Positions 1 through 64,000 of a stretch of DNA of 64,000 nucleotides are shown piece by piece. Both the position numbers and the translations under genes were made by a program. The notes under the pieces were generated by a model, which saw only the letters and a program-made list of their open reading frames with translations, did no database searches and was not told the origin of the DNA. Source of the DNA: Pseudooceanicola nanhaiensis DSM 18065 (GTDB lineage Bacteria; Pseudomonadota; Alphaproteobacteria; Rhodobacterales; Rhodobacteraceae); the NCBI RefSeq assembly GCF_000688295.1, contig NZ_JHZF01000013.1:1-64000 (forward strand), written 5' to 3'. How positions within the stretch are numbered: the first letter of the stretch is position 1; the number at the start of each line of letters is the position of its first letter.

Positions 1-66
1 CGTTCGAACCTCTGCACATCTGCTCCGACCCGAGGGCCGGAACCATTTCTGTTTGTTGTGCTTCAG

Positions 67-195
67 GTTACCGAAGTAACGCAAAGCCGTCCAAACAGTG
101 AAGCTGACACTCCATCATCGGATCATGATGTCCACGAAGGACGACCCTAGGAGCGTAGATATGTGCAGTTGTTTGTTCATCGAAATGAACCAAAC
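67..195. repeat. Three short hairpins, two with CGAA loops
   Basis: Three inverted repeats lie close together: GTTAC-CGAA-GTAAC (67-80), CATCAT-CGGATC-ATGATG (113-130), and GTTCAT-CGAA-ATGAAC (175-190). The last extends outward to about 171-195 with a single bulge. Two of the three have the same CGAA tetraloop. They could belong to a structured RNA or be protein-binding palindromes. No function can be assigned from sequence alone. Confidence 0.45.
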
Positions 196-563
196 CGCCC
201 ACATATCTCTTCAGATACTCGCGATTTCAAAGAGCGTAGAGACAAAATCAAACTGGATGCGCCGTAACTTCCTGGCGCGCCCCGCCCAACCTTACCTCTG
301 TTTTTCCCGTCAGGCCCTTCGAAGCGTCCGCTCCGTCGTTCCGTCTGGCGTTCCGTTGTGCGCCTCAGCGCCGCCGGTGAAGGGGTATTTACGGATGGGG
401 CCGGATGTCCGCAAGCGCTTTTTGCCGGGGACCGTCATCTTTTTTTCAAAAACCTGGAACCTCGTTCAAAATCAGTAAGTTACACAGAGATTTCTTTCGG
501 ATGGTCAGGATTTTCAGGGCACCCTGGTACTCTCGTTTCCGTGAGCTGCTCCCAGATTTTGGG

Positions 564-681
564 TTATCCACGGGGTTATCCCCAAGTGGGGGTGAATCCG
601 CCCCTGCGTCACCCGATTCATCACCCCGACTCGTGGGTGAATCGCCCCCGACTCGCGAATGACCCGGGGCGGGCCCGACTC
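564..681. promoter_or_regulatory. Tandem DnaA-box-like motifs with GANTC cluster
   Basis: TTATCCACG (564-572) and TTATCCCCA (576-584) each differ by one base from the DnaA box TTATCCACA, and they repeat in the same orientation 12 bp apart. Just to the right are six GANTC sites (starting at 594, 615, 628, 639, 650 and 677), the methylation target of CcrM in alphaproteobacteria. GANTC is normally rare, so six in 88 bp is far above expectation. An A/T-rich stretch lies about 120 bp to the left. This combination resembles parts of alphaproteobacterial origins or DnaA/CcrM-controlled promoters; which one is unresolved. Confidence 0.5.
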
Positions 682-682
682 G

Positions 683-709
683 AAAGGGCGGCCCATCGGG
701 CCGCCCTTT
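683..709 (-). terminator. Hairpin terminator after msrQ
   Basis: A perfect 12-bp inverted repeat, AAAGGGCGGCCC / GGGCCGCCCTTT with a 3-base loop, begins 5 bases beyond the msrQ stop codon. There is no long T tract, but position and strength fit transcription termination of the msrP-msrQ operon. Confidence 0.7.
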
Positions 710-713
710 CCAC

Positions 714-1325
714 TCATTCCGCCGGAGCCGTCCTCTTTCGCCGCGGCAGCCGGATACGCAGCGCGAGCAGGAGGAAGATCACGCCGAGGTAGATCAGCGG
801 CTCGATCTGGAAGCCCTTCACGAGGAGGAAGAAGTGCAGCCCCCCGAGGGGGACGATCACGTAGACCAGCTTGTGCAGCTGGCGCCAGCGCGGCCCGAGC
901 TTGCGGATCGACCAGTTGTTCGAGGTCAGCGCCAGCGGGACCAGCAGCACGAAGGCGGCCATGCCGACGGTGATGTAGGGCCTTTTGTAGATGTCGGCGA
1001 TGATCTGGCTGACGATCTGCACGTCCAGCACAAGCCAGATGAGCAGGTGCAGGAAGATGTAGAAGAAGGCCGTCAGCCCGATGGCGCGGCGATACTTGAT
1101 CAGCCTGACGCCCGCGAAACGCTGGAGCGGCGTCACGCAGAGCCCCGCGATCAGCAGCCAGAGCCCCCAGAGGCCCATCTGGTGCTCCATCTCCTTCACC
1201 GGATCGACCCCGAGCCCGCCGGTGAAGCCCTGGAAGAGCAGCCAGAGCGGCGGCAGCGCGCCCAGGATATAGAGCGGCCACGCGGGAACCTTGCGGGTCG
1301 CCCTGTTGATGCGGTCTGCGATCAT
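714..1325 (-). CDS. msrQ: MsrQ, haem membrane subunit of methionine sulfoxide reductase
   Basis: MsrQ (YedZ) passes electrons from the quinone pool or a flavin reductase through b-type haem to the periplasmic molybdoenzyme MsrP, which repairs oxidised methionines in envelope proteins. The 203-residue product has about six membrane segments of the ferric-reductase-like fold. His residues in 'FFYIFLHLL', 'WRQLHKLVY' and 'GGLHFFLLV' are in the usual haem-ligand places. It starts 3 bases after the msrP stop codon, so the two are co-transcribed. The adjacency with msrP makes the assignment firm. No hprSR-type regulatory pair is visible beside it. Confidence 0.93.
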   Translation of the reverse strand: MIADRINRATRKVPAWPLYILGALPPLWLLFQGFTGGLGVDPVKEMEHQMGLWGLWLLIAGLCVTPLQRFAGVRLIKYRRAIGLTAFFYIFLHLLIWLVLDVQIVSQIIADIYKRPYITVGMAAFVLLVPLALTSNNWSIRKLGPRWRQLHKLVYVIVPLGGLHFFLLVKGFQIEPLIYLGVIFLLLALRIRLPRRKRTAPAE

Positions 1326-1328
1326 GGC

Positions 1329-2234
<906 letters not shown>

Positions 2235-2383
2235 GGCGGTCCCTCCGGTGTCTGTCTCACTCTTCACTACGGGCGACAGCGGGGAAACGTTTCAAAAAAG
2301 GCCGGCGCTCACGGGATCGTAACCTCGGGGAAGGTGGACCGGGCACGACGCACCCCGGATCGCACCCCGGCTCTCGCGCGCCG

Positions 2384-3901
2384 CTACTGCGGCCGGCCCT
2401 CTTCGCCCATCGTCGGATCCCAGCTCGGCCGGATCTGGCGCAGGGGCACCGACTCGCCGTTGGCCTGCATCACCCGGACATGGCGCCGCCGCATCAGCCG
2501 GGGTTCGGCAACGCCGACCGAATGGGCGATCATCTCGACCTCCTTCACGATGGATTTCGCGTAATTCGCCACGCTGAGATACTTCTCCTCCACGACCAGC
2601 CCGCGTTGCAGGTGTGGCTGGTGCGTCGTCACCCCCGTCGGGCAGGTGTTCCGGTTGCACTTCAGCGCCTGGATGCAGCCGAGCGAGAACATGAAGCCCC
2701 GGGCGGTGGTCACGAAATCGGCCCCCGCGCAGATCGCCCATGCGACATCCGAGGGGTTCACGAGCTTGCCGCTCGCCACCACCCGGATGCGCTCCTTCAG
2801 CCCGTAGCGGTCGCGCATGTCGACCAGGCGCAGCAGCGCCTCGCGCAGGGGCATGCCCACCAGGTCCATCAGCGGCATCGGGGCGGCGCCCGTGCCGCCT
2901 TCGCCCCCGTCGACGGTGATGAAGTCGGGCGCGCTCTCCTCCCCGCGCTCGAGGATCAGGCGGAACAGCTCCTCGTAGGATTCGGACGAGCCGACCACCG
3001 TCTTGAAGCCCACGGGCTTGCCGGTGATCGCGCGGATATGCGCGATCTTGTCGAGAAGCGCCGCGTAATCGCCGATGTCGACGTGGCGGTTCGGAGAGAT
3101 CGAATCCTGACCCGGATGAATGCCGCGGATCTCGGCGATCTCTTCGGTCACCTTCTCTCCGGGCAGGATGCCGCCCTTGCCGGGCTTGGCGCCCTGCGCG
3201 AGCTTCAGTTCGATCATCTTCACCTGCGGATGCGCCGCCACCGCCTTCAGACGGGACTCGTCGAGCCGCCCCTCGAGGTCGCGCACCCCGTATTTCGCCG
3301 TGCCGATCTGGAAGACGATGTCGCAGCCACCCTCGAGGTGGTAGGGGCTCAGCCCCCCTTCCCCGGTGTTCATCCAGATGCCCGCCTTCTGCGCGCCCTT
3401 CGACAGCGCCCGTACCGCCGGGCGCGAGATGGCGCCATACGACATGCCCGAGATGTTGAAGAAGGAGGGCGCATCGTAGGGCTCGCGGCAATGCGGGCCG
3501 ATGCGCAGGGGCTGGGTCGCGGCGAACTGGTCGTCGATCGGCGGGAAGGCGGCGTTCACGAAGATCGCCGTGCCGGGGATCGACAGGTTCCGGGTCGAGC
3601 CGAAGGCCATCGTGTTCCCCTCGCCCCGGCCCGCACGGTAGACCCAGTCGCGCTGCGCCCGGTTGAACGGCATCTCCTCGCGGTCCATCGCGAAGAAATA
3701 CTGCCGGAAGAATTCGCCCAGCGTGCTGAACCAGCCGCGGAACCGGCCGATCAGGGGATAGTTCCGCCGGATCGCGTCCGCGGTCTGCATCCGGTCGGCG
3801 ACCCAGAGAACCGCCGCCGCTGCCGCAACGAGGCCGATCACGATGACGAAGAGGATGACGAGCCACTCCAGCGCGCTCGCCGCGAAACTGACCTTGTCCA
3901 T
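2384..3901 (-). CDS. Membrane-anchored FMN-binding glutamate synthase-like protein
   Basis: This 505-residue protein has an N-terminal membrane segment (about residues 8-35) followed by a region related to the FMN/Fe-S synthase domain of glutamate synthase. Recognisable parts include 'SGMSYGAIS', 'MNTGEGGLSP', 'FITVDGGEGGTGAAP' and the Cys cluster 'CIQALKCNRNTCPTG' typical of the 3Fe-4S site. It lacks the glutaminase domain, as do other stand-alone family members whose physiological reaction is not established. The ATG at 3901 is chosen because GAAAGG lies about 7 bases upstream. It is not clearly in an operon with its neighbours. Confidence 0.82.
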   Translation of the reverse strand: MDKVSFAASALEWLVILFVIVIGLVAAAAAVLWVADRMQTADAIRRNYPLIGRFRGWFSTLGEFFRQYFFAMDREEMPFNRAQRDWVYRAGRGEGNTMAFGSTRNLSIPGTAIFVNAAFPPIDDQFAATQPLRIGPHCREPYDAPSFFNISGMSYGAISRPAVRALSKGAQKAGIWMNTGEGGLSPYHLEGGCDIVFQIGTAKYGVRDLEGRLDESRLKAVAAHPQVKMIELKLAQGAKPGKGGILPGEKVTEEIAEIRGIHPGQDSISPNRHVDIGDYAALLDKIAHIRAITGKPVGFKTVVGSSESYEELFRLILERGEESAPDFITVDGGEGGTGAAPMPLMDLVGMPLREALLRLVDMRDRYGLKERIRVVASGKLVNPSDVAWAICAGADFVTTARGFMFSLGCIQALKCNRNTCPTGVTTHQPHLQRGLVVEEKYLSVANYAKSIVKEVEMIAHSVGVAEPRLMRRRHVRVMQANGESVPLRQIRPSWDPTMGEEGRPQ

Positions 3902-4067
3902 GTCGGTGCCTTTCGTTGCCTGCCGGCCCAGACTGCGCAGAAGCCGACGCCGCGGCAAGGGGCCGTCGGGTAAAACCGCGCTGGAGAGATCGTGACCCGG
4001 CCCTATCTTGGCAATCGACCGGGAGGATGAGACCTTCTCCCAAAGACATCACCGAAAGGAACGCCCC

Positions 4068-4589
4068 ATGATCCGCCTGCCTGTCGCCGCCGCCCTCTGT
4101 GCCGCGATCGCCGCCCCCGCCCTCGCGCAGAGCAAGATCGAGAACGAGCAGATGGTGGTCTACGAAGGCCAATGGGTGCAGTCCAAGCTGCCCGAACAGG
4201 CCGGCGCGCTGATGTTCCTGACCCTGCCGCGCGGCCAGGCCGGGGAGTATTTCACCATCTCCTGCAAGCGCGCCGGCGGCGCCGCCGACCGGACGGTGAA
4301 GCTGGGCTACCCGAAGCCGCTGCCGCAATCGCCGATGACCCTGACGCTCACCGTCGACGGCAAGCCGGTGCAGGCGACCGCAAGCTTCACCGGCAAGACC
4401 CGCGACGACGCCTATACGCAGTCCGACATCCACAGCTATGAGCTCGACTTCGGCGGGAACGCGCAGGAGGAGGCCTTCTTTCAGGCGCTGTCCGCGGGCG
4501 GCCAGCTGAACATCGCCGGCCAGTCGATCCCGGTCAGCCTGAAGGGTGTGACTGCCGCGCTGAACGGCCAGGGCGCCTATTGCTCGTAA
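4068..4589 (+). CDS. Secreted hypothetical protein
   Basis: I do not recognise a family. The 173-residue product begins with a classic signal peptide ending AAPALAQ-S and preceded by a GAAAGGA ribosome binding site, so the mature protein should be periplasmic. It has only two cysteines after the signal, one mid-protein (ISCKRAGG) and one next to the C-terminus, suggesting one disulfide. The body looks beta-rich and polar. It converges with the asnC gene, with 3 bases between stop codons. No function is inferred. Confidence 0.75.
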   Translation: MIRLPVAAALCAAIAAPALAQSKIENEQMVVYEGQWVQSKLPEQAGALMFLTLPRGQAGEYFTISCKRAGGAADRTVKLGYPKPLPQSPMTLTLTVDGKPVQATASFTGKTRDDAYTQSDIHSYELDFGGNAQEEAFFQALSAGGQLNIAGQSIPVSLKGVTAALNGQGAYCS

Positions 4590-4592
4590 GCC

Positions 4593-5045
4593 TCAGGCCC
4601 GCTCATCCTTGGGAGAGCCCATCACCACGTAGCTGGTGATGGCGCTCACCTGCGGCAGCGTGCCCAGAACATCCGTGTGGAAACGCTTGTAATCGGCGAG
4701 GCCCCCGGCCTCGATCCTGAGAAGGTATTCCCGGTTGCCGGTGATGTTGTGGCACTCGCGCACCTCGGGCGCGGTCGCGACCGCCTTCTCGAATGCCTCC
4801 TGCGCGGCCTTGGTGTGCTCGTTCAGGCCGACGGTCACATAGGCGATGAACCCCACCCCCCGCGCCGCGGGGTCGAGCACCGCGCGATAGCCCGCGATCA
4901 CCCCCTCCCGCTCGAGCGCCGTCACACGCCTCAGGCAGGCCGATGCAGACAGCCCCACGCGGTCTGCGAGCTCGAGATTGCTGATCCGCCCCTCCGCGGT
5001 GAGGATCTGCAATATCCTGTCGTTGATGCGGTCTCGTTTCGTCAT
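4593..5045 (-). CDS. Lrp/AsnC family transcriptional regulator
   Basis: A 150-residue Lrp/AsnC regulator: N-terminal winged helix-turn-helix (residues 5-60; 'SNLELADRVGLSASACLRRV') and a C-terminal RAM ligand-binding domain (about 65-145). These proteins bind amino acids and form octamers on DNA. It is divergent from a LysE-type exporter, an arrangement common for exporter/regulator pairs, so it probably controls that exporter in response to an amino acid. A long imperfect palindrome lies immediately upstream of the start codon and may be its own operator. Confidence 0.9.
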   Translation of the reverse strand: MTKRDRINDRILQILTAEGRISNLELADRVGLSASACLRRVTALEREGVIAGYRAVLDPAARGVGFIAYVTVGLNEHTKAAQEAFEKAVATAPEVRECHNITGNREYLLRIEAGGLADYKRFHTDVLGTLPQVSAITSYVVMGSPKDERA

Positions 5046-5048
5046 TTG

Positions 5049-5083
5049 TTGCGGATGATGCCAGTCGGCACATCATTACGCAA
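5049..5083. promoter_or_regulatory. Candidate Lrp/AsnC operator palindrome
   Basis: TTGCGGATGATG (5049-5060) and CATCATTACGCAA (5071-5083) form an inverted repeat with one inserted base, spaced by 10 bases, in the 72-bp gap between asnC and lysE. Position and symmetry suit a shared operator for the divergent pair, with autorepression of the regulator likely because the site nearly touches its start codon. Confidence 0.5.
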
Positions 5084-5117
5084 TTCCATGCACGACCCTG
5101 CCGCATAAACATGCGCC

Positions 5118-5714
5118 ATGACGCATGATCTCCTCCTTGCTCTCGTGGCCTTCGCCTTCGTCTCCTCGATCACGCCGGGGCCGAACAACCTGATGCTGAT
5201 GGCCTCGGGCGCGAATTTCGGCTTCCGGCGCACGGTGCCGCACATGCTGGGGATCGGAATCGGTTTCACCGTCATGGTGATCCTCGTCGGCGCCGGGCTG
5301 ATCGGCATCTTCGATGCCGTCCCCGTCACCCACCAGGTGCTCAAGGTCGTCTCGATCCTCTACCTGCTCTGGCTGGCGTGGAAGATCGCCCATGCCGCGC
5401 CTCCCGCCGACCGGTCCGAGACGGCGGGCCGCCCGATGACCTTCCTCCAGGCGGCCGCCTTCCAGTGGGTCAATCCCAAGGCCTGGACCATGGCTCTCAC
5501 GGCCATCGCGGTCTATGCGCCGGACCGCTCTCTCTGGGCGATCCTTCTGGTCGGGCTGACCTTCGGGCTGGTCAACCTGCCCTCGGTCAGCACGTGGGCC
5601 GTGCTCGGCCAGCAGCTCCGCCGGTTCCTGACCTCTCCCGCGCGGCTCAGGGTGTTCAACTGGACCATGGCCGCGTTGCTCGTGGCGTCGCTCCTGCCGG
5701 TGGTCTATCACTGA
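5118..5714 (+). CDS. LysE family amino acid exporter
   Basis: A 198-residue inner-membrane protein with about six hydrophobic segments and the family signature near the N-terminus ('SSITPGPNNLMLMASGANFG'). The LysE/RhtB superfamily exports amino acids such as lysine, homoserine, threonine or cysteine; the substrate cannot be read from sequence. 'QWVNPKAWTMAL' matches the conserved NPKAW motif of the RhtB branch. Transcribed away from an Lrp/AsnC regulator that probably controls it, and followed 4 bases later by an Asp/Glu-racemase-like gene likely in the same transcript. Confidence 0.9.
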   Translation: MTHDLLLALVAFAFVSSITPGPNNLMLMASGANFGFRRTVPHMLGIGIGFTVMVILVGAGLIGIFDAVPVTHQVLKVVSILYLLWLAWKIAHAAPPADRSETAGRPMTFLQAAAFQWVNPKAWTMALTAIAVYAPDRSLWAILLVGLTFGLVNLPSVSTWAVLGQQLRRFLTSPARLRVFNWTMAALLVASLLPVVYH

Positions 5715-5718
5715 GCGC

Positions 5719-6330
5719 ATGACGCTCACGCTGCTGCATACCTCGCCGGTTCATCTGCTGACCTTCGCGAAGCTCCGCGACCGGATCGCCCCCAGGGCGA
5801 TCATCCGGCAGGAGGTGCGCGAGCCGTGGCTGGCCGAGGCGCGGGAGAGAGGGCTCACCCCCGAGCTTGCCGCCCGGCTCGCCGCTTTCGTGCGCGCGGC
5901 GAACGGCCCGGTGATCTGCACCTGCACCACGCTCGGCCCAGCGGCCGAGGCGGCCGGCGCGATCCGGGTGGACCGCCCGATGATGGCCGAGGCCGGCCGC
6001 ATCGGCGGAAGGATCGTGATGGCCTATGCGCTGGAAAGCACCGCCCGCGCCTCGCTCGACCTGCTCGCCGAGCACCTCCGGCCGGGCAGTTCGATCCGGC
6101 CCTTCGAGATGTGCGAACACTGGCCGCTGTTCGAGGCGGGAGACATCGCCGGCTTCCACGCCGCCCTCGCCCGCGGGGTGCAGGAGGAGGTCCGCACCCA
6201 CGGCGGCGATTGCGTCGTGCTGGCGCAGGTCTCGATGGCCGGGGCGGCGAAGGGGCTGCGGAAACTGGGCGTGCCTGTGCTGACCTCGCCCGAACTCGCG
6301 CTGCGCGCGGGCCTGGCCGCCGCACGCTGA
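5719..6330 (+). CDS. Asp/Glu racemase superfamily-like protein
   Basis: A 203-residue cytosolic protein. 'PVICTCTTLGPAAEAAG' resembles the first catalytic-cysteine loop of the aspartate/glutamate/hydantoin racemase fold, and 'CVVLAQVSMAGAA' lies where the second catalytic loop would be, but there I see no cysteine at the expected spot. It may therefore be a decarboxylase- or isomerase-like member instead of a true racemase. It follows the LysE exporter by 4 bases, suggesting translation from the same mRNA. Substrate unknown. Confidence 0.6.
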   Translation: MTLTLLHTSPVHLLTFAKLRDRIAPRAIIRQEVREPWLAEARERGLTPELAARLAAFVRAANGPVICTCTTLGPAAEAAGAIRVDRPMMAEAGRIGGRIVMAYALESTARASLDLLAEHLRPGSSIRPFEMCEHWPLFEAGDIAGFHAALARGVQEEVRTHGGDCVVLAQVSMAGAAKGLRKLGVPVLTSPELALRAGLAAAR

Positions 6331-6386
6331 TCCGCGCGGCGGCCGGGCCCGCGATGCAGGCCGGGCCCGAGCCCGGCCGCCGATCC

Positions 6387-8552
6387 TCACATCTTGCCGA
6401 TCGACCAGAAGAAGGTCTCGCCCGAGCTGTCGTCGACGCCGTCGTTGTCGGTCGAGACGAACATCTCGCCCGCGGCGTCCACCGCCAGCCCCTCGACCTT
6501 GTCGACGACGTAACCGCCCCAGGCCTTCAGGTCGGGTATCAGGTCGCGCACCTCTTCCTTCGACACGACCGGCAGCGCGCCACCGAGCGGCGCCGCCTTC
6601 ATTTCGGACAGCGGGATCCGGTAGACCTTCTTCACCTTCGCCGCCGCGCCGATCTGGTTGTCGCGCTCGACCACGTAGACCCAGTCGCCATGCGCCACGA
6701 TCTCGCTCAGCCCGGTCCAGCCGGTGTCCGCGGCGGCCTTCCGGTAATGCACCGCGCCCCATTCCCCGGTTGCGGGGGTATAGGCCACGAGCTTGACGTG
6801 ATCCGCCGGATCATCCTTCCATTCCCGCTGCACCGCCATCCAGAGCGTGTCGCCCACCATGGTGACGCCCTCGAAACCGAAGCGTTTCTCCTGCGCGAGC
6901 AGTTCGGCGGGCAGGGCCACCTCTTCCACGATCTCGCCCGAGGCATCCACGTGGTAGAGCGCATGCGGCACCAGCTTGTCGGTGTTGCCCTCCGAGGCGA
7001 TCCAGAAGCCGCCCGCGCCGTCGAGGGTGATCCCTTCCATGTCCAGTTTCTGCGCCGGCATGCCCGCGCGGGTCACTGGCAGCGCACCCAGGATCCGCGC
7101 CGGCCGGGCCGAGGCGTCGATGGTGAAGATCGTCGGCTGGTAGCCGTAGAAGCTGTCGTTGACCGCGTAGAGCAGCCCGGGCCGCGTCGCGTCGCCCACC
7201 ATGCCGGAGAGCGCGCCCCAGCCGATCAGCTGTCCGCTGCCCGCAGAGGTGAGCGTCGGGTAGGAGGCCGTCCCCTCCGCGTAGCGGAACAGCATCACAT
7301 GCGCCCGCACGCCGCCGTCCGCCACCAGGTCCGTCTCGTTGGCCGAGACGAGCAGCCCGCGGTCCGGCAGCGCCACGTAGCCCTCCGGCCCGATGCCCGA
7401 GGGCAGGATCTGCTTCAGCACCGGGACTGCGGGATCGGTCACGTCGTAGACGCCGACCGCGCTGCCGCGCTCCGATCCGACGAAGACCATGGGCGTGCCG
7501 TCGAACACCGCCGTCTCGATGCTCTCCGGCTCGACGCCCTTGGCGTCCGACCGCTTGTCCGGGTAATGCCCGATCTCGATCAGTGCGCGCTCGAAATCGG
7601 TGCCGCTGTCGTAGACCACGGTTCCGTCCTTCGCGAAGATCGTCCAGCCGCGCGACCCGCCGTCCATGTCGCCCTCGTTCGCCGTGGCGAAATGCGTGTC
7701 GTCGATCCACTTCACGGCGTCGGGCTCGCGCTTCCGGCCCAGCTGGCTTTCGGTGAAGATCAGCGCGCCGCGCTCGTCGGTCGCGTCGATCCCCTCGAGC
7801 TCGACCGCCCCGGCCGGGAAATGCGACAGCACCGCGCCGTCGCGCGAGACGACGACCATGTGGTTGTTCTCCTGCAGGCTCACCACGATTTCGCCGAGCG
7901 CGTTGATGTCGACGAATTCCGGCTCCGGATCCTCGGGGGCGATCTCGGCCAGGCCGGTGAGATCGACCTTCACCAGGCTCTCGCAATCGGCGAGCCCGTC
8001 CGCAACGCTCAGCAGGGCAAGGAAACCCGCGGGCATCTGGCCGAGGCGACCGTCGCCTGCATCCTCGTCCCGCTCGTTCTCGATCGCGACGGCGACGAAG
8101 CTGCCGTCCTTGGCGACGGCGACGGAATCGGGCTGCCCGCCGAGATCGCAGGCGGCCTCCTCCTGCCGGGTGCCGAGGTCCAGCACCACCAGTCGCCCCG
8201 AGGGATTGGCGTGGCTCTCGGAGGTGTTCACGCCGATGAAGGCCGTCGCGCCGATGACGGCGACCGAGGTCGGCTCCCCGCCCATGTCCACGGTGCCGAG
8301 CGGTTCCGGCCCCGCGGGATCGGTGATGTCGACCAGGCCGACCGCGCCAAGCGGGCTGTCGGTGTAGACCAGCGTCATGCCGTCCTTCGTCGCGGCGATG
8401 ATTTCGGCGCTGGTCTCGCGCGCGCGGTCCTCGCCCTCGGCCATGTTGTCGGGGGTCGCGAAGCTGGCGATGCGGTTGAAGGTCATCTCGGCCTGCGCCG
8501 TCCCGGCGATCAGGGCCAGAAGCGAGGCGGCCAGCGGCAGATGCGCTTTCAT
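6387..8552 (-). CDS. Secreted esterase-like/phytase-like beta-propeller protein
   Basis: A 721-residue exported protein with a signal peptide ending GTAQA-E at residues 21/22. The N-terminal half is a repetitive beta-propeller-like region ('LVVLDLGTRQEEA', 'VYDVTDPAVPVLKQ'); the C-terminal half (about 410-715) matches the 'esterase-like activity of phytase' family, with 'DMEGITLDGAGGFWIASEG' and 'VEGLAVDAAGEMFVSTDN'. It is acidic, suiting calcium binding. Such proteins act on phosphoesters outside the cytoplasm. The start at 8552 gives a clean signal peptide; longer in-frame starts do not. A Pho-box-like site about 70 bp upstream suggests control by phosphate starvation. Confidence 0.82.
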   Translation of the reverse strand: MKAHLPLAASLLALIAGTAQAEMTFNRIASFATPDNMAEGEDRARETSAEIIAATKDGMTLVYTDSPLGAVGLVDITDPAGPEPLGTVDMGGEPTSVAVIGATAFIGVNTSESHANPSGRLVVLDLGTRQEEAACDLGGQPDSVAVAKDGSFVAVAIENERDEDAGDGRLGQMPAGFLALLSVADGLADCESLVKVDLTGLAEIAPEDPEPEFVDINALGEIVVSLQENNHMVVVSRDGAVLSHFPAGAVELEGIDATDERGALIFTESQLGRKREPDAVKWIDDTHFATANEGDMDGGSRGWTIFAKDGTVVYDSGTDFERALIEIGHYPDKRSDAKGVEPESIETAVFDGTPMVFVGSERGSAVGVYDVTDPAVPVLKQILPSGIGPEGYVALPDRGLLVSANETDLVADGGVRAHVMLFRYAEGTASYPTLTSAGSGQLIGWGALSGMVGDATRPGLLYAVNDSFYGYQPTIFTIDASARPARILGALPVTRAGMPAQKLDMEGITLDGAGGFWIASEGNTDKLVPHALYHVDASGEIVEEVALPAELLAQEKRFGFEGVTMVGDTLWMAVQREWKDDPADHVKLVAYTPATGEWGAVHYRKAAADTGWTGLSEIVAHGDWVYVVERDNQIGAAAKVKKVYRIPLSEMKAAPLGGALPVVSKEEVRDLIPDLKAWGGYVVDKVEGLAVDAAGEMFVSTDNDGVDDSSGETFFWSIGKM

Positions 8553-8622
8553 GTGGTGTTCCCGTTGCGATATGTCCCGCGCGGGGGATGCGCCCGGAAT
8601 GTATCGGCCACGTATAGCTTTG

Positions 8623-8640
8623 GTGACAGCACCGTGACGC
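8623..8640 (-). promoter_or_regulatory. Pho-box-like site upstream of phytase-like gene
   Basis: Read on the minus strand, GCGTCAC-GGTG-CTGTCAC has the 7-4-7 direct-repeat layout of a PhoB box. The second repeat is a perfect CTGTCAY; the first matches at 5 of 7 positions. A -10-like TATACG follows only 6 bases later (8616-8611), shorter than the roughly 10 bases usual in E. coli Pho promoters, so the exact promoter is uncertain. Confidence 0.5.
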
Positions 8641-8656
8641 CGGGGGCGCAGCCGAA

Positions 8657-8684
8657 GAAAAACCCCGGCTCTGGAGAACCGGGG
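8657..8684 (-). terminator. Rho-independent terminator after LysR gene
   Basis: On the minus strand, CCCCGG and CCGGGG arms separated by 10 bases are followed by a run of T (8662-8657), an excellent intrinsic terminator located 44 bases after the stop codon of the LysR gene. Confidence 0.85.
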
Positions 8685-8728
8685 CAAGGCAGCCTTGGCA
8701 GGCACGGGGAAGATGATGAAAGGGGCCG

Positions 8729-9634
8729 TTACCAGTCGTTCGGGCCCTTGTCGGAGAACGCCTTGACGAGGAAGTCGATGAAGGCGCGCACCTTGGGCTG
8801 GGTGAACCGGCCCGGCGGATAGACGGCGTAGATGCCCTGAAGCTCTATCGGCAGGTCGGGGATCGCGTCCTCGACCAGGCCCTTGTCCATCGCATCGGCG
8901 TAGAGGAAGCTGGGCAGGTAGGCGATGCCGAGCCCGGCGATGGCCGCGTTCAGCAGCGATTGCCCGTCGTTGACCGAGAGCCAGCCCGCGGTGCGCACCT
9001 GCCGCTTCTCGCCCGAGGGGGCGGTGATCTTCCAGACGTTGCCCGAGGCCTGGCTGGAGTAATGCAGGAGCTTGTGGTCGTTCAGGTCGTCGATCTTGCC
9101 CGGCCGCCCGTAACGTTCGAAATAGCCGGGGCTCGCGATCATCCGCTTGGTGGTCTCGGTCAGCTTGCGGGCCCGGAGGGTGGAATCCTCCAGCTCGCCG
9201 ATCCGGATGGCCATGTCGAAGCCTTCCGAGATGAGCTCCACGTAGCGGTTGTTCAGCACCATGTTCACGGTGATGTCGGGGAATTCGGCAAGGAATTCGC
9301 CCAGCACGGGAGAGAGATGATTCACCCCGAAATCCGTCGCGACCGAGATGCGCAGCAGGCCCGAGGGCGCCGATTGCATCGAGGTCACAAGCGCGTCGGC
9401 CTCTCCGGCATCGTTCAGCACCCGGCGGGCGCGGTCGTAATAGGCAAGCCCGATCTCGGTCGGGCTGACCCGGCGGGTCGTGCGGTTGAGAAGTCGGGCA
9501 CCGAGGCGCGCCTCAAGCGAGGAGACGTGCTTGGAAACGGCGGATTTGGAAATCCCCATCTTCTTGGCCGCATCCGTGAAGCCACCCTGGTCCACGACTG
9601 TGGCAAAGGCCTCCATTTCGGTCAGACGGTCCAT
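8729..9634 (-). CDS. LysR family transcriptional regulator
   Basis: A 301-residue LysR-type regulator: N-terminal winged helix-turn-helix (residues 1-60; 'GGFTDAAKKMGISKSAVSKH') and a periplasmic-binding-protein-like effector domain (about 90-298). The protein is of the CrgA/DsdC-like branch with 'LLRISVATDFGVNHLSPVL' at the start of the effector domain. The ATG at 9634 gives the normal N-terminus (MDRLTEMEAFATVV). It ends in a strong terminator and is alone in its transcript. No divergent target gene is next to it, so the regulon is unknown. Confidence 0.9.
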   Translation of the reverse strand: MDRLTEMEAFATVVDQGGFTDAAKKMGISKSAVSKHVSSLEARLGARLLNRTTRRVSPTEIGLAYYDRARRVLNDAGEADALVTSMQSAPSGLLRISVATDFGVNHLSPVLGEFLAEFPDITVNMVLNNRYVELISEGFDMAIRIGELEDSTLRARKLTETTKRMIASPGYFERYGRPGKIDDLNDHKLLHYSSQASGNVWKITAPSGEKRQVRTAGWLSVNDGQSLLNAAIAGLGIAYLPSFLYADAMDKGLVEDAIPDLPIELQGIYAVYPPGRFTQPKVRAFIDFLVKAFSDKGPNDW

Positions 9635-9834
9635 GATCGTGTCACCTGTGTCACTGCTCGTTGAGGAGGAGGTATCGTTTCCAAATCGGGCAGGAACGCG
9701 GCAGGGCGCCGACAATATCGGGGTAATGTCTGGGATTGGTGAAGGCAGGGAAACGGGAGAGCGGCGCCCGAGCGTGGCAGATCCCCGCGGTTCCGCAAGG
9801 GGTTGCGCCGTCCGGAGGACGTCGCGGCGGAGGT

Positions 9835-9902
9835 CGTGCGGACCGGGCATCGAGCCCGGTCCGCACGAGGCCTCCGGCGGGAGTATTTCCGGAAAGATGA
9901 AG
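9835..9902. repeat. 13-bp hairpin plus Rhodobacteraceae-type intergenic repeat
   Basis: A perfect inverted repeat with 13-bp arms (CGTGCGGACCGGG at 9835-9847, CCCGGTCCGCACG at 9855-9867, 7-base loop) is followed by a 32-bp element (9871-9902) with the core CGGGAGTATTTCCGG. The same core recurs in inverse orientation at 31324-31353. I recall this motif as a frequent intergenic element in Rhodobacteraceae genomes, usually next to terminators. It lies downstream-distal to the 9911-10270 gene, for which the hairpin probably serves as terminator. Confidence 0.6.
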
Positions 9903-9910
9903 CCCGGGGT

Positions 9911-10270
9911 TCACCCCGTCTCGCTGCAATGCCGGCGGAAGGCGCGTTTCAGCAGGTCCAGCTCGGCCCGCAGGAGCGCGACCTCGGAGACCAGGGCCGC
10001 GTCGGCGAGCTCGCCGCCGATCACCGCGAACTGGCCCAGGATCGCACCATCCGCGGGACTGCGGATCACGAAACAGCGGATGCCATCGCCGATCGCCTCG
10101 GCCGGGACCGGCACGCGGAGCAGGCGGCCGCCCTCGGGCAGCGCCTCAAGCGTGACGCCCTGCACCGGCTCGGCGTCCAGCACGACCTCGAGCGGCCCCG
10201 CCCCGCCCGTGACGACGCCCTCCCAGATCCCGCCGGTGAACCGCGTCTTGGTGAGTGTCAGTTCGCGCAT
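9911..10270 (-). CDS. Hypothetical protein with C-terminal helix
   Basis: I do not recognise this 119-residue protein. It begins with a beta-rich region (residues 1-80) that repeats Thr/Val/Gly-rich strands and ends with a probable alpha helix or coiled coil ('EVALLRAELDLLKRAF'). No signal peptide or membrane segment. It lies 9 bases downstream of the DUF6478-like gene, both preceded by a lipoprotein gene, so the three form one transcript. A role linked to those neighbours is likely but unspecified. Confidence 0.7.
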   Translation of the reverse strand: MRELTLTKTRFTGGIWEGVVTGGAGPLEVVLDAEPVQGVTLEALPEGGRLLRVPVPAEAIGDGIRCFVIRSPADGAILGQFAVIGGELADAALVSEVALLRAELDLLKRAFRRHCSETG

Positions 10271-10279
10271 CGGCGTCTC

Positions 10280-11050
10280 CTAGAGGTCCGCCCGCAGGCG
10301 GCGGCTGAACGTCAGGTCGCGCAGCACGACCCGGTTCATCTCGGGGCGCTCGAAGATCAGGTCGAGCCACATCCGCTCCACCCGCTTCTCGTTCAGGTTG
10401 GAATAGCCGAGGTCGAATTCGACCATCCCGCCGTCTTCCCCGAGCGGCAGTTCGCGGACCAGCTGTTCGGTGTTGGGCCCGTGCTTGATGTTGAGCCGCG
10501 CGAAGATCTCGAGCGGCTTCTCCAGCTCGAGCACCGGTTCGAGGCGCACGAGGTGCCTGCGGCGCAGCCCGGCGATCGCCTCCGGCGGCAGGTCGATCAC
10601 CAGCGACAGGAAGGATCCGTCGAAGCCGAAGACGTCCATGGCGAGGCCGAAGGGGGCGCGGTCGGCCCCGCGCGTGTTGCGCAGCTGGCGCAGGCTCAGT
10701 TCGCTCAGGCTGCAATCGTGGAACAATGTCACCTCGTCGCCCAGCCGGGACGGGGAGGGCACCGGCGCGATCCCCTCCTCGGGCAGCGGCCCGCGCCACG
10801 GCTCGGGCCGCCAGCACCAGTCGGCCCCCTGCGGCAGCTCCGCGCCCGCGCCTGTCCGCGGCAGGGCGAGGCGGGCGTCGGCCAGGTGGATCACGCGGTC
10901 GAGCTCTGCCCGCAGCGCGCGGGCCGCGCGGCGGGCCCCGCGCAGCCGGTCGAGCCCGGCCGTGGGCGCGCCCGCCGCCAGCGCGTGCCAGCGCCGCAGC
11001 TCGCGCCGCCACGCGATCCTGTCGAACACGGAGCCGTTCGTCTTGCCCAT
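10280..11050 (-). CDS. DUF6478-like conserved hypothetical protein
   Basis: A 256-residue protein that I recall as a Rhodobacteraceae family annotated DUF6478; function unknown. The N-terminus is Arg/Ala-rich and helical (residues 10-60), the middle and C-terminus are beta-strand rich ('GFDGSFLSLVIDLP', 'NIKHGPNTEQL'). No signal peptide or membrane segment. The start at 11050 is the only ATG that avoids overlap with the preceding lipoprotein gene, but it lacks a good ribosome binding site and is preceded by three in-frame copies of a 9-base unit (GGACAG core, 11051-11077), so the true start could differ. Confidence 0.7.
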   Translation of the reverse strand: MGKTNGSVFDRIAWRRELRRWHALAAGAPTAGLDRLRGARRAARALRAELDRVIHLADARLALPRTGAGAELPQGADWCWRPEPWRGPLPEEGIAPVPSPSRLGDEVTLFHDCSLSELSLRQLRNTRGADRAPFGLAMDVFGFDGSFLSLVIDLPPEAIAGLRRRHLVRLEPVLELEKPLEIFARLNIKHGPNTEQLVRELPLGEDGGMVEFDLGYSNLNEKRVERMWLDLIFERPEMNRVVLRDLTFSRRLRADL

Positions 11051-11100
11051 CTGTCCCGTCTGTCCCGCCTGTCCCGAGGGTCCGCCCAGTCTAGGCGGCG

Positions 11101-11802
11101 CTATTGCAAGAGACCACCCAGCACCGCATCGCGTTTCGCGGGGGCCGGCACCCGGGCCTCGGGGTCGGGCGCGGGCCGTGGACGCGCCGCGCGCAATGTC
11201 TGCGCCAGTTCCACCAGCAGGGCGCTGCCGCCGCGCTCGGCCGCCTGGCTGCCCGCCGGACTGTAGAGCGCCAGCAGCACGAGATGGCCGTTCAGCTCCA
11301 TCGCGCCGCGCCAGTGCCGGGGATCGGCCCGCGGCACGGCCTTCTCGCCGCCGGTCGCGAGGTGGACGACGGAGACGCCCTTCACCCGCGTGGCGGCCAG
11401 AACCCGGGCCGGCGCGAAGGCCCCGGCCAGCTGCCGCGGATCGGGCACGCCGCTGGCCGGGTCGATCTCGGAGGCCGAGACGGTCATCACCACCGGCGCG
11501 ACGGGACTGCCGTCCTTCCCGCCCGACATCACGAAGCACGAGGCGAGCAGGGCGAAACCGCCGTCGGCGCGGTTGCGCAGCGACCGGCCCTCGACGCAAT
11601 AGCCTTCGGGTCCGCGCACGAGGATGTCGCCGCCGGCGATCGGCGCCTGCGGCAGAGGCTCGCCCACGGGGCGCGACACGGTCGAGATCACGCCGAAGAG
11701 GTCAGCCTCGCCACTGCCGTCCTGCGGCACCGCGAGGCAGCCGCCGAGCGCCATCAGAACCGCGCCGATCGCGGCGGCGCGTGTCACGAATGTCCGGGCC
11801 AT
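11101..11802 (-). CDS. Putative outer-membrane or periplasmic lipoprotein
   Basis: A 233-residue exported protein whose N-terminus has an Arg-containing start, a hydrophobic stretch and the lipobox LGGC at residues 20-23, so Cys23 is probably lipid-modified. The mature part contains two further cysteines ('GYCVEGRS', 'LLASCFVMS') that may pair. A ribosome binding site GGAGGG precedes the ATG at 11802. I do not recognise a catalytic family. It is the first gene of a likely operon with the DUF6478-like gene and the 9911-10270 gene. Confidence 0.75.
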   Translation of the reverse strand: MARTFVTRAAAIGAVLMALGGCLAVPQDGSGEADLFGVISTVSRPVGEPLPQAPIAGGDILVRGPEGYCVEGRSLRNRADGGFALLASCFVMSGGKDGSPVAPVVMTVSASEIDPASGVPDPRQLAGAFAPARVLAATRVKGVSVVHLATGGEKAVPRADPRHWRGAMELNGHLVLLALYSPAGSQAAERGGSALLVELAQTLRAARPRPAPDPEARVPAPAKRDAVLGGLLQ

Positions 11803-11946
11803 GCGCCCTCCGATCTTTCCCTGTCCGGAGATCATGCATCCACAAGCCCCCGTGTCGCAAGCATTTGAGCCACAACGCGCAGGCTTGGCCCGGGGTCCCG
11901 CGGGATGCGATTGCCGCCGCCCGGGCGCGGGGATACGGTCCGGTCC

Positions 11947-12813
11947 ATGCGCTATCCCGCCTACGAGTCCCTGATCGCCCCGGCCCGGGCCCGCCCGCAG
12001 CTCTGGCGGCTGGCGGCGGGGCTGGTGCTGACCGGCGCGGTCTACATGCTGCTCCTGCTCGGGCTGTTCTCGCTCGACCTCGGGAACGACATGTCGGTGA
12101 TGGGCGGCGGGCTGGGGCGGACGCCGGCCTCGGCCCTGGCGCTGCTCGCCAGCTTCGCCTGCGTCTATCCGGGCCTCTGGCTGGCGCTGCGCTGGCTGCA
12201 CCGGCGGCGCCTGCGCACGCTCTTCGGGCCGGGGCGCGACATGCTCCGCGACGGCGGGCGCGTGATGGTGGTGGCGCTGGCGCTCTACGGGATCAGCCTG
12301 TTCCTGCCGGGGCCCGACTCGGTCGCGCCCGAGCCGAACCTCGCGCCCGGCACCTGGCTCGGGTGGCTCGTCCCCGGTCTGCTCGCCCTCGCGGTGCAGA
12401 TCACGGCCGAGGAGCTGGTGTTCCGCGGCTACGTGCAAAGCCAGCTGGCCGCGCGGTTCCGCTCGCCCCTGATCTGGCTGGTGCTGCCTGCGCTCGGCTT
12501 CGGCCTGCTGCACTACAACCCCGCCGATGCGGGCGACAACGCGCCGTGGCTGCTGCTGCCCGCGATCGCCTTCGGCCTGCTCGCCGCCGACCTGACCGCG
12601 CGCTGCGGCAACCTCGGCCCGGCACTGGCGCTGCATTTCCTGAACAACTTCGCCGCGCTGCTGCTGCTCGCGCCCGGAGAGGAGATGTCCGGCCTCGCGC
12701 TCTACCGCCTGCCGATCGAGATGTCGGACCCGGGGCTCGTGAGCCACCTGCCGGTCGAGATCGGGCTGCTCTTCATCCTCTGGCTGGCCGCCCGCGTGGC
12801 CCTGCGCCGATGA
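11947..12813 (+). CDS. CPBP family intramembrane metalloprotease (copy 1)
   Basis: A 288-residue membrane protein of the CAAX prenyl protease 2/bacteriocin-processing (CPBP, Abi) family. Eight or so hydrophobic segments carry the three family motifs in order: EExxxR ('AEELVFRGY', about 155), FxxxH ('FGLLHYNP', about 188) and HxxxN ('LHFLNNFA', about 229). These residues form the putative intramembrane active site. The ATG at 11947 is taken because the longer frame begins in low-complexity sequence. Its stop codon overlaps the start of a paralogous CPBP gene (ATGA), so the pair is translationally coupled. Confidence 0.85.
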   Translation: MRYPAYESLIAPARARPQLWRLAAGLVLTGAVYMLLLLGLFSLDLGNDMSVMGGGLGRTPASALALLASFACVYPGLWLALRWLHRRRLRTLFGPGRDMLRDGGRVMVVALALYGISLFLPGPDSVAPEPNLAPGTWLGWLVPGLLALAVQITAEELVFRGYVQSQLAARFRSPLIWLVLPALGFGLLHYNPADAGDNAPWLLLPAIAFGLLAADLTARCGNLGPALALHFLNNFAALLLLAPGEEMSGLALYRLPIEMSDPGLVSHLPVEIGLLFILWLAARVALRR

Positions 12814-13724
12814 CCCCCGCGGTCTATGCCCCGCATAGGGCCTTCGTCGCCCCGGCGCGCGGGTCGAACGACCTCGGCCGCCTCGTCATGGGCATCCTCG
12901 CGGTCGAGTTCCTGTTCGGCATCGGGCTGAGCCTCTTCTCGCACCTGATCGAATCCGCGGCTCCGGACCTCGCCCACAACGTGCTCTACGGGCTGACGCC
13001 GGCCGGGCTGTCGATCCAGCTGGCGACCTTCGGGCTCTTCGCCGGCAGCCTCGCGCTCGTCATGCGCCGCGCGCACGGCCGGCCGCTCGCCAGCGCGATC
13101 GGCCCCCTCGGACCGGCGGCGGCGAACCTGATCCTCGCCGCGGCGGCGGTCTCGGTGCTCTATCTCGCGCTCGAGATCCTGCCGCCGTGGTGGAGCGCCG
13201 CCACCCTGCAGGACGGGCCGGGCCTTGTCGCCTGGACCCTCGCCCTGCCCTTCGGGCTGGCCGCGATCCTCGTGCAGGTGTCGGCGGAGGAGCTCTTCTA
13301 CCGCGGCTACATCCAGCAGCAGCTGGCCGCCCGGTTCGACAGCCCGCTGGTCTGGATGCTGGTGCCCAACCTGCTGTTCGCGGCGGCGCACTGGGACAAC
13401 GGCGGCACCTCGGAGGAAAGCCTGCAATACGTGATCTGGGCGCTCTTCTTCGGGCTCGCGGCCTCGGACCTGACGGCGCGGACCGGCAACCTCGGGGCGG
13501 CCATCGGGCTGCATCTGGCGAACAACGCCTATGCCTTCCTCTTCTTCGGCGAGGTCGGGGCGCCCGATTCCGGGCTGGCGCTGCTGCTCTTCGCGCCCGA
13601 GCCGATGACCGAGATGGTTCAGGCCCCGGCCGCGCCGGCGGGCGTGCTGAACATCTACCTCCTGATCGACGTGACGATCGTCTGGCTGTCCTGGCTGGCG
13701 GCGCGGGTGGCCATCCGGCGCTGA
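12810..13724 (+). CDS. CPBP family intramembrane metalloprotease (copy 2)
   Basis: A 304-residue paralogue of the preceding gene with the same motif set: 'SAEELFYRGYIQQ', 'FAAAHWDNGG' and 'LHLANNAYAF'. The two proteins align well from the EExxxR motif to the HxxxN motif ('QLAARF.SPL', 'SDLTARTGNLG'), so they arose by tandem duplication. The start ATG overlaps the stop of copy 1 by 4 bases. Substrates of bacterial CPBP proteins are mostly unknown; processing of lipidated or small membrane proteins is the family-level idea. The downstream accD gene begins 118 bases later. Confidence 0.85.
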   Translation: MTPAVYAPHRAFVAPARGSNDLGRLVMGILAVEFLFGIGLSLFSHLIESAAPDLAHNVLYGLTPAGLSIQLATFGLFAGSLALVMRRAHGRPLASAIGPLGPAAANLILAAAAVSVLYLALEILPPWWSAATLQDGPGLVAWTLALPFGLAAILVQVSAEELFYRGYIQQQLAARFDSPLVWMLVPNLLFAAAHWDNGGTSEESLQYVIWALFFGLAASDLTARTGNLGAAIGLHLANNAYAFLFFGEVGAPDSGLALLLFAPEPMTEMVQAPAAPAGVLNIYLLIDVTIVWLSWLAARVAIRR

Positions 13725-13842
13725 GCCCGCGGCACGGCCCCGCGAACCCGCCCATGCCCCCGCCGTCGCCCCGCCGCGATTGCAATCCGGGCCGCCGCCG
13801 ACTATCTCCATCCCCGACCGCAGCCCAAGGGATACCGGCCGC

Positions 13843-14838
13843 ATGAACTGGATCACCAACTACGTCCGTCCGCGGATCAACTCGATCTTCTCGCGCCGAG
13901 AGGTGCCCGAGAACCTCTGGACGAAATGCGACGAGTGCGGAACCATGCTGTTCCACCGCGAACTGGCGGACAACCTCAACGTCTGCACCCATTGCGGGCA
14001 TCACATGGCGATCACGCCGCGCGCGCGGTTCTCCGCGCTGTTCGACGGCGGCATCTTCACCGAGGTCAAGGTGCCCGAGCCGCTGGCCGACCCGCTGAAG
14101 TTCCGCGACCAGAAGCGCTATCCCGACCGGATGAAAGACGCGCAGAAGAAGACCGGCGAGCACGAGGCGATGCTGGTCGCCGAGGGCGAGATCGGGCGCA
14201 CGCCCATCGTCGCCGCCGCGCAGGACTTCTCGTTCATGGGCGGCTCCATGGGGATGTACGTGGGCAACGCCTTCATCGCCGCCGCCGAACGCGCGGTGAA
14301 GAAGAAGGCCCCGCTGATCGTCTTCTCCGCCGCGGGCGGGGCGCGGATGCAGGAGGGGATCCTCTCGCTGATGCAGATGCCGCGGACCACCGTGGCGATC
14401 CAGATGCTGAAGGAAGCCGGCCTGCCCTATATCGTCGTGCTCACGCACCCGACGACGGGCGGGGTGACGGCCTCCTACGCGATGCTGGGCGACGTGCACA
14501 TCGCCGAGCCGAATGCGCTGATCTGCTTCGCGGGTCCGCGGGTCATCGAACAGACCATCCGCGAGAAGCTGCCCGAAGGGTTCCAGCGGGCGGAATACCT
14601 GCTCGACCACGGGATGCTCGACCGGGTGACGCCCCGGACCGAGATGCGGGACGAGCTGATCCGGATCACCCGCATGCTGATGTCGCTGCCGCCCGAGGTG
14701 CGTGGCGACCTGCCCGCGCCCGAGACCGCGCCGCAGATCGAGGCCGCGCCCGAGACGGCGCCGGTGCCCGATCCGAACGCCCCCGCCCCCGCGAAGGACG
14801 CCAAGCCCGCGGCCAAGGCGGAGACCGGCAAGTCGTGA
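13843..14838 (+). CDS. accD: Acetyl-CoA carboxylase carboxyltransferase subunit beta
   Basis: AccD carries the Zn finger and half of the carboxyltransferase active site that moves the carboxyl group from carboxybiotin to acetyl-CoA, making malonyl-CoA for fatty acid synthesis. The 331-residue product shows the N-terminal zinc ribbon (CDECG... CTHCGH, residues 28-50), 'SFMGGSMGMYVG' and 'SAAGGARMQEG' of the crotonase-like core. The start at 13843 follows AAGGGA. The last about 45 residues are a low-complexity Ala/Pro/Glu/Lys tail, common in alphaproteobacterial AccD. Its stop codon overlaps the GTG start of folC. Malonyl-CoA made here is also the extender required by the NRPS-PKS in this window. 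Confidence 0.96.
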   Translation: MNWITNYVRPRINSIFSRREVPENLWTKCDECGTMLFHRELADNLNVCTHCGHHMAITPRARFSALFDGGIFTEVKVPEPLADPLKFRDQKRYPDRMKDAQKKTGEHEAMLVAEGEIGRTPIVAAAQDFSFMGGSMGMYVGNAFIAAAERAVKKKAPLIVFSAAGGARMQEGILSLMQMPRTTVAIQMLKEAGLPYIVVLTHPTTGGVTASYAMLGDVHIAEPNALICFAGPRVIEQTIREKLPEGFQRAEYLLDHGMLDRVTPRTEMRDELIRITRMLMSLPPEVRGDLPAPETAPQIEAAPETAPVPDPNAPAPAKDAKPAAKAETGKS

Positions 14839-16106
14839 CCGCGACCTCTGACGTCATCCTCGAGAGGATGATGGCGCTGCACCCGAAGATCATCGACCTC
14901 ACCCTCGATCGGATGTGGCGGCTTCTGGACGCGCTCGGCAACCCGCAGGAGCACCTGCCGCCGGTGATCCACGTCGCCGGGACCAACGGCAAGGGCTCCA
15001 CCCTCGCCATGATCCGCGCGGGGCTGGAGGCGGACGGCAAGCGCTGCCACGTCTACACCTCGCCGCATCTCGCCCGGTTCCACGAACGCATCCGGCTGGC
15101 CGGAGACCTGATCTCCGAGGCGTACCTCGCCGAGGTGCTCGACGAATGCTATGCCGCGAATGGCGGCGAGCCGATCACCTATTTCGAGATCACCACCTGC
15201 GCCGCCCTCCTGGCCTTCGCCCGCACGCCGGCCGATTACTGCCTGCTCGAGGTGGGCCTCGGCGGGCGGCTGGACGCGACCAACGTGGTCGACAAGCCCG
15301 CCCTGACGGTGATCACGCCCGTCTCCATCGACCACCAGCAATACCTCGGCGAGACGCTGGGCCAGATCGCCTTTGAAAAGGCCGGCATCCTCAAGCGCGA
15401 GGTGCCCTGCGTCGTCGGCCCGCAGGGCGACGCCGCGCTCGAGGCGATCGAGGCGCGGGCGGCCCGGCTGGCCGCGCCGCTGATCGCCCAGGGGCAGCAC
15501 TGGCACGTCTGGGAAGAGCGCGGGCGGCTGATCTTCCAGGACGAGACCGGGCTGATCGACCTGCCGCCACCGAACCTGCCGGGCGCGCACCAGTTCGACA
15601 ACGCGGGCAGCGCGCTTGCCGCCCTCCGCCATCTCGGCCTGCCCGAGGAGGCGCTGGAGGCGGCCGTCACCCGCGCCGAATGGCCCGCCCGGATGCAGCG
15701 CCTGACCCGTGGCCCGCTGGTGGACAGCGCCCCGGGGATCGAGCTCTGGCTGGACGGCGGGCACAACCCCGCGGCGGGCGAGGCGCTGGCGAGGCATCTC
15801 GCCACCCTGCCCGACCGGCCGACGCACCTGATCTGCGGCATGCTCAACACCAAGGACGTCGCGGGCTTCATGCGTCCGCTGGCGCCCCACGTGGCAAGCC
15901 TCACCGCCGTCTCGATCCCCGGAGAGGCCGCGACGCTCACCGCCGAGCAGACCTCGGGCATCGCCGCGGCCTGCGGCATCGCCGAGCGGCAGGCGGGGTC
16001 GGTGGCCGAAGCGCTGGCGCTGATCGCCGAGGAGACACCCCGCGCACGGGTGCTGATCTGCGGGTCACTCTACCTGGCCGGTCGCATCCTCCGCGAAAAC
16101 GGCTGA
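14835..16106 (+). CDS. folC: Bifunctional folylpolyglutamate/dihydrofolate synthase
   Basis: FolC adds glutamate to dihydropteroate and to reduced folates. The 423-residue product has the Mur-ligase-type P-loop 'HVAGTNGKGSTLAMI' (residues 47-61), the Ω-loop/Mg region 'VGLGGRLDATNVVD' and 'LDGGHNPAAGEAL' in the C-terminal domain. The GTG start at 14835 overlaps the accD stop (GTGA), the usual accD-folC coupling in alphaproteobacteria. Length and motif order match the family. Confidence 0.95.
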   Translation: MTATSDVILERMMALHPKIIDLTLDRMWRLLDALGNPQEHLPPVIHVAGTNGKGSTLAMIRAGLEADGKRCHVYTSPHLARFHERIRLAGDLISEAYLAEVLDECYAANGGEPITYFEITTCAALLAFARTPADYCLLEVGLGGRLDATNVVDKPALTVITPVSIDHQQYLGETLGQIAFEKAGILKREVPCVVGPQGDAALEAIEARAARLAAPLIAQGQHWHVWEERGRLIFQDETGLIDLPPPNLPGAHQFDNAGSALAALRHLGLPEEALEAAVTRAEWPARMQRLTRGPLVDSAPGIELWLDGGHNPAAGEALARHLATLPDRPTHLICGMLNTKDVAGFMRPLAPHVASLTAVSIPGEAATLTAEQTSGIAAACGIAERQAGSVAEALALIAEETPRARVLICGSLYLAGRILRENG

Positions 16107-16135
16107 GCGCGGCCGTCAGGTCGGCGATTTTCACG

Positions 16136-16222
16136 CGATTCGCCGAATCGGGATGAAAAATGCGGATTTTCGATCACGGCGAATCGCTTTCTGTTGACTG
16201 ATTCGCCTCGATTCGGCATTGT
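16136..16222 (+). promoter_or_regulatory. GANTC-rich promoter, probable GcrA/CcrM-type control
   Basis: Five GANTC sites (16137, 16145, 16181, 16200, 16210) lie in 78 bp. Two of them sit in the 17-bp spacer of a sigma70-like promoter, TTGACT (16194-16199) and CATTGT (16217-16222). Two palindromes are built from the sites: CGATTCG-c-CGAATCG (16136-16150) and GGCGAATC-N14-GATTCGCC (16178-16207). In Caulobacter, GcrA activates sigma70 promoters through methylated GANTC; this layout fits that model. The promoter points toward a short transcript ending at the terminator at 16344-16370. Confidence 0.55.
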
Positions 16223-16227
16223 GGTGT

Positions 16228-16370
16228 CAGCAGCACAGGCATCCGGTCACCACGGACACCAATTCTCAGTCAGACAGATCCGACTTCCCTCGTTGGAGCT
16301 AAAAACAGGTGGCAGGCAAGGAATTTGCGGGCACAACGAACATGGGGGCCGGTAAACGGCCCCCTTTTTT
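16228..16370 (+). ncRNA. Candidate small RNA between folC and zapE
   Basis: The segment between the GANTC-rich promoter and the intrinsic terminator predicts a transcript of about 140 nt that carries no complete gene. A GTG at 16309 with GGAG 10 bases before it opens a reading frame (VAGKEFAGTTN...), but the frame runs through the terminator without a stop, which argues against a normal peptide. An unassigned regulatory RNA or a terminated folC 3' segment are the options. The 5' end is an inference from the promoter motif. Confidence 0.4.
16344..16370 (+). terminator. Intrinsic terminator facing zapE 3' end
   Basis: GGGGGCC (16344-16350), a 7-base loop, GGCCCCC (16358-16364) and then six T residues (16365-16370) form a textbook rho-independent terminator on the plus strand. 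It touches the zapE stop codon, which lies on the other strand. Confidence 0.9.
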
Positions 16371-17437
16371 CATGCCCGGGCCGCGGCCCAATCCTCTGAC
16401 ATCATCTCGCGCAGACGGCTCGCCGTGCGCTCGAATTCGAAGACGCCCTCGCCCTCCACGTAGAGCGATTCGGGCCAGTCCGCAGCCGAACAGATCAGCC
16501 GCACCTTCGCCTCGTAGAGCGCGTCGATCAGGGTCACGAAGCGCTTCGCCTCGTTGAAGTTCGACCGGCCGAGGCAGGGGATGTTCTCGAGGATCAGCAC
16601 CCGCGCCGCGTCGGCCAGCGCGAGGTAGTCCGCCGCGCCCAGCATCCGCCCGCAGAGATCGTGGAACCCGGCCCGCGCGACCCCGTTCCGGAACGCCGGT
16701 ATCTCGACCTCGCGGCCCTTCACCTTGAGCGTCAGGGGGTCCGCGTCGCCGCCGGTCAGGTCCTGCCAGATCGCCTCGATCTGGGCCCGGGCCTCGGCGT
16801 TGGCGGGGGTGAAGTAGACCTCGCCGCCCGAAAGCCGGTCCTGCCGGTAATCCTTCTCGGACGCCAGCTCATGCACCACCAGCCGCTCCTTGATGAGCTC
16901 GATGAAGGGAATGAAGCGTTCGCGCTGGAGGCCGTGCTTGTAGAGGTCGTCGGGATGCCGGTTCGAGGTGGTCACGATCACCACGCCCGCGTCCATCAGA
17001 CCCTCGAAGAGCCGGCCCACGATCATCGCGTCCGCGATGTCGGTCACCTGCATCTCGTCGAAGGCCAGCACCCGCACCTCCTCGGCCACCGCCTTGACGA
17101 CCGGGGCCAGGGCATCGTCCACCTTGTCCTGCCGGGCGCGGTGCATGCCGTCGTGCACCTCCTGCATGAAGGCGTGGAAATGGACGCGGCGGACCGGCAC
17201 GTCGAGGCTTTTCGCGAAGAGGTCCATCAGCATCGACTTGCCGCGCCCGACCCCGCCCCAGAGATACAGGCCCTTCGGCGCCTCGGGCGCCTTGCGCGAG
17301 AAGAAGCCGCGTTTCACGGGCTGGTGCAGCCCTTCGCGGATGCGGTCGAACTCGGGCAGGACCTCTTCCTGCGCCGGGTCGGGGTGGATCGTGCCCGCGT
17401 CGATGCCGCGGGCGTAAAGCTCTCTCATCGCTGACAT
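16370..17437 (-). CDS. zapE: Cell division protein ZapE (AFG1-like ATPase)
   Basis: A 355-residue AFG1/LACE1-type AAA-like ATPase. In E. coli ZapE associates with FtsZ late in division; mitochondrial homologues act in protein quality control. Walker A is 'WGGVGRGKSMLMD' (about 60-72), Walker B 'VLAFDEMQVTD', then the sensor-like 'IVTTSNRHPDDLYK'. The C-terminal 'PCLGRSNFNEAKRFVTLID' block is a family hallmark. Two ATGs 9 bases apart (17437, 17428) are both possible starts; neither has a strong ribosome binding site. It converges with the candidate small RNA transcript. Confidence 0.92.
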   Translation of the reverse strand: MSAMRELYARGIDAGTIHPDPAQEEVLPEFDRIREGLHQPVKRGFFSRKAPEAPKGLYLWGGVGRGKSMLMDLFAKSLDVPVRRVHFHAFMQEVHDGMHRARQDKVDDALAPVVKAVAEEVRVLAFDEMQVTDIADAMIVGRLFEGLMDAGVVIVTTSNRHPDDLYKHGLQRERFIPFIELIKERLVVHELASEKDYRQDRLSGGEVYFTPANAEARAQIEAIWQDLTGGDADPLTLKVKGREVEIPAFRNGVARAGFHDLCGRMLGAADYLALADAARVLILENIPCLGRSNFNEAKRFVTLIDALYEAKVRLICSAADWPESLYVEGEGVFEFERTASRLREMMSEDWAAARA

Positions 17438-17518
17438 GGACGCCGGGATAGCGCGGGGGCGGCGGGTTGGAAAGCGGATACGTCAGAAGGGCTGATGGAT
17501 CGCATCACCAAGGCTGAA

Positions 17519-17546
17519 TTGACGCCGGCCGGGAAGCTCATACAGT
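17519..17546 (+). promoter_or_regulatory. Sigma70-like promoter of the MFS gene
   Basis: TTGACG (17519-17524) and TACAGT (17541-17546) are separated by 16 bases, 25 bases before the start codon of the MFS transporter, which also has a CAGGAG ribosome binding site. Matches are 5/6 and 4/6 to the consensus. Confidence 0.5.
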
Positions 17547-17570
17547 CGCCGCGCGAGCAGGAGTAGCACG

Positions 17571-18821
17571 ATGGAAACCAAGGCCCCCCTCTTCACCCCG
17601 GTCCTGATCGTGGGCTGCATCATCATCGTCGTCAGCTTCTCGATCCGCGCCTCCTTCGGCGTGTTCCAGATCCCGATCGCGGCCGAATTCGGCTGGGCCC
17701 GGAGCGAGTTTTCCCTCGCCATCGCGCTGCAGAACCTGGCCTGGGGGATCGGCCAGCCGATCTTCGGCGCCGTGGCCGAGAAGATCGGCGACCGGGTGGC
17801 CATCGTCATCGGCGCGCTCTGCTATGCCGCGGGGCTGGTGCTCAGCTCGGTCGCGGTGACGCCGGAACAGCACCAGATGCTCGAGATACTCGTCGGCTTC
17901 GGCATCGCGGGCACGGGCTTCGGCGTGATCCTCGCCGTCGTGGGCCGCGCCTCGTCGGACGAAAACCGCTCGATGTCGCTGGCCGTCGCCACAGCCGCGG
18001 GATCGGCCGGCCAGATCTTCGGCGCGCCGCTGGCCGAGTGGCTGCTCTGGCAGATGCCCTGGCAGCAGGTCTTCGTGATCTTCGCGGCGATGATCCTCTG
18101 CACCCTGTTCCTGCTGCCCTTCATGCGGGCGCCCACGCCGCCGGCCACCCGGGCCGAGCTCGAGGAAAGCCTCGGCGGCATCCTCCTGCGGGCCGGGCGG
18201 GATCCGTCCTTCATCATGATCTTCCTCGGGTTCTTCTCCTGCGGCTACCAGCTGGCCTTCATCACGGCGCATTTCCCCGCCTTCGTGACCGAGCTCTGCG
18301 GCCCCATCGTCCCCGGCGGCTTCCTGCACAACATCGGGATCACGACCACCTCGGCGCTCGGCGCCATCGCGATCTCGGTGATCGGCGCGGCCAACGTGGC
18401 GGGCACGCTGCTGGCGGGCTGGCTGGGCCAGCGGCACACGAAGAAATATCTCCTCGCGGGGATCTACACGCTGCGGACCATCGTGGCGGGGACCTTCATC
18501 CTGATGCCGATCACGCCGGGATCGGTGATCCTCTTCTCCGTCCTGATGGGCAGCCTCTGGCTTGCCACCGTGCCGCTGACCTCGGGCCTGATCGCGCATA
18601 TCTACGGGCTGCGCTACATGGGCACGCTCTACGGGATCGTCTTCCTCAGCCACCAGATCGGCGGGTTCTTCGGCGTCTGGCTGGGCGGCTGGATGTACGA
18701 CCTCTACGGCAGCTACACCCTGGTCTGGTGGATCGGCGTGGGCGTCGGCGCCTTCTCGGCGATCATCCACCTGCCCATCCGCGAGACGCGGGCGCCGCTG
18801 CCGAACCCCGCCTCAGTCTGA
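17571..18821 (+). CDS. Major facilitator superfamily transporter
   Basis: A 416-residue permease with 12 hydrophobic segments in two halves and a central cytoplasmic loop near residues 185-210. The first segment 'ASFGVFQIPIAAEFGWARSEFS' and the even spacing of Gly/Pro resemble the monocarboxylate/oxalate-formate (MCT/OFA) branch. 'FGAVAEKIGDRVAI' is the family loop 2-3 motif. Substrate unknown. It starts at an ATG preceded by CAGGAG. Its last 9 bases overlap the 3' end of the convergent alpha/beta hydrolase gene. Confidence 0.85.
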   Translation: METKAPLFTPVLIVGCIIIVVSFSIRASFGVFQIPIAAEFGWARSEFSLAIALQNLAWGIGQPIFGAVAEKIGDRVAIVIGALCYAAGLVLSSVAVTPEQHQMLEILVGFGIAGTGFGVILAVVGRASSDENRSMSLAVATAAGSAGQIFGAPLAEWLLWQMPWQQVFVIFAAMILCTLFLLPFMRAPTPPATRAELEESLGGILLRAGRDPSFIMIFLGFFSCGYQLAFITAHFPAFVTELCGPIVPGGFLHNIGITTTSALGAIAISVIGAANVAGTLLAGWLGQRHTKKYLLAGIYTLRTIVAGTFILMPITPGSVILFSVLMGSLWLATVPLTSGLIAHIYGLRYMGTLYGIVFLSHQIGGFFGVWLGGWMYDLYGSYTLVWWIGVGVGAFSAIIHLPIRETRAPLPNPASV

Positions 18822-19733
18822 GCCGCGCAGCGCCCGCGCGACCTCGCGCGGGTGCGTCAGCGGCAGCCAGTGGCTGGCGCCCTTCACCTGCACCTGCCGC
18901 GCGTCGCGGTTCCACGCGGTGAGCCGCCCCATGTGGGACAGCGGGATCAGGGCGTCCGCCGTGGCCCAGATCGCCAGAACCGGCAGCTTCGCTGCGGCGA
19001 TCGCCCGGTGCTCGGTCTCGAGCGTCTCCGACAACATGCCCCGCAGCGACGACAGGACCGCCGGCACGAACCCCCGCGTGTCGAGCTCGGCCGCCTGCGC
19101 CGCCGCCACCTCGCGCGCCACGCCCTCGTTGCGGTGCAGCAGCTCCGCCGCACGCCGGTGGCGGCGCGGGAAGCGGAGCCGGAACAGCCAGTCGCCCAGC
19201 ACGGGCCATCCGGCGCAGCGCCGCTCCAGCCGCTGCGGCACCTGCCCCATGCCCGCCGGCGCGATCAGGGCCAGACGGCGGAGCATCTGCGGATTGCGCG
19301 CGGCGTAGCAGGCAGCGATGGCCCCGCCCATCGAATAGCCGACCAGCGTGATGTCGCCCTTCAGCCCCTCGTGGCGGATGATCTCCTCGAGCTGCTCGAG
19401 AAAGAACTCCCGGTCCTGCGGGCCCGGCGGCCGGTCGGACCAGCCCCGCCCGTAGAGGTCGAAGGCCAGCACCCGCCAGCCATGGGCCACCATGTCCGCC
19501 GCCACCCCGTCCCAGACGAAGGAGGGCGTGGTCAGCCCGTGCACGCAGACCGCCACCGGCCCTTCCGTGCGGTCGCCATACCAGCGGTAATGCGTGCCGC
19601 CGCGCGACAGGCGGGCGAAATGGCCCGGGGCCGCGGTCCGGCGCGCGTCGCTCATCGGCGGCTTGCGCCATTCGACCGCGAAGGGCGCCGCGGCGAGGGC
19701 CGCGAGCCCGGCAAGGAGCGCCCAGCCGATCAC
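18813..19733 (-). CDS. Alpha/beta hydrolase with N-terminal membrane anchor
   Basis: A 306-residue alpha/beta-hydrolase. The N-terminal hydrophobic stretch (about residues 3-18) could anchor it in the inner membrane. The catalytic triad is visible: Ser in 'VGYSMGGAIA', Asp in 'WATADALIPL', His in 'GASHWLPLTHP'. 'VHGLTTPSFVW' supplies the oxyanion loop. The substrate could be a lipid ester or small acyl compound; nothing more specific is seen. The start is a GTG at 19733 that overlaps the stop of the ornithine-cyclodeaminase-like gene (GTGA), making this the last gene of a three-gene coupled operon. Confidence 0.82.
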   Translation of the reverse strand: MIGWALLAGLAALAAAPFAVEWRKPPMSDARRTAAPGHFARLSRGGTHYRWYGDRTEGPVAVCVHGLTTPSFVWDGVAADMVAHGWRVLAFDLYGRGWSDRPPGPQDREFFLEQLEEIIRHEGLKGDITLVGYSMGGAIAACYAARNPQMLRRLALIAPAGMGQVPQRLERRCAGWPVLGDWLFRLRFPRRHRRAAELLHRNEGVAREVAAAQAAELDTRGFVPAVLSSLRGMLSETLETEHRAIAAAKLPVLAIWATADALIPLSHMGRLTAWNRDARQVQVKGASHWLPLTHPREVARALRGSD

Positions 19734-20644
19734 CCCTGGCTCCAGCGCTCCAGCACGTGCCGCGCGGTCATCAGGTCGAGATGCGCCCCGCCGCCGTTCT
19801 TGAACAGCGTGATCTCCTCGTCGCTGCCGCGCTGGAAGGCGCTGAACTCGTAGTAATCCGCCTGCACGTCCGCGGCCTCGATCGCGCCCTCGGCGAGCGG
19901 GATCTTCAGCTCGCCGATATGGTCCAGGACCGTGTCCCGGCTGTCGACGAAGACCCGCGCCCGCTGCAGGGCCCGGTCGTCGGCCTCGCGCATGTCGGGC
20001 CGGAAGGCGCCGATCAGGTCGAGATGCGTGCCCGGCCGCAGCCACTCGCCGAGGATCAGCGGTTCGGTGGACATGGTCGCGCAGGTGACGATGTCGGCCT
20101 CGGCCACCGCCTCCTCCAGGTCGATCACCATGCGGGTGTCGGGGTATTCCGCCGCGAGCGCTGCGGCGGCGGCGTTGGTGCGGTTCCAGACCATGAACTC
20201 CGCCCCCGGGAAACCCGCGCCATAGGCCTCGCGCAATGACCGCGCCACGGTCCCCGCGCCGACGATCAGGATCCGCCGGCTGTCGGCCCGGGCCAGCCGG
20301 CGTGCGGCCATCAGGCTGTCGCCGGCGGTCTTCCACTTGGTCACGAGGTGGAAATCGACGATCGCCTCGAGCGTGCCGTCCGCGTCGGAATAGAGGTTCA
20401 CGCCGCCGTTCACCACGGGCGTCTCGTGGCCGTCGTTGCCGGGAAAGATCGTCGCCGTCTTCACCGCGATGCCCATCCCGTCGATCCAGGCCGCGCGGCT
20501 CAACAGCGTGTCCCCGCCACGGTAGAGGAAGGTGTCGCCGATCTCGGCCCGGGGCCCGCGATGCCCCGCGGCGAGCGCCTCGGTCAGGGCGATCCAGTCC
20601 AGCCTGGCCTCGCCCGCCTCGAATGAGATCATCGGAACGCTCAT
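19730..20644 (-). CDS. Ornithine cyclodeaminase/mu-crystallin family protein
   Basis: A 304-residue NAD(P)-binding enzyme of the OCD/mu-crystallin family, which includes ornithine cyclodeaminase, alanine dehydrogenase and ketimine reductases. The Rossmann motif 'ILIVGAGTVARSL' is at about residue 125, with 'VKTATIFPGN' and 'GGVNLYSDADG' in the N-terminal substrate region and 'HLDLIGAFRPDMREAD' after the nucleotide fold. The substrate is not predictable. It overlaps both neighbours by 4 bases (HAD hydrolase upstream, alpha/beta hydrolase downstream), so the three enzymes are probably made together. Confidence 0.87.
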   Translation of the reverse strand: MSVPMISFEAGEARLDWIALTEALAAGHRGPRAEIGDTFLYRGGDTLLSRAAWIDGMGIAVKTATIFPGNDGHETPVVNGGVNLYSDADGTLEAIVDFHLVTKWKTAGDSLMAARRLARADSRRILIVGAGTVARSLREAYGAGFPGAEFMVWNRTNAAAAALAAEYPDTRMVIDLEEAVAEADIVTCATMSTEPLILGEWLRPGTHLDLIGAFRPDMREADDRALQRARVFVDSRDTVLDHIGELKIPLAEGAIEAADVQADYYEFSAFQRGSDEEITLFKNGGGAHLDLMTARHVLERWSQG

Positions 20645-21261
20645 GCCGCCTCCGCCGTCTCGAGCAGCCCGGCCTCGACCAGGCGCGCGGCCCAGCCTTC
20701 GGGCCCCTCAAAGAGATGGGTCTGCCAGCCGCGCGCCGCGGCCGCGGCGATGTTCTTCTCGCGGTCGTCGGTGAAGAGCAGCCGCTCGGGCGCGATGCCG
20801 CAATCGGCCTCCACCATCTCGTAGATCCGCACGTCGGGCTTGATGACGCCCATGTGGCCCGAGACATAGGCCCGGTCGAATTCGCTCAGGAAATCGTATT
20901 CCGTCCGCGCCAGCTCGAAACTGCCGATCCCGAAATTGGTCAGCGCGAAGACCGGCACGCCCCGGGCCTGCAGCGCCCGCATCAGCCGCACCGATTGCGG
21001 GATCACCGGCCGCGCCAGCTCCAGCCAGCGGTCGTGCCACATCCGCACCGCGTCGCCATGGGCCGGGTTGGCCGCCGCGGTGCCATAGATCGTCTCGCGG
21101 AAATCGTGGCCCAGGTCGACCCGGTCGTTCATCCCGTGAAGGTCGACCTCCGAGAACAGGCGCGTGCGCGCCGCCCGACCGATCTCCCGGTCGTAGAAGT
21201 TTTCGGGCTGCCACTCGATCAGCACGTTCCCGATATCGAAGATCACCGCCTCGACCTGCAT
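20641..21261 (-). CDS. HAD family (subfamily IA) hydrolase
   Basis: A 206-residue haloacid-dehalogenase-type phosphatase or dehalogenase. Motif I is 'VIFDIGNVLIEW', where the second Asp of DxDxT is replaced by Gly-Asn as in YihX/epoxide-hydrolase-N-like phosphatases. Motif II is 'FALTNFG', motif III Lys is in 'GVIKPDVRIYEM', motif IV is 'LLFTDDREKNI'. It probably removes phosphate from a small sugar or nucleotide. First gene of a coupled operon with the OCD-like and alpha/beta-hydrolase genes, and preceded by an AGGAGAG ribosome binding site. Confidence 0.88.
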   Translation of the reverse strand: MQVEAVIFDIGNVLIEWQPENFYDREIGRAARTRLFSEVDLHGMNDRVDLGHDFRETIYGTAAANPAHGDAVRMWHDRWLELARPVIPQSVRLMRALQARGVPVFALTNFGIGSFELARTEYDFLSEFDRAYVSGHMGVIKPDVRIYEMVEADCGIAPERLLFTDDREKNIAAAAARGWQTHLFEGPEGWAARLVEAGLLETAEAA

Positions 21262-21397
21262 CGCCTCTCCTTTTTCCGGGCACCGCCCGTTGCGGCGACA
21301 AGCCTAGACCGAACCGCAGGGTGACGCCAAGCCGTGACACCCGCTTGCGCCCAGTGTGGCGATGCCCGACACTCCCGCCGCGTCAAAGGAGAAGCAG

Positions 21398-22006
21398 ATG
21401 ACCGAGGACAGCGACCGTCACGCGAAGAAGATGGCCAAGAAGAAGGCCGCCCGCGACAAGATCATGGCGACCAAGACCGGCGAGAAGGGGCTGGTGATCG
21501 TCCACACCGGCAAGGGCAAGGGCAAGTCCACCGCGGCCTTCGGCATGATCTTCCGCTGCATCGCCCATGACATGCCCTGCGCCGTGGTGCAGTTCATCAA
21601 GGGCGGGATGTCGACCGGGGAACGGGACCTGATCCTCTCGACCTTCGCCGACAGGTGCCGGTTCCACACCATGGGCGAGGGCTTCACCTGGGAGACGCAG
21701 GACCGCGAGCGCGACATCGAGATGGCCCAGGCTGCCTGGGAGAAGGCGAAGGAGCTGATCCGCGACCCCGACTTCCGCATGGTGCTGCTCGACGAGATCA
21801 ACATCGCGATCCGCTACGGCTATATCGACGCAGCCGAGGTCGTGGCCTTCCTGGCGGCGGAAAAGCCCGAGATGACCCATGTCGTCCTGACCGGCCGCAA
21901 CGCCGCCGAGGAGGTGATCGAGGCCGCCGACCTCGTGACCGAGATGGAACTAGTCAAGCACCCGTTCCGCTCCGGCATCAAGGCCCAGATCGGCGTCGAA
22001 TTCTGA
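21398..22006 (+). CDS. cobO: Cob(I)yrinic acid a,c-diamide adenosyltransferase
   Basis: CobO (BtuR/CobA type) transfers the adenosyl group of ATP to cob(I)alamin or its precursor, giving adenosylcobalamin. The 202-residue product has the P-loop 'HTGKGKGKSTAAFG' (about 38-51) and the family blocks 'VVQFIKGGM', 'MVLLDEINIAIRYGY' and 'VLTGRNA'. The Lys-rich N-terminus is usual. The ATG at 21398 follows AAAGGAGAAG and is preferred over an ATG 42 bases upstream. No other cobalamin genes and no cobalamin riboswitch are visible nearby, so here it stands alone. Confidence 0.93.
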   Translation: MTEDSDRHAKKMAKKKAARDKIMATKTGEKGLVIVHTGKGKGKSTAAFGMIFRCIAHDMPCAVVQFIKGGMSTGERDLILSTFADRCRFHTMGEGFTWETQDRERDIEMAQAAWEKAKELIRDPDFRMVLLDEINIAIRYGYIDAAEVVAFLAAEKPEMTHVVLTGRNAAEEVIEAADLVTEMELVKHPFRSGIKAQIGVEF

Positions 22007-22050
22007 CGCTGCCCCGGCTTTCCTCTGGTTCCGTATCCTCGGGGGGAGTC

Positions 22051-22085
22051 GGGCCGCAGGCCCGGCGGGGGGCAGACAGCCCCCC
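22051..22085 (+). terminator. Double hairpin terminator after cobO
   Basis: GGGCC-GCA-GGCCC (22051-22063) is followed by GGGGGGC-AGACA-GCCCCCC (22067-22085), both perfect. They lie about 45-80 bases after the cobO stop. The second hairpin resembles GGGGGC-AGC-GCCCCC at 31377-31391, part of the family of G/C hairpins scattered in this genome. Confidence 0.6.
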
Positions 22086-22137
22086 TCCCCGCGCAAGGCC
22101 CGCGCCCGGCCGCAAGACAGGAGACCCGCAAACGAAG

Positions 22138-22162
22138 GAACCCGGCCGCATGGGCCGGGTTC
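22138..22162 (-). terminator. Hairpin terminator of the ATP synthase F0 operon
   Basis: GAACCCGGCC (22138-22147) and GGCCGGGTTC (22153-22162) form a perfect 10-bp stem with a 5-base loop, 28 bases past the atpF stop codon on the minus strand. Only a weak T-rich tail follows. It may also stop transcription arriving from cobO. Confidence 0.7.
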
Positions 22163-22189
22163 GTTCCGTTCAGCGCCTGAGCGACCTGG

Positions 22190-22762
22190 TCAGTGCAGTT
22201 TCGCGTCCACCGTGGCGATCGAGTCGTCGATCAGCTTGTTGGCCTGGGCCGCGCTGATCTCCTTCGCGATCACCTCGCGGGCGGCGGCAACGGCCACCTG
22301 GGCGGCCTGGTCGCGAACCTCGCGGATCGCCGCCGACTGGGCCGATTCGATCTGATCCTCGGCCGAGGCCAGACGCCGCTTGATCGAGGCCTCGAGGTCG
22401 CGCTTCGCCTGGTCGGCGGCCGCCTTCGCCTCGGTTTTCGCGGTCTCGACGATCCGGTCCGCCTGCGCCTGCACGTCCTTCTGCTTGCGCTCGTAGGAGG
22501 CCAGCAGGGTCTGCGCTTCCTCACGCAGGGCCCGTGCCTCGTCCAGCTCGGAACGGATGCCGTCGGCGCGCTTGTCGAGCATGCCCGCCAGCTTGCCGGG
22601 GACCTGGAAGTAGACCAGGACGGCAAGGAACAGGATGAAGGCCAGCAGCACGATGAAGTTCGTGTTGCCGAGCGAGAAGAACGGCCCCGTCGCCGCGGCC
22701 GCCGGGGTGGCGGCCAGAACGGCTGCGGGGACGAGTGCGATGCGTTTCATCATGCCCATCAT
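22190..22762 (-). CDS. atpF: ATP synthase F0 subunit b
   Basis: Subunit b forms, with b', the peripheral stalk that holds F1 against the rotating c-ring. The 190-residue protein has a short Ala-rich N-terminal hydrophobic stretch, then the membrane helix (about residues 33-52, '[20 protein letters not shown]') and a long charged coiled coil to the C-terminus. Several Met codons cluster at the start (MMGMMKR), so the exact start is uncertain. It overlaps the b' gene by 4 bases and is the last gene of the operon. Confidence 0.93.
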
Positions 22763-23328
22763 CCCTTCACCCGGTTGTCGACGGCTGCGTCGATCGTGCC
22801 CTGGTCGGCGCTGAAGCCGAGCGCGGTCACGATCTCGGCCGCGGCGTCCTTGGCCACGACCCGCACGCTTTCCACGGCGCCGGCACGGATGTCGGCGATC
22901 GCCTTTTCGCTCTCGGCGCTCTTCGCGGCGATCTGTTCGTCCGCCTTCGCGATGGCCGCGTCGAGCTCGGCCTGGATCTCCGCCTTCGCCTCTGCGGCGA
23001 TGCGGCCCGCCTCGACCCGGGCATCCGCCAGGGCCTTTTCATAGGCGTCTTCCGCCTCGGAGGCCTTGCGCTTGAGATCCTCGGCGGCGGCGATGTCGTT
23101 GCTGATCGTCCCGGCACGCTGTGCCAGAACGGCACCGATGCGCGGCAGCGCCACGCGGCTCAGCACCAGGTAGATCACGATCAGCGTGACCACCAGCCAG
23201 AAGATCTGGTTGGGGAAATGCGCGAAGTCGAGCTGCGGCATCCCGGCGCCCGAGGCACCGTGATCGCCCGCGACGCCGGTGGCGTCCGCGAAGCCCTGTG
23301 CGTTTTCGCCCACAGTTTCGGTTGCCAT
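22759..23328 (-). CDS. atpF2: ATP synthase F0 subunit b'
   Basis: Subunit b' is the second, divergent peripheral-stalk subunit found in photosynthetic and many other alphaproteobacteria. The 189-residue product has a Gly/Ala-rich N-terminal extension, '[20 protein letters not shown]' leading into the membrane helix (about 38-60), and a long Ala/Glu/Lys-rich coiled coil. b and b' form a heterodimer. It lies between atpE and atpF in the F0 operon. Also called atpG or atpX in some genomes. Confidence 0.93.
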
Positions 23329-23408
23329 GTGATCCTCCTGGAACCCGATGTTACCACGGACGGGGCCGCTCGGGCACCCGTCCGCACGTAAGGATTGTCA
23401 GGTTCGGA

Positions 23409-23633
23409 TCAGACGGCGAACATCAGCAGCAGCGAGACGAGGAAGGCGAAGATGCCCAGTGCCTCGGCGAACGCGATGCCGATGAAGAGGGTCGCGGTCT
23501 GCGACGCGGCGGCCGAGGGGTTGCGCAGGGCGCCGGACAGGAAGTTGCCCGCAACGTTGCCCACCCCGATTGCGGCAGCGCCGGAACCGATTGCTGCGAG
23601 GCCTGCGCCGATGTGTGCCAGATCGCCTTCCAT
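23409..23633 (-). CDS. atpE: ATP synthase F0 subunit c
   Basis: Subunit c is the proteolipid whose oligomeric ring rotates as protons pass. The 74-residue product has two membrane helices joined by the polar loop 'RNPSAAASQ', and the proton-carrying Glu in helix 2 ('[14 protein letters not shown]'). An AAGGAG ribosome binding site stands 8-9 bases before the ATG, the strongest in the operon, in keeping with the need for many copies of c per complex. A 120-base gap with a hairpin separates it from atpB. Confidence 0.96.
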
Positions 23634-23697
23634 GATGTGTCTCCTTACGATGGAATTGGTGATTTCGGTGTCATGGGCCGAAGCCCGGGTTGATCGT

Positions 23698-23715
23698 CCC
23701 GGCCCGAAGGCCGGG
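23698..23715. other. Intercistronic hairpin between atpB and atpE
   Basis: CCCGGCC-CGAA-GGCCGGG is a perfect stem in the 120-base gap between atpB and atpE. In other bacteria the atpB-atpE gap boosts expression of atpE through RNA stability or translation enhancement; a similar role is inferred here. Confidence 0.45.
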
Positions 23716-23753
23716 GGTATGCCGTGGGGTGCGTGCCCTGCAGGCACCGCGCC

Positions 23754-24521
23754 TCAGTGTGCCGGGTGCAGCGCGTCCTTCAGGTAGACGCAGGTCAGGA
23801 TGGTGAACACGTAGGCCTGGATGAAGGCCACGAGCACTTCCAGCCCGTACATCGCGGTGACGGCCACGACCGAGAGCGGCGCGATGGCGGCGATCGCGGC
23901 GAAGCCGGCGAAGACCTTGATCACGGCGTGGCCGGCCATCATGTTGCCCGCCAGACGGACGGAGTGGCTGACCGGGCGCACGAAGTACGAGATCAGCTCG
24001 ATGATCGCGAGGATCGGGCGCAGCGCGAGCGGCGCCGACTTGACCCAGAAGAGCTCGAGGAAATGCGCGCCGTTCTTCACGAAGCCCAGGATCGTCACGG
24101 CGAAGAACACCGCGAAGGCCAGCACGGCGGTGACCGCGATGTGGCTGGTGGTGGTGAAGGCGAGCGGCAGAAGGCCGAGGAAGTTCGCGAAGACGATGAA
24201 CATGAACAGCGTCATGATGTACGGGAAGTACTTGATGCCGTCCTTGCCGGTGACGTCCTCGATCATCTTGTAGACGAAGCCGTAGGCAAGTTCGGCGACC
24301 GATTGCGTGCGGCTCGGGATGGTGGCCCGCTTCGAGGTGCCCATCACCAGCAGCAGCACGATGGCCAGCACGGTGAGCGCCATCCAGAAGGTCGCGTTGG
24401 TGATCGTGTACCAATGCACCGCGCCGTCCCCGAACAGCGGCTTCACGATGAACTGGTCCATCGGGTGGAACTGGAGCGCGCTTTCGCCCCCGTGTGCGTC
24501 AGTAACCGCTTCCGTCGCCAT
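23754..24521 (-). CDS. atpB: ATP synthase F0 subunit a
   Basis: Subunit a forms the two proton half-channels next to the c-ring. The 255-residue product has five to six membrane segments; the essential Arg is in '[14 protein letters not shown]', and '[14 protein letters not shown]' is the conserved last helix. The ATG at 24521 is one base before the atpI stop codon region and has GAAGAGGG upstream, so it is coupled to atpI. Length fits alphaproteobacterial homologues. Confidence 0.96.
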
Positions 24522-24522
24522 C

Positions 24523-24876
24523 TCAGCCCTCTTCGTCCCTGTCCCCCTTGGGGGAAGCATCCCTGGCGGTCTCTTCGACCGTCCATTCCCGTTGGATTTC
24601 CTGGGCCGAGCGAAGCATCGTCTTCACCCCGGCCACGAAACCCAGCAGCGTGAACACGATCATCCCGAAGGGTGCGGTTCCCGCCACGAAATCCAGCCCG
24701 TAACCGATCACCGCCCCGATCCCGAGGCCTGCGACCAGCTCCGTGACCATCCGCCAGGCCAGCTGGGCCTGGGAATGGTGGTCCTCCTTGCGGGGGCCCG
24801 GCTCCTGCGATTTCTTCATCGCGGCAAGCCGTTCCTCAAGCTGCGCCATGCGCTCCTTATGGTCTGGCTCGGACAC
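24523..24876 (-). CDS. atpI: ATP synthase assembly protein AtpI/AtpZ type
   Basis: A 117-residue protein with a charged N-terminal helix ('[18 protein letters not shown]') and two membrane segments (about 52-95), the layout of alphaproteobacterial AtpI, which helps c-ring assembly and Mg transport. The start is taken as GTG at 24876: AGGGGA lies about 8 bases upstream, and the protein then begins VSEPDHKER, as I recall for related genera. Upstream ATGs (24933, 24918) fall inside the promoter region. First gene of the F0 operon. Confidence 0.85.
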
Positions 24877-24904
24877 CGGAATTCCCCTGAGGACGTCCGC
24901 GATG

Positions 24905-24933
24905 TTGCTATGCGGCATCGCTATGCGAGTCAA
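24905..24933 (-). promoter_or_regulatory. Candidate promoter of the atp F0 operon
   Basis: On the minus strand TTGACT (24933-24928) is followed after 17 bases by TAGCAA (24910-24905), a weak -10. A start of transcription near 24898 would place the GTG at 24876 as the first start codon. Confidence 0.35.
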
Positions 24934-25127
24934 GCGACGCAGGCGCGCGGGTCATGCCCATCTAACCCGTTGAAATAAAACGGCATCACGCTACCGCGAA
25001 AGGCCGCCCCTCGCCCGGACACCGGCCGCGCAGGCCCGCTTACGCGGTTTCCCCTCATTCAACCGAAAAGTTGAGCAAGCCTCCGGCGCGTCTTGACCCG
25101 CCCGGCCCCGCGCGCCTTATGGGGGCG

Positions 25128-25463
25128 ATGACCCGCGCGCTCGATCACGTCTTCTCGGCCCTCGCCGACCCGACCCGCCGCCGCATCCTCGCGATGCTGC
25201 TGGAGGACGACATGGCCGTGACCGACGTGGCCGAGCCCTTCGACATGTCGCTCGCCGCGATCTCCAAGCACCTTGGCATCCTGACCCGGGCCGGCCTCAT
25301 CAGCCAGGAGAAGCGCGGCCGCATCACCTGGTGCAAGCTCGAACCCAAGGGCCTCTACGATGCCTCGGTCTGGATGCAGGGCTTCGGCCAGTTCGAGCCG
25401 GTGAACCTCGACGATTTCGAGCGCTTCCTGCTGGCGCAGCTGGAAGAGGGCCCGCCGGACTGA
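25128..25463 (+). CDS. ArsR family winged-helix regulator
   Basis: A 111-residue ArsR/SmtB-type repressor. The winged helix is complete: 'DHVFSALADPTRRRILAML', 'VTDVAEPFDMSLAAISKHL' (recognition helix) and the wing 'KRGRITWCKLEP'. No metal-binding CxC or CxxD pair is obvious, so it may be a non-metal member (SdpR-like; such genes often sit next to START/AHSA1 genes, not seen here). The start at 25128 is chosen by comparison with related N-termini; an ATG 9 bases upstream is also possible. TTGACC and TTATGG lie just before it, so the mRNA might be nearly leaderless. Confidence 0.82.
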   Translation: MTRALDHVFSALADPTRRRILAMLLEDDMAVTDVAEPFDMSLAAISKHLGILTRAGLISQEKRGRITWCKLEPKGLYDASVWMQGFGQFEPVNLDDFERFLLAQLEEGPPD

Positions 25464-25569
25464 CCGCCGCTTTCCGGTCACCATTCGGCAACACCTGTGG
25501 CCGATCCGCCCCGGCCGGCCCCGCTTCGGTCGAAATGAGGCCCCAAACGCCCGATACCTGCATCCCGTC

Positions 25570-26064
25570 ATGCAAAGCACCGCGTCCCCGATTCCCCCTC
25601 ACTCCGCCCCCGGTTCCGGGCCCGGGCGCCCGATGCGCGACTGGCGGCGCGGGGCGCTCCGGCTGCTGGTCCGCCAGCGCGGCGGCAAGGAAGGCGCGCC
25701 GGAGACCGAGGGCGGCGCGGCCCATCTCGACAGCGTCCTCTTCCTGCTTGTCGTCTGCGCCATGCTGCTGCCCACCTCGGCCGGCTACGAACTGGCCACC
25801 GCGGCGGCGCAATCGGTCGTGGGCCTGCCCTTCGCGGTGATGATGTTCCTCAGTCCCTTCGCCGTGATGGCGCTGCTGCCGCTGCGGCTGCTGCATCTCA
25901 CGCTCGACGGGCTGTTCGGCATCCGCCTGCGGCTCGGCCTGCTGGCCCCGCTGGCGCTGGTCTGCCTCGCGATCTTCCTGGCCCTCGGCCCGCTCGGCCT
26001 GCGGCCTGCCCCCGCCGGTCTGGCCGTCCCCGACGAGGTGGCCGTCGTGGCGGGCCTGTCCTGA
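25570..26064 (+). CDS. Hypothetical membrane protein
   Basis: A 164-residue protein I do not recognise. After a polar, Pro/Arg-rich N-terminal part (residues 1-52) come three or four hydrophobic segments (about 55-75, 80-105, 118-140). Neither the first ATG nor the one at 25633 (MRDWRRGAL) has a clear ribosome binding site, so the start is uncertain. It ends 6 bases before the convergent DMT transporter stop. A small inner-membrane protein of unknown role. Confidence 0.5.
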   Translation: MQSTASPIPPHSAPGSGPGRPMRDWRRGALRLLVRQRGGKEGAPETEGGAAHLDSVLFLLVVCAMLLPTSAGYELATAAAQSVVGLPFAVMMFLSPFAVMALLPLRLLHLTLDGLFGIRLRLGLLAPLALVCLAIFLALGPLGLRPAPAGLAVPDEVAVVAGLS

Positions 26065-26070
26065 CCGCGC

Positions 26071-26976
26071 TCACTCCTCGCGGAGCAGCATCAGCAGCGC
26101 CACCACCGTCAGCAGCACGCCGACCAGGATGATCGGGGGCGGCACGCCGTGTCCCAGCATGGCCTCCCAGGCGATCACCCAGGACGGCGTCAGGTAGGTG
26201 TAGGCCATCACCTTGGCGGACGGCAGGTGGAGCGTGGCGAACTGGAGCAGCACGAAGGTCGCCGCGCTGGCGAAGATCGACACGTAGAGCAGCGTGATCC
26301 AGACGATCGGCGGCAGCGCGGCCCAGTCCGTCGCCAGGATCTCGGGCCAGGCATAGGCGGTGAGCACGAGGAAGCCCGCGACCAGCATGCCGAAGGTGAA
26401 GACGACCGGCGGCTCGCCGCGGTTCAGCCGGGCGACCAGCGGGGTGTAGATCGCATGCGCCACGCAGCCCCAGAAATAGATCACCTCGCCCCGGCCGATC
26501 TCCATCGCCAGAAGCGCCGAGAGGTCGGCGCGGAAGATCACCCAGAGCGCGCCGGACCCGCCGACGGCCAGCGCGAGCGCCATGCGCGCGGTCGTCACCT
26601 GCCGCAGCAGGACCCAGCCCGCGACGGCGGCCATGATCGGCGTCAGGGTGAAGACCGCCGCGGTCGACACCGCGGGCGCCGTCTTGAGCCCCTCGAACAT
26701 GAGCACGAAGTAGATCGCGAAGATCCCGCCGAGCAGCGGATACCGCCAGGGCGCCCGCAACGCGCTGCGCGGGATGCCGGTGGTGGCCAGGGCCACGGCG
26801 CCGACGATCACCGCCGCCAGCAGGAAACGGACCGAGTTGAGCGCCGCCGGCGCCACGAAGGGCGCGGCCATCGACCCCAGCGAGAACGACCCGGCGACCA
26901 GCGCCGAGAAGGCCAGCATGGCGGCATGCCCGCGCATCGGGCGCCGTTCGCGCAGGTAGCTGGCCGTCGTCGTCAC
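26071..26976 (-). CDS. DMT superfamily (EamA) transporter
   Basis: A 301-residue permease with ten membrane helices arranged as two EamA repeats, typical for drug/metabolite exporters of amino acids, nucleobases or other small compounds. Repeat boundaries show in 'SVRFLLAAVIVGAVAL' and 'TLTPIMAAVAGWVLL' (first repeat) and 'YTYLTPSWVIAWEAML' (second). The start is a GTG at 26976 that overlaps the stop codon of the LysR gene, so regulator and transporter are translated together. Substrate unknown. Confidence 0.88.
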   Translation of the reverse strand: MTTTASYLRERRPMRGHAAMLAFSALVAGSFSLGSMAAPFVAPAALNSVRFLLAAVIVGAVALATTGIPRSALRAPWRYPLLGGIFAIYFVLMFEGLKTAPAVSTAAVFTLTPIMAAVAGWVLLRQVTTARMALALAVGGSGALWVIFRADLSALLAMEIGRGEVIYFWGCVAHAIYTPLVARLNRGEPPVVFTFGMLVAGFLVLTAYAWPEILATDWAALPPIVWITLLYVSIFASAATFVLLQFATLHLPSAKVMAYTYLTPSWVIAWEAMLGHGVPPPIILVGVLLTVVALLMLLREE

Positions 26977-27854
26977 TGCAGCTTCTCGTCCTTGAACCAG
27001 TCCTTGAGGAAGGTCAGGAAGGTCTGGACCTTCGTCGTCCGGTGCAGGTCCATGTGGGTCACCAGCCAGAGCCGGCCCTGCCACTCCTCGGCGGGGGGAT
27101 GCACCTCGACCAGCTCGGGATGCTGCGCGGCCTCGTCCCGCCGCAGGAAGCCCAGGCCGATCCCGGCCAGGATCGCGCGCTGCACCGCCCGGTTGTCGCC
27201 GGACCGGAACACCACCTGCGAGGACGGCACCTGCTCGCGCAGCCATTGCGCATAGGGCGCCCGGCTGGCGGGATCGTCGAAGCCCACGAAGCGGTGCTTG
27301 ACCACCTCTTCGGCGCTCTCCGGCTTGCCGTGCCGCGCGATGTAGGCGGGCGCCGCATAGATCGCCCAGTTGAGCTCCATGAAGGGCTGCACCACGTTGT
27401 CGGGCTGCTGCGGCGGGCTGCCGGCCCGGATCGCCACATGCGCCTCGCCGTATTCCAACCGGAACAGCCGCACCGAGGTCAGGTAGCGCAGGATCACGTC
27501 CGGGTATTTCTCCTGGAACGCGGCCAGCGGCGGCACCAGAAGCTGCGAGAAGCCCGAGAGCGTCGTCACCACCAACTCGCCCGAGACGGCGTTGCCGCGC
27601 CCCTTGATCCGGCCCGACAGCTGCGAGAACTGGTCATCCGTGGCCTGCGCCACCCGCAGAAGGTCCTGCCCGGCCTCGGTCGGCGTGTAGCCCCGGGCGT
27701 GGCGCTGGAACAGCTTGACCCCCAGCCGACCCTCGAGCGCGTCGATGTGCCGGATCACCGTCGCATGGTGGACGCCCAGCACTTCGGCCGCCCCCGAGAC
27801 GGTGCCCAGCCGGGCGACCTGATAGGCGGTGCGGATTTCGTCCCAGTTTTCCAT
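26973..27854 (-). CDS. LysR family transcriptional regulator
   Basis: A 293-residue LysR-type regulator with the N-terminal HTH ('GTVSGAAEVLGVHHATVIRHI', about 16-36) and the effector-binding domain from about residue 88. The ATG at 27854 has GAAGAGGG before it and gives the normal short N-terminus. Unlike most LysR genes it is in the same direction as, and overlaps by 4 bases, the transporter gene that follows it, suggesting it controls its own operon and thereby the DMT exporter. Confidence 0.9.
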   Translation of the reverse strand: MENWDEIRTAYQVARLGTVSGAAEVLGVHHATVIRHIDALEGRLGVKLFQRHARGYTPTEAGQDLLRVAQATDDQFSQLSGRIKGRGNAVSGELVVTTLSGFSQLLVPPLAAFQEKYPDVILRYLTSVRLFRLEYGEAHVAIRAGSPPQQPDNVVQPFMELNWAIYAAPAYIARHGKPESAEEVVKHRFVGFDDPASRAPYAQWLREQVPSSQVVFRSGDNRAVQRAILAGIGLGFLRRDEAAQHPELVEVHPPAEEWQGRLWLVTHMDLHRTTKVQTFLTFLKDWFKDEKLQ

Positions 27855-28038
27855 GTGGCCCTCTTCCGACAACGTTTCTTCTGTGCGTGTACCAACAGTT
27901 ACCGCAATCAATGCGCTTTGCGTGCGGAGATGCAAGGGGGCACGCTCTGCCACCTGTCGCGACGGCGCGGAACCGGATGCTGCGCCGCAGCGTTCAGCCC
28001 CGGTCTGGACGGGCGTGCCCCACTGGTGGAGAGATCGG

Positions 28039-28173
28039 ATGAACTACTACCTGAAAGCCTGGCTCAGCGCCGCGACCCTTCCCGTCTGGCTGGCCTCTGC
28101 CTGCTGGTTCGACGCCGTGAAACTCGCGAGCGCGCCGCTGAAGCCCTTCGAGGACGCACGCCGCGAGGAATGA
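28039..28173 (+). CDS. Small hydrophobic protein (44 aa)
   Basis: An unrecognised 44-residue protein beginning MNYYLKAWLSAATLPVW, with one hydrophobic and aromatic stretch (residues 3-30) and a charged tail (FEDARREE). GGAGAG stands about 5-8 bases before the ATG, supporting translation. It could be a membrane-associated or granule-associated peptide. A second tiny Trp-rich gene follows at 28289 and a PHA depolymerase gene lies about 1 kb further on; the link is positional only. Confidence 0.5.
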   Translation: MNYYLKAWLSAATLPVWLASACWFDAVKLASAPLKPFEDARREE

Positions 28174-28288
28174 CCGCGGGCCCCTCGCGGGCGTCCGCCG
28201 ACATGGGCCGGCGCAGGAACGGCGGTGCCGGCCGGCGCGTTGTCCCCGGCGACCGCCCGGATGGGTCGCGCGGAAAGGAGTGCTCCCC

Positions 28289-28477
28289 ATGACCCCCTAC
28301 AACCCCTTCGCTCTCTGGACTTGGCCGATGCAGGCCTCGGCCGCGTTCTGGAGCGCCTACTGGACCAACATGTCCCGCATGATGTCCATGCCCCTGCCGC
28401 CGGGCGCTGCCGAAGCGACCGATGCGGCCGCCGCCGGCGCCGCGGCCGTCACCAAGGGCGGCCGCACGCCCGTCTGA
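28289..28477 (+). CDS. Small Trp-rich protein (62 aa), phasin-like in composition
   Basis: A 62-residue protein with a strong ribosome binding site (GAAAGGAG) before the ATG. The N-terminal part is unusually rich in Trp, Met and Ala (NPFALWTWPMQ, then AFWSAYWTNMSRMM), followed by an Ala/Gly-rich tail. An amphipathic, aromatic N-terminus is what surface proteins of PHA granules often show, and a PHA depolymerase gene is nearby, but no phasin domain is recognised. It could equally be a small membrane-associated protein. It converges with the GST gene, 2 bases apart. Confidence 0.55.
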   Translation: MTPYNPFALWTWPMQASAAFWSAYWTNMSRMMSMPLPPGAAEATDAAAAGAAAVTKGGRTPV

Positions 28478-28479
28478 GC

Positions 28480-29133
28480 TCAGAACTCCACTTCGAGCTC
28501 GACCACCGCGTCGGGCTCGGCCAGCGCGGCCTCGGTCCATTCCCGCATCGGCGCCCAGTCGAAGATCGTCTCGCAATAGGCCTGAAGCGGGTCCTCCAGC
28601 TCCACGGCATAGGTGCGGAAGCGGGTGCAGACCGGGGCCCACATGGCATCCGCGATCGTCGGCCGGCCGAACAGGAACGGCCCGCCGTAGGTCGAGAGGC
28701 AATCGGCCCAGATCTCCTTCACACGCGCCACGTCCGGCCGCGCGCCCGAGAAGATCTTGAACGACGCGTGCCGCGCCTTGAGGTTCATCGGCAGGGCCGA
28801 GCGCAGGTTGTAGAAACCCGAGTGGATCTCGCCCGAAACCGCGCGGCAATGCGCCCGCGCCTTGATGTCGTCGGGGTAGAGCCCGGCGTCGGGGAATATC
28901 TCGTTCAGGTAGCCCGCGATCGCCAGCGTGTCCCAGACGTCCACACCGTCATGGCTCAGCCGCGGCACCCGGACCGACGGGGCGAGCAGCAGGAGCTCCT
29001 GCCGGTTCGCGGGATCGTCGGGATCGACCGGCTTCTCGTCGAACTCCAGCCCGGCCATCCGGCACAGCAGCCACCCCCGGAGCGACCAGGACGAGTAATT
29101 CTTGGACGAGATCGTCAGCGTTGCCTTCGACAT
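28480..29133 (-). CDS. Glutathione S-transferase family protein
   Basis: A 217-residue GST. The N-terminal thioredoxin-like half shows 'ISSKNYSSWSLRGWLLCRM', where Ser/Tyr near residue 12-14 would contact glutathione, and 'VPRLSHDGVDVWDTLAI' containing the cis-Pro and the substrate-site Asp/Ser replacement. The C-terminal half is all-helical with 'GRPTIADAMWAPVCTRF'. Of the MaiA/Yfcf-like bacterial class. Divergent from phaZ across a 102-base gap. Endogenous substrate unknown. Confidence 0.85.
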   Translation of the reverse strand: MSKATLTISSKNYSSWSLRGWLLCRMAGLEFDEKPVDPDDPANRQELLLLAPSVRVPRLSHDGVDVWDTLAIAGYLNEIFPDAGLYPDDIKARAHCRAVSGEIHSGFYNLRSALPMNLKARHASFKIFSGARPDVARVKEIWADCLSTYGGPFLFGRPTIADAMWAPVCTRFRTYAVELEDPLQAYCETIFDWAPMREWTEAALAEPDAVVELEVEF

Positions 29134-29154
29134 GGTCACACCCTTCGCATTTGA

Positions 29155-29189
29155 TGCTGCGCTGCCAATAATTTTGTCGCACCGCAGCA
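29155..29189. promoter_or_regulatory. Inverted repeat between gst and phaZ
   Basis: TGCTGCG (29155-29161) and CGCAGCA (29183-29189) form a perfect inverted repeat around an A/T-rich centre in the divergent gst-phaZ gap. The TGC-rich arms recall PhaR operators of Rhodobacter and Paracoccus, but the spacing is much wider than the CTGC-N3/4-GCAG pattern I remember, so an assignment to PhaR is not made. Confidence 0.4.
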
Positions 29190-29235
29190 CGCGTTTCACT
29201 AGCGTTTTCGCAAGAGACAGGCGCGAGAGGCCGGA

Positions 29236-30447
29236 ATGCTCTACCAGATGTATCAATTTCAGGACGATATGATTGCGCCGATGCGCCATGCGGCGCGCGG
29301 GGCCCGGCTGGAACAGAGCGCCCTGGGCCGGATGCTGAACGGCTCGATCCGGCCCTTCGACGCGACGATGGAGATGATCTCGCGCTTCCGGCTGACCCAT
29401 GAGCGGCCGGATTTCTGCATCCGCAGCGTGCCCGTCGGCAACCGGGAGGTCGCGGTGCGCGAGGAGATCGCGCTCGACCTGCCCTACGGGCGGCTCCTCC
29501 ACTTCGCCAAGGACATCGACGTGGCCCAGCCCAGGGTCCTGATCGTCGCCCCGCTCTCGGGACATTTCGCCACCCTGCTGCGCGGCACGGTCGAGGTGAT
29601 GCTGCGCGACCATGACGTCTATGTCACCGACTGGATGAACGCCCGCGACGTCCCGACCGGGGCCGGGCCCTTCGGCGTGGAGGATTACGTCGCCTATCTG
29701 ATCCGCTTTCTCGAGGTGCTGGGACCGGACAACAACATCCTCGCCGTCTGCCAGCCCTGCGTGCAGGCGCTGATCGCGGTGGCGGTGATGTCACGGGACG
29801 ACCACCCCTGCACCCCGCGCAGCATGACGCTCATGGCCGGCCCGATCGACGTCCGCGAGAGCCCGACCGAGGTGAACGACCTCGCCTTCGCCAACGAGCT
29901 GGCCTGGTTCGAGCGCAACGTGATCGCCACCGTGCCCAACCGCTTCGCCGGGCGCGGGCGCCGGGTCTACCCCGGGTTCGTGCAGCTCTTCAGCTTCATG
30001 ATGATGAACATGGACCGCCACCGGGCGCAGCACCGCAAGCTCTACCGCCACCTCGCGCGGGGCGAGACGGCCGAGGCCGAGCGGATCATGGAATTCTACG
30101 ACGAGTATTTCGCCGTGCTCGACCTGACCGAGGAATTCTACCTCGAGACCATCGAGCGCATCTTCCAGAAGGCCGAGCTGGCGAAGGGCGAATTCACCTA
30201 TCGCGGCGCACCGGTCGACCCGTCCGCGATCCGCAAGACGGCGCTGCTCACCGTCGAGGGCGGGCGCGACGACATCTGCGCGCTCGGCCAGACCGCGGCG
30301 GCCCATGATCTCTGCTCGTCGCTCCGGCCGCATCTCAAGCGGCACCACCTGCAGGCCAACGTCGGCCATTACGGCGTCTTCAACGGCACCAGGTGGGAGC
30401 GCGAGATCTACCCGGTGGTCCGCAACATGATCCTCGCGATGGAATAG
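29236..30447 (+). CDS. phaZ: Intracellular polyhydroxyalkanoate depolymerase
   Basis: PhaZ mobilises stored polyhydroxybutyrate from cytoplasmic granules. The 403-residue protein matches the short-chain-length intracellular depolymerase family (PhaZ1 type): N-terminal 'MLYQMYQFQDDMIAPMRH', the catalytic Cys in the lipase-box-like 'AVCQPCVQALIAV' (Cys175), the Asp in 'TVEGGRDDICALGQT' and the His in 'ANVGHYGVFNGTRWE'. AGAGG precedes the ATG. The presence of the gene implies PHA storage; phaC, phaB and phaR are not in the window. Confidence 0.94.
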   Translation: MLYQMYQFQDDMIAPMRHAARGARLEQSALGRMLNGSIRPFDATMEMISRFRLTHERPDFCIRSVPVGNREVAVREEIALDLPYGRLLHFAKDIDVAQPRVLIVAPLSGHFATLLRGTVEVMLRDHDVYVTDWMNARDVPTGAGPFGVEDYVAYLIRFLEVLGPDNNILAVCQPCVQALIAVAVMSRDDHPCTPRSMTLMAGPIDVRESPTEVNDLAFANELAWFERNVIATVPNRFAGRGRRVYPGFVQLFSFMMMNMDRHRAQHRKLYRHLARGETAEAERIMEFYDEYFAVLDLTEEFYLETIERIFQKAELAKGEFTYRGAPVDPSAIRKTALLTVEGGRDDICALGQTAAAHDLCSSLRPHLKRHHLQANVGHYGVFNGTRWEREIYPVVRNMILAME

Positions 30448-30507
30448 GCGCGACACGCATCTCAGTTTCCGCGTGTATCCCCGGAACGATTCGGGCATCT
30501 TGCGCGC

Positions 30508-31287
30508 ATGAGCATCTACCTGCGGCAGATCTGCCTTGTCGCCCGGGACATGTCCCCGGTCCTCGAAACCCTGACCGACATCTTCGGCATGGCCCCCGTC
30601 TTCGCGGACGAGGCTGTCGGACGATACGGGCTCGAAAACACCCTCCTGGGCGTGGGCACCCAGTTCCTCGAAGTCGTGGCCCCCCTGCGCGAGGGGACGG
30701 CCGCGGGCCGCTACCTCGACCGGATGAAGGGCGACGCGGGCTACATGGTCATCTGCCAGGCCCAGACCAGGGCCGAGCAGGACGCCGTCCGCGCAAATGC
30801 CGCGGCGCAGGGGGTCCGCGTGGCCACCGAACGCGACGCCGGCAGCTACCGGATGCTCCAGCTCCATCCCGGCGACATGGGCGCGGCCTTCCTCTCCCTG
30901 CCCTGGGTCGAGGGCGGCGATCCGACGGGCACGTGGCCCTTCGCCGGCCACGACGCCTGGCGCGACAGGGTCCGGGACGACACCGTCTCCGCGATCACCG
31001 CCGCAGAGCTGCGCTCGCCCGATCCCGACCGGCTCGCCGCCCGCTGGGGCGCGGTGAGCGGCCTGCCGGTCGAGACCTGCGGCGGGCTGCCGATGATCCA
31101 GCTCGGCAATGCCACGCTGCGGTTCGCCGAAACCCGCGGCGGCCGGCCCGAACGGCTCGCCGGGCTCGACCTGCGGGTGCGGGACCGGCAGGCGATCCTC
31201 GACCGCGCCGCGGCGCGCGGGCTCGAGATCTTCAAGGAAGAAGTGACGATCTGCGGCGTCCGCTTCGCGCTGCACGAGGCGGAGTGA
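30508..31287 (+). CDS. VOC/glyoxalase-like domain protein
   Basis: A 259-residue protein with a vicinal-oxygen-chelate fold in the N-terminal half: 'QICLVARDMSPVLETLTDIFG' is the first beta-alpha unit and a matching second half starts near residue 170 ('AAELRSPDPDRLAARWGAV'). The glyoxalase-like family of this size has no clear reaction. No obvious complete metal triad could be traced. It follows phaZ by 60 bases and may share its transcript. Confidence 0.75.
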   Translation: MSIYLRQICLVARDMSPVLETLTDIFGMAPVFADEAVGRYGLENTLLGVGTQFLEVVAPLREGTAAGRYLDRMKGDAGYMVICQAQTRAEQDAVRANAAAQGVRVATERDAGSYRMLQLHPGDMGAAFLSLPWVEGGDPTGTWPFAGHDAWRDRVRDDTVSAITAAELRSPDPDRLAARWGAVSGLPVETCGGLPMIQLGNATLRFAETRGGRPERLAGLDLRVRDRQAILDRAAARGLEIFKEEVTICGVRFALHEAE

Positions 31288-31590
31288 CGCGCCGTCTCCC
31301 CGACCTGGCCGAAGGCCCCCCGGCTTCCTCTTGCCGGAAATATCCCGGGGGGAATTGGCGGCCCCCGGCCGCCAAGGGGGGCAGCGCCCCCGGGACCCCA
31401 GGCATGTAATGCGCCGCGCCGAAGGCGCGGCGCTCCGCTGGATCGGACCTCCCTGCAGATCCCCGCAATGCCCGCCACGGCCGCGCGTTCGGCCGGCCCG
31501 GCGCCGCGACGCGTTTGTGGCAAACCCTTGCGCGGCGCGCGGTTCTGCGGCCTCCTGCCAGGAGGGACCGGCCCCCAAGGAGGACGACGC
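31288..31590. repeat. Hairpin-rich intergenic repeat array
   Basis: This 303-base gap holds no gene. From 31324 to 31353 is an inverse copy of the element at 9871-9902 (core CCGGAAATATCCCGG). It is followed by three perfect hairpins: GGCGGCC-CCC-GGCCGCC (31357-31373), GGGGGC-AGC-GCCCCC (31377-31391) and GCGCCGCGCC-GAA-GGCGCGGCGC (31411-31433). The set should end transcription from the VOC gene. The last 150 bases show no further structure but contain the AAGGAGG ribosome binding site of the next gene (31576-31582). Confidence 0.65.
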
Positions 31591-32379
31591 ATGATCGAGG
31601 ACTACGAGGTCTATGCCGTGCAATACGGCACCATCGCCGAGCGGCGCGCCTCCGAGAACTTCCTGGGCGGCGATCCCCACGACGCGGCGCCGATGCCGCT
31701 CAACTACTACGTCTGGCTGATCCGGAACGCGGACCGGGTGATCCTCGTCGACACCGGCTTCAATGCCGAGCGGGCCGCGCGCCGGGGCCGGGTGCTGCAG
31801 CGCAACCCGGTCGAGGCGCTCGAGGTGCTGGGCATCGCGCCCGAGGATGTCGACACCGTCATCATCACCCATCTCCACTACGACCATGCGGGCAACATGG
31901 ACCGTCTGCCCAATGCCCGCTTCGTGCTGCAGGAGGCCGAAATGGCCCATGCCACCGGCCGGTCCATGCGGCACGCGCTGCTCCGGCATCCGTTCGAACT
32001 GGGCGACGTGCAGCTCATGGTGGCGCTGAACTACGCCGAGCGGGTCAACTGGGTCTCGGGCGAGGCCGAGGTCGCGCCGGGCGTCTGGGTCCACCATCTG
32101 CCGGGCCATTCGGCGGGACTGCAGGCGGTGACGGTCGAGACGCGGGCGGGGCGCCTCTGCCTCGCGTCGGACGTGGCGCATTTCTACGACAACATCTCGC
32201 GCGGGCTGCCCTTTCCGGTCACCGCGGACGTGGCGCGGCAGCTCGACGGGCACGAGGCGGTGAAGCGGCTCGCGGGACGGCCCGAGCTGCTGATCCCCGG
32301 CCACGACCCGCGGGTGAACGAGCTGTTCGCGCCGATCCCGCAGGACCCGCTGATCTTCGACCTGACCCGCCCGCGCTGA
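31591..32379 (+). CDS. Metallo-beta-lactamase-fold lactonase family protein
   Basis: A 262-residue enzyme of the N-acyl-homoserine lactonase branch (AttM/AiiA-like). The dinuclear zinc motif HxHxDH is 'ITHLHYDHAGN'; other ligands are in 'LPGHSAGLQ', 'LASDVAHFYDN' and 'LIPGHDP'. 'LVDTGFN' near residue 53 fits the family. Members open the ring of quorum-sensing lactones, though many close relatives act on other lactones or are uncharacterised. AAGGAGG precedes the ATG at 31591. No luxI/luxR gene is in the window. Confidence 0.85.
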   Translation: MIEDYEVYAVQYGTIAERRASENFLGGDPHDAAPMPLNYYVWLIRNADRVILVDTGFNAERAARRGRVLQRNPVEALEVLGIAPEDVDTVIITHLHYDHAGNMDRLPNARFVLQEAEMAHATGRSMRHALLRHPFELGDVQLMVALNYAERVNWVSGEAEVAPGVWVHHLPGHSAGLQAVTVETRAGRLCLASDVAHFYDNISRGLPFPVTADVARQLDGHEAVKRLAGRPELLIPGHDPRVNELFAPIPQDPLIFDLTRPR

Positions 32380-32437
32380 AGGCGCCCCTGCCCGATACAC
32401 CTGCACATGAACCCGGTGACGCCGTCCGCGCGGGCGC

Positions 32438-33472
32438 TCAGGCCTCGGCCGAGGCGCGGATCATCGTCTTGCCGAGGTTTCCGCCCTGCATCATGTCGAT
32501 ATAGGCGGCGGGCGCATTTTCGATCCCGTCGCGGATGTCCTCGCGGTAGTGAATCCGGCCCTCGGCATACCAGCGGGAGACATCGGCGAGGAAGCGGTCG
32601 AAATGGCTGTCCACGAAATCGCCCACGAAATGCTCGTTGACCGTGACGCGGCGCGCGGCGCGCAGATCGGCCGAGCGGGCGAGAAGCGCGGCCTTCCCCT
32701 TCGCGGAGGAGCCGTCGGGCCGCTCTCCGATCAGGCCGCAGATTGTCATCCGGGCGCCCCGGTTGAACAATGCGGCGGTGGCGTCGAACAGCCGGCCGCC
32801 GACATTCTCGAAATAGACGTCGACACCGTCGGGGCAGGCCTTGGCGAGGTCCCCCGGCAGGTCGGGCGACAGGTGGGAGACCGCGGCGTCGTATCCGAGG
32901 TCCTCGCGCGCGACCCGCATCTTCTCTTCCGTCGAGACGATGCCCACCACCCGGCAGCCGCGGATCTTCGCAAGCTGGCCGACGATCTGACCGACCCCGC
33001 CCGTCGCGGCCGAGACCACGACCGTTTCGCCCGGTTCCGGCTGCCCCTGCACCAGAAGGCCCGCATAGGCGGTCAGCCCGTTCATCCCCAGCACGCCGAG
33101 CGCCAGCGACGGATGACCGAGGGACGGGTCGATCCTCCGGGTCTTCATGTAGGCATGTTCCGGGACGCCCGCGCCGATCAGCCCGTATTCGGACCAGCCG
33201 TTCAGGCAATGGACGAAATCCCCGGGCTGCCAGTCGGGGGTGTTGGAGGTCTCGACCTGCGCGACGGTCCGGGCGTGGAGGACGTCTCCGGGCCGCTCCA
33301 GCCCCTTCACCTTGTAGCCCCACTGGTAGGGGTCGAGCGAGATGTAGACCGTCCGCGCCAGCGCCTGGCCAGGGCCGGGCACCGGAACCGGGCTCTCGCG
33401 GAGGGCGAAGTTCGCGAGCGTCGGCATCCGCTCGATCGGGGCGTCGGTCAGGGTCCACTGGCGGTTGGTCAT
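32438..33472 (-). CDS. NADP-dependent MDR oxidoreductase (leukotriene/prostaglandin reductase-like)
   Basis: A 344-residue zinc-independent medium-chain reductase of the curcumin/leukotriene-B4 dehydrogenase branch, reducing alpha,beta-unsaturated ketones or aldehydes with NADPH. Family blocks: 'VYISLDPYQWGY', 'LGMNGLTAYAGLL', the nucleotide motif 'VSAATGGVGQIVGQLAK' (about 150-166) and 'VDVYFENVGGRLFDA'. The ATG at 33472 follows GGAGG; the longer frame upstream is Pro/Gly-rich and unlikely to be translated. It lies downstream of the 3-hydroxyacyl-CoA dehydrogenase gene. Confidence 0.9.
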   Translation of the reverse strand: MTNRQWTLTDAPIERMPTLANFALRESPVPVPGPGQALARTVYISLDPYQWGYKVKGLERPGDVLHARTVAQVETSNTPDWQPGDFVHCLNGWSEYGLIGAGVPEHAYMKTRRIDPSLGHPSLALGVLGMNGLTAYAGLLVQGQPEPGETVVVSAATGGVGQIVGQLAKIRGCRVVGIVSTEEKMRVAREDLGYDAAVSHLSPDLPGDLAKACPDGVDVYFENVGGRLFDATAALFNRGARMTICGLIGERPDGSSAKGKAALLARSADLRAARRVTVNEHFVGDFVDSHFDRFLADVSRWYAEGRIHYREDIRDGIENAPAAYIDMMQGGNLGKTMIRASAEA

Positions 33473-33487
33473 CGCGGCCTCCAAGCC

Positions 33488-33537
33488 GCCCGGCGTGCCG
33501 CCGGGCAAGGCCCGTGTCAGGGGGGGCTTCGGAGCCC
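33488..33537 (-). terminator. Two hairpins between HAD-type dehydrogenase and MDR genes
   Basis: GCCCGGCG-TGC-CGCCGGGC (33488-33506) and GGGCT-TCGG-AGCCC (33524-33537) are perfect stems in the 120-base gap. They probably terminate or attenuate transcription from the upstream dehydrogenase gene. The first ends only 16 bases before the MDR start codon, close to its ribosome binding site. Confidence 0.5.
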
Positions 33538-33592
33538 GGGCGGGGATTGGGGGTCAGGGCGCATTGAGCTTCCCCGACCGCCCCGGTGATGC

Positions 33593-34915
<1,323 letters not shown>

Positions 34916-34936
34916 GATGGTCTCCCAGATCCTTCC

Positions 34937-34956
34937 GACCGGCCCCGCGGCCGGTC
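34937..34956 (-). promoter_or_regulatory. 5' UTR hairpin of the dehydrogenase gene
   Basis: GACCGGCC-CCGC-GGCCGGTC is a perfect 8-bp stem located 21 bases upstream of the start codon and just before the ribosome binding site. It lies inside the transcript predicted from the promoter at 34999-35027 and could affect translation. Confidence 0.35.
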
Positions 34957-34998
34957 TCCTCCCGCGCCGGATCGAGTCCCGGCGCCGACTTGGACGCG

Positions 34999-35027
34999 AC
35001 GTTAGGAACGCCCCCCGGAAGGGTCAA
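34999..35027 (-). promoter_or_regulatory. Sigma70-like promoter of the dehydrogenase gene
   Basis: On the minus strand TTGACC (35027-35022) and TAACGT (35004-34999) are 17 bases apart, about 84 bases before the start codon. Confidence 0.45.
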
Positions 35028-35065
35028 GCGAGCCCCCCGCGCAGTTCACAAGTCTGGGAGAGAAG

Positions 35066-35090
35066 CCCCGGCGCGGCCCCCGCGCCGGGG
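35066..35090 (-). terminator. Strong hairpin after the DUF475 gene
   Basis: CCCCGGCGCG and CGCGCCGGGG form a perfect 10-bp stem with a 5-base loop, 7 bases beyond the DUF475 stop codon on the minus strand. Confidence 0.75.
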
Positions 35091-35097
35091 CGGGCGG

Positions 35098-36162
35098 TCA
35101 TTCCGCCGCGGCCATGCGCCGGTTCAGACGGACCGAGGACCAGAGCGCGATCCCGATCAGGAGCGCGCCGCCAAGCCCGGTGATGACCTCGGGGACATGC
35201 ACCAGCGTCTGGGCATACATGATGACCGACAGGACCAGGATGGCATAGAACGCCCCGTGTTCGAGGAACTGGTACTGTGTCAGCGTCCCCTTCTCGACCA
35301 GCATGATCGTCATGGAGCGCACGTACATCGCCCCGATGCCGAGGCCGATGGCGATCACGAAGAGGTTCTGCGACAGCGCGAAGGCCCCGATCACCCCGTC
35401 GAAGGAGAAGGACGCGTCGAGCACCTCGAGATAGAGGAACGCGCCCAGCCCGCCCTGCGCCGCACCCGTCACCGCCTGCTGCTTGCGGTCGAGCACGCCG
35501 CCCAGCACCTCGACCAGCAGGAAGGTCAGCAGCCCCCAGACCCCGGCCCGCAGGAAGGTCGCCGCCTGCCCGTCGTCCTGCAGGCGCGAGAACAGGATGA
35601 GGAAGACCAGCACCACGGCCACCTCGATCCCGCGGATCGAGGCATAGCGCACGGCCCAGGCTTCCAGGCGCCGGATCCAGTGCACCTCCTTCTCGTGGTC
35701 GAAGAAGAAGCTCAGCGCCACCATCATCAGGAAGGTCCCGCCGAAGGCCGCGATCGGCAGATGCGCGTCGTGCATGATCTCGGAATAGCGCCCCGGGTCC
35801 GAGGCGGCGAGCACCAGCGCGTCGATCGGCCCGATCCGGGCGGCGATCACGACGATCAGCACCGGGAAGAGGATCCGCATGCCGAAGACGGCGATCAGGA
35901 TCCCCCAGGTCAGGAAGCGGCGCTGCCAGACCGGGGTCATCGTCTTGAGCTTGTTCGCGTTGACGATGGCGTTGTCGAAGCTGAGCGAGATCTCGAGCAC
36001 CGAGAGGACCGCGACGATGAAGAGGACGGAGAGCGTCCCCTCCAGCGTCCCGGTCATCGCCCAGCCGAGCCAGCCGCCAAGCCCGATCCCGACCGCGGTG
36101 AAGAGAAAGGCCCAGCGGAAATAGCCGAGCGTGGATTTGTGGCCGTGGGTGGCGTCGGTCAT
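35098..36162 (-). CDS. DUF475 family integral membrane protein (TerC-like)
   Basis: A 354-residue membrane protein with about nine hydrophobic segments, of the DUF475 family distantly related to TerC. Two internal, similar helices carry the family acid/Asn motif: 'LEISLSFDNAIVNANKL' (about 52-68) and 'EVLDASFSFDGVIGAFAL'. TerC relatives have been linked to metal-ion (manganese) export and tellurite resistance; for DUF475 itself the substrate is not established. The ATG at 36162 has GGAGGCG upstream. Single gene, ended by a strong hairpin. Confidence 0.85.
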   Translation of the reverse strand: MTDATHGHKSTLGYFRWAFLFTAVGIGLGGWLGWAMTGTLEGTLSVLFIVAVLSVLEISLSFDNAIVNANKLKTMTPVWQRRFLTWGILIAVFGMRILFPVLIVVIAARIGPIDALVLAASDPGRYSEIMHDAHLPIAAFGGTFLMMVALSFFFDHEKEVHWIRRLEAWAVRYASIRGIEVAVVLVFLILFSRLQDDGQAATFLRAGVWGLLTFLLVEVLGGVLDRKQQAVTGAAQGGLGAFLYLEVLDASFSFDGVIGAFALSQNLFVIAIGLGIGAMYVRSMTIMLVEKGTLTQYQFLEHGAFYAILVLSVIMYAQTLVHVPEVITGLGGALLIGIALWSSVRLNRRMAAAE

Positions 36163-36481
36163 GACGTCGCCTCCACGAAATTCGTCTGCGGCGAGCCCGT
36201 GCCGCAACGTGCCGTTCTGAACATGATGTATCGACCGTATGCGGCTTTCCCGTCATCTGCGCCGACATCGCAAGAGTGCCGCAAGACTCTTGCCAGAGGG
36301 GCCCGGTCGCCACCGGCCCGGGCCGCGGTGCGCGGCGGGGGCGGTATCTTCGGGCATACCTAGTCCGATCCGGGCGACGGTGCAAATCCCGCGCGAAAAG
36401 AATCCCGGCTCCTGCGGCGCGGCGATGACAGGGCCCCTGCCACCGGGCTAAGAGGGGGCGGACGACAAGGGGATGTGCAGC
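36163..36481. other. Divergent intergenic region with inverted repeat
   Basis: No gene is seen in these 319 bases between the divergent DUF475 and pyruvyl transferase genes. A perfect inverted repeat GCAAGAGT-N8-ACTCTTGC (36270-36277/36286-36293) lies about 110 bases upstream of the DUF475 start and may be a regulator-binding site. No confident -35/-10 pair could be picked for either gene. Confidence 0.45.
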
Positions 36482-37666
36482 GTGAAGATCGTGCAGTTCG
36501 GGCTCTGCCACAGCCCCAACCTCGGCGACGGGGTGATCGCGGAATGCCTCGCCCACGGGCTGAGGGCGCGGGCGACCGGGGCCGAGGTCGTGCATGTCGA
36601 CATCTCGGGGCGGCAGGCGCGCGGCGCGACGACGATCCGCAACCGGCGCCTCGTGCTCGCGGTGCTGGAGGCCCTGCCCCGGCCGCTGCGCCATGCGCTG
36701 GCGCGGCGCAGGCTGAACGCGATGATCGACGGGGTCGAAGGCCGCTGGCGCGCGGCCGCGCGGGCCGATCTCGCCGTGATCGGGGGCGGGCAGCTGTTCT
36801 CGGACGCGAACCTGAACTTCCCGGTCAAGATCGGCCGCGCGGCCGGGATGATCGCCGAAGCCGGAACGCCGCTTGCCGTTCACGCGGTCGGCGTGTCGCG
36901 CAACTGGTCGGCCGAGGGCACGGCGCTCTTCGCGAAGGTGCTCGGTTGCGACCTGCGGACGGTCGGCTGCCGCGACGCCGCCTCGGCCGAGGCCTGGCGC
37001 GCGCAGATGCCCGGCGGACCCGCGCCGGGCCTGACCGCGGATCCGGGGCTTCTGGCCGCCGATTGCTATGGCGCGCCGGGCGATGCGCCGCGGGGCATCG
37101 GGCTCTGCATCACCGATTTCGCGCTGCTCGCCCATCACGCGGACCAGGACATCGCCGGCGGCGCCGCGGGCCCCGCCTTCTATGGCAGCCTCGCCGCGGC
37201 GCTGGCCGGCGCGGGCCACGAGGTGACGCTCTTCACCAACGGCGCGGCGGAGGACGAGGCCGAACTGGCCCGCCTCGCCCGCAGCGCGGCGCTCGCGCTC
37301 CTGCTGTCCGCGGGGCAGGTCAGGATCGCCCCCGCCGCGGCATCGCCCGCGGCGCTCGCCCGCCGGATCGCCGGGTTCGAGGCGGTGATCGCGCACCGGC
37401 TGCACGCCTGCATCCTCGCCTACAGCTACGGACGTCCCATCGTCGGGCTGGGCTGGGACCGCAAGCTCCAGGCCTTCTTCGGGTCGGTCGGGCTGGAAGG
37501 CAGCTTCTCGGCCGATGCGGCGATCGACGGCGCCGGCGTGGTCCGGATGGTCGACGCCGCGCTCTCTGCCGGGATCGCGCCCGAGACCCATGCGAAAGCC
37601 ATCGCCGCCGCGTGGGACGGGGTCGACGCGCTGCTCGCCTGCGTCAGCCCGCCCGGCGCAGGGTGA
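36482..37666 (+). CDS. Polysaccharide pyruvyl transferase family protein
   Basis: A 394-residue enzyme of the pyruvyl-transferase family, which adds ketal pyruvate from PEP to sugars of exopolysaccharides and wall polymers (CsaB/ExoV/WcaK types). The N-terminal 'VQFGLCHSPNLGDGVIAECL', 'LAVIGGGQLFSDANLN', and C-terminal 'VIAHRLHACILAYSYGRPIVGL' are family landmarks, the last carrying the catalytic His. The start is probably GTG at 36482, placed 9 bases after AAGGGG; an ATG at 36473 is too close to that site. It opens the polysaccharide locus and overlaps the glycoside hydrolase gene tail-to-tail by 23 bases. Confidence 0.85.
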   Translation: MKIVQFGLCHSPNLGDGVIAECLAHGLRARATGAEVVHVDISGRQARGATTIRNRRLVLAVLEALPRPLRHALARRRLNAMIDGVEGRWRAAARADLAVIGGGQLFSDANLNFPVKIGRAAGMIAEAGTPLAVHAVGVSRNWSAEGTALFAKVLGCDLRTVGCRDAASAEAWRAQMPGGPAPGLTADPGLLAADCYGAPGDAPRGIGLCITDFALLAHHADQDIAGGAAGPAFYGSLAAALAGAGHEVTLFTNGAAEDEAELARLARSAALALLLSAGQVRIAPAAASPAALARRIAGFEAVIAHRLHACILAYSYGRPIVGLGWDRKLQAFFGSVGLEGSFSADAAIDGAGVVRMVDAALSAGIAPETHAKAIAAAWDGVDALLACVSPPGAG

Positions 37667-39308
37667 AGCGGTAGCCGGTCACGTCGCCGGTCGAGGTCTC
37701 GCCCGGCGCCACGCGGATCGAAAGCTCCGCTCCGGCGGGCAGGGCAAGGCCGGCTTCATCCAGCTCCAGCCGGTCGGTGACGGTCCAGCGCCCGACCTCC
37801 TCTCCGTCCAGCGCGAGGGTCACGACGACGCCATCCGCGCTGCGTTCCGGCGGGTCGATCCAGCCGGTCAGGTCGACCTCCATCGCCTCGGGCGCGACAT
37901 AGACATGCTCGACCCCGACCTGATGCGTCCCGCCGCCGCCCGGCAGCAGGCTTTCGGGCAGCAGGCGGACCGAACGGTCCGAGCTCAGCCCGAGGTAGGG
38001 GGTCCACGGCATGCCCGGCCGGTCCTGGCCCGGCATGGTCACGAAGGGCGCCCGCCCGCGGGGCGAGACGGCGAAGCGCGCGAAGCCCGCGGCGTCGGCA
38101 CTGTCGGCCCCCGCCTCCGGATAGGGGAACTGGTGGAAACTGTCCGCCAGCACCTCCTGCGGGCCGAGGGTGTAGTCCACCGCGCCGCTCCCGGCGGTCA
38201 GGATCAGCGGCGCCGTCTCGCCGAGCCGGAAGCTCCGCCCCTCCAGGACCTTGCCGGTCGCATCACGGGCGGTGACGCCCTCGCCCGGTTCCAGCGCCCG
38301 CGGCATGCCCCAGAGGATCACGCCGCCCGGGAAGCGGCAGCCGTAGGTGAAGGGATCGGGCGCGATGTCCTCGACCGGTTGCCCCGCGAATTCCGATTGC
38401 ACGAAGCGATAGGCCCGCCCCGCAGCGGTGAGCTCGAGGTCCGGGCCGACCAGCGGTGCGTAATCGTCGCCGCGGGTGTTCAGCGCGTACCAGACCGCCC
38501 GCGACACGCCCGACAGCGCCATCTGGCAATAGGCGCGCACCAGAACGTCCGGCGCGGCATCGGGATCCTGCGACCCGAACTCGGTGATCTCGACCGGCAT
38601 CCCGGCCAGCGCGGGATCGCGCCGCATGACGGCGATCTGGCGCGCGAGATGCTCGATCGGCGTCGAATAGGGGTGGAGCGCGATCGCATCCATGTCCGCC
38701 GCCGCGCCGAGCGCCGTCAGCCGCGAGAGGTAGCCCGTGGGGATCGAATGCACCCCGCCGCCCACGATCCGCACCCCGGGCCGCACCGCACGCACCTGCT
38801 GCGCCACGGCGTGAAGCAAGGCGGCATAGGCCCGCGCCCGCGCATCGAGCGTGTCGTCCTCGAGCGGGCCGGTGACGAAATTCGCGCTGTTGAACTCGTT
38901 GCCCACCTCGACCGCCCGGATCGCCGGAAAGCGCAGCGCGGTCTGCGCCGCGTGGTGGCCGAAGGCGCGCACCGCCTCGGGGCTGAGCGGGGTGGTGCCG
39001 CCGTCATGGGCGGGGTGGCCGTTGTTCACCGTCAGGCTCATCCGCGCGCCGCGGGCACCGACGAGGTCGGGGAACATGGTCCGGGGCGTGTCGAAGACGA
39101 AGCGGCCCGGCCCCTGTTCGACCTCTCTCCAGTAGACCGCGTCGCGGAAGTCGCGCACCGGCAGGTCCAGCGCGGCGGACATCATCCCGACCTCGAACCC
39201 CTGACCGAAATTCGACGCGGCGGCGAGCGCGGGGCCCTTCAGGTCCAGCGCGTGGCCGGCCCCTGCGCCGAGCCCGATCATCAGCGTCGCGGCGGTGAAT
39301 ATGCGCAC
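37644..39308 (-). CDS. Secreted glycoside hydrolase-like protein (clan GH-A)
   Basis: A 554-residue exported protein. A signal peptide (about residues 1-20, ending GHA-L) precedes a TIM-barrel glycosidase domain. The likely acid/base is Glu in 'IRAVEVGNEFNSANF' and the nucleophile Glu in 'MPVEITEFGSQDP', the paired beta-4/beta-7 glutamates of clan GH-A, similar to GH39/PslG-like matrix hydrolases. The C-terminal third is beta-sandwich-like. The start is taken as GTG at 39308 after AAAGGGGCAGG because it gives the signal peptide directly. It probably trims the polysaccharide made by the surrounding genes. Confidence 0.72.
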   Translation of the reverse strand: MRIFTAATLMIGLGAGAGHALDLKGPALAAASNFGQGFEVGMMSAALDLPVRDFRDAVYWREVEQGPGRFVFDTPRTMFPDLVGARGARMSLTVNNGHPAHDGGTTPLSPEAVRAFGHHAAQTALRFPAIRAVEVGNEFNSANFVTGPLEDDTLDARARAYAALLHAVAQQVRAVRPGVRIVGGGVHSIPTGYLSRLTALGAAADMDAIALHPYSTPIEHLARQIAVMRRDPALAGMPVEITEFGSQDPDAAPDVLVRAYCQMALSGVSRAVWYALNTRGDDYAPLVGPDLELTAAGRAYRFVQSEFAGQPVEDIAPDPFTYGCRFPGGVILWGMPRALEPGEGVTARDATGKVLEGRSFRLGETAPLILTAGSGAVDYTLGPQEVLADSFHQFPYPEAGADSADAAGFARFAVSPRGRAPFVTMPGQDRPGMPWTPYLGLSSDRSVRLLPESLLPGGGGTHQVGVEHVYVAPEAMEVDLTGWIDPPERSADGVVVTLALDGEEVGRWTVTDRLELDEAGLALPAGAELSIRVAPGETSTGDVTGYRFTLRRAG

Positions 39309-39486
39309 GTCCTGCCCCTTTGGCCAACCCGCCCGGACCGTGGCCGCCGCGCGGCGGAACCGCAACCGGATTGTGGCGGATGTTTCGCGCTCGTGAACAG
39401 AGAACTGCCGCACCCCGGTGCCGTTGCGCCGCAGGTGACGATAACCGGCTCGCCTGCGCGCGGCGCACTTGACGAGCGGGCCCGGA

Positions 39487-40956
39487 ATGGCGCCAGAAGA
39501 CGGCATGGAGATCGTCCCCAGCACAGTCCTCGCCCTGATCGCGATCGCGGGGCTGCTGATCAAAGGGCCTTATCGCGGCCTCTGGATATTCTTCGCCGTG
39601 ACGCCCCTCGGAGCCGCGGCGGCCTTCAACCTGCCCGCGCTCGGCGGGGCGACGATCCTGATCTCGGACCTCGCGGCGGTCACGATGCTGGGGCTGGTGC
39701 TGGTCCACCGGGGCGGTCCCGGCATGGTGGCGGGCACGCTGCGCTTCGGCGAGCCGGGGTTCTGGCTGATGCTGCTGGTGGTCTACGCGATCTTCTCCGT
39801 GCTCTTCCTGCCGCGCCTCTTCGCGGGCGAGACCTCGGTCTTCTCGCTCGCCCGGGTGAACAACGAGACGGGCATCGTCGAGGTGCCGCTGCGCGCCACC
39901 ACCGGCAACATCACGCAGCTCTTCCGCCTGATGCTGGGGGTCGCGGCCTATCTCGCGCTGGCCACCGTGTTCCGGATGCGGCCCGACGCCCGCACCGTGG
40001 TTCACGCCGTGGCGGTGGCGACCGGGGTCAATGCCGCGCTCGGGCTGCTCGACCTGCTGAGCTACGAGATCGGCGTGCCCGAGGTGCTCGAGCTGATCCG
40101 CACCGCGAATTACGCGATCCTCTACGACGTGCGGATGATCGGCATCAAACGGATGATCGGCGGCTTCCCCGAGGCGTCGAGCTTCGGGTTCTACACGCTC
40201 GGCCTCTTCGGCTTCTGGCTGCAATACTGGATCGGCACGCCGCGCTCCCGCCTCGCCATCGCGATGCTGTCGGTCACCACGGTCGCGCTGCTGCATTCGA
40301 CCTCCTCCTCGGCCTATGTCGCGCTGGTGGCCTTCGCCGGGGTGCTGGGCGTGGTGGCACTGGCGGCGAACCTGCGGCACAGGCTGCCGCGTCGGGGCAC
40401 GATCATCGCGGTCGGCGCGGGCATGACGGTTCTCGTGACGGTCTTCGCGCTCTTCCTCGCCTACGAGACGGTGCCCTCGGTCGCGCTCTTCTTCGACCGC
40501 GCCCTCTTCGACAAGCTGGGCGGCGCCTCGGGCGTCGAGCGGATGAGCTGGAACGCGCAGGCGTGGCAGAACTTCCTCGACACGATGGGCCTCGGCGCGG
40601 GGCTGGGCAGCGTCCGCGGGTCGAGCTGGCTGGTCGCCACGCTCGCCAGCCTCGGGGTGCTGGGCACGCTCTTCTACCTGCTCTTCATCGGGACGGTGAT
40701 GGGCGGCGTGTCGGGGCGGCGCGGCACGGACCAGCGCTCGGTCGTGATCCGCTCGCTCCGGGCCGCCTGCCTTGCGCTGGTGATCTCGGCCACGCTGGCG
40801 GGGGCGACGCCGGACCTGGGCGTGACCTTCTTCGCCTTCGCCGGCCTGGCCGCCGGGCTTGCCCGCGGTGCGATTCTGAAGCGCCGTGCCGAACAGGCGG
40901 AGCACAGCGTCGCCGCAGGTTCTGGCGACAATGTGAAGCCATCCCACGCATTGTAG
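39487..40956 (+). CDS. O-antigen ligase/polymerase-like membrane protein
   Basis: A 489-residue integral membrane protein with about twelve hydrophobic segments and a large periplasmic loop between 'VVALLHSTSSSAYVAL' and the last helices, containing 'SWNAQAWQNFLDTMGLGAGLGSVRGSSW'-type residues near 355-385. This is the layout of Wzy polymerases and WaaL ligases, in line with the neighbouring wzc, wzx and priming transferase genes. The ATG at 39487 or the one at 39505 could be the start. No close family can be named by eye, so polymerase versus ligase stays open. Confidence 0.72.
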   Translation: MAPEDGMEIVPSTVLALIAIAGLLIKGPYRGLWIFFAVTPLGAAAAFNLPALGGATILISDLAAVTMLGLVLVHRGGPGMVAGTLRFGEPGFWLMLLVVYAIFSVLFLPRLFAGETSVFSLARVNNETGIVEVPLRATTGNITQLFRLMLGVAAYLALATVFRMRPDARTVVHAVAVATGVNAALGLLDLLSYEIGVPEVLELIRTANYAILYDVRMIGIKRMIGGFPEASSFGFYTLGLFGFWLQYWIGTPRSRLAIAMLSVTTVALLHSTSSSAYVALVAFAGVLGVVALAANLRHRLPRRGTIIAVGAGMTVLVTVFALFLAYETVPSVALFFDRALFDKLGGASGVERMSWNAQAWQNFLDTMGLGAGLGSVRGSSWLVATLASLGVLGTLFYLLFIGTVMGGVSGRRGTDQRSVVIRSLRAACLALVISATLAGATPDLGVTFFAFAGLAAGLARGAILKRRAEQAEHSVAAGSGDNVKPSHAL

Positions 40957-41006
40957 CTGGAAACCCTGCGTCAAAGCCGGTTCTGTGGCCAAAATTGGGC
41001 AAAACC

Positions 41007-41036
41007 TTGACGCAATCCGCCCGGTTTTCAGATAAG
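41007..41036 (+). promoter_or_regulatory. Sigma70-like promoter of wzc-type gene
   Basis: TTGACG (41007-41012) and AGATAA (41030-41035), spaced 17 bases, lie about 85 bases before the start of the chain-length kinase gene, giving an independent promoter for wzc and the glycosyltransferase gene. Confidence 0.55.
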
Positions 41037-41122
41037 CGGTAAAGAGGCGGTTCACCCGTCCGGCCTGACCTGGCCGGCCTCCCGGAAATCGCAGAACCCC
41101 AGTCGCCCTCTCGGAGAGTGTA

Positions 41123-43354
41123 ATGGCCATGACCTCGGGAATGTCGGATGCCTTCGGCCGCGGGATCCTCTCGATCCCGTCGCGCGGAGCGGCCCGTGGC
41201 GACAGCGACGGGGTGGACCTTGGCGACCTGTCCCGCGGCGTCTGGCGCGGCCGGTTCGTGATCCTCGCCGTGGCGCTGGCCTGCGGCCTGATCGCGGCGC
41301 TGGCGGTGAACCAGGTGACGCCGCGCTATTCCTCGGTCAGCCAGGTTCTGCTGGAAAGCCGCGAACGGCGCTACATGACCGACGAACAGGTCGTCTCGGA
41401 CCTCAAGCTCAATGACCAGGTGGTCGCGAGCGAGATCTCGATCATGCGGTCGAACGTGCTGCTCGAGACCGTGATCCAGTCGCTGGACGAAAGCCACCCC
41501 GGCCTGATCGACGCCATCGACCCCGCCAAGCAGGAGCCCGGCGCGATCGACCGGGCGAAATCGGTCATCAAGTCGGTGCTGTCGCTCGGCGGCAGCGACG
41601 GCGAGACGGTGGACGAGGTCTCGCGCCGCGCGCGTCTGGAACGGCTGACCTGGGCGATCCGCAACAATGTCGAGATCTGGCGCGACGGCGATGCCTACAT
41701 CATCTCGATCTCGGCCAAGACGGTGAACCCCGAGCTGTCGGCCGCCCTCGCCGGCACCATTGCCGAGCAATACATCGCGCTCCAGCTTCAGGGCCGGCAG
41801 CAGACCGCCGCGCAGGCGACCGAATGGATCGAGAAGCGCGTCAACGAGCTGCGCGCGCAGGTCGAGATCGCCGAGGACAAGGTCGAGGATTACCGCGCCC
41901 GGATGCTGGTCTCGCACGGGACCAGCCTCGACATCATCTCGCAGCGCATGGTCACGCTGAACGACGAGCTGGTGAAGGCCCGGATCGCCCGCGTCACCGC
42001 CGAGGCCCGCCATCAGGAGATCACCCGCCTGATGGAGACGGGCGGTTACGAGGCGCTCGGCTCGATGCTGGGCAGCGACACGATCACCGAGCTGCTGCAG
42101 CGCCGGGTCGACATCCTCGCCAACGACGCGCAATGGGCCGAGAGCTTCGGCGAGGACCACCCGGAACGCCAGAAGCTCGCGCGCCAGCTTGCCGAAGTGG
42201 ACCGGGCGCTGAGCGTCGAATTCCAGCGCGCCGCCGATGCGCAGCGCAACGAGGTCGAGATCGCCCGGGTGAGCGAGCAGACCCTCGGCAAGGACCTTGA
42301 TGACATCGAGGAGAAATACCTGTCGATCTCGCGCGGCTCCATCGGCCTGCGCGAGCTCGAGCGCGAGGCGGAAGCCGCCCGCAACATGTACAAGGATCTG
42401 CTGAACCGCTACGCCGAGACCCGCACGCAGGAGCAGTTCCAGGCCGCCGACGCCCGGATCGTCGAACGCGCGACCGTCCCCGGCTCGCCCTCCTCGCCGC
42501 GGCCGAAGCTGATGATCTTCCTCGGCCTGATGGTCGGCGGCACGCTCGGTCTCGGCTACGTGCTCTACCAGGTGCTGGCGCGGCCGACCTATCGCAACCT
42601 CGCGGATCTCGAGGCCGAAACGGGAATGCCCGTGCTCAGCGTCGTGCCCGCCCGCGACTGGGGCTGCACCGCCGACGCGCTGGCCGAGGTCGAGGCGAAG
42701 CCGCTCGGCCCGGTGGCCGAGGCGGTGCGCAAGCTCCGCAACGAGCTGTCGCTGGGCTCCGAGGATACCGAACCGCTGAGTGTCGCGCTGATGTCCGCCC
42801 TGCCGGGCGAGGGCAAGACGACGACGACGCTTCTGCTCGCGCGGCTCGCCGAGATGGCGGACAAGCTGGTGATCGTGGTAGATTGCGACATGCGTCAGAA
42901 CTCGATCCAGAAGGAATACCGCTGGACCATGGAGCATGATTTCGGCGATCTGATCCGCGGCGAATGCGACCTGCTCGACGCCGTCTATACCGAGACCGGC
43001 CGCGGCTTCGACGTGCTGGCGGCGCGCGAGCGGCTGCCCGATGCCGCCGACCTGCTGTCCTCGGACTGGCTGCGCGGCGTTCTGGACGAGCTCAAGGATT
43101 ACTACGACGTGATCCTCGTGAACTGCCCGGCGATGCTGCCCGCCGCCGATGCGCTGGCCGTCGCCCGCGCGGTCGACCAGCGGGTCATGCTGGTGCGCCA
43201 CGACGACACCCCGCGCCCCGCGGTGAAGCGCGCGCTCTCCATGCTCGAGAACAACGGGCTGGACACGCATGGCAACGTGCTCACGCAGGTCGATCCCGAC
43301 ACCGTGCCGCAGGCGTATCTCTACGAATACGGCTACGACCTGAGAGACGCCTGA
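41123..43354 (+). CDS. Wzc-type polysaccharide co-polymerase and tyrosine autokinase
   Basis: A 743-residue inner-membrane protein that sets chain length and couples polysaccharide polymerisation and export through phosphorylation. Order: cytoplasmic N-terminus, TM1 (about 45-65), periplasmic Wzz domain with long coiled coils (about 190-440), TM2 (about 463-483), then a BY-kinase domain with Walker A 'SALPGEGKTTTT' (Lys565), A' 'VIVVDCDMR' and B 'VILVNCPAM'. The C-terminus ends in a four-Tyr cluster (YLYEYGYDLRDA), the expected autophosphorylation tail. GGAGAG precedes the ATG and a promoter lies at 41007. Confidence 0.92.
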   Translation: MAMTSGMSDAFGRGILSIPSRGAARGDSDGVDLGDLSRGVWRGRFVILAVALACGLIAALAVNQVTPRYSSVSQVLLESRERRYMTDEQVVSDLKLNDQVVASEISIMRSNVLLETVIQSLDESHPGLIDAIDPAKQEPGAIDRAKSVIKSVLSLGGSDGETVDEVSRRARLERLTWAIRNNVEIWRDGDAYIISISAKTVNPELSAALAGTIAEQYIALQLQGRQQTAAQATEWIEKRVNELRAQVEIAEDKVEDYRARMLVSHGTSLDIISQRMVTLNDELVKARIARVTAEARHQEITRLMETGGYEALGSMLGSDTITELLQRRVDILANDAQWAESFGEDHPERQKLARQLAEVDRALSVEFQRAADAQRNEVEIARVSEQTLGKDLDDIEEKYLSISRGSIGLRELEREAEAARNMYKDLLNRYAETRTQEQFQAADARIVERATVPGSPSSPRPKLMIFLGLMVGGTLGLGYVLYQVLARPTYRNLADLEAETGMPVLSVVPARDWGCTADALAEVEAKPLGPVAEAVRKLRNELSLGSEDTEPLSVALMSALPGEGKTTTTLLLARLAEMADKLVIVVDCDMRQNSIQKEYRWTMEHDFGDLIRGECDLLDAVYTETGRGFDVLAARERLPDAADLLSSDWLRGVLDELKDYYDVILVNCPAMLPAADALAVARAVDQRVMLVRHDDTPRPAVKRALSMLENNGLDTHGNVLTQVDPDTVPQAYLYEYGYDLRDA

Positions 43355-43358
43355 GCCC

Positions 43359-44510
43359 ATGGCACGGACCACCGAACCGCGGGTGGCGCTGATCCATTAC
43401 TGGCTCGTCGGCATGCGCGGCGGCGAGAAGGTGCTGGAAGCGCTCTGCCGGATGTTCCCGCAGGCGGACATCTTCACCCATGTCCACGACCCCGAAAGCA
43501 TGAGCGACACGATCCGCGCGCACCGGGTGACAGAGACCCGCGTCGGCCGCCTGCCCTTCGCGCGGCGGATGTACCAGAGCTACCTGCCCTTCATGCCCCG
43601 CGCGCTGGAAGAGCTGGACCTGACGGGCTACGACCTCGTGATTTCCTCCGAATCCGGTCCCGCCAAGGGGGTGATCGCACCGCCGGACGCCTTCCACCTC
43701 TGCTACTGCCATTCGCCGATGCGCTATCTCTGGGACCAGTACCACGTCTACATGCGCGGCACCGGGCCCTTGCAGCGGCTGGTGCTGCCGCATGTCGCGC
43801 ACCGGCTCCGGGGCTGGGACGTGACCAGCGCCGCGCGGGTGGATTCCTTCGCCGCCAACTCGAACCACGTCGCGGCGCGGATCCGGAAGTACTGGCGGCG
43901 GGAGTCCGAGGTCGTGGCCCCCCCGGTCGCCGTGCAGGATTTCGCGCCCGTCGCACGGGAAGAGGTGGGCGACTTCTACCTCTGGTGCGGCGAGCTGGCG
44001 CCCTACAAGCGGCCCGACCTCGTGGTCGAGGCGTTCAACCGGCTGGGTCTGCCGCTGGTGATGATCGGCGGGCCGGAGAAGACCGCCGCGAAGCTGCGCG
44101 CGCAGGCCAGGGGCAACGTGAAGGTGCTGGGGCGGCGGCCGTTCGGGGAGCTGAAGGAGGCCCTCGCCCGCTGCCGCGCGCTGGTCTTCCCGGGCGAGGA
44201 GGATTTCGGGATCGTCCCGGTCGAGGCGATGGCCTCGGGCCGCCCGGTGATCGCCTACGACCGGGGCGGCATCCGCGACACGGTGGTGGACGGCGAGACC
44301 GGGCTGCTCTTCCCCGAGCAGAGCGTCGAGGCGATCGTCGAGGCGATCCGCCGGTTCGAGGGCGAACGCCTCTGGGACGTCGACAGCGCCGCGCTGGTGC
44401 GCCACGCGAGCGGCTTTTCCGAGGACGCCTTCCGCGCGGGAATCGCCCGGATGCTGCCGCCCGGCTATCTGCCTGCGGAGCCCGTGCCGCTCAGCCGTCC
44501 GGCAGGATAG
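43359..44510 (+). CDS. GT4 family glycosyltransferase
   Basis: A 383-residue GT-B glycosyltransferase for the polysaccharide repeat unit. N-terminal 'VALIHYWLVGMRGGEKVLEAL' and C-terminal 'FPGEEDFGIVPVEAMASGRPVIAY' (the EX7E donor-binding motif) mark family GT4. 'YCHSPMRYLWDQY' is typical of the WcaI/mannosyl-like branch. Donor sugar unknown. It starts 4 bases after the wzc stop codon, so both share a transcript, and its last 20 bases overlap the convergent CocE hydrolase gene. Confidence 0.9.
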   Translation: MARTTEPRVALIHYWLVGMRGGEKVLEALCRMFPQADIFTHVHDPESMSDTIRAHRVTETRVGRLPFARRMYQSYLPFMPRALEELDLTGYDLVISSESGPAKGVIAPPDAFHLCYCHSPMRYLWDQYHVYMRGTGPLQRLVLPHVAHRLRGWDVTSAARVDSFAANSNHVAARIRKYWRRESEVVAPPVAVQDFAPVAREEVGDFYLWCGELAPYKRPDLVVEAFNRLGLPLVMIGGPEKTAAKLRAQARGNVKVLGRRPFGELKEALARCRALVFPGEEDFGIVPVEAMASGRPVIAYDRGGIRDTVVDGETGLLFPEQSVEAIVEAIRRFEGERLWDVDSAALVRHASGFSEDAFRAGIARMLPPGYLPAEPVPLSRPAG

Positions 44511-46281
44511 AGAGCTCGACCCGCGAGGGCGTGTCGCCGCCGGTGTGGATGGTGATCTGCGCCGCCTGGGCTTCGGTCTCGGCGTAGGGGTCGCCACCGC
44601 CGTTCAGGTTCCGCGCGAGCCGCGGGAAGCTGCTGCCCGCCACATGCAGGCGGAGGCGGTGGCCGGCCGGCACGGTGTAGGCGATGTCGCGCAGGTCGAC
44701 GGTGGCCTCGTAGACCGTTCCCGGCTCCATCAGCTCCGGCGTGGCGTAGCCGTCCCGATAGCGCAGGCGCAGGGCGCCTTCCTGGATCATCAGCGAGGTC
44801 CCGTCGGGGGCGACGTCGGTCAGCCGGGCAACGAGGTCGGTATCGGGCACATCCGTCGAGACGTGGAGACGCGCCCGCATGGGGCCGACGATGCGGAGCG
44901 GCTCGGTGAGCTCGGACCCGGTGAGGACGAGGAGGTCCTCCCGCCCCTCGATCGGGCGCTGGTCAAGCGGCCCGGCCCGCTGGTCCGGATCCCCGGTGCA
45001 GCAGATCGTCCCGCCGATGGTGGGCACGGGGTCCATGGGATCGGAGGTGAAGCTCTCCCTGCCCTGCGCAGGCGGCTCGCGGTTGAGGCTCTCGCCGTCG
45101 AGATAGAAGGTCTCGGTGACGGCGGCGGCGGGGGGCCAGCTTTCGGCGTCCATCCAGCGGTCCTCGCCCATCAGGTAGTAGCGGACGGGGGGCAGCTCCG
45201 GCGCGGGCGCGCCTTTCAGGTGGTGATCCATGAACCCGACGAAGAGCGCGTCGAAATCCTGCCCCTGCGCGGGATCGACCGGCATGTCCCCGACCGCGCC
45301 GTCCACGAAGGCCCCGCCGATGTCGCAATGCAGGCCCGGCAGGATCAGCGCCGTCCCCTCCGCCCCGGTCTCGCGCATCCGGGCGGCAAGCCGGAGGCTT
45401 TCCCGCGCGCCGTCGTACCAGTTGTCGACGATCAGGAATGGCGTGCCGAAACGGTCGTCTGCGTCGATGAAGCCCGAGGCCGCCCAGTAGGCGGGGTCGT
45501 CGAAATGGTCGAGGAAGGCGGTGTAATCGGTCGGATCCTCGCGGAACGTCGCCACCGCATCCTGCACCGGAAGGGTGTTCAGCCCCCGCGGATAATCCAC
45601 CGGCGGCTTGCCCATCCGGTCGGGCGTCTTGCCCCCGGCGGCGACGAACCAGCCGAAGCCCGAGGCGAGGTTGAGGATGCCGCCCTCGAAGAAGCCGAAG
45701 AACCCGTAGGCCCCGTCCAGCGTCCCGATGGCGCCGCCCGCCCCCATCGGGATCATCGCGCCATGCGCCGGGTGGCGCTCGCTGCCGAGCATCAGCTGCG
45801 TCTCGCCGAGGGCCGAGCAGCCGATGGTGCCGACCTTGCCGTCCGACCAGCCCTGCGCCGCGATCCAGTCGAGCGTCGCCGCCCCGTCCGCCGCCTCGTC
45901 CGGATAGGGCGCCCAGACCCCTTCGCTGGCGTATCGTCCGCGCATGTCCTGCACGACGACGGCATAGCCCTCGGGCAGGAAGGTGCGCATCCACTTGCGG
46001 ACCTCGCCGAACCGCGTCTTGCCATAGGGCAGCCGCATGAGGATCGCGGGAAGCGGTCCCTCCGCCCCCTCCGGCAGGTAGACATCCGTCGCCAGCCGCA
46101 CGCCGTCCGGCATCGGCACCATCGCCTCGTCCAGCCGCTCGGCCCCCATGGCCGAGACGGCGCGACCGTGTTCCCACTCGGCCTTCTGCGCACGCAGCAG
46201 CGTCTCGATCCGGTCCCTCTGCCAGAATGCGACGGCGGCCAGGGCCGCGATGACCAGAACCACCAGCAATAGAACTCTCAT
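44491..46281 (-). CDS. CocE/NonD (S15) family hydrolase, membrane-anchored
   Basis: A 596-residue serine hydrolase of the X-Pro dipeptidyl-peptidase/cocaine-esterase family. An N-terminal hydrophobic segment (about residues 2-20) should anchor it with the catalytic part in the periplasm. The catalytic Ser156 is in 'IGCSALGE', the Asp in 'IVDNWYDGA' and the His in 'LPGLHCDIGG'. The C-terminal part (about 390-590) is the galactose-binding-like jelly roll typical for the family. It sits between the polysaccharide genes and the NRPS cofactor gene. It may tailor the NRPS-PKS product after export or may be unrelated; its cleaved bond is unknown. Confidence 0.85.
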   Translation of the reverse strand: MRVLLLVVLVIAALAAVAFWQRDRIETLLRAQKAEWEHGRAVSAMGAERLDEAMVPMPDGVRLATDVYLPEGAEGPLPAILMRLPYGKTRFGEVRKWMRTFLPEGYAVVVQDMRGRYASEGVWAPYPDEAADGAATLDWIAAQGWSDGKVGTIGCSALGETQLMLGSERHPAHGAMIPMGAGGAIGTLDGAYGFFGFFEGGILNLASGFGWFVAAGGKTPDRMGKPPVDYPRGLNTLPVQDAVATFREDPTDYTAFLDHFDDPAYWAASGFIDADDRFGTPFLIVDNWYDGARESLRLAARMRETGAEGTALILPGLHCDIGGAFVDGAVGDMPVDPAQGQDFDALFVGFMDHHLKGAPAPELPPVRYYLMGEDRWMDAESWPPAAAVTETFYLDGESLNREPPAQGRESFTSDPMDPVPTIGGTICCTGDPDQRAGPLDQRPIEGREDLLVLTGSELTEPLRIVGPMRARLHVSTDVPDTDLVARLTDVAPDGTSLMIQEGALRLRYRDGYATPELMEPGTVYEATVDLRDIAYTVPAGHRLRLHVAGSSFPRLARNLNGGGDPYAETEAQAAQITIHTGGDTPSRVELSILPDG

Positions 46282-46349
46282 CCCTGCCTTCCCCTCGACC
46301 CTGCCACCACACCCGGTCTAGTCTCGCCCCGACCAAGCCCGGAGGGCCG

Positions 46350-47051
46350 ATGCCCGTCACCATAGCCCTGCATTTCTGGCGCCTGACCGACGCCGAGACC
46401 GCGGACACCCTCGCACGCCACCTCTCCGAGGACGAGGCCGCCCGTGCCGCGCGCTTCGTGTTCGAGAAGGACCGGATCGCCTATCGCATCGGCCGGGGCC
46501 GCCTGCGCGAGATCCTCGGCGCGGCGACCGGGCAGGCGCCGGGTGCGCTCAGGTTCTCCTACGGCTCGCATGGCAAGCCCTTCCTGCCCGGCGGGCCGGC
46601 GTTCAACCTCAGCCATTCGGGCGGCCTCGCCTGTCTCGCGATCGCCGACCGGGTGCTGGGCGCCGACATCGAGGCGCACCGGGAGATCGAGGAGGGTGTC
46701 GCCGAACGTTTCTTCTCGCCGCAGGAATTTGCCACGCTCTCCGCCCTGCCGCCCGAGGAATGGAACCCCGGTTTCTTCCGCTGCTGGACGCGCAAGGAGG
46801 CGGTGGTGAAGGCCATGGGCGACGGGCTGTCGATCCCGCTCGATCGCTTCGACGTGACGCTCCGCCCCGGCGAGCCCGCGCGGATGACCCGCCTCGACCC
46901 GGCGCACGGAGCGCTCGCGGGCTGGCGGCTCGCGCATCTCGACCTCGGGCCGGGGATGGCGGGGGCGCTGGCGATGGAAACCGGGGGCGACACGCTCGCC
47001 CCCGAGATCCGCGAGGTGCCGGAGGGGCTGGTGGCTCACGCCTCCGCCTGA
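46350..47051 (+). CDS. Sfp-type 4'-phosphopantetheinyl transferase
   Basis: A 233-residue enzyme that attaches the phosphopantetheine arm of CoA to carrier-protein serines. The two family signatures are present: 'VLGADIEAHREI' (Mg-binding GxDIE) near residue 108 and 'CWTRKEAVVKAMGDGLSIPL' (WxxKEAxxK) near 150. 'FNLSHSGGLACLAI' supplies the conserved SHS. A GGAGGG site precedes the ATG. It is convergent with, and overlaps by 16 bases, the second synthetase gene; its role is most likely to activate the four carrier domains of the two adjacent synthetases. Confidence 0.93.
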   Translation: MPVTIALHFWRLTDAETADTLARHLSEDEAARAARFVFEKDRIAYRIGRGRLREILGAATGQAPGALRFSYGSHGKPFLPGGPAFNLSHSGGLACLAIADRVLGADIEAHREIEEGVAERFFSPQEFATLSALPPEEWNPGFFRCWTRKEAVVKAMGDGLSIPLDRFDVTLRPGEPARMTRLDPAHGALAGWRLAHLDLGPGMAGALAMETGGDTLAPEIREVPEGLVAHASA

Positions 47052-49798
47052 GCGCCGGTCTCGCCGAGGAAGCGCTCCATCTCGCGGGCCATGTCCTCGA
47101 CGCCGACACGCTTGTCGCGCAGGACGAGGACCTTGGGCAGGCGGACGGTCTTCAGCTTCTCCGGCGCGACGATCTTCTCCCAGCCGATCGACGGGCTGAA
47201 GCCGCCGCCCGATGGGGTGATCCCGGTCACGACATGCAGCACGGGGAAGTCCACCGGCGCGGGACGATAGGCATCGCGCTTGCGGGACACGTGGGAGATG
47301 AAGCGCTCCTGGTCCTCCTCCAGATCGCTCCGCTTGACCCGTTCGATCAGGCCGAGCCTGGTGCCGAGCTGGAGGATGCCGAGCTTCCGGGTGATCGAAT
47401 ACATGCCCAGAAGCGCCGGGAACGACATTTCGCCCGCCCGCACCGCGCGCAGGCGCGAGCGGAGCCCGTGCCATTTCTCCTGCCGGTTCAGCTTGGGGTT
47501 CTTCGGCAGGTCGCCGGTGTAGGAGGGCTCCCACACGTCCTTCATCACCACGCCCGCGATCTCGGCGCCCTCGCGTTTCAGCACGCGCGCGGCCTCGAGC
47601 GCGAGGTTGCCGTGCACGCAATTGCCGTAGAGCAGGTAGGGCCCCTCGGGCTGCGCCTTGCGGATGACCTCGGCGTAGTCCGCGGCGATCTCCTGGAACG
47701 GGCGGTCGTCGAGCGCGATGCCGCGGCCCGCGTCGAAGATGCGCACGCAGGCGGTCTGGCGCGGGACGCTTCCGGCGGTGCCGAGGGCCAGCGCGGTCGC
47801 GGCGTTGTTCACGGCGATGAGCGGCAGGCCCTCTCCCTCCTTCCGCAGGCGCATGATCCGCCAGTCCTCGGCCGGGGTCTCTGCATGGGACCGGCGGGCC
47901 GAGACGAGGCGGGCAAGGTCGGCGGGCGTCGAATGCTCGTAGACCTGCGTCACGTCGAGCTGCACGCCCCAGCGGTCGCGGATCTTCGTCAGCAGCCGGA
48001 GGACGAGGACGGAATGGCCGCCCATGTCGAAGAAATGCGAGGCGGGGGTGACGGTCCCGACCCCCAGCACCTCGGCGAAGTCCTCTTGCAGCGCCTCGAG
48101 CACGGCCGGGTCCATCGCCTCGGACCGCACCTGTTTCGCGTTGCGCTTCGGCGCGGCCAGCACGGCACGGTTGACCGCCCCGGTCGAGCTCCGCGGGAAA
48201 TCGGCGACGATGCTGATGCCGGTCAGGTCGGCGAGGGCCGCGTCGGGGCTCTCGTCCATGATCTTCTGCGGCAGCTCGTCCAGCGGCAGCGCGCCGGTCG
48301 CCTGCGGGACGACGAAGGCGTGCAGCGCCTCCTCGGTCCGGATCACCGCCGCCTCGCGCACCATCGGGTGCCGCATCAGGGCGTGTTCGGCGGCCGAGAT
48401 GCGGCGCCTGTCGTCCTGTCCCCGCTCGGCGAGCAGCGCCGGCAGGGGGATGGCGGAGAGCGGCGCCTCGGCGTCCGCGAAGGCCGTCTCGAAGGCGCCG
48501 CGCACCAGCTCGGCCAGCGCCTGCGCCGTTTCGCGGTCGAAGAGCGAGGTCGAATATTCGAGGTTCATCTGCCAGCCCGAGGGCCGGCCCATCACCGCGA
48601 GGTCAAGGTCGTAGATCGCCCCCGGCGCGTGGCTGGGCGAGGACCGCAGCGAGAAGGTGCCGTAGGTCTTCGTCTCCATGAAGACCTGCTGGAGGTTGAA
48701 ATTGACCGAGATCAGCGGGGTCCGCGACGGGTCGCGGCGCGGGTTCAGCCGTTCGACGATCCGGTTGAAGGGCATCGACTGGTGGGTGAGTGCGCCCTCG
48801 ACCACCTGCTTGGCCTCGGCGACCTGCGCCGAGAGCGGCCGGTCGGCGGGGGCCGAGAAGCGCAGCACGAGATTGTTGATGAAGACGCCGATCATCGGGT
48901 CGAGGTCGCTGTCGAGCCGCCCGGCGATCTGGGTCCCGAAGAGCACGTCGTCCCGCCCGCTCGCCCGCGCCAAAGCCGCGGAGAAGAGCGCGCAGCCATA
49001 GGTGAAGGGCGAGACGCCCGCTGCCTGCGCGGCTACGGCGAGGCGCGGACCGAAATCCTCGGGCAGGTCGAGGTTCACCTGCTCGACGCTCGTCGTCTTG
49101 ACGGGCGGGCGCGGCTTGTCGGGCTCGAGCTCGAAATAGGGGGCGTCCTTCAGGCGGGCTTCCCAGTAGGCGCCCTCCTCCTCCAGCACACCCGAGGCGA
49201 AGTAATCCTGCTGCCAGAGGGCGAAGTCGCCATATTGCAGCGGCAGGTCCGGCAGGTCGGGCGTGCGCCCCTCCTCGAAGGCCTGGGCGGCGGTGCCGAT
49301 CTCGTGGCCAAGCACGCGGATCGAGGCGCCGTCGAAGCAGGACTGGTGCACCACGAAGGTCAGGATCGCCCGGTCGGCGGCAAGGCGGATCAGCGTCGCG
49401 CGGATCAGCCCGGGCTGGCCGAGGTCGAAGGGCCGCTCCGCCACCTCGTGCGCGATGTCCGAGACGCGGGCCATCTGCTGCGCCTCGGGCACGGTGCGGA
49501 TGTCCACGGTGTCGAGCTTGAAGGGCACGTCGGCGACCACCTGCTGCACCGGCGCCCCGTCCTTTTCGACGAAGCGGGTGCGCAGGATCTCGTGGCGCTC
49601 GATGACGTGCTGGAAGGCGCGCTCGATATTGGCGGTCTGGACCTGCCCGCGCAGCTCCCAGCGGACGGCGACGTTCAGCGAGGGATTGCCGGGCTGCATC
49701 CGGTCGAGGAACCAGCAGCGGGTCTGCGTGGCGCTGAGCGGGAACTCGGCGACGAGCTCCGTGGCCTCGGCGGGCTGGCTGTGACGGTCTTCGCTCAT
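47036..49798 (-). CDS. NRPS terminal module: C, A-domain remnant, PCP, TE-like
   Basis: A 920-residue synthetase continuing the assembly line of the preceding gene (4-bp ATGA overlap). Domains: condensation (about 15-450), a stub resembling the C-terminal subdomain of an adenylation domain (about 470-555), carrier protein with the pantetheine Ser596 in 'DMGGHSVLVL', and an alpha/beta-hydrolase thioesterase-like domain (about 655-910). Oddities: the HHxxxDG motif reads HQSCFDG (His151, Gln152), so the catalytic second His is missing; the adenylation core is absent and the stub has 'PRSSTGAVNR', lacking the A10 Lys; the thioesterase nucleophile motif is 'YGNCVHGN' (Cys727) and no clear catalytic His follows. 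The reading frame is intact. The module is either specialised or decaying. Confidence 0.87.
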   Translation of the reverse strand: MSEDRHSQPAEATELVAEFPLSATQTRCWFLDRMQPGNPSLNVAVRWELRGQVQTANIERAFQHVIERHEILRTRFVEKDGAPVQQVVADVPFKLDTVDIRTVPEAQQMARVSDIAHEVAERPFDLGQPGLIRATLIRLAADRAILTFVVHQSCFDGASIRVLGHEIGTAAQAFEEGRTPDLPDLPLQYGDFALWQQDYFASGVLEEEGAYWEARLKDAPYFELEPDKPRPPVKTTSVEQVNLDLPEDFGPRLAVAAQAAGVSPFTYGCALFSAALARASGRDDVLFGTQIAGRLDSDLDPMIGVFINNLVLRFSAPADRPLSAQVAEAKQVVEGALTHQSMPFNRIVERLNPRRDPSRTPLISVNFNLQQVFMETKTYGTFSLRSSPSHAPGAIYDLDLAVMGRPSGWQMNLEYSTSLFDRETAQALAELVRGAFETAFADAEAPLSAIPLPALLAERGQDDRRRISAAEHALMRHPMVREAAVIRTEEALHAFVVPQATGALPLDELPQKIMDESPDAALADLTGISIVADFPRSSTGAVNRAVLAAPKRNAKQVRSEAMDPAVLEALQEDFAEVLGVGTVTPASHFFDMGGHSVLVLRLLTKIRDRWGVQLDVTQVYEHSTPADLARLVSARRSHAETPAEDWRIMRLRKEGEGLPLIAVNNAATALALGTAGSVPRQTACVRIFDAGRGIALDDRPFQEIAADYAEVIRKAQPEGPYLLYGNCVHGNLALEAARVLKREGAEIAGVVMKDVWEPSYTGDLPKNPKLNRQEKWHGLRSRLRAVRAGEMSFPALLGMYSITRKLGILQLGTRLGLIERVKRSDLEEDQERFISHVSRKRDAYRPAPVDFPVLHVVTGITPSGGGFSPSIGWEKIVAPEKLKTVRLPKVLVLRDKRVGVEDMAREMERFLGETGAQAEA

Positions 49799-52700
49799 TC
49801 CGCGGGCCTCCGCTCATTCCGGCGGGCACCGTTGCGGAAGTCCTTCAGCGAGGGCCGCGCCGGGCGGGCGGGTTCGCCGCCGCGGCTGTCGTGGAAGGCG
49901 GCGAGCTGGCGGATCGAGGGATGGGCGAACATGTCCCGCGCCTCGAGGTCGAGCCCGGCGTCGAGCATCTGCGCGGCGATCCGGAAGACGGCGAGGCTGT
50001 CGACGCCCAGGGTGAAGAGCGTGTCGGTGACGCCGATCTGCTCATGCCCCAGCACCTTGGCCCAGATCCCGGCGATCCGCTTCTCCGTCTCGGTCTCGGG
50101 GGCCACCTGGCTGTGCAGGGGCGTGACGCTGGCGCTCTCCGCCGGGTCGGGCAGCGCCTTGCGGTCGAGCTTGCCGTTGCCGGTCTGCGGCAGGGACGAG
50201 AGCGTCACCCAGGCGCGCGGGATCATGTAATCCGGCAGGTCCCTCGCCAGTGCCTCGGTCAGCGCCTCGGGGGCCGGGTCCTGTCCCGCGACCGGCACGA
50301 CGTAGCCGACAAGCTGGCGGTCCCCGGTGCCCCGGGCGCGGAGGTCCACGGCGGCCTTGTCGACGCCCGGGAGGGCGCGGAGGCGGGTCTCGATCTCGCC
50401 CAGCTCGATCCGGAAGCCGCGCAGCTTCACCTGCGTGTCGATCCGGCCCAGCACCTCGATCTCGCCATCCGCGCGGCGGCGGGCGAGGTCTCCGGTCGCG
50501 TAGAGCTTGCGGGGGGTGCCGCCGAGGCTGACGGACCGGAAGGCGGTCGCGGTCAGGTCGTCGCGGTTGAAGTAGCCGAGCGCGAGGCCGTCACCGCCGA
50601 TGTTCAGCTCCCCCGTGGCGCCGACGGGCGCGATCTGGCCCGCGTCGTCGAGGATGTGCAGCTCGGTATTGGCGATCGGGTGGCCGATGGTGATCGGCTG
50701 GCCAGGCTCGACGCGCTTGACGGCGGACCAGATGGTGGTCTCGGTGGGCCCGTACATGTTCCAGAGCTCGGCGCCCTGCGCGGTCAGGCGCTGCGCGAGG
50801 TCGGCCGGCAGGGGTTCGCCGCCGCAGAGCATCCGGAAGCCCTTCGCGGGGGTGAAACCGGCGGTCAGGACCATGTCCCAGAGGGTCGGCGTGGCCTGCA
50901 TGACGGTGACGTCGCCCCGGTTCAGGCGCTCCACCAGCTTGAAGCCGTCGATCACGTCCTCGGTCTTCGCGATGACCAGCTTCGCGCCCTTCGTCAGCGG
51001 CAGGAGAAGCTCAAGCACCGCGATGTCGAACATCACCGTCGTCACGGCGAGGAGGGTGTCGGAGGCGGAAAGTCCCGGCTCCTCCGCCATCGAGGCGAGG
51101 AAGTTCACCACCGCGCGGTGCGGGACGGCGACGCCCTTGGGGGTGCCGGTCGAACCGGAGGTGAAGATCACGTAGGCCGCCTGTTCGGGCGGGACCTGCA
51201 CGGGTTCGGGCGTTGCGCCCTCTTCCGCATCGCCCGTCAGGATCAGCGGCAGCGCGTCTCCCTCGGCGAAACCGGCGGTCTCGGCGCTGTCGGTGAGGAT
51301 CGCGGCGACCTCGGCCGTCTCGCAGATCGCGGCGAGGCGCGCGGCGGGCTGGCGCGGGTCGAGGGGCACGTAGGTGTGGCCCGCCTTCAGGACCGCGAGC
51401 AGCCCCGCGAGCATCCCCGCGCCACGCGGCAGGCAGAGCGCCACGCGCTGGCCCCTGCCCGGCACGCGGGACTGGATCAGCGCGGCGAGCGCATCGCTCC
51501 GGGCGGCAAGCGCCGCGTAGGTCAGCGTTCCCTCCGCATCCTCGACCGCCGGGTCCCCGGCATGGGCCGCGACGCTGCGGTCGATCAGGTCGGTGAGCGT
51601 CGCCTGCCGGTCGTAGGCCCGGGCGGTCGCGTTCATCTCGGCGCCGATCGCAAGACGGTCGGCCTCGGCCAGGGTCGAGACGGCGGCGACCGGCTGCTCG
51701 GGGTCGGCGACCATCGCGGCGAGCACCGTCTCGTAGGCGCGGGTCCAGCCGCGCACCGTCTCTTCGTCGTAGAGATCGGCGTTGTAATGGGCGTCGATCC
51801 GGAGGCCCTCGGAGGTTTCGGCGAGGTTGAAGAACAGGTCGAAGTTCACCGCCCGCTTGGCGTTCGGGCGGAAGCCGACTTTCAGCCCCGGCATCTCGGC
51901 CATGGCGCTGTCCTTCTCGAGGTTGAACTCGATCTCGGTCAGCGGCAGGCGGTCGAGCTTGCGCGGGATCTCGAGCGCCTGGACGATCGCCCCGAAGGTC
52001 GTGTCCTGGTGGTCGAAGGCGGCCATCATCCGGTCACGCACGGCCTGCATGTGGGCCGCGACCGAGGCGCCCTTCGCCATCGGCGCGCGGACCGGCAGGA
52101 AGTTCACGCAATGGCCGACGAGGTTCGGGTTCGGCAGGGTCTGCTGCTCTGCCGTCGGCACGCCGAGGACCACGTCGCGCGCACCCGAGAGGCGCGAGAC
52201 GAGGACCTGCATCGCGGTGAAGGTCGTGGCGAACAGGGTGCAGCCGCGCTTGCCGCCCATCTTCCGCGCGGCCTTCACCGCCTCGGGCGCGATGGTGTGG
52301 AAGACGGTGCCGCCGGAATAGCTCTTGCGCTCGGGGCGCGGGCGGTCGACGGGCATGTCGGGCAGCGCCGGGATGGTCTCGTATTGAGCCTTCCAGAACG
52401 CCATGGTCGCGCCGTTCGCCAGCTTCGCGGCGGCGGCGCGGGCATGGGCGGCGAAGGAGGGCGCGGGCGGAAGGTCGGCGGAGCGGCCCTCGACCCGGGC
52501 GGCGTAGAGGGCCGCGAGATCGTCGAGCATGACGCCGAAGGACCAGCCGTCCGCGACGATGTGGTGCATCGTCATGACGAGGACGTGGGAGGCCTCGGAG
52601 AGCGTCACCAGCGTCCCGCGCAGGGGCGGTTCGGCGGTGATGTCGAAGGGGGTCTCGCCCTCCTCGGCGATGAGCGCGTCGAGGGCCTGCTGCGGGTCGG

Positions 52701-55700
52701 CCGCGCCGGTCAGGTCGAGACGGGCGAGCGGGAGGGGCGCCGGGTCGGTCACGTCGAAGGTCGACCCGTCACGGGCGAAGCGCAGGCGGAGCGCGTCGTG
52801 CCGGGCGATCATGGCGTCCCAGGCGGATTGCAGGGCGCCGGCGTCGAGCGTGCCGTCGAGCGTGAGCGAGCCGCATTCGTTGAACGCCGCGGCGGCGGCA
52901 CCGCCCATCTGGTGCGACATCCAGATCTCGCGCTGGCTTTCGGTCAGCGGGACCTGCGTCGCGGGGGCCAGCGTCGCGGCTGCCGGGAGCGCGGGCGCAT
53001 CGGCCGCGCGCAGATCGGCGAGGATGCCGACCGACAGCAGCGTGTCGAGCGCCTTCTCGAAGGCCGAAAGCACGCGGGCACATTCGGCCTCGCCATGTTC
53101 GGTGGTCAGGAAGCCGCAGAAACCGTCCATGACATGCACGCCCTCCATCCGCATCAGCGGGTAGAGCAGGGTCGCGCGGGGGTCGGCCTCGGTCGTGTTG
53201 ATGACGAACCAGCTCGAGTAATGCTCGATCAGGTCCGGCAGCCCGCGCGAGGTCATCGCATGCTTGAGCTGATCGGCGAGCGTCCTGCAGCGCTCCGCCG
53301 CCTCGACCCAGAGCCTGTCGCCCTCGCGCTCCATGAAATCGAGCGAGGCATCGACGGCGGCCAGCACCAGCGGGTGGCGCACGAAGGTGCCCGCGAAGAA
53401 GGTCGGGACCTTCTCGGGACGCGAGTCGTCGCCGTATTGCCACGGGCCGCCGTCCAGCGCGTCCATGAACCGGGCGTCACCGGCGAGCACCCCGATGGGC
53501 ATGCCGCCGCCCACGACCTTGCCGTAGGTCGCCATGTCGCCCTGTATGCCCCAGACGCCCTGCATGCCGCGGCGCGAGGTGCGGAAGCCGGTGACCACCT
53601 CGTCGATGACGAGCGCGGTGCCGCCCTCCCTTGTGACATCGCGGAGGGTACGCACGAAGCTCTCGGGGCGGTGCTCGGGGTGGCGGCTCTGCACCGGCTC
53701 GACGATGACCGCGGCGACGTCGTTTATGTTGTCGCGGATCCAGTCGAGCGCGCTGTCCGCGCCGTAGGGCAGCACGATCATGTTGGCGATGCCCGAGCGC
53801 GGGATCCCCGGCGCGATCGGCAGGGGACGCGGATCGCCCGGCTTGGTGCGGCCCTTCACGAGGACCTCGTCGAACTGGCCGTGGTAATCGCGGTCGAAGA
53901 CCACGACGAGGTCGCGGCCCGTCACCGTCCGGGCGACGCGCATCGCGGCCATGACGGCCTCGGAGCCGGTGTTGCAGAAGGTGACCCGCTCGTGGCCCAC
54001 CCAACGGGCGAACTTCTCGGCCACCGGGCCCGCGAGGTCGGCCTGCGGTCCGATGGGGAAGCCCTTCTCCATCTGTTTCGTCACCGCCTCGACCACGAAA
54101 TCGGGCGAATGGCCGAAGGCGGTCTGGCCGAACCCGTTCACGAGGTCGACGAAATCGTTGCCGTCGAGGTCGTGGATATAGGCGCCCTTGGAGCGGTCGG
54201 CGACGATCGGGAAGACGAGCTCCTTCCACTCGGCCCGGAACCCGGCGGCGGTGCGGGGGTCGGCGTGGACGTCGCGGTATTTCGCCGTGTAGGCCTTGGA
54301 TTTCGCGTGTTTCGCGGCGTAGCGGTCGGCGAGGTCGCGGGCAAAGGCGGTCTGGGCCGCGTCCATCGTGCCGCCGGTGACGCTCGGGCCGCGGCCAAGC
54401 TTGAAGCCGCCCTTGGGCTGGGCCTCCTCGTCGTCCGTCGCGACCGCTTTCGGGGCGGGCGCCGCGGCGACGGCGGCCGGAGCGGGGGCCGCTGCGGGCG
54501 CAGGCTGGACCGGCGCGGGCTGCGCCGGGGCCGTGCCGCCGAGGGACTGGAGCTGCTGCGCGAAGATCGCCTGCATGGTCTGGAGCTGGGCCTGGAGCAC
54601 GCCCTCGACGCCCGAGCCGAGCGCGACGGGCTGCGCTGCGGGCATCGCGGGCGCGGCGGCAACGGCGGCGACCGGGGCGGCCGCGGGGGCCGCGGCGACC
54701 GGCGCGGGGGCGGTTTCGGCCGGCATCTCGCTATCGAGATGGGCGGCGAGGTCGCTGAGCGTCGAGAGGTCCGACAGCAGCCGGCGGAAGCCGATGTCCA
54801 CGCCGTATTGCCGCGAGAGCGCCTGGCTCACCTGCCCCATGAAGAGCGAATCGAAGCCGAATTCGAGGAACGAGGTTCCGGCCTCCGCCGCGGTGATCTC
54901 CTCGCCGGACATGTCGGCGAGCAGGTCCGCCAGTTCGGCGATCAGGCGGGGAAGACGGTCCACGGCGACGGGAGCGGTGGTCATGGCGGGCACCTCTTGG
55001 GCGATAGGGGCTTGAGACGGCGGGGCGGGCGGCACGGCGGGCATCGCCGCGCCCCGGGCCTCTGGCGGATCGATCCAGTAGCGCTGGCGCTGGAACGGAT
55101 AGGCGGGGAGCGGCACCTTGCGGTGCCCGCGCGGCCCCTGGCGGGACCAGTCGACGGCAACGCCGCTGGCCCAGAGAGAAGATGCCGCGGCAGCCATCGC
55201 ATTCATATCGGGAACCGATCTGGCATGATCCGGCAGCGATTGAATTGTACCTTGATGACTGCCGCGACCCAAGGTCTGGCCGGCAAACGCCGAGAGGGTT
55301 CGGCCGGGGCCGACCTCGACGAAGACCGGGGACCTTGTCCCGGCGACCGCCTCGAGGGCGGCCTGGAAATCGACGCAGGCCCGGGCCTGAGCCGCCCAGA
55401 AGGCGGGGTCCGTGGCCTCTGCGTCCGTCAGTTCGCGGCCGGTGACGGCCGAGACGATGGGGGTGTGAGGGGCGTTCAGGGTGACGCCCCCGGCGGCGGC
55501 ATGCAGCGCCTCCGTCACCGGGTCCATCATGCGGGAATGGAAGGCGTGCGAGGTGTGGAGCCGCTGGTTCGCGATCCCCGCGGCCTCGAGCCGCGCGGCG
55601 AGCGCGTCGATCGCCTCGAAGGGACCGGCCACGACCTGGAGCTTCGGCGCATTCCTGGCGGCGAGGTCGGTGGTGTCGTCGAGATGGGGTTCGAGTTCGG

Positions 55701-58700
55701 CGAGCGGCGCCCGGACCGAAAGCATCGCGCCCCCGGGCTGGTCCATCATCAGGCGGCCGCGTTTGGCGATGAGCGTGAGGGCGTCCTCGAAGGACATCAC
55801 GCCCGCCAGCGCGGCGGCGGCGAATTCGCCGACCGAATGGCCGATCATGGCGGCGGGGGCGATCCCCCGCGCCTGCCAGAGCTTCGCGGTCGCGTATTCG
55901 GTCAGGAACAGCGCGGGCTGGGTGATCCATGTCTCGCGGAGGGCCCGGGCGGCCTCTTCGGACGTGAGGTCCTGCCCGAGGATCAGGCGCCGGATGTCCT
56001 GCCCGAGGATCGGGGCGAGGATCTCGGTGCCCTGATCGATCCAGCGGGCGTAACCGGGTTCGGCCGCGTAGAGCCCGGCGCCCATGCCGGGATACTGGGA
56101 GCCCTGTCCGGGGAAGAGGAAGACCACGTCGGGAGCCGCCCCTGTGGCCTTCGGCGCCTTGGCGGCGCGAAGCTGGGCGATGGCGTCGGCCCTGTCCGCG
56201 GCGGCGAGGCCGAGGCGGAACTCGTGGGTCCGGCGGCCCTCCTGCAGGGTGAAGGCGACGTCCGGAAGCGGGGTGTCGGTGGTCTCGAGGTGAGAGGCCA
56301 GTTCGCCCGCCATCTGCATGAGCGCCTCGGGGGTCCGGGCGGAGAGCGGCAGGAGGGAAATGGCCTCAGTGGCCGGGGTGGCCTCCGCCGAGGGGGCCCC
56401 GACCGTCGGAGCCTCGCCGATCACCACATGCGCATTGGTCCCGCCGACGCCGAAGGAGGAGATGCCGGCGAGGCGCGGGCTGTCGCCCTCCCACGGGCCG
56501 GCGCCCTCGGGAACGTGGAAGCCCGAGCCCGCGAGGTCGATCCGCGGGTTCAGCGTGCGGAAATGGGCCACGGGAGGGATCTCGCGGCGCTCCAGCATGA
56601 GGACGGTCTTGATGACCGAGGTCACGCCCGCCGCGGCGTCGAGGTGGCCGATGTTGCCCTTGACCGAGCCGAGGGCGCAGCGCCCCGCGCCGGTGCCGAA
56701 GGCGGACTTCAGGCCCGCGATCTCGATCGGATCGCCCAAGGGCGTGGCGGTGCCGTGGCACTCCATGTAGCCGATCTGCGCGGGCGCCACGTGCGCGTCG
56801 CGGTGCGCCATGCGGATCGCATCCGCCTGACCTGCGACCGAAGGCGCGGTGTAGGACATCTTCGCCGCGCCGTCGTTGTTCAGCCCCACGCCCCGGATGA
56901 CGGCGCGGATGTGGTCTCCGTCGGCCAGCGCATCGCTCAGGCGCTTCAGCACCACGACACCCGCGCCGTGGCCGAAGACGGTGCCGCCCGCCTCCGCGTC
57001 GAACGGACGGCAGAGGCCGTCGGGCGAGGCCATGCCGCCCTCCTGGTAGAGGTAGCCGCGCTTCTGCGGGAAGGTGACCGAGACGCCGCCCGCCATCGCG
57101 ACCCGCGCCATCCCGGCGCGCAGGGCCTGAACGGCCTGCGTGACGGCGACGAGCGAGGTCGAACAGGCGGTGTTGACCGAGATCGCGGGACCGGTGAGGC
57201 CCAGCTTGTAGGCGACGCGGGTGGCGATGCCGTCGGAATCGTTGCCGCTCAGCAGCGTGTAGTCGAGCTGGAAGCCGGTGGTGAAGTCGCGCTGCGCGGC
57301 GCGGTCGGGGATCAGGTTCTCGAGCAGGTAGGTCGACATGGACGCGCCTGCGTAGAGGCCCACGGGGCCCGCGCGCGTCGGGTCCACGCCGGCGTCATCC
57401 AGCGCCTGCTGGCAGAGCTCGAGGAAGATGCGGCCCTGCGGGTCGGTCTCGGCGGCCTCGCGGGGGCGCATGTCGAAGAACTTCGCGTCGAACATCTCGG
57501 GGGACGAGAGGATCGAGCGGGCGGGGACGTAATTCGGCAACGCGCGGGTGGCGGGGTCGAAGGCGTCCTCGGCCTGCGCGGGATCGAAGCGTTCGATCAC
57601 GCTGCGGCCGTCGCGGAGCACATCCCAGAAGGCGTCGAGGCTGTCGATGCCGGGGAGCCGCGCGGCAAGGCCGATCACCGCGATGGCGCCGTCGTCCGCC
57701 TTCTGCGGGACGGTCTCGGGTGCAGGCGCCTCGGGGGAAAGCGTCGAGAGCCGGGTGGCGAGGTCGCCGAGGCGCGGCGTCTCGAACATCAGCGCGATGT
57801 CGAAGCGGGCGCCGAGGGCGGTCTCGATCCTGGCATGGGCCTCGATCAGTTGCAGCGAGGTGCCCCCGAGGTCGAAGAACGTGTCCGAGGGCCGCGGCGG
57901 AGGGCAGCCGAGGACGGATTGCCAGACCTCCGCGATGCCCCGCCGGGTGGCGTTGGTGTCGCGGCTCTGCTCGGGCGCGGGGGCGGCCTTCGCGGCGCGC
58001 AGGGCCTTGCGGTCGACCTTGCCCGCCTGCGTCAGCGGGAAGGCGTCGAGGAGGTCGATCTCGCGCGGGATGATCTCGCGCGAGAGGGCGCCGGCGGCGG
58101 CCTCCTTCAGCGCGGCGGTGAAGGCGGCAGGGTCGGCGACCGGCGCCTCGGGGATGACGAAGGCGACGAGGCGGGCGGCGGGGGTCTTCACCAGCTCGAC
58201 CACCGCGTCGGCCACGCCGGGGAGGTCGCGCAGGACGTGTTCCACGCCGTCGATCTCGACCCGGCGGCCGGCGAGCTTCACCTGCCGGTCGGCGCGGCCG
58301 GCGAAATCGTAGAGCCCGTCGGGACGGCGGCGGGCGAGGTCCCCGGTCAGGTAGACGAGGCCGGCGTGCCCGGGGCGCGGGTCGGGGATGAAGACCTCGG
58401 CCGTCTTCTCGGGGCGCTGGTGGTAGCCGAGCGCGACCTTGGCCCCGGCGATGGCAAGCTGCCCGGTCTCGCCCTCGGCGACCGGCTGCAGGTCGTCGCC
58501 GAGGAGCAGCGCCTCTTCCAGGGGGAGCGCGTGGCCGAGAGGAATGGCACCGGCACGGGCGTCCTCGGGCGTGACCTCGTGCACGAGGCTCTGCACGCAG
58601 GTCTCGGTGGGACCGTAGGCGTTCACCAGCCGGATCCCGGGCCAGCGCTCCAGCAGGCGCGCGGCGAGCGGGGCGGACATCACGTCCCCGCCCGCGACCG

Positions 58701-59517
58701 AGAGGCGGACGGTGGCGAAGGCCTCGATCCGGTGCTCGATCATCAGGTGGTGCAGCCCGGCGTACCAGGGCGTGACGGTGACGCCGTGGCGGGTGATCGC
58801 CTCGGCCACGATGTCGAGCGAGGCGGTCGCGGCCTCGACCACGGCCACCGCGGCGCCCGAGAGCAGCGGCACCATGATCTCGTGCAGCGCGCCGTCGCAG
58901 GCGATGGTGGCGGCATGCAGGCAGACGTCGCCCGGCCCCATGGCGATCGCGGGCTGGCAGAGCGCCATCGCGGTGATCGCCCGGTGCGGCAGGACCACGC
59001 CCTTCGGCGTGCCGGTGGTGCCCGAGGTGTAGAGCACGCAGGCCGGGGCCTCGGGGCCGGCAGAGAGCGGCGCGCCGGGTTCGGCCCCCTCGGACCCGGC
59101 CTCGCCGATCACGAGCAGGGGGAGCGCCGCGCCGAAGAGGGCCCGGCTGTCCTCCAGCCGCCCGGGGGGGCAGAGCGCGGCCCGCATCGGCAGGTCGCCC
59201 GCGATGAACGCCAGCTGTTCGGGCGCGAAATCCGGGTCCATCGGGACGTAGACCGCGCCAAGCCGAAGGCAGGCGAACATGCCGGTGATCGCCTCGAACC
59301 CGCGGCCCGCGCAGAGCGCGACATGATCGCCTTCCCCCACGCCCTCCGCCTCGAGCGCGGCGGCAAGGCGCAGGACCTCCGCCGCCAGCCCGGCATAGCT
59401 CAGGCGGCGGTCACGACCCAGCAGCGCCGGGGCGTCCGGCGCCGCCGAGACAGCCGCGGCAAACGCCTCGTACACCCCGGTATCGGGGAGGCGGGCGGTG
59501 TGGGTGTCCGTGCTCAC
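49795..59517 (-). CDS. Hybrid NRPS-PKS megasynthase with in-line aminotransferase
   Basis: A 3240-residue assembly-line enzyme. Domains: A1 (about 10-515; 'LYTSGTTGTPKG', 'NAYGPTETC', A10 'QAGKVDRKAL'), PCP1 (Ser554 in 'LGGTSLQL'), ketosynthase (about 610-1050; Cys785 in 'NTACSTSLVAV', 'ECHGTATPLGDP', 'KGNIGHLDAAAG'), acyltransferase (about 1130-1430; 'FPGQGSQYPGMG', Ser1228 in 'GHSVGEF', 'HAFHS' for malonyl-CoA), ACP (Ser1557 in 'GFDSLF'), Ala/Pro-rich linker (about 1598-1693), class III PLP aminotransferase (about 1715-2150; Lys2000), condensation (about 2170-2600; canonical 'HHIVADGWS', His2319), A2 (about 2640-3130; pocket residues D-I-L-Q-L-G-M-I-W-K, glycine-like) and PCP2 (Ser3174). 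No ketoreductase. It should extend an A1-loaded acid with malonate, aminate the beta-keto group and join glycine. Confidence 0.92.
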   Translation of the reverse strand: MSTDTHTARLPDTGVYEAFAAAVSAAPDAPALLGRDRRLSYAGLAAEVLRLAAALEAEGVGEGDHVALCAGRGFEAITGMFACLRLGAVYVPMDPDFAPEQLAFIAGDLPMRAALCPPGRLEDSRALFGAALPLLVIGEAGSEGAEPGAPLSAGPEAPACVLYTSGTTGTPKGVVLPHRAITAMALCQPAIAMGPGDVCLHAATIACDGALHEIMVPLLSGAAVAVVEAATASLDIVAEAITRHGVTVTPWYAGLHHLMIEHRIEAFATVRLSVAGGDVMSAPLAARLLERWPGIRLVNAYGPTETCVQSLVHEVTPEDARAGAIPLGHALPLEEALLLGDDLQPVAEGETGQLAIAGAKVALGYHQRPEKTAEVFIPDPRPGHAGLVYLTGDLARRRPDGLYDFAGRADRQVKLAGRRVEIDGVEHVLRDLPGVADAVVELVKTPAARLVAFVIPEAPVADPAAFTAALKEAAAGALSREIIPREIDLLDAFPLTQAGKVDRKALRAAKAAPAPEQSRDTNATRRGIAEVWQSVLGCPPPRPSDTFFDLGGTSLQLIEAHARIETALGARFDIALMFETPRLGDLATRLSTLSPEAPAPETVPQKADDGAIAVIGLAARLPGIDSLDAFWDVLRDGRSVIERFDPAQAEDAFDPATRALPNYVPARSILSSPEMFDAKFFDMRPREAAETDPQGRIFLELCQQALDDAGVDPTRAGPVGLYAGASMSTYLLENLIPDRAAQRDFTTGFQLDYTLLSGNDSDGIATRVAYKLGLTGPAISVNTACSTSLVAVTQAVQALRAGMARVAMAGGVSVTFPQKRGYLYQEGGMASPDGLCRPFDAEAGGTVFGHGAGVVVLKRLSDALADGDHIRAVIRGVGLNNDGAAKMSYTAPSVAGQADAIRMAHRDAHVAPAQIGYMECHGTATPLGDPIEIAGLKSAFGTGAGRCALGSVKGNIGHLDAAAGVTSVIKTVLMLERREIPPVAHFRTLNPRIDLAGSGFHVPEGAGPWEGDSPRLAGISSFGVGGTNAHVVIGEAPTVGAPSAEATPATEAISLLPLSARTPEALMQMAGELASHLETTDTPLPDVAFTLQEGRRTHEFRLGLAAADRADAIAQLRAAKAPKATGAAPDVVFLFPGQGSQYPGMGAGLYAAEPGYARWIDQGTEILAPILGQDIRRLILGQDLTSEEAARALRETWITQPALFLTEYATAKLWQARGIAPAAMIGHSVGEFAAAALAGVMSFEDALTLIAKRGRLMMDQPGGAMLSVRAPLAELEPHLDDTTDLAARNAPKLQVVAGPFEAIDALAARLEAAGIANQRLHTSHAFHSRMMDPVTEALHAAAGGVTLNAPHTPIVSAVTGRELTDAEATDPAFWAAQARACVDFQAALEAVAGTRSPVFVEVGPGRTLSAFAGQTLGRGSHQGTIQSLPDHARSVPDMNAMAAAASSLWASGVAVDWSRQGPRGHRKVPLPAYPFQRQRYWIDPPEARGAAMPAVPPAPPSQAPIAQEVPAMTTAPVAVDRLPRLIAELADLLADMSGEEITAAEAGTSFLEFGFDSLFMGQVSQALSRQYGVDIGFRRLLSDLSTLSDLAAHLDSEMPAETAPAPVAAAPAAAPVAAVAAAPAMPAAQPVALGSGVEGVLQAQLQTMQAIFAQQLQSLGGTAPAQPAPVQPAPAAAPAPAAVAAAPAPKAVATDDEEAQPKGGFKLGRGPSVTGGTMDAAQTAFARDLADRYAAKHAKSKAYTAKYRDVHADPRTAAGFRAEWKELVFPIVADRSKGAYIHDLDGNDFVDLVNGFGQTAFGHSPDFVVEAVTKQMEKGFPIGPQADLAGPVAEKFARWVGHERVTFCNTGSEAVMAAMRVARTVTGRDLVVVFDRDYHGQFDEVLVKGRTKPGDPRPLPIAPGIPRSGIANMIVLPYGADSALDWIRDNINDVAAVIVEPVQSRHPEHRPESFVRTLRDVTREGGTALVIDEVVTGFRTSRRGMQGVWGIQGDMATYGKVVGGGMPIGVLAGDARFMDALDGGPWQYGDDSRPEKVPTFFAGTFVRHPLVLAAVDASLDFMEREGDRLWVEAAERCRTLADQLKHAMTSRGLPDLIEHYSSWFVINTTEADPRATLLYPLMRMEGVHVMDGFCGFLTTEHGEAECARVLSAFEKALDTLLSVGILADLRAADAPALPAAATLAPATQVPLTESQREIWMSHQMGGAAAAAFNECGSLTLDGTLDAGALQSAWDAMIARHDALRLRFARDGSTFDVTDPAPLPLARLDLTGAADPQQALDALIAEEGETPFDITAEPPLRGTLVTLSEASHVLVMTMHHIVADGWSFGVMLDDLAALYAARVEGRSADLPPAPSFAAHARAAAAKLANGATMAFWKAQYETIPALPDMPVDRPRPERKSYSGGTVFHTIAPEAVKAARKMGGKRGCTLFATTFTAMQVLVSRLSGARDVVLGVPTAEQQTLPNPNLVGHCVNFLPVRAPMAKGASVAAHMQAVRDRMMAAFDHQDTTFGAIVQALEIPRKLDRLPLTEIEFNLEKDSAMAEMPGLKVGFRPNAKRAVNFDLFFNLAETSEGLRIDAHYNADLYDEETVRGWTRAYETVLAAMVADPEQPVAAVSTLAEADRLAIGAEMNATARAYDRQATLTDLIDRSVAAHAGDPAVEDAEGTLTYAALAARSDALAALIQSRVPGRGQRVALCLPRGAGMLAGLLAVLKAGHTYVPLDPRQPAARLAAICETAEVAAILTDSAETAGFAEGDALPLILTGDAEEGATPEPVQVPPEQAAYVIFTSGSTGTPKGVAVPHRAVVNFLASMAEEPGLSASDTLLAVTTVMFDIAVLELLLPLTKGAKLVIAKTEDVIDGFKLVERLNRGDVTVMQATPTLWDMVLTAGFTPAKGFRMLCGGEPLPADLAQRLTAQGAELWNMYGPTETTIWSAVKRVEPGQPITIGHPIANTELHILDDAGQIAPVGATGELNIGGDGLALGYFNRDDLTATAFRSVSLGGTPRKLYATGDLARRRADGEIEVLGRIDTQVKLRGFRIELGEIETRLRALPGVDKAAVDLRARGTGDRQLVGYVVPVAGQDPAPEALTEALARDLPDYMIPRAWVTLSSLPQTGNGKLDRKALPDPAESASVTPLHSQVAPETETEKRIAGIWAKVLGHEQIGVTDTLFTLGVDSLAVFRIAAQMLDAGLDLEARDMFAHPSIRQLAAFHDSRGGEPARPARPSLKDFRNGARRNERRPAE

Positions 59518-59972
59518 GAGGGTGCGTGGCTCCTGGAACTGCGTCGCCGGAGGGCCGGGCAGACGCGCGGATGATGTCGCGGATCCATGACGCGCAGACG
59601 ATCGGGGCGGGCGTCAGGCCCGCTCCGTCCGGTGCCGATCAGGGATTGCGCGGCTTGGAAACAATGAAACCGGGGCACAGATTTACTGTCAAAAGAATAA
59701 CGCGAAACATGGCGGTCATGCGGCGCGCGGCGGGACGGGACAAGGGACATATCCTCATGATTAGCAACGATTTCAACCGGCCCCGGGCCTTCACCACCGG
59801 ACCGCTGCGCACAGGCTCCATTGTCGGATGCGCGACGACAAACAGACGCCGTTCCGAAGATTGGTGCAACGACCCGGCATGATCGGGGGTCTCGCATCGC
59901 TTTGCGGGGAATCATGGACCGTTTCATGGCAATGGCGGGACCGGCCCGCGCCTTGTCGCCACGTGGTGCCAT
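59518..59972. other. Upstream regulatory region of the NRPS-PKS operon
   Basis: These 455 bases between the megasynthase start and the next gene contain no convincing gene. The central part (about 59640-59800) is clearly less GC-rich than the flanks. The strongest signal is the promoter at 59664-59692 (listed separately). I see no lux-type box or other known operator. The short open frames here lack ribosome binding sites. Confidence 0.6.
59664..59692 (-). promoter_or_regulatory. Sigma70-like promoter of the NRPS-PKS operon
   Basis: On the minus strand a perfect TTGACA (59692-59687) is followed after exactly 17 bases by TTTCAT (59669-59664; 4/6 to TATAAT). Transcription would start near 59657, leaving a leader of about 140 bases before the megasynthase ATG. 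Confidence 0.6.
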
Positions 59973-60770
59973 TCAGTCACGCCGCTCCAGCAGGTAGCCG
60001 CGGCTTGCGCTGCGGCCGAGCCAGGGGTGGGTGGGGATCGCATGGGAGAGCTCACCGATCTCCCAGCTGTCGCGCAGATCGTAGCCGAGGGCGTCCAGCT
60101 CGGCCTGCCAGGCGGCGCGGGACCGGATCTGGTAGGGCACGCGGCCGTGGCCGATACGCTCGATGGTGAAGACCGCGGGACCGTCGCGCAGCGCGACCTT
60201 GTTCAGCAGGATGTGCCGCGGCCGGCCGCCCAGATCCTCCAGCAGGGCGGCGAGCGGGCGGTCGAGGTATTGCATCAGACCGGAGGCGAGCAGCAGGTCG
60301 GGACATTCCAGCCCCTTCAGCGTCTCCGCGAACCGCAGATCCGCCGGCAGACCGCCCGCCGCCTGACGCTTCCGCGCGGCGGCGACGATGCCGGGCAGGT
60401 CCTGCACGGTCCATTGCAGGCCGGACAGGTCCAGCACGCCCGAGAAGGCGATGTATTTCGTGCCGAGGTGCCCGCCCGCGTCCACCACATGGCGCAGGTC
60501 GGGCAGAAGCCGGCTCAGCCAGAAGATCAGCGGGTAGTCGAAGGCCGCACGTTCACACATCTGCGGGAAGGAGACATCGGCGATGCTCTCGTCGTCATAG
60601 CCGCCCCGCAGGCTGGCGGGGATGGCCGCAAGCGCGGCGTCCCGGCTGTCGTAGGCGCCGGCGAAACGCGGCGGCCGGGGTGTCATTGCCCGGGCGCGCG
60701 CGCCCGCGGCGCCGACCCCCTGGGCAAGGGATTTCGCCGCCCGACCGGTGGCGCGCAGGACGTCGTTCAT
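59973..60770 (-). CDS. LIC12133-type putative methyltransferase
   Basis: A 265-residue protein resembling the LIC12133 (TIGR04325) putative methyltransferases that occur in surface polysaccharide clusters. 'HVVDAGGHLGTKYIAF' (about 100-115) is a Gly-rich SAM-binding-like loop, and 'VQDLPGIVAAARKRQAA' follows as in that family. N-terminal about 35 residues are basic and Ala-rich. Its ATG overlaps the stop of the flippase gene (ATGA), so it belongs to the polysaccharide operon and not to the NRPS transcript, which has its own promoter downstream. Confidence 0.75.
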   Translation of the reverse strand: MNDVLRATGRAAKSLAQGVGAAGARARAMTPRPPRFAGAYDSRDAALAAIPASLRGGYDDESIADVSFPQMCERAAFDYPLIFWLSRLLPDLRHVVDAGGHLGTKYIAFSGVLDLSGLQWTVQDLPGIVAAARKRQAAGGLPADLRFAETLKGLECPDLLLASGLMQYLDRPLAALLEDLGGRPRHILLNKVALRDGPAVFTIERIGHGRVPYQIRSRAAWQAELDALGYDLRDSWEIGELSHAIPTHPWLGRSASRGYLLERRD

Positions 60771-62257
60771 GAAAGGACCCTTTTGCGGAAACCCGAGGAA
60801 AGCTGCGCCCAGAGCCGGGGCGCGAGGCGCCAGAGCGCCAGGATGTAGACGGCCAGCGCCGCGAGCCCGTAGAGCACCGCCTCGACCAGCGGCGGAAGGC
60901 CCATGCCGTCGGTGCCGAGGTTCAGCGCCAGCAGCACCCCGGTCCCGAGCGCCAGCGGCACCAGCGCGCCGGTGATGTCCGACAGGATCTCGGCCGGGGT
61001 GACGCCGGCGTAGCGCCGGAACAGCCAGAAGGTCGCGACCAGCACAAGCACCGCGATCGCCACCTGCGACCACGCGAGCGCTTGGAGCCCGAGGTGCACC
61101 GCCCCGAAGGTCAGCGCGGTCGAGATGGCAAAGACCACCCCCGCGAAGACCGGCAGCACCCGGGCATGGCCCGAGACGGACATGGTCGGTTCGGTCAGCA
61201 GGCCGAACATGAAGACCAGACGGCTGAGCGCGAGGATGGCCACCAGCGGCCCGGCGGGCTCCCACTCGGCGCTGAGCAGGCCGCGGATCAGCTCGTCGCT
61301 CATGCAGATGAGCCAGAGGAAGACCGGCGCGCTGAGCGCGAAGAGACCGCTGAGAAACCCCCGCAGCGCCACGCGCAGCCGGGCCTGCTGCGCGTCGGCA
61401 GGCCCTTCGTCGCGGGCCAGCCGCAGCCGCGTCCAGGCCAGGAGCTGGCCGGGCACGGCGATCACCTCGGCCACGGCGCTGACCAGACGGTCGGCGGCGC
61501 GGAAATAGCCGACCGCCGCCGCGCCGAGGAAGCCGCCCACGATGAATGTGGCAAGGTAAAGGCGGACGTAGGTGAACATGCGGCTTGCGAAGATCTGCGC
61601 CGAGAACGTCCAGAGATCGCGCAGCACCGGCCCCCGCAGCCCCGCCCGCGGCGGCATCCGCGTGACGAGGAAACTGAGCGCGAGATGCGTCGACTGGTAG
61701 GCGATCCGCCCGTAGGCGAGCGAATAGACACCATGCCCGCGCAACAGCCCCGCGACGGCGACGATGAGGCCCACGACCTCTCCGACGATCTCGCAGAGCG
61801 CCGAGGCCTTCATCTTCCGCTGCCAGATCATGACCCCCTTCTGCGCCGAGGAGGCGGTGGCGAGAACCACCCAGGCCGCGAAAAGCTCCATCAGGACAAC
61901 GGTATCCGCGGCGACGCCGAAACGCCCCGAGAGCTGCGCGGCAAGGATGCCCAGGAGCGAGACCGCCGCGCCGCTGGTGATGGCGATGAAGAGCACCTGC
62001 TGCGGCACGCGGCTGTCGCCCGACCAGGCCATGATGAAGGGCGCCCAGCCGAATTCGGAAAACCGGAAGAGCAGGATGGCGCAGGCAGAGACGAGGGCGA
62101 AGACCCCGAACTCGGCCGGCCCGAGAACGCGGGCAGCGACGATGAAGATCGCGAACTGGGCCGCCTGGGAGACGATCCTCTCGGCAACGGTGATCGCACC
62201 GTCGCCCAGCATGGAGCTTCCGCCCCTGCGCGTCTCTGCGGAGGTGTCTGTACTCAT
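60767..62257 (-). CDS. Wzx-like oligosaccharide flippase (polysaccharide transporter)
   Basis: A 496-residue membrane protein with 12-14 hydrophobic segments of the MOP/Wzx type (MVF and polysaccharide transporter branch), which flips undecaprenyl-linked repeat units across the inner membrane. 'AAQFAIFIVAARVLGPAEFGVFAL' at the N-terminus is a typical opening. The start at 62257 is chosen because the longer frame to 62308 adds an unusual His-rich peptide. A role in exporting the NRPS-PKS product instead cannot be excluded, but the neighbouring glycosyltransferases favour polysaccharide. Confidence 0.87.
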   Translation of the reverse strand: MSTDTSAETRRGGSSMLGDGAITVAERIVSQAAQFAIFIVAARVLGPAEFGVFALVSACAILLFRFSEFGWAPFIMAWSGDSRVPQQVLFIAITSGAAVSLLGILAAQLSGRFGVAADTVVLMELFAAWVVLATASSAQKGVMIWQRKMKASALCEIVGEVVGLIVAVAGLLRGHGVYSLAYGRIAYQSTHLALSFLVTRMPPRAGLRGPVLRDLWTFSAQIFASRMFTYVRLYLATFIVGGFLGAAAVGYFRAADRLVSAVAEVIAVPGQLLAWTRLRLARDEGPADAQQARLRVALRGFLSGLFALSAPVFLWLICMSDELIRGLLSAEWEPAGPLVAILALSRLVFMFGLLTEPTMSVSGHARVLPVFAGVVFAISTALTFGAVHLGLQALAWSQVAIAVLVLVATFWLFRRYAGVTPAEILSDITGALVPLALGTGVLLALNLGTDGMGLPPLVEAVLYGLAALAVYILALWRLAPRLWAQLSSGFRKRVLS

Positions 62258-62554
62258 GAATGTGGCAGTCTGATGGCGATGGCTGGCGGCGTGTCTGAAT
62301 GTGGGCAAGTTAATGGCCGATTTCGCGCCAAGTAAGGACGCATCGCGTTTAAATTATGGCAGTGGTTTCACATATCGAAACGAAGCGTTCTTGGTGACAG
62401 CGGCTTAACCTTAGTTTACAGGGCCCGTGTTGCCGAAAGCGAAACGCTGTGTCGCGGAAAGAAAAAAGTCACTCCGCCACAATCGTCTATCTTCAGAACT
62501 GGCATGATTCGGCACGTAAATTTGGGGGTGGGGTAAGTTTTACCCTGACTTAGT
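62258..62554. promoter_or_regulatory. Divergent wzx/exoY-like control region with CtrA-like box
   Basis: This A/T-richer 297-base gap separates the divergent flippase and priming-transferase genes. TTAA-N7-TTAC (62405-62419) differs by one base from the CtrA box TTAA-N7-TTAA. GGGTAA-GTT-TTACCC (62531-62545) is a perfect palindrome only 9 bases before the priming-transferase ATG, where a ribosome binding site would be; no clear Shine-Dalgarno is seen. It may be an operator or a translation-controlling hairpin. Confidence 0.45.
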
Positions 62555-63262
62555 ATGACTTTTCAGTTGTCGGATCGCACCGACCGGGCAGGCTTCATCG
62601 GAAGCAGCTTCGGGGTGCTCGTTGCGGAGAGAGCTGCCCTCTCCCGCCCGCACAATCCAAGGGCCAAGGCCGCCTTCGACAAGGTGCTCGCCCTGCTGGC
62701 GCTGCCGGTGCTGCTGCCGGTCGGGCTGATCGTGGCGCTGGTGCTCGTCATCGCCGATGGCGGGCCGGTGCTCTATTTCCAGCGCCGGGTCGGACGGCAC
62801 GGCAAGACGTTCCGCTGCTGGAAGTTCCGCACCATGGTCCGCGACGCCGACGCGGCGCTCGAACGCGCGCTCAAGGCCGACCCGGCGCTGCGGATCGAGT
62901 GGCTGGCGAACCGCAAGCTCAGGAACGACCCGCGGATTCACCGCGTCGGCCACTTCCTGCGGAAGAGCTCGCTCGACGAGATCCCGCAGCTCTGGAACGT
63001 GCTGAAGGGTGACATGTCCTTCGTCGGCCCCCGCCCCGTGGTCGCGGACGAGCTGCATTTCTACGGCCCCTTCGCTGCCGATTACATGTCGGTGCGCCCG
63101 GGCTTGACCGGCGCATGGCAGGTCAGCGGCCGCAGCAACACCACCTATGACGAGCGGGTGGCGCTGGATGTCGACTACGTCCGCAACATGACATTCGCGA
63201 ACGACTTGAAGATCGTGGCCAAGACGGTGAAGGTGGTGCTCGCGCAGACCGGCGCCCGGTAA
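62555..63262 (+). CDS. Undecaprenyl-phosphate sugar phosphotransferase (ExoY/WbaP-like)
   Basis: A 235-residue bacterial sugar transferase that starts polysaccharide synthesis by moving sugar-1-phosphate from a UDP-sugar to undecaprenyl phosphate. One membrane helix (about 46-70, 'VLALLALPVLLPVGLIVALV') is followed by the catalytic domain: 'CWKFRTMVRDAD', 'FLRKSSLDEIPQLWNVLKGD', 'SFVGPRP' and 'VRPGLTGAWQVSGRS', the strongly conserved signatures. Similar in size to ExoY of Rhizobium. Glucose or galactose cannot be told apart. The next gene begins 8 bases later. Confidence 0.93.
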   Translation: MTFQLSDRTDRAGFIGSSFGVLVAERAALSRPHNPRAKAAFDKVLALLALPVLLPVGLIVALVLVIADGGPVLYFQRRVGRHGKTFRCWKFRTMVRDADAALERALKADPALRIEWLANRKLRNDPRIHRVGHFLRKSSLDEIPQLWNVLKGDMSFVGPRPVVADELHFYGPFAADYMSVRPGLTGAWQVSGRSNTTYDERVALDVDYVRNMTFANDLKIVAKTVKVVLAQTGAR

Positions 63263-63270
63263 CCTTCCGC

Positions 63271-64000
63271 ATGATGATGGCCCGCCCCGTTCCCGACCTG
63301 GCCGACCCGGCACCCCTGATCGTGGCGATCGCCACGACGGGCCGGGCCCCGGTGCTGCGGGAGACGCTGCGCCACCTCGCCACCTTGCCCGACCGGCCCG
63401 ATCTCGTGGTCCTGTCCGTCGCCGACCCCGCCGATCACGACGGAGACACCGCGGCGCTGCCCTTCCCCCTGACGGTGATCGAGGCGCCGCGCGGGCTCTG
63501 CGCCCAGCGGAACGCGGTGCTCGACGCGGTCGGCGGCTCGGGCGTCCTCGTCTTCCTCGACGATGATTTCCTGCCCGCGCCGGGCTTCATGGCGGCGACC
63601 CGCGCCGTCTTTGCCGCCGAACCGGACGTGGTGATGGCCACGGGCCGCGTGCTCGCCGATGGCATCCTCGGCCCCGGGCTGGACCACGCCGAGGGGCTGC
63701 AGCTGCTCGCCGCCGCGGACGACACCGCCGCGGCGCCCGAAGAGGTCTACAACGGCTACGGCTGCAACATGGCGATCCGCCTGGGCGCGGTGGCCCGGAC
63801 CGGCTTGCGGTTCGACACCGCCCTGCCCCGCTACGGCTGGCTCGAGGACGTGGACTTTTCGCGCCGGCTCGCCGCCGAGGGCCGGATCGTGAAGGCGCCC
63901 GCGATGCAGGGCGTGCATCTGGGCACCAAGACCGGACGCTCGCGCGGCGTGCCGCTCGGCTATTCGCAGATCGCCAACCCCGTCTACCTGATGCGCAAGC
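63271..64000 (+). CDS. GT2 family glycosyltransferase (partial, runs off window)
   Basis: The first 243 residues of a family 2 (GT-A) glycosyltransferase. 'LIVAIATTGRAPVLRETLRHL' is the nucleotide-binding start, 'LCAQRNAVLDAVGGSGVLVF' leads to the metal-binding 'LDDDFLPAPGF' motif, and 'YGWLEDVDFSRRL' is the ED acceptor motif. The frame is open at the window end. Three consecutive ATG codons start at 63271. It follows the priming transferase by 8 bases and should add one of the next sugars. Confidence 0.87.
   Translation, partial: MMMARPVPDLADPAPLIVAIATTGRAPVLRETLRHLATLPDRPDLVVLSVADPADHDGDTAALPFPLTVIEAPRGLCAQRNAVLDAVGGSGVLVFLDDDFLPAPGFMAATRAVFAAEPDVVMATGRVLADGILGPGLDHAEGLQLLAAADDTAAAPEEVYNGYGCNMAIRLGAVARTGLRFDTALPRYGWLEDVDFSRRLAAEGRIVKAPAMQGVHLGTKTGRSRGVPLGYSQIANPVYLMRK

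Follow-up and report, generated by a model that had tools for sequence, protein, structure and literature searches.

A hybrid NRPS-PKS co-inherited with exopolysaccharide genes may make a variable decoration of a surface sugar polymer

What role could a hybrid nonribosomal peptide synthetase-polyketide synthase (NRPS-PKS) play among the genes of an exopolysaccharide pathway? The question is raised by a stretch of 64,000 nucleotides from Pseudooceanicola nanhaiensis DSM 18065 (contig NZ_JHZF01000013.1, positions 1 to 64,000; hereafter the window), in which the open reading frame (ORF) listing contains a hybrid NRPS-PKS of 3240 amino acids with a GTG start (49795-59517, minus strand). This frame passes the third-position GC filter for coding and its core domain order, which the original prediction had proposed to seek in other genomes, is indeed found there again, so the gene is not a product of chance. 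Two other candidate genes were rejected: the antisense ORF 49891-59574 (plus strand, 3227 amino acids), taken as a high-GC artefact, and the ORF 59514-59972, which has no Pfam match and does not pass the coding filter. In the whole genome, condensation-domain matches are limited to two proteins, the hybrid enzyme and the product of the adjoining gene (47036-49798).

Pfam recognized in the 3240-residue protein two AMP-binding domains, three PP-binding stretches, and one each of the ketoacyl synthase (KS), acyltransferase (AT), class III aminotransferase (AMT), and condensation (C) domains. The order derived from the best Pfam stretches and the motif positions, A1-PCP1-KS-AT-ACP-AMT-C-A2-PCP2, is the one originally predicted, and the active-site motifs are intact. 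On the minus strand, the loading adenylation domain A1 (approximately 57988-59475; pocket code DGHPVGAVQK) and PCP1 (approximately 57742-57948) are followed by a KS (56560-57696) with its Cys motif TACST and two His motifs, an AT (55159-56124) with the motifs GHSVG and HAFHS, which we take to be of the malonyl type, and an ACP around FGFDSLF (54841-54861; estimated bounds 54712-54936). Then come the in-line AMT (53023-54285), with its PLP lysine in YGKVVGGG, a C domain with an intact HHIVADG motif (51643-52965), A2, whose code DILQLGMIWK is of the glycine type (50158-51600), and PCP2 (approximately 49894-50106). The serine is present in all three carrier motifs. No Pfam family match was obtained in this protein for a ketoreductase, as had been predicted, nor for a fatty-acyl ligase or other loading ligase domain. 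The domain set of AMT-containing hybrid PKS-NRPS enzymes (KS-AT-ACP-AMT-C-A-PCP, one chain, active motifs) is present here, and this module order is of an already known kind.

The mycosubtilin and iturin synthetases (MycA, BamA) also have an in-line aminotransferase followed by a C domain. Residues 1722-2164 of the protein match by sequence the aminotransferase of mycosubtilin MycA, whose structure is solved, and BamA is a 31.5% match. However, mycosubtilin and iturin synthetases start with a fatty-acyl ligase, whereas here an amino-acid A-PCP pair would load the line, inside an exopolysaccharide locus. The microcystin/nodularin McyE type has the order KS-AT-ACP-AMT-C-A-PCP, with a C-methyltransferase as well as a glutamate A domain; in contrast, the 3240-residue protein has no C-methyltransferase match, its A domain is of the glycine type, and a loading domain is fused in front. 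An NRPS-PKS on a Planktothrix plasmid, which may or may not be McyE, is a 35% match.

Relatives of the AMT-C piece were found in 210 stretches, of which the best 80 were kept. These belong to Rhodobacterales, Hyphomicrobiales (Ensifer, Rhizobium, Chelativorans, Nitratireductor, and Stappia), and Paraburkholderia, with one Nevskia, and the nearest named relatives among them are Pseudooceanicola and Oceanicola. A1-PCP is encoded by a separate gene in most Hyphomicrobiales-type loci, in Nevskia, and in Loktanella. Among the 74 of these best 80 loci that are uncut on that side, A1 is present in 68 (in L062 by DNA search only) and was not found in the available stretch of six (L038, L039, L044, L049, L051, and L086); the lines without A1 may be loaded in trans or started otherwise.

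The two adenylation domains differ in their conservation. In the best 80 of the 210 stretches, all 79 A2 domains have the code DILQ[LM]G[MLV][IV]WK, a glycine-type code, in keeping with the glycine-like module of the original prediction. For A1, 35 different pocket codes occur among the 67 domains scored in the same set; many are hydrophobic and one resembles what we take to be a valine code, while the window code, DGHPVGAVQK, fits none known to us and permits no substrate prediction. The amino-binding Asp and the Lys are nevertheless kept in 67/67 A1 domains, a pattern that agrees with the predicted regular A-PCP loader and not with the fatty-acyl or aryl acid loading of AMT hybrids. Both A domains are present in 27 of the 39 loci classified as Rhodobacterales-type from their record titles, and in all 27 A1 is less similar to the window than A2 is (median identity 50 and 66%, respectively). 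The C domain, with 51% identity, is about as variable as A1. A swap of A1 at a sharp breakpoint was rejected, as four pairs showed no sharp dip in identity.

The original prediction was of a starter acid extended to a beta-amino acyl unit and joined to glycine. Its malonyl-type PKS module recurs throughout the family, with HAFHS in 72/72 proteins scored, and the lysine motif of the AMT is what predicted beta-amination would call for. Since no ketoreductase is matched and the AMT follows the ACP, the product expected from this domain logic is an amino acid that gains two carbons, receives an amino group at the beta position, and is then joined to glycine. The part that had been missed is the alpha-amino group of the starter: the Asp in A1 points to an alpha-amino acid, and so to a beta,gamma-diamino acid unit.

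The single-protein view of the assembly line in that prediction holds for the 3240-residue protein and overlooks its continuation in the adjoining gene (47036-49798, minus strand), which overlaps the NRPS-PKS gene by 4 bp and encodes a terminal NRPS protein of 920 amino acids. According to Pfam and alignment, this protein consists of a C domain, a remnant of the C-terminal subdomain of an A domain, a PCP, and a thioesterase (TE). In the window, the C motif is HQSCFDG, with the second His replaced, and the TE motif is GNCVHG, with a Cys nucleophile. The module thus departs from standard NRPS termination: the large A subdomain and the aligned TE His are absent, and the TE Cys and Asp are present.

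The terminal protein was found in the window and in 74 of the best 80 of 210 loci, and not in the other six (L029, L032, L039, L044, L046, and L048). Counts were made on 73 rows, after 13 of 86 in which the main protein or a fragment had been matched (L004-L014, L026, and L074) were left out. The A core motif occurs in none of the 73. The C motif is HQ in 43, HH in 12, HN in nine, HS in seven, and HY in two. In the TE, the nucleophile is Cys in 72/72 scorable rows (L043 is truncated and unscored) and the Asp is kept in 71/71, while the His column contains His in 51 of the 73 rows, another letter in 19, including the window, and a gap in three. In rows that have a PCP, it is separated from the C domain by about 140-180 residues (subdomain only) or 55-79 (nothing left); Nevskia alone has 563 residues, corresponding to a full-length A domain with degenerate core motifs. 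Seven Paraburkholderia rows have no PCP in the alignment, and the one that was scanned has no PCP match. In a tree of 72 rows, the C motif (HH or not) changes state at least four times and the A remnant at least five, numbers that are rough because the tree is a quick one with long branches. In an alignment of 35 TEs, eight columns are invariant, Cys88 and Asp115 included, and AB3403 (4zxh) is the solved structure that the TE profile matches best. The GXCXG motif is shared with the Cys-type NRPS thioesterases AB3403 and ObiF, the latter being a described precedent for this type (PMC6668435). By comparison with both, the terminal protein lacks a working A domain, and in the window clade its TE His is unconserved. 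Our reading is that the last module ceased to add residues and retained a Cys thioesterase, in which case glycine would probably be the final residue added.

It has also been considered that the copy in the window is decaying, and that no product is released after the loss of His residues from the C and TE domains. The HQ of the terminal C domain and the TE without an aligned His would fit such decay; however, the long open frame passes the coding filter and the motifs of the main protein are intact. In addition, HQ is common to 43 of 73 terminal proteins and the TE Cys is kept in all 72 scorable ones, which argues for a changed function rather than recent decay. We therefore regard decay as very improbable.

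As a whole, the original interpretation is only partly supported: it lacked the degenerate last module and its Cys thioesterase, the location among exopolysaccharide genes, and the broad range of bacteria that carry the system. Beyond the NRPS-PKS gene, family matches identify a methyltransferase of the TIGR04325 (LIC12133) family (59973-60770, minus strand, 265 amino acids) and a Wzx-type oligosaccharide flippase (60767-62308, minus strand) belonging to the kind that is inherited along with the NRPS, followed by an initiating sugar transferase (62555-63262, plus strand; Pfam Bac_transf), for which the nearest NCBIfam model is WbaP, below its cut-off. On the other side lie a 4'-phosphopantetheinyl transferase (46350-47051, plus strand), a CocE/NonD (S15) hydrolase that is a recurrent neighbour (44491-46281, minus strand), a GT4 glycosyltransferase (43359-44510, plus strand), a Wzz/Wzc-type chain-length protein with a tyrosine autokinase domain (41123-43354, plus strand), and a polysaccharide pyruvyl transferase (36473-37666, plus strand), also assigned by family match. 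Between the last two are a candidate Wzy polymerase (39469-40956, plus strand), which has 11 hydrophobic spans in a simple scan, and a conserved locus protein (37644-39563, minus strand), both without a Pfam or NCBIfam match. The initiating sugar transferase, the Wzx flippase, and the Wzz/Wzc protein are all above the Pfam cut-off. An outer-membrane polysaccharide export protein was not identified among the subset of window ORFs scanned and was seen in several relatives.

This setting recurs in most of the family. Ten types of exopolysaccharide marker were taken from three loci, those of the window and of two plasmid relatives, plus L097. At least two of them occurred in 62 of the best 80 of 210 loci (up to 22.8 kb long), vs. 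one of 34 control stretches (20 kb, at hand-chosen positions in seven genomes). The single control that reached this number, L116, comes from genome G105, whose NRPS is about 600 kb away; the polysaccharide locus of G105 thus lies in trans. Fewer than two markers were found in the other 18 of these 80 loci (none in 13 and one in five). The 13 marker-free loci comprise all seven Paraburkholderia, the short fragments L026, L074, and L085, and L028, L084, and L086. In one Paraburkholderia genome, a downstream stretch contains glycosyltransferases, a PF01943 flippase, and a weak match to Wzy, all 12-20 kb into it, and also a weak methyltransferase match. In five of the nine genomes reached via the loci, Nevskia included, a PF13440 flippase lies no more than about 25 kb from the NRPS; it was not found within that distance in three Paraburkholderia or in G105.

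Co-inheritance was followed in two genome samples. In 100 relatives, the terminal protein (E below 1e-230), Wzx, and the Wzy-like protein all have their strong matches in the same nine genomes, window genome counted; the AMT-C piece is found in 12, namely these nine and G038, G043, and G086 (47, 46, and 32% identity), from which the partners are missing. The second sample, 295 genomes of the family with roughly one for each genus, gave 13 matches for the AMT-C piece, 21 for Wzy, eight for the methyltransferase (E<=1e-20), and eight for Wzx, of which seven have E<=1e-60. The methyltransferase and the strong Wzx matches are restricted to NRPS-positive genomes. Among the 21 Wzy-positive genomes, Wzx and the methyltransferase are both present in 7/7 with the NRPS and neither is present in the 14 without it, at thresholds of which the 46% identity cut (10 of 13 NRPS matches) and the Wzx cut of E<=1e-60 (seven of eight) were chosen post hoc; the latter drops a flippase at 26% in the NRPS-negative G183. 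With all 13 NRPS matches, the Fisher p values are 1e-12 for the methyltransferase, 5e-11 for Wzx, and 4e-6 for Wzy, with genomes treated as independent and linkage inflating the association. All three partners (Wzx, Wzy, and the methyltransferase) are lacking in the NRPS-positive G038 and G043 and in the 39% relatives G190, G214, and G265, and G212 lacks Wzx and Wzy. Physical linkage inflates co-occurrence; nonetheless, the parts are separated in G105 and also in G010, in which the NRPS-Wzx part and the Wzy-Wzc part are about 300 kb apart.

The Wzy-like gene is also found in genomes without the NRPS-PKS. Five NRPS-free loci (in G322, G240, G298, G183, and G308) resemble the window in having the Wzy-like gene (5/5, having been selected for it), the pyruvyl transferase, the unnamed conserved protein, and Wzc (4/5 each), and GT4 (at least 64%) and the sugar transferase (3/5 each). 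In contrast to the window, they have no NRPS-PKS, no terminal protein in the stretches examined, no TIGR04325 methyltransferase, and no strong match to the cognate flippase, those of G183 and G298 being at 26-30%. A polysaccharide core therefore exists without the NRPS, and the NRPS arrives as a cassette that brings a flippase and a methyltransferase of its own.

To judge from the co-inheritance with the flippase and the methyltransferase, an enzyme of the antibiotic-making type may supply a surface sugar polymer with a variable decoration. On balance, we find it somewhat probable that an accessory cassette of a Wzx/Wzy-type pathway is built around the NRPS-PKS, which would make a starter-variable beta,gamma-diaminoacyl-glycine unit, probably a substituent of the repeat unit. 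A1 would load a lineage-specific alpha-amino acid, KS-AT-ACP would add the malonate extension, the AMT would aminate the beta-ketone to give the beta,gamma-diamino acyl unit, and C-A2-PCP2 would append glycine. The second protein, with its A domain gone and its C domain mostly degenerate, would add no residue; its Cys thioesterase would take the chain and hand it on, most likely to the undecaprenyl-linked repeat unit, with an amino or hydroxyl group as acceptor. The TIGR04325 methyltransferase may modify the same unit, and the dedicated Wzx would flip the decorated unit after transfer. Wzx flippases favour their cognate unit, according to one report (PMC6436433), and as this Wzx travels with the NRPS, it is suggested that the flipped unit is changed by the NRPS product. 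On these grounds we favour attachment to the lipid-linked repeat, with the Cys TE as transferase. The sequences establish which genes are present, their motifs, their conservation, and their joint inheritance; the substrates and product, the offloading by the terminal protein, the target of the methyltransferase, and sugar attachment are inferred from them, attachment being the least certain element of the proposal. More tentatively, the whole assembly line may be dedicated to exopolysaccharide decoration, with a hypervariable first side chain on the beta,gamma-diaminoacyl-glycine and C-PCP-Cys-TE acting as transferase onto the lipid-linked repeat, to give a serotype-like peptide-modified polysaccharide in Alpha-, Beta-, and Gammaproteobacteria.

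Several of these observations could also be accounted for by a free, secreted small molecule (a signal, a vicinal-diamine metallophore, or a matrix regulator) that is merely co-regulated and co-inherited with the polysaccharide genes and exported by the MOP-type flippase or another pump. MOP proteins are able to export small molecules, the assembly line owns a TE, the variability of A1 (35 codes in 67) fits private signals, and co-inheritance also fits a product made alongside the polysaccharide. Nevertheless, no dedicated exporter recurs among the neighbour clusters of which a representative was scanned, a set that excludes c9, c12, c18, c21, and rarer ones, and it is a polysaccharide-type flippase and a methyltransferase that travel with the NRPS, both being present in 0/14 NRPS-negative, Wzy-positive genomes at the thresholds used. 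A free molecule is the principal alternative and seems less probable than attachment. A conventional natural product containing a beta-amino acid, like the lipopeptides or microcystin, with the exopolysaccharide genes as chance neighbours, appears improbable. Its AMT and module order would fit mycosubtilin, and the order would also fit McyE, but no fatty-acyl loading domain was matched, and the marker counts (62/80 loci vs. 1/34 controls), together with the joint occurrence across genomes sampled at about one per genus, leave chance proximity an unlikely explanation for most of the family.

If decoration of the polymer is indeed the role of the assembly line, an enzyme class of antibiotics and siderophores would have been recruited to make a variable tag on surface sugar polymers, in marine roseobacters as in plant-associated rhizobia. 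This would account for the retention of orphan NRPS-PKS genes in such genomes, provide a genetic handle on how hosts and phages recognize polysaccharides, and supply a natural transferase for joining peptides to glycans.

Neither a described product, which the original prediction did not recognize either, nor an NRPS-PKS in a polysaccharide pathway was found in the open-licence literature as searched by titles and the start of abstracts. Agrobacterium vitis has an NRPS/PKS system, which this open-licence literature did not yield. NRPS/PKS genes in roseobacters or rhizobia are reported in five articles, whose accessible parts draw no link to polysaccharide (PMC10221251, PMC4359443, PMC4062626, PMC8383342, and PMC6256449). 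Likewise, open-licence print yielded no account of a diamino version loaded with an amino acid, of a terminal module that was repeatedly reduced, or of a link with an exopolysaccharide pathway. Among plasmids, 28 records match the NRPS-PKS, some of them weakly or partially, and annotated polysaccharide genes surround the NRPS in all five of the plasmid loci that were opened.

A recurrent neighbour of the NRPS-PKS gene encodes a CocE/NonD hydrolase (S15, PepX_C; window positions 44491-46281, minus strand). In the clustering of neighbouring proteins, this hydrolase was represented in 12 of the 92 loci, and a CocE/NonD hydrolase is annotated in both locus L098 and locus L099. Its putative target could be the amide unit. 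In two of the relatives, the terminal C-TE gene is adjoined by a gene for a GINT1_N-type protein, which was recognized by a Pfam match in L061 (17476-19059) and falls into the same cluster in L034 (16233-17822); this protein could be the one responsible for the sugar acceptor step. In the Paraburkholderia locus L073 (17016-20856), the C-TE gene is immediately followed by genes for an unknown protein of 400 aa, a cupin_8 protein, and a GT2, whose clusters also have members in other Paraburkholderia loci.

The conserved protein encoded at window positions 37644-39563 (minus strand) has no match in Pfam or NCBIfam; relatives with 41-46% identity were found in four of the five NRPS-negative polysaccharide loci that were opened. 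In genome G105, the NRPS is located approximately 600 kb from the matching polysaccharide core, which is contained in a stretch that had been chosen as a control (L116; G105:C1:1000001-1020000).

The loading A1 domain was not found within the available stretch of six NRPS-PKS loci of this family (L038, L039, L044, L049, L051, and L086). A second AMT-C group, 39% identical, occurs in three genomes of the same bacterial family (G190, G214, and G265), from which the methyltransferase and flippase partners are absent.

Finally, an antisense ORF of 3227 aa (window positions 49891-59574, plus strand) overlaps the NRPS-PKS gene throughout. This ORF is probably a high-GC artefact, which automatic annotation might pick up as a gene.
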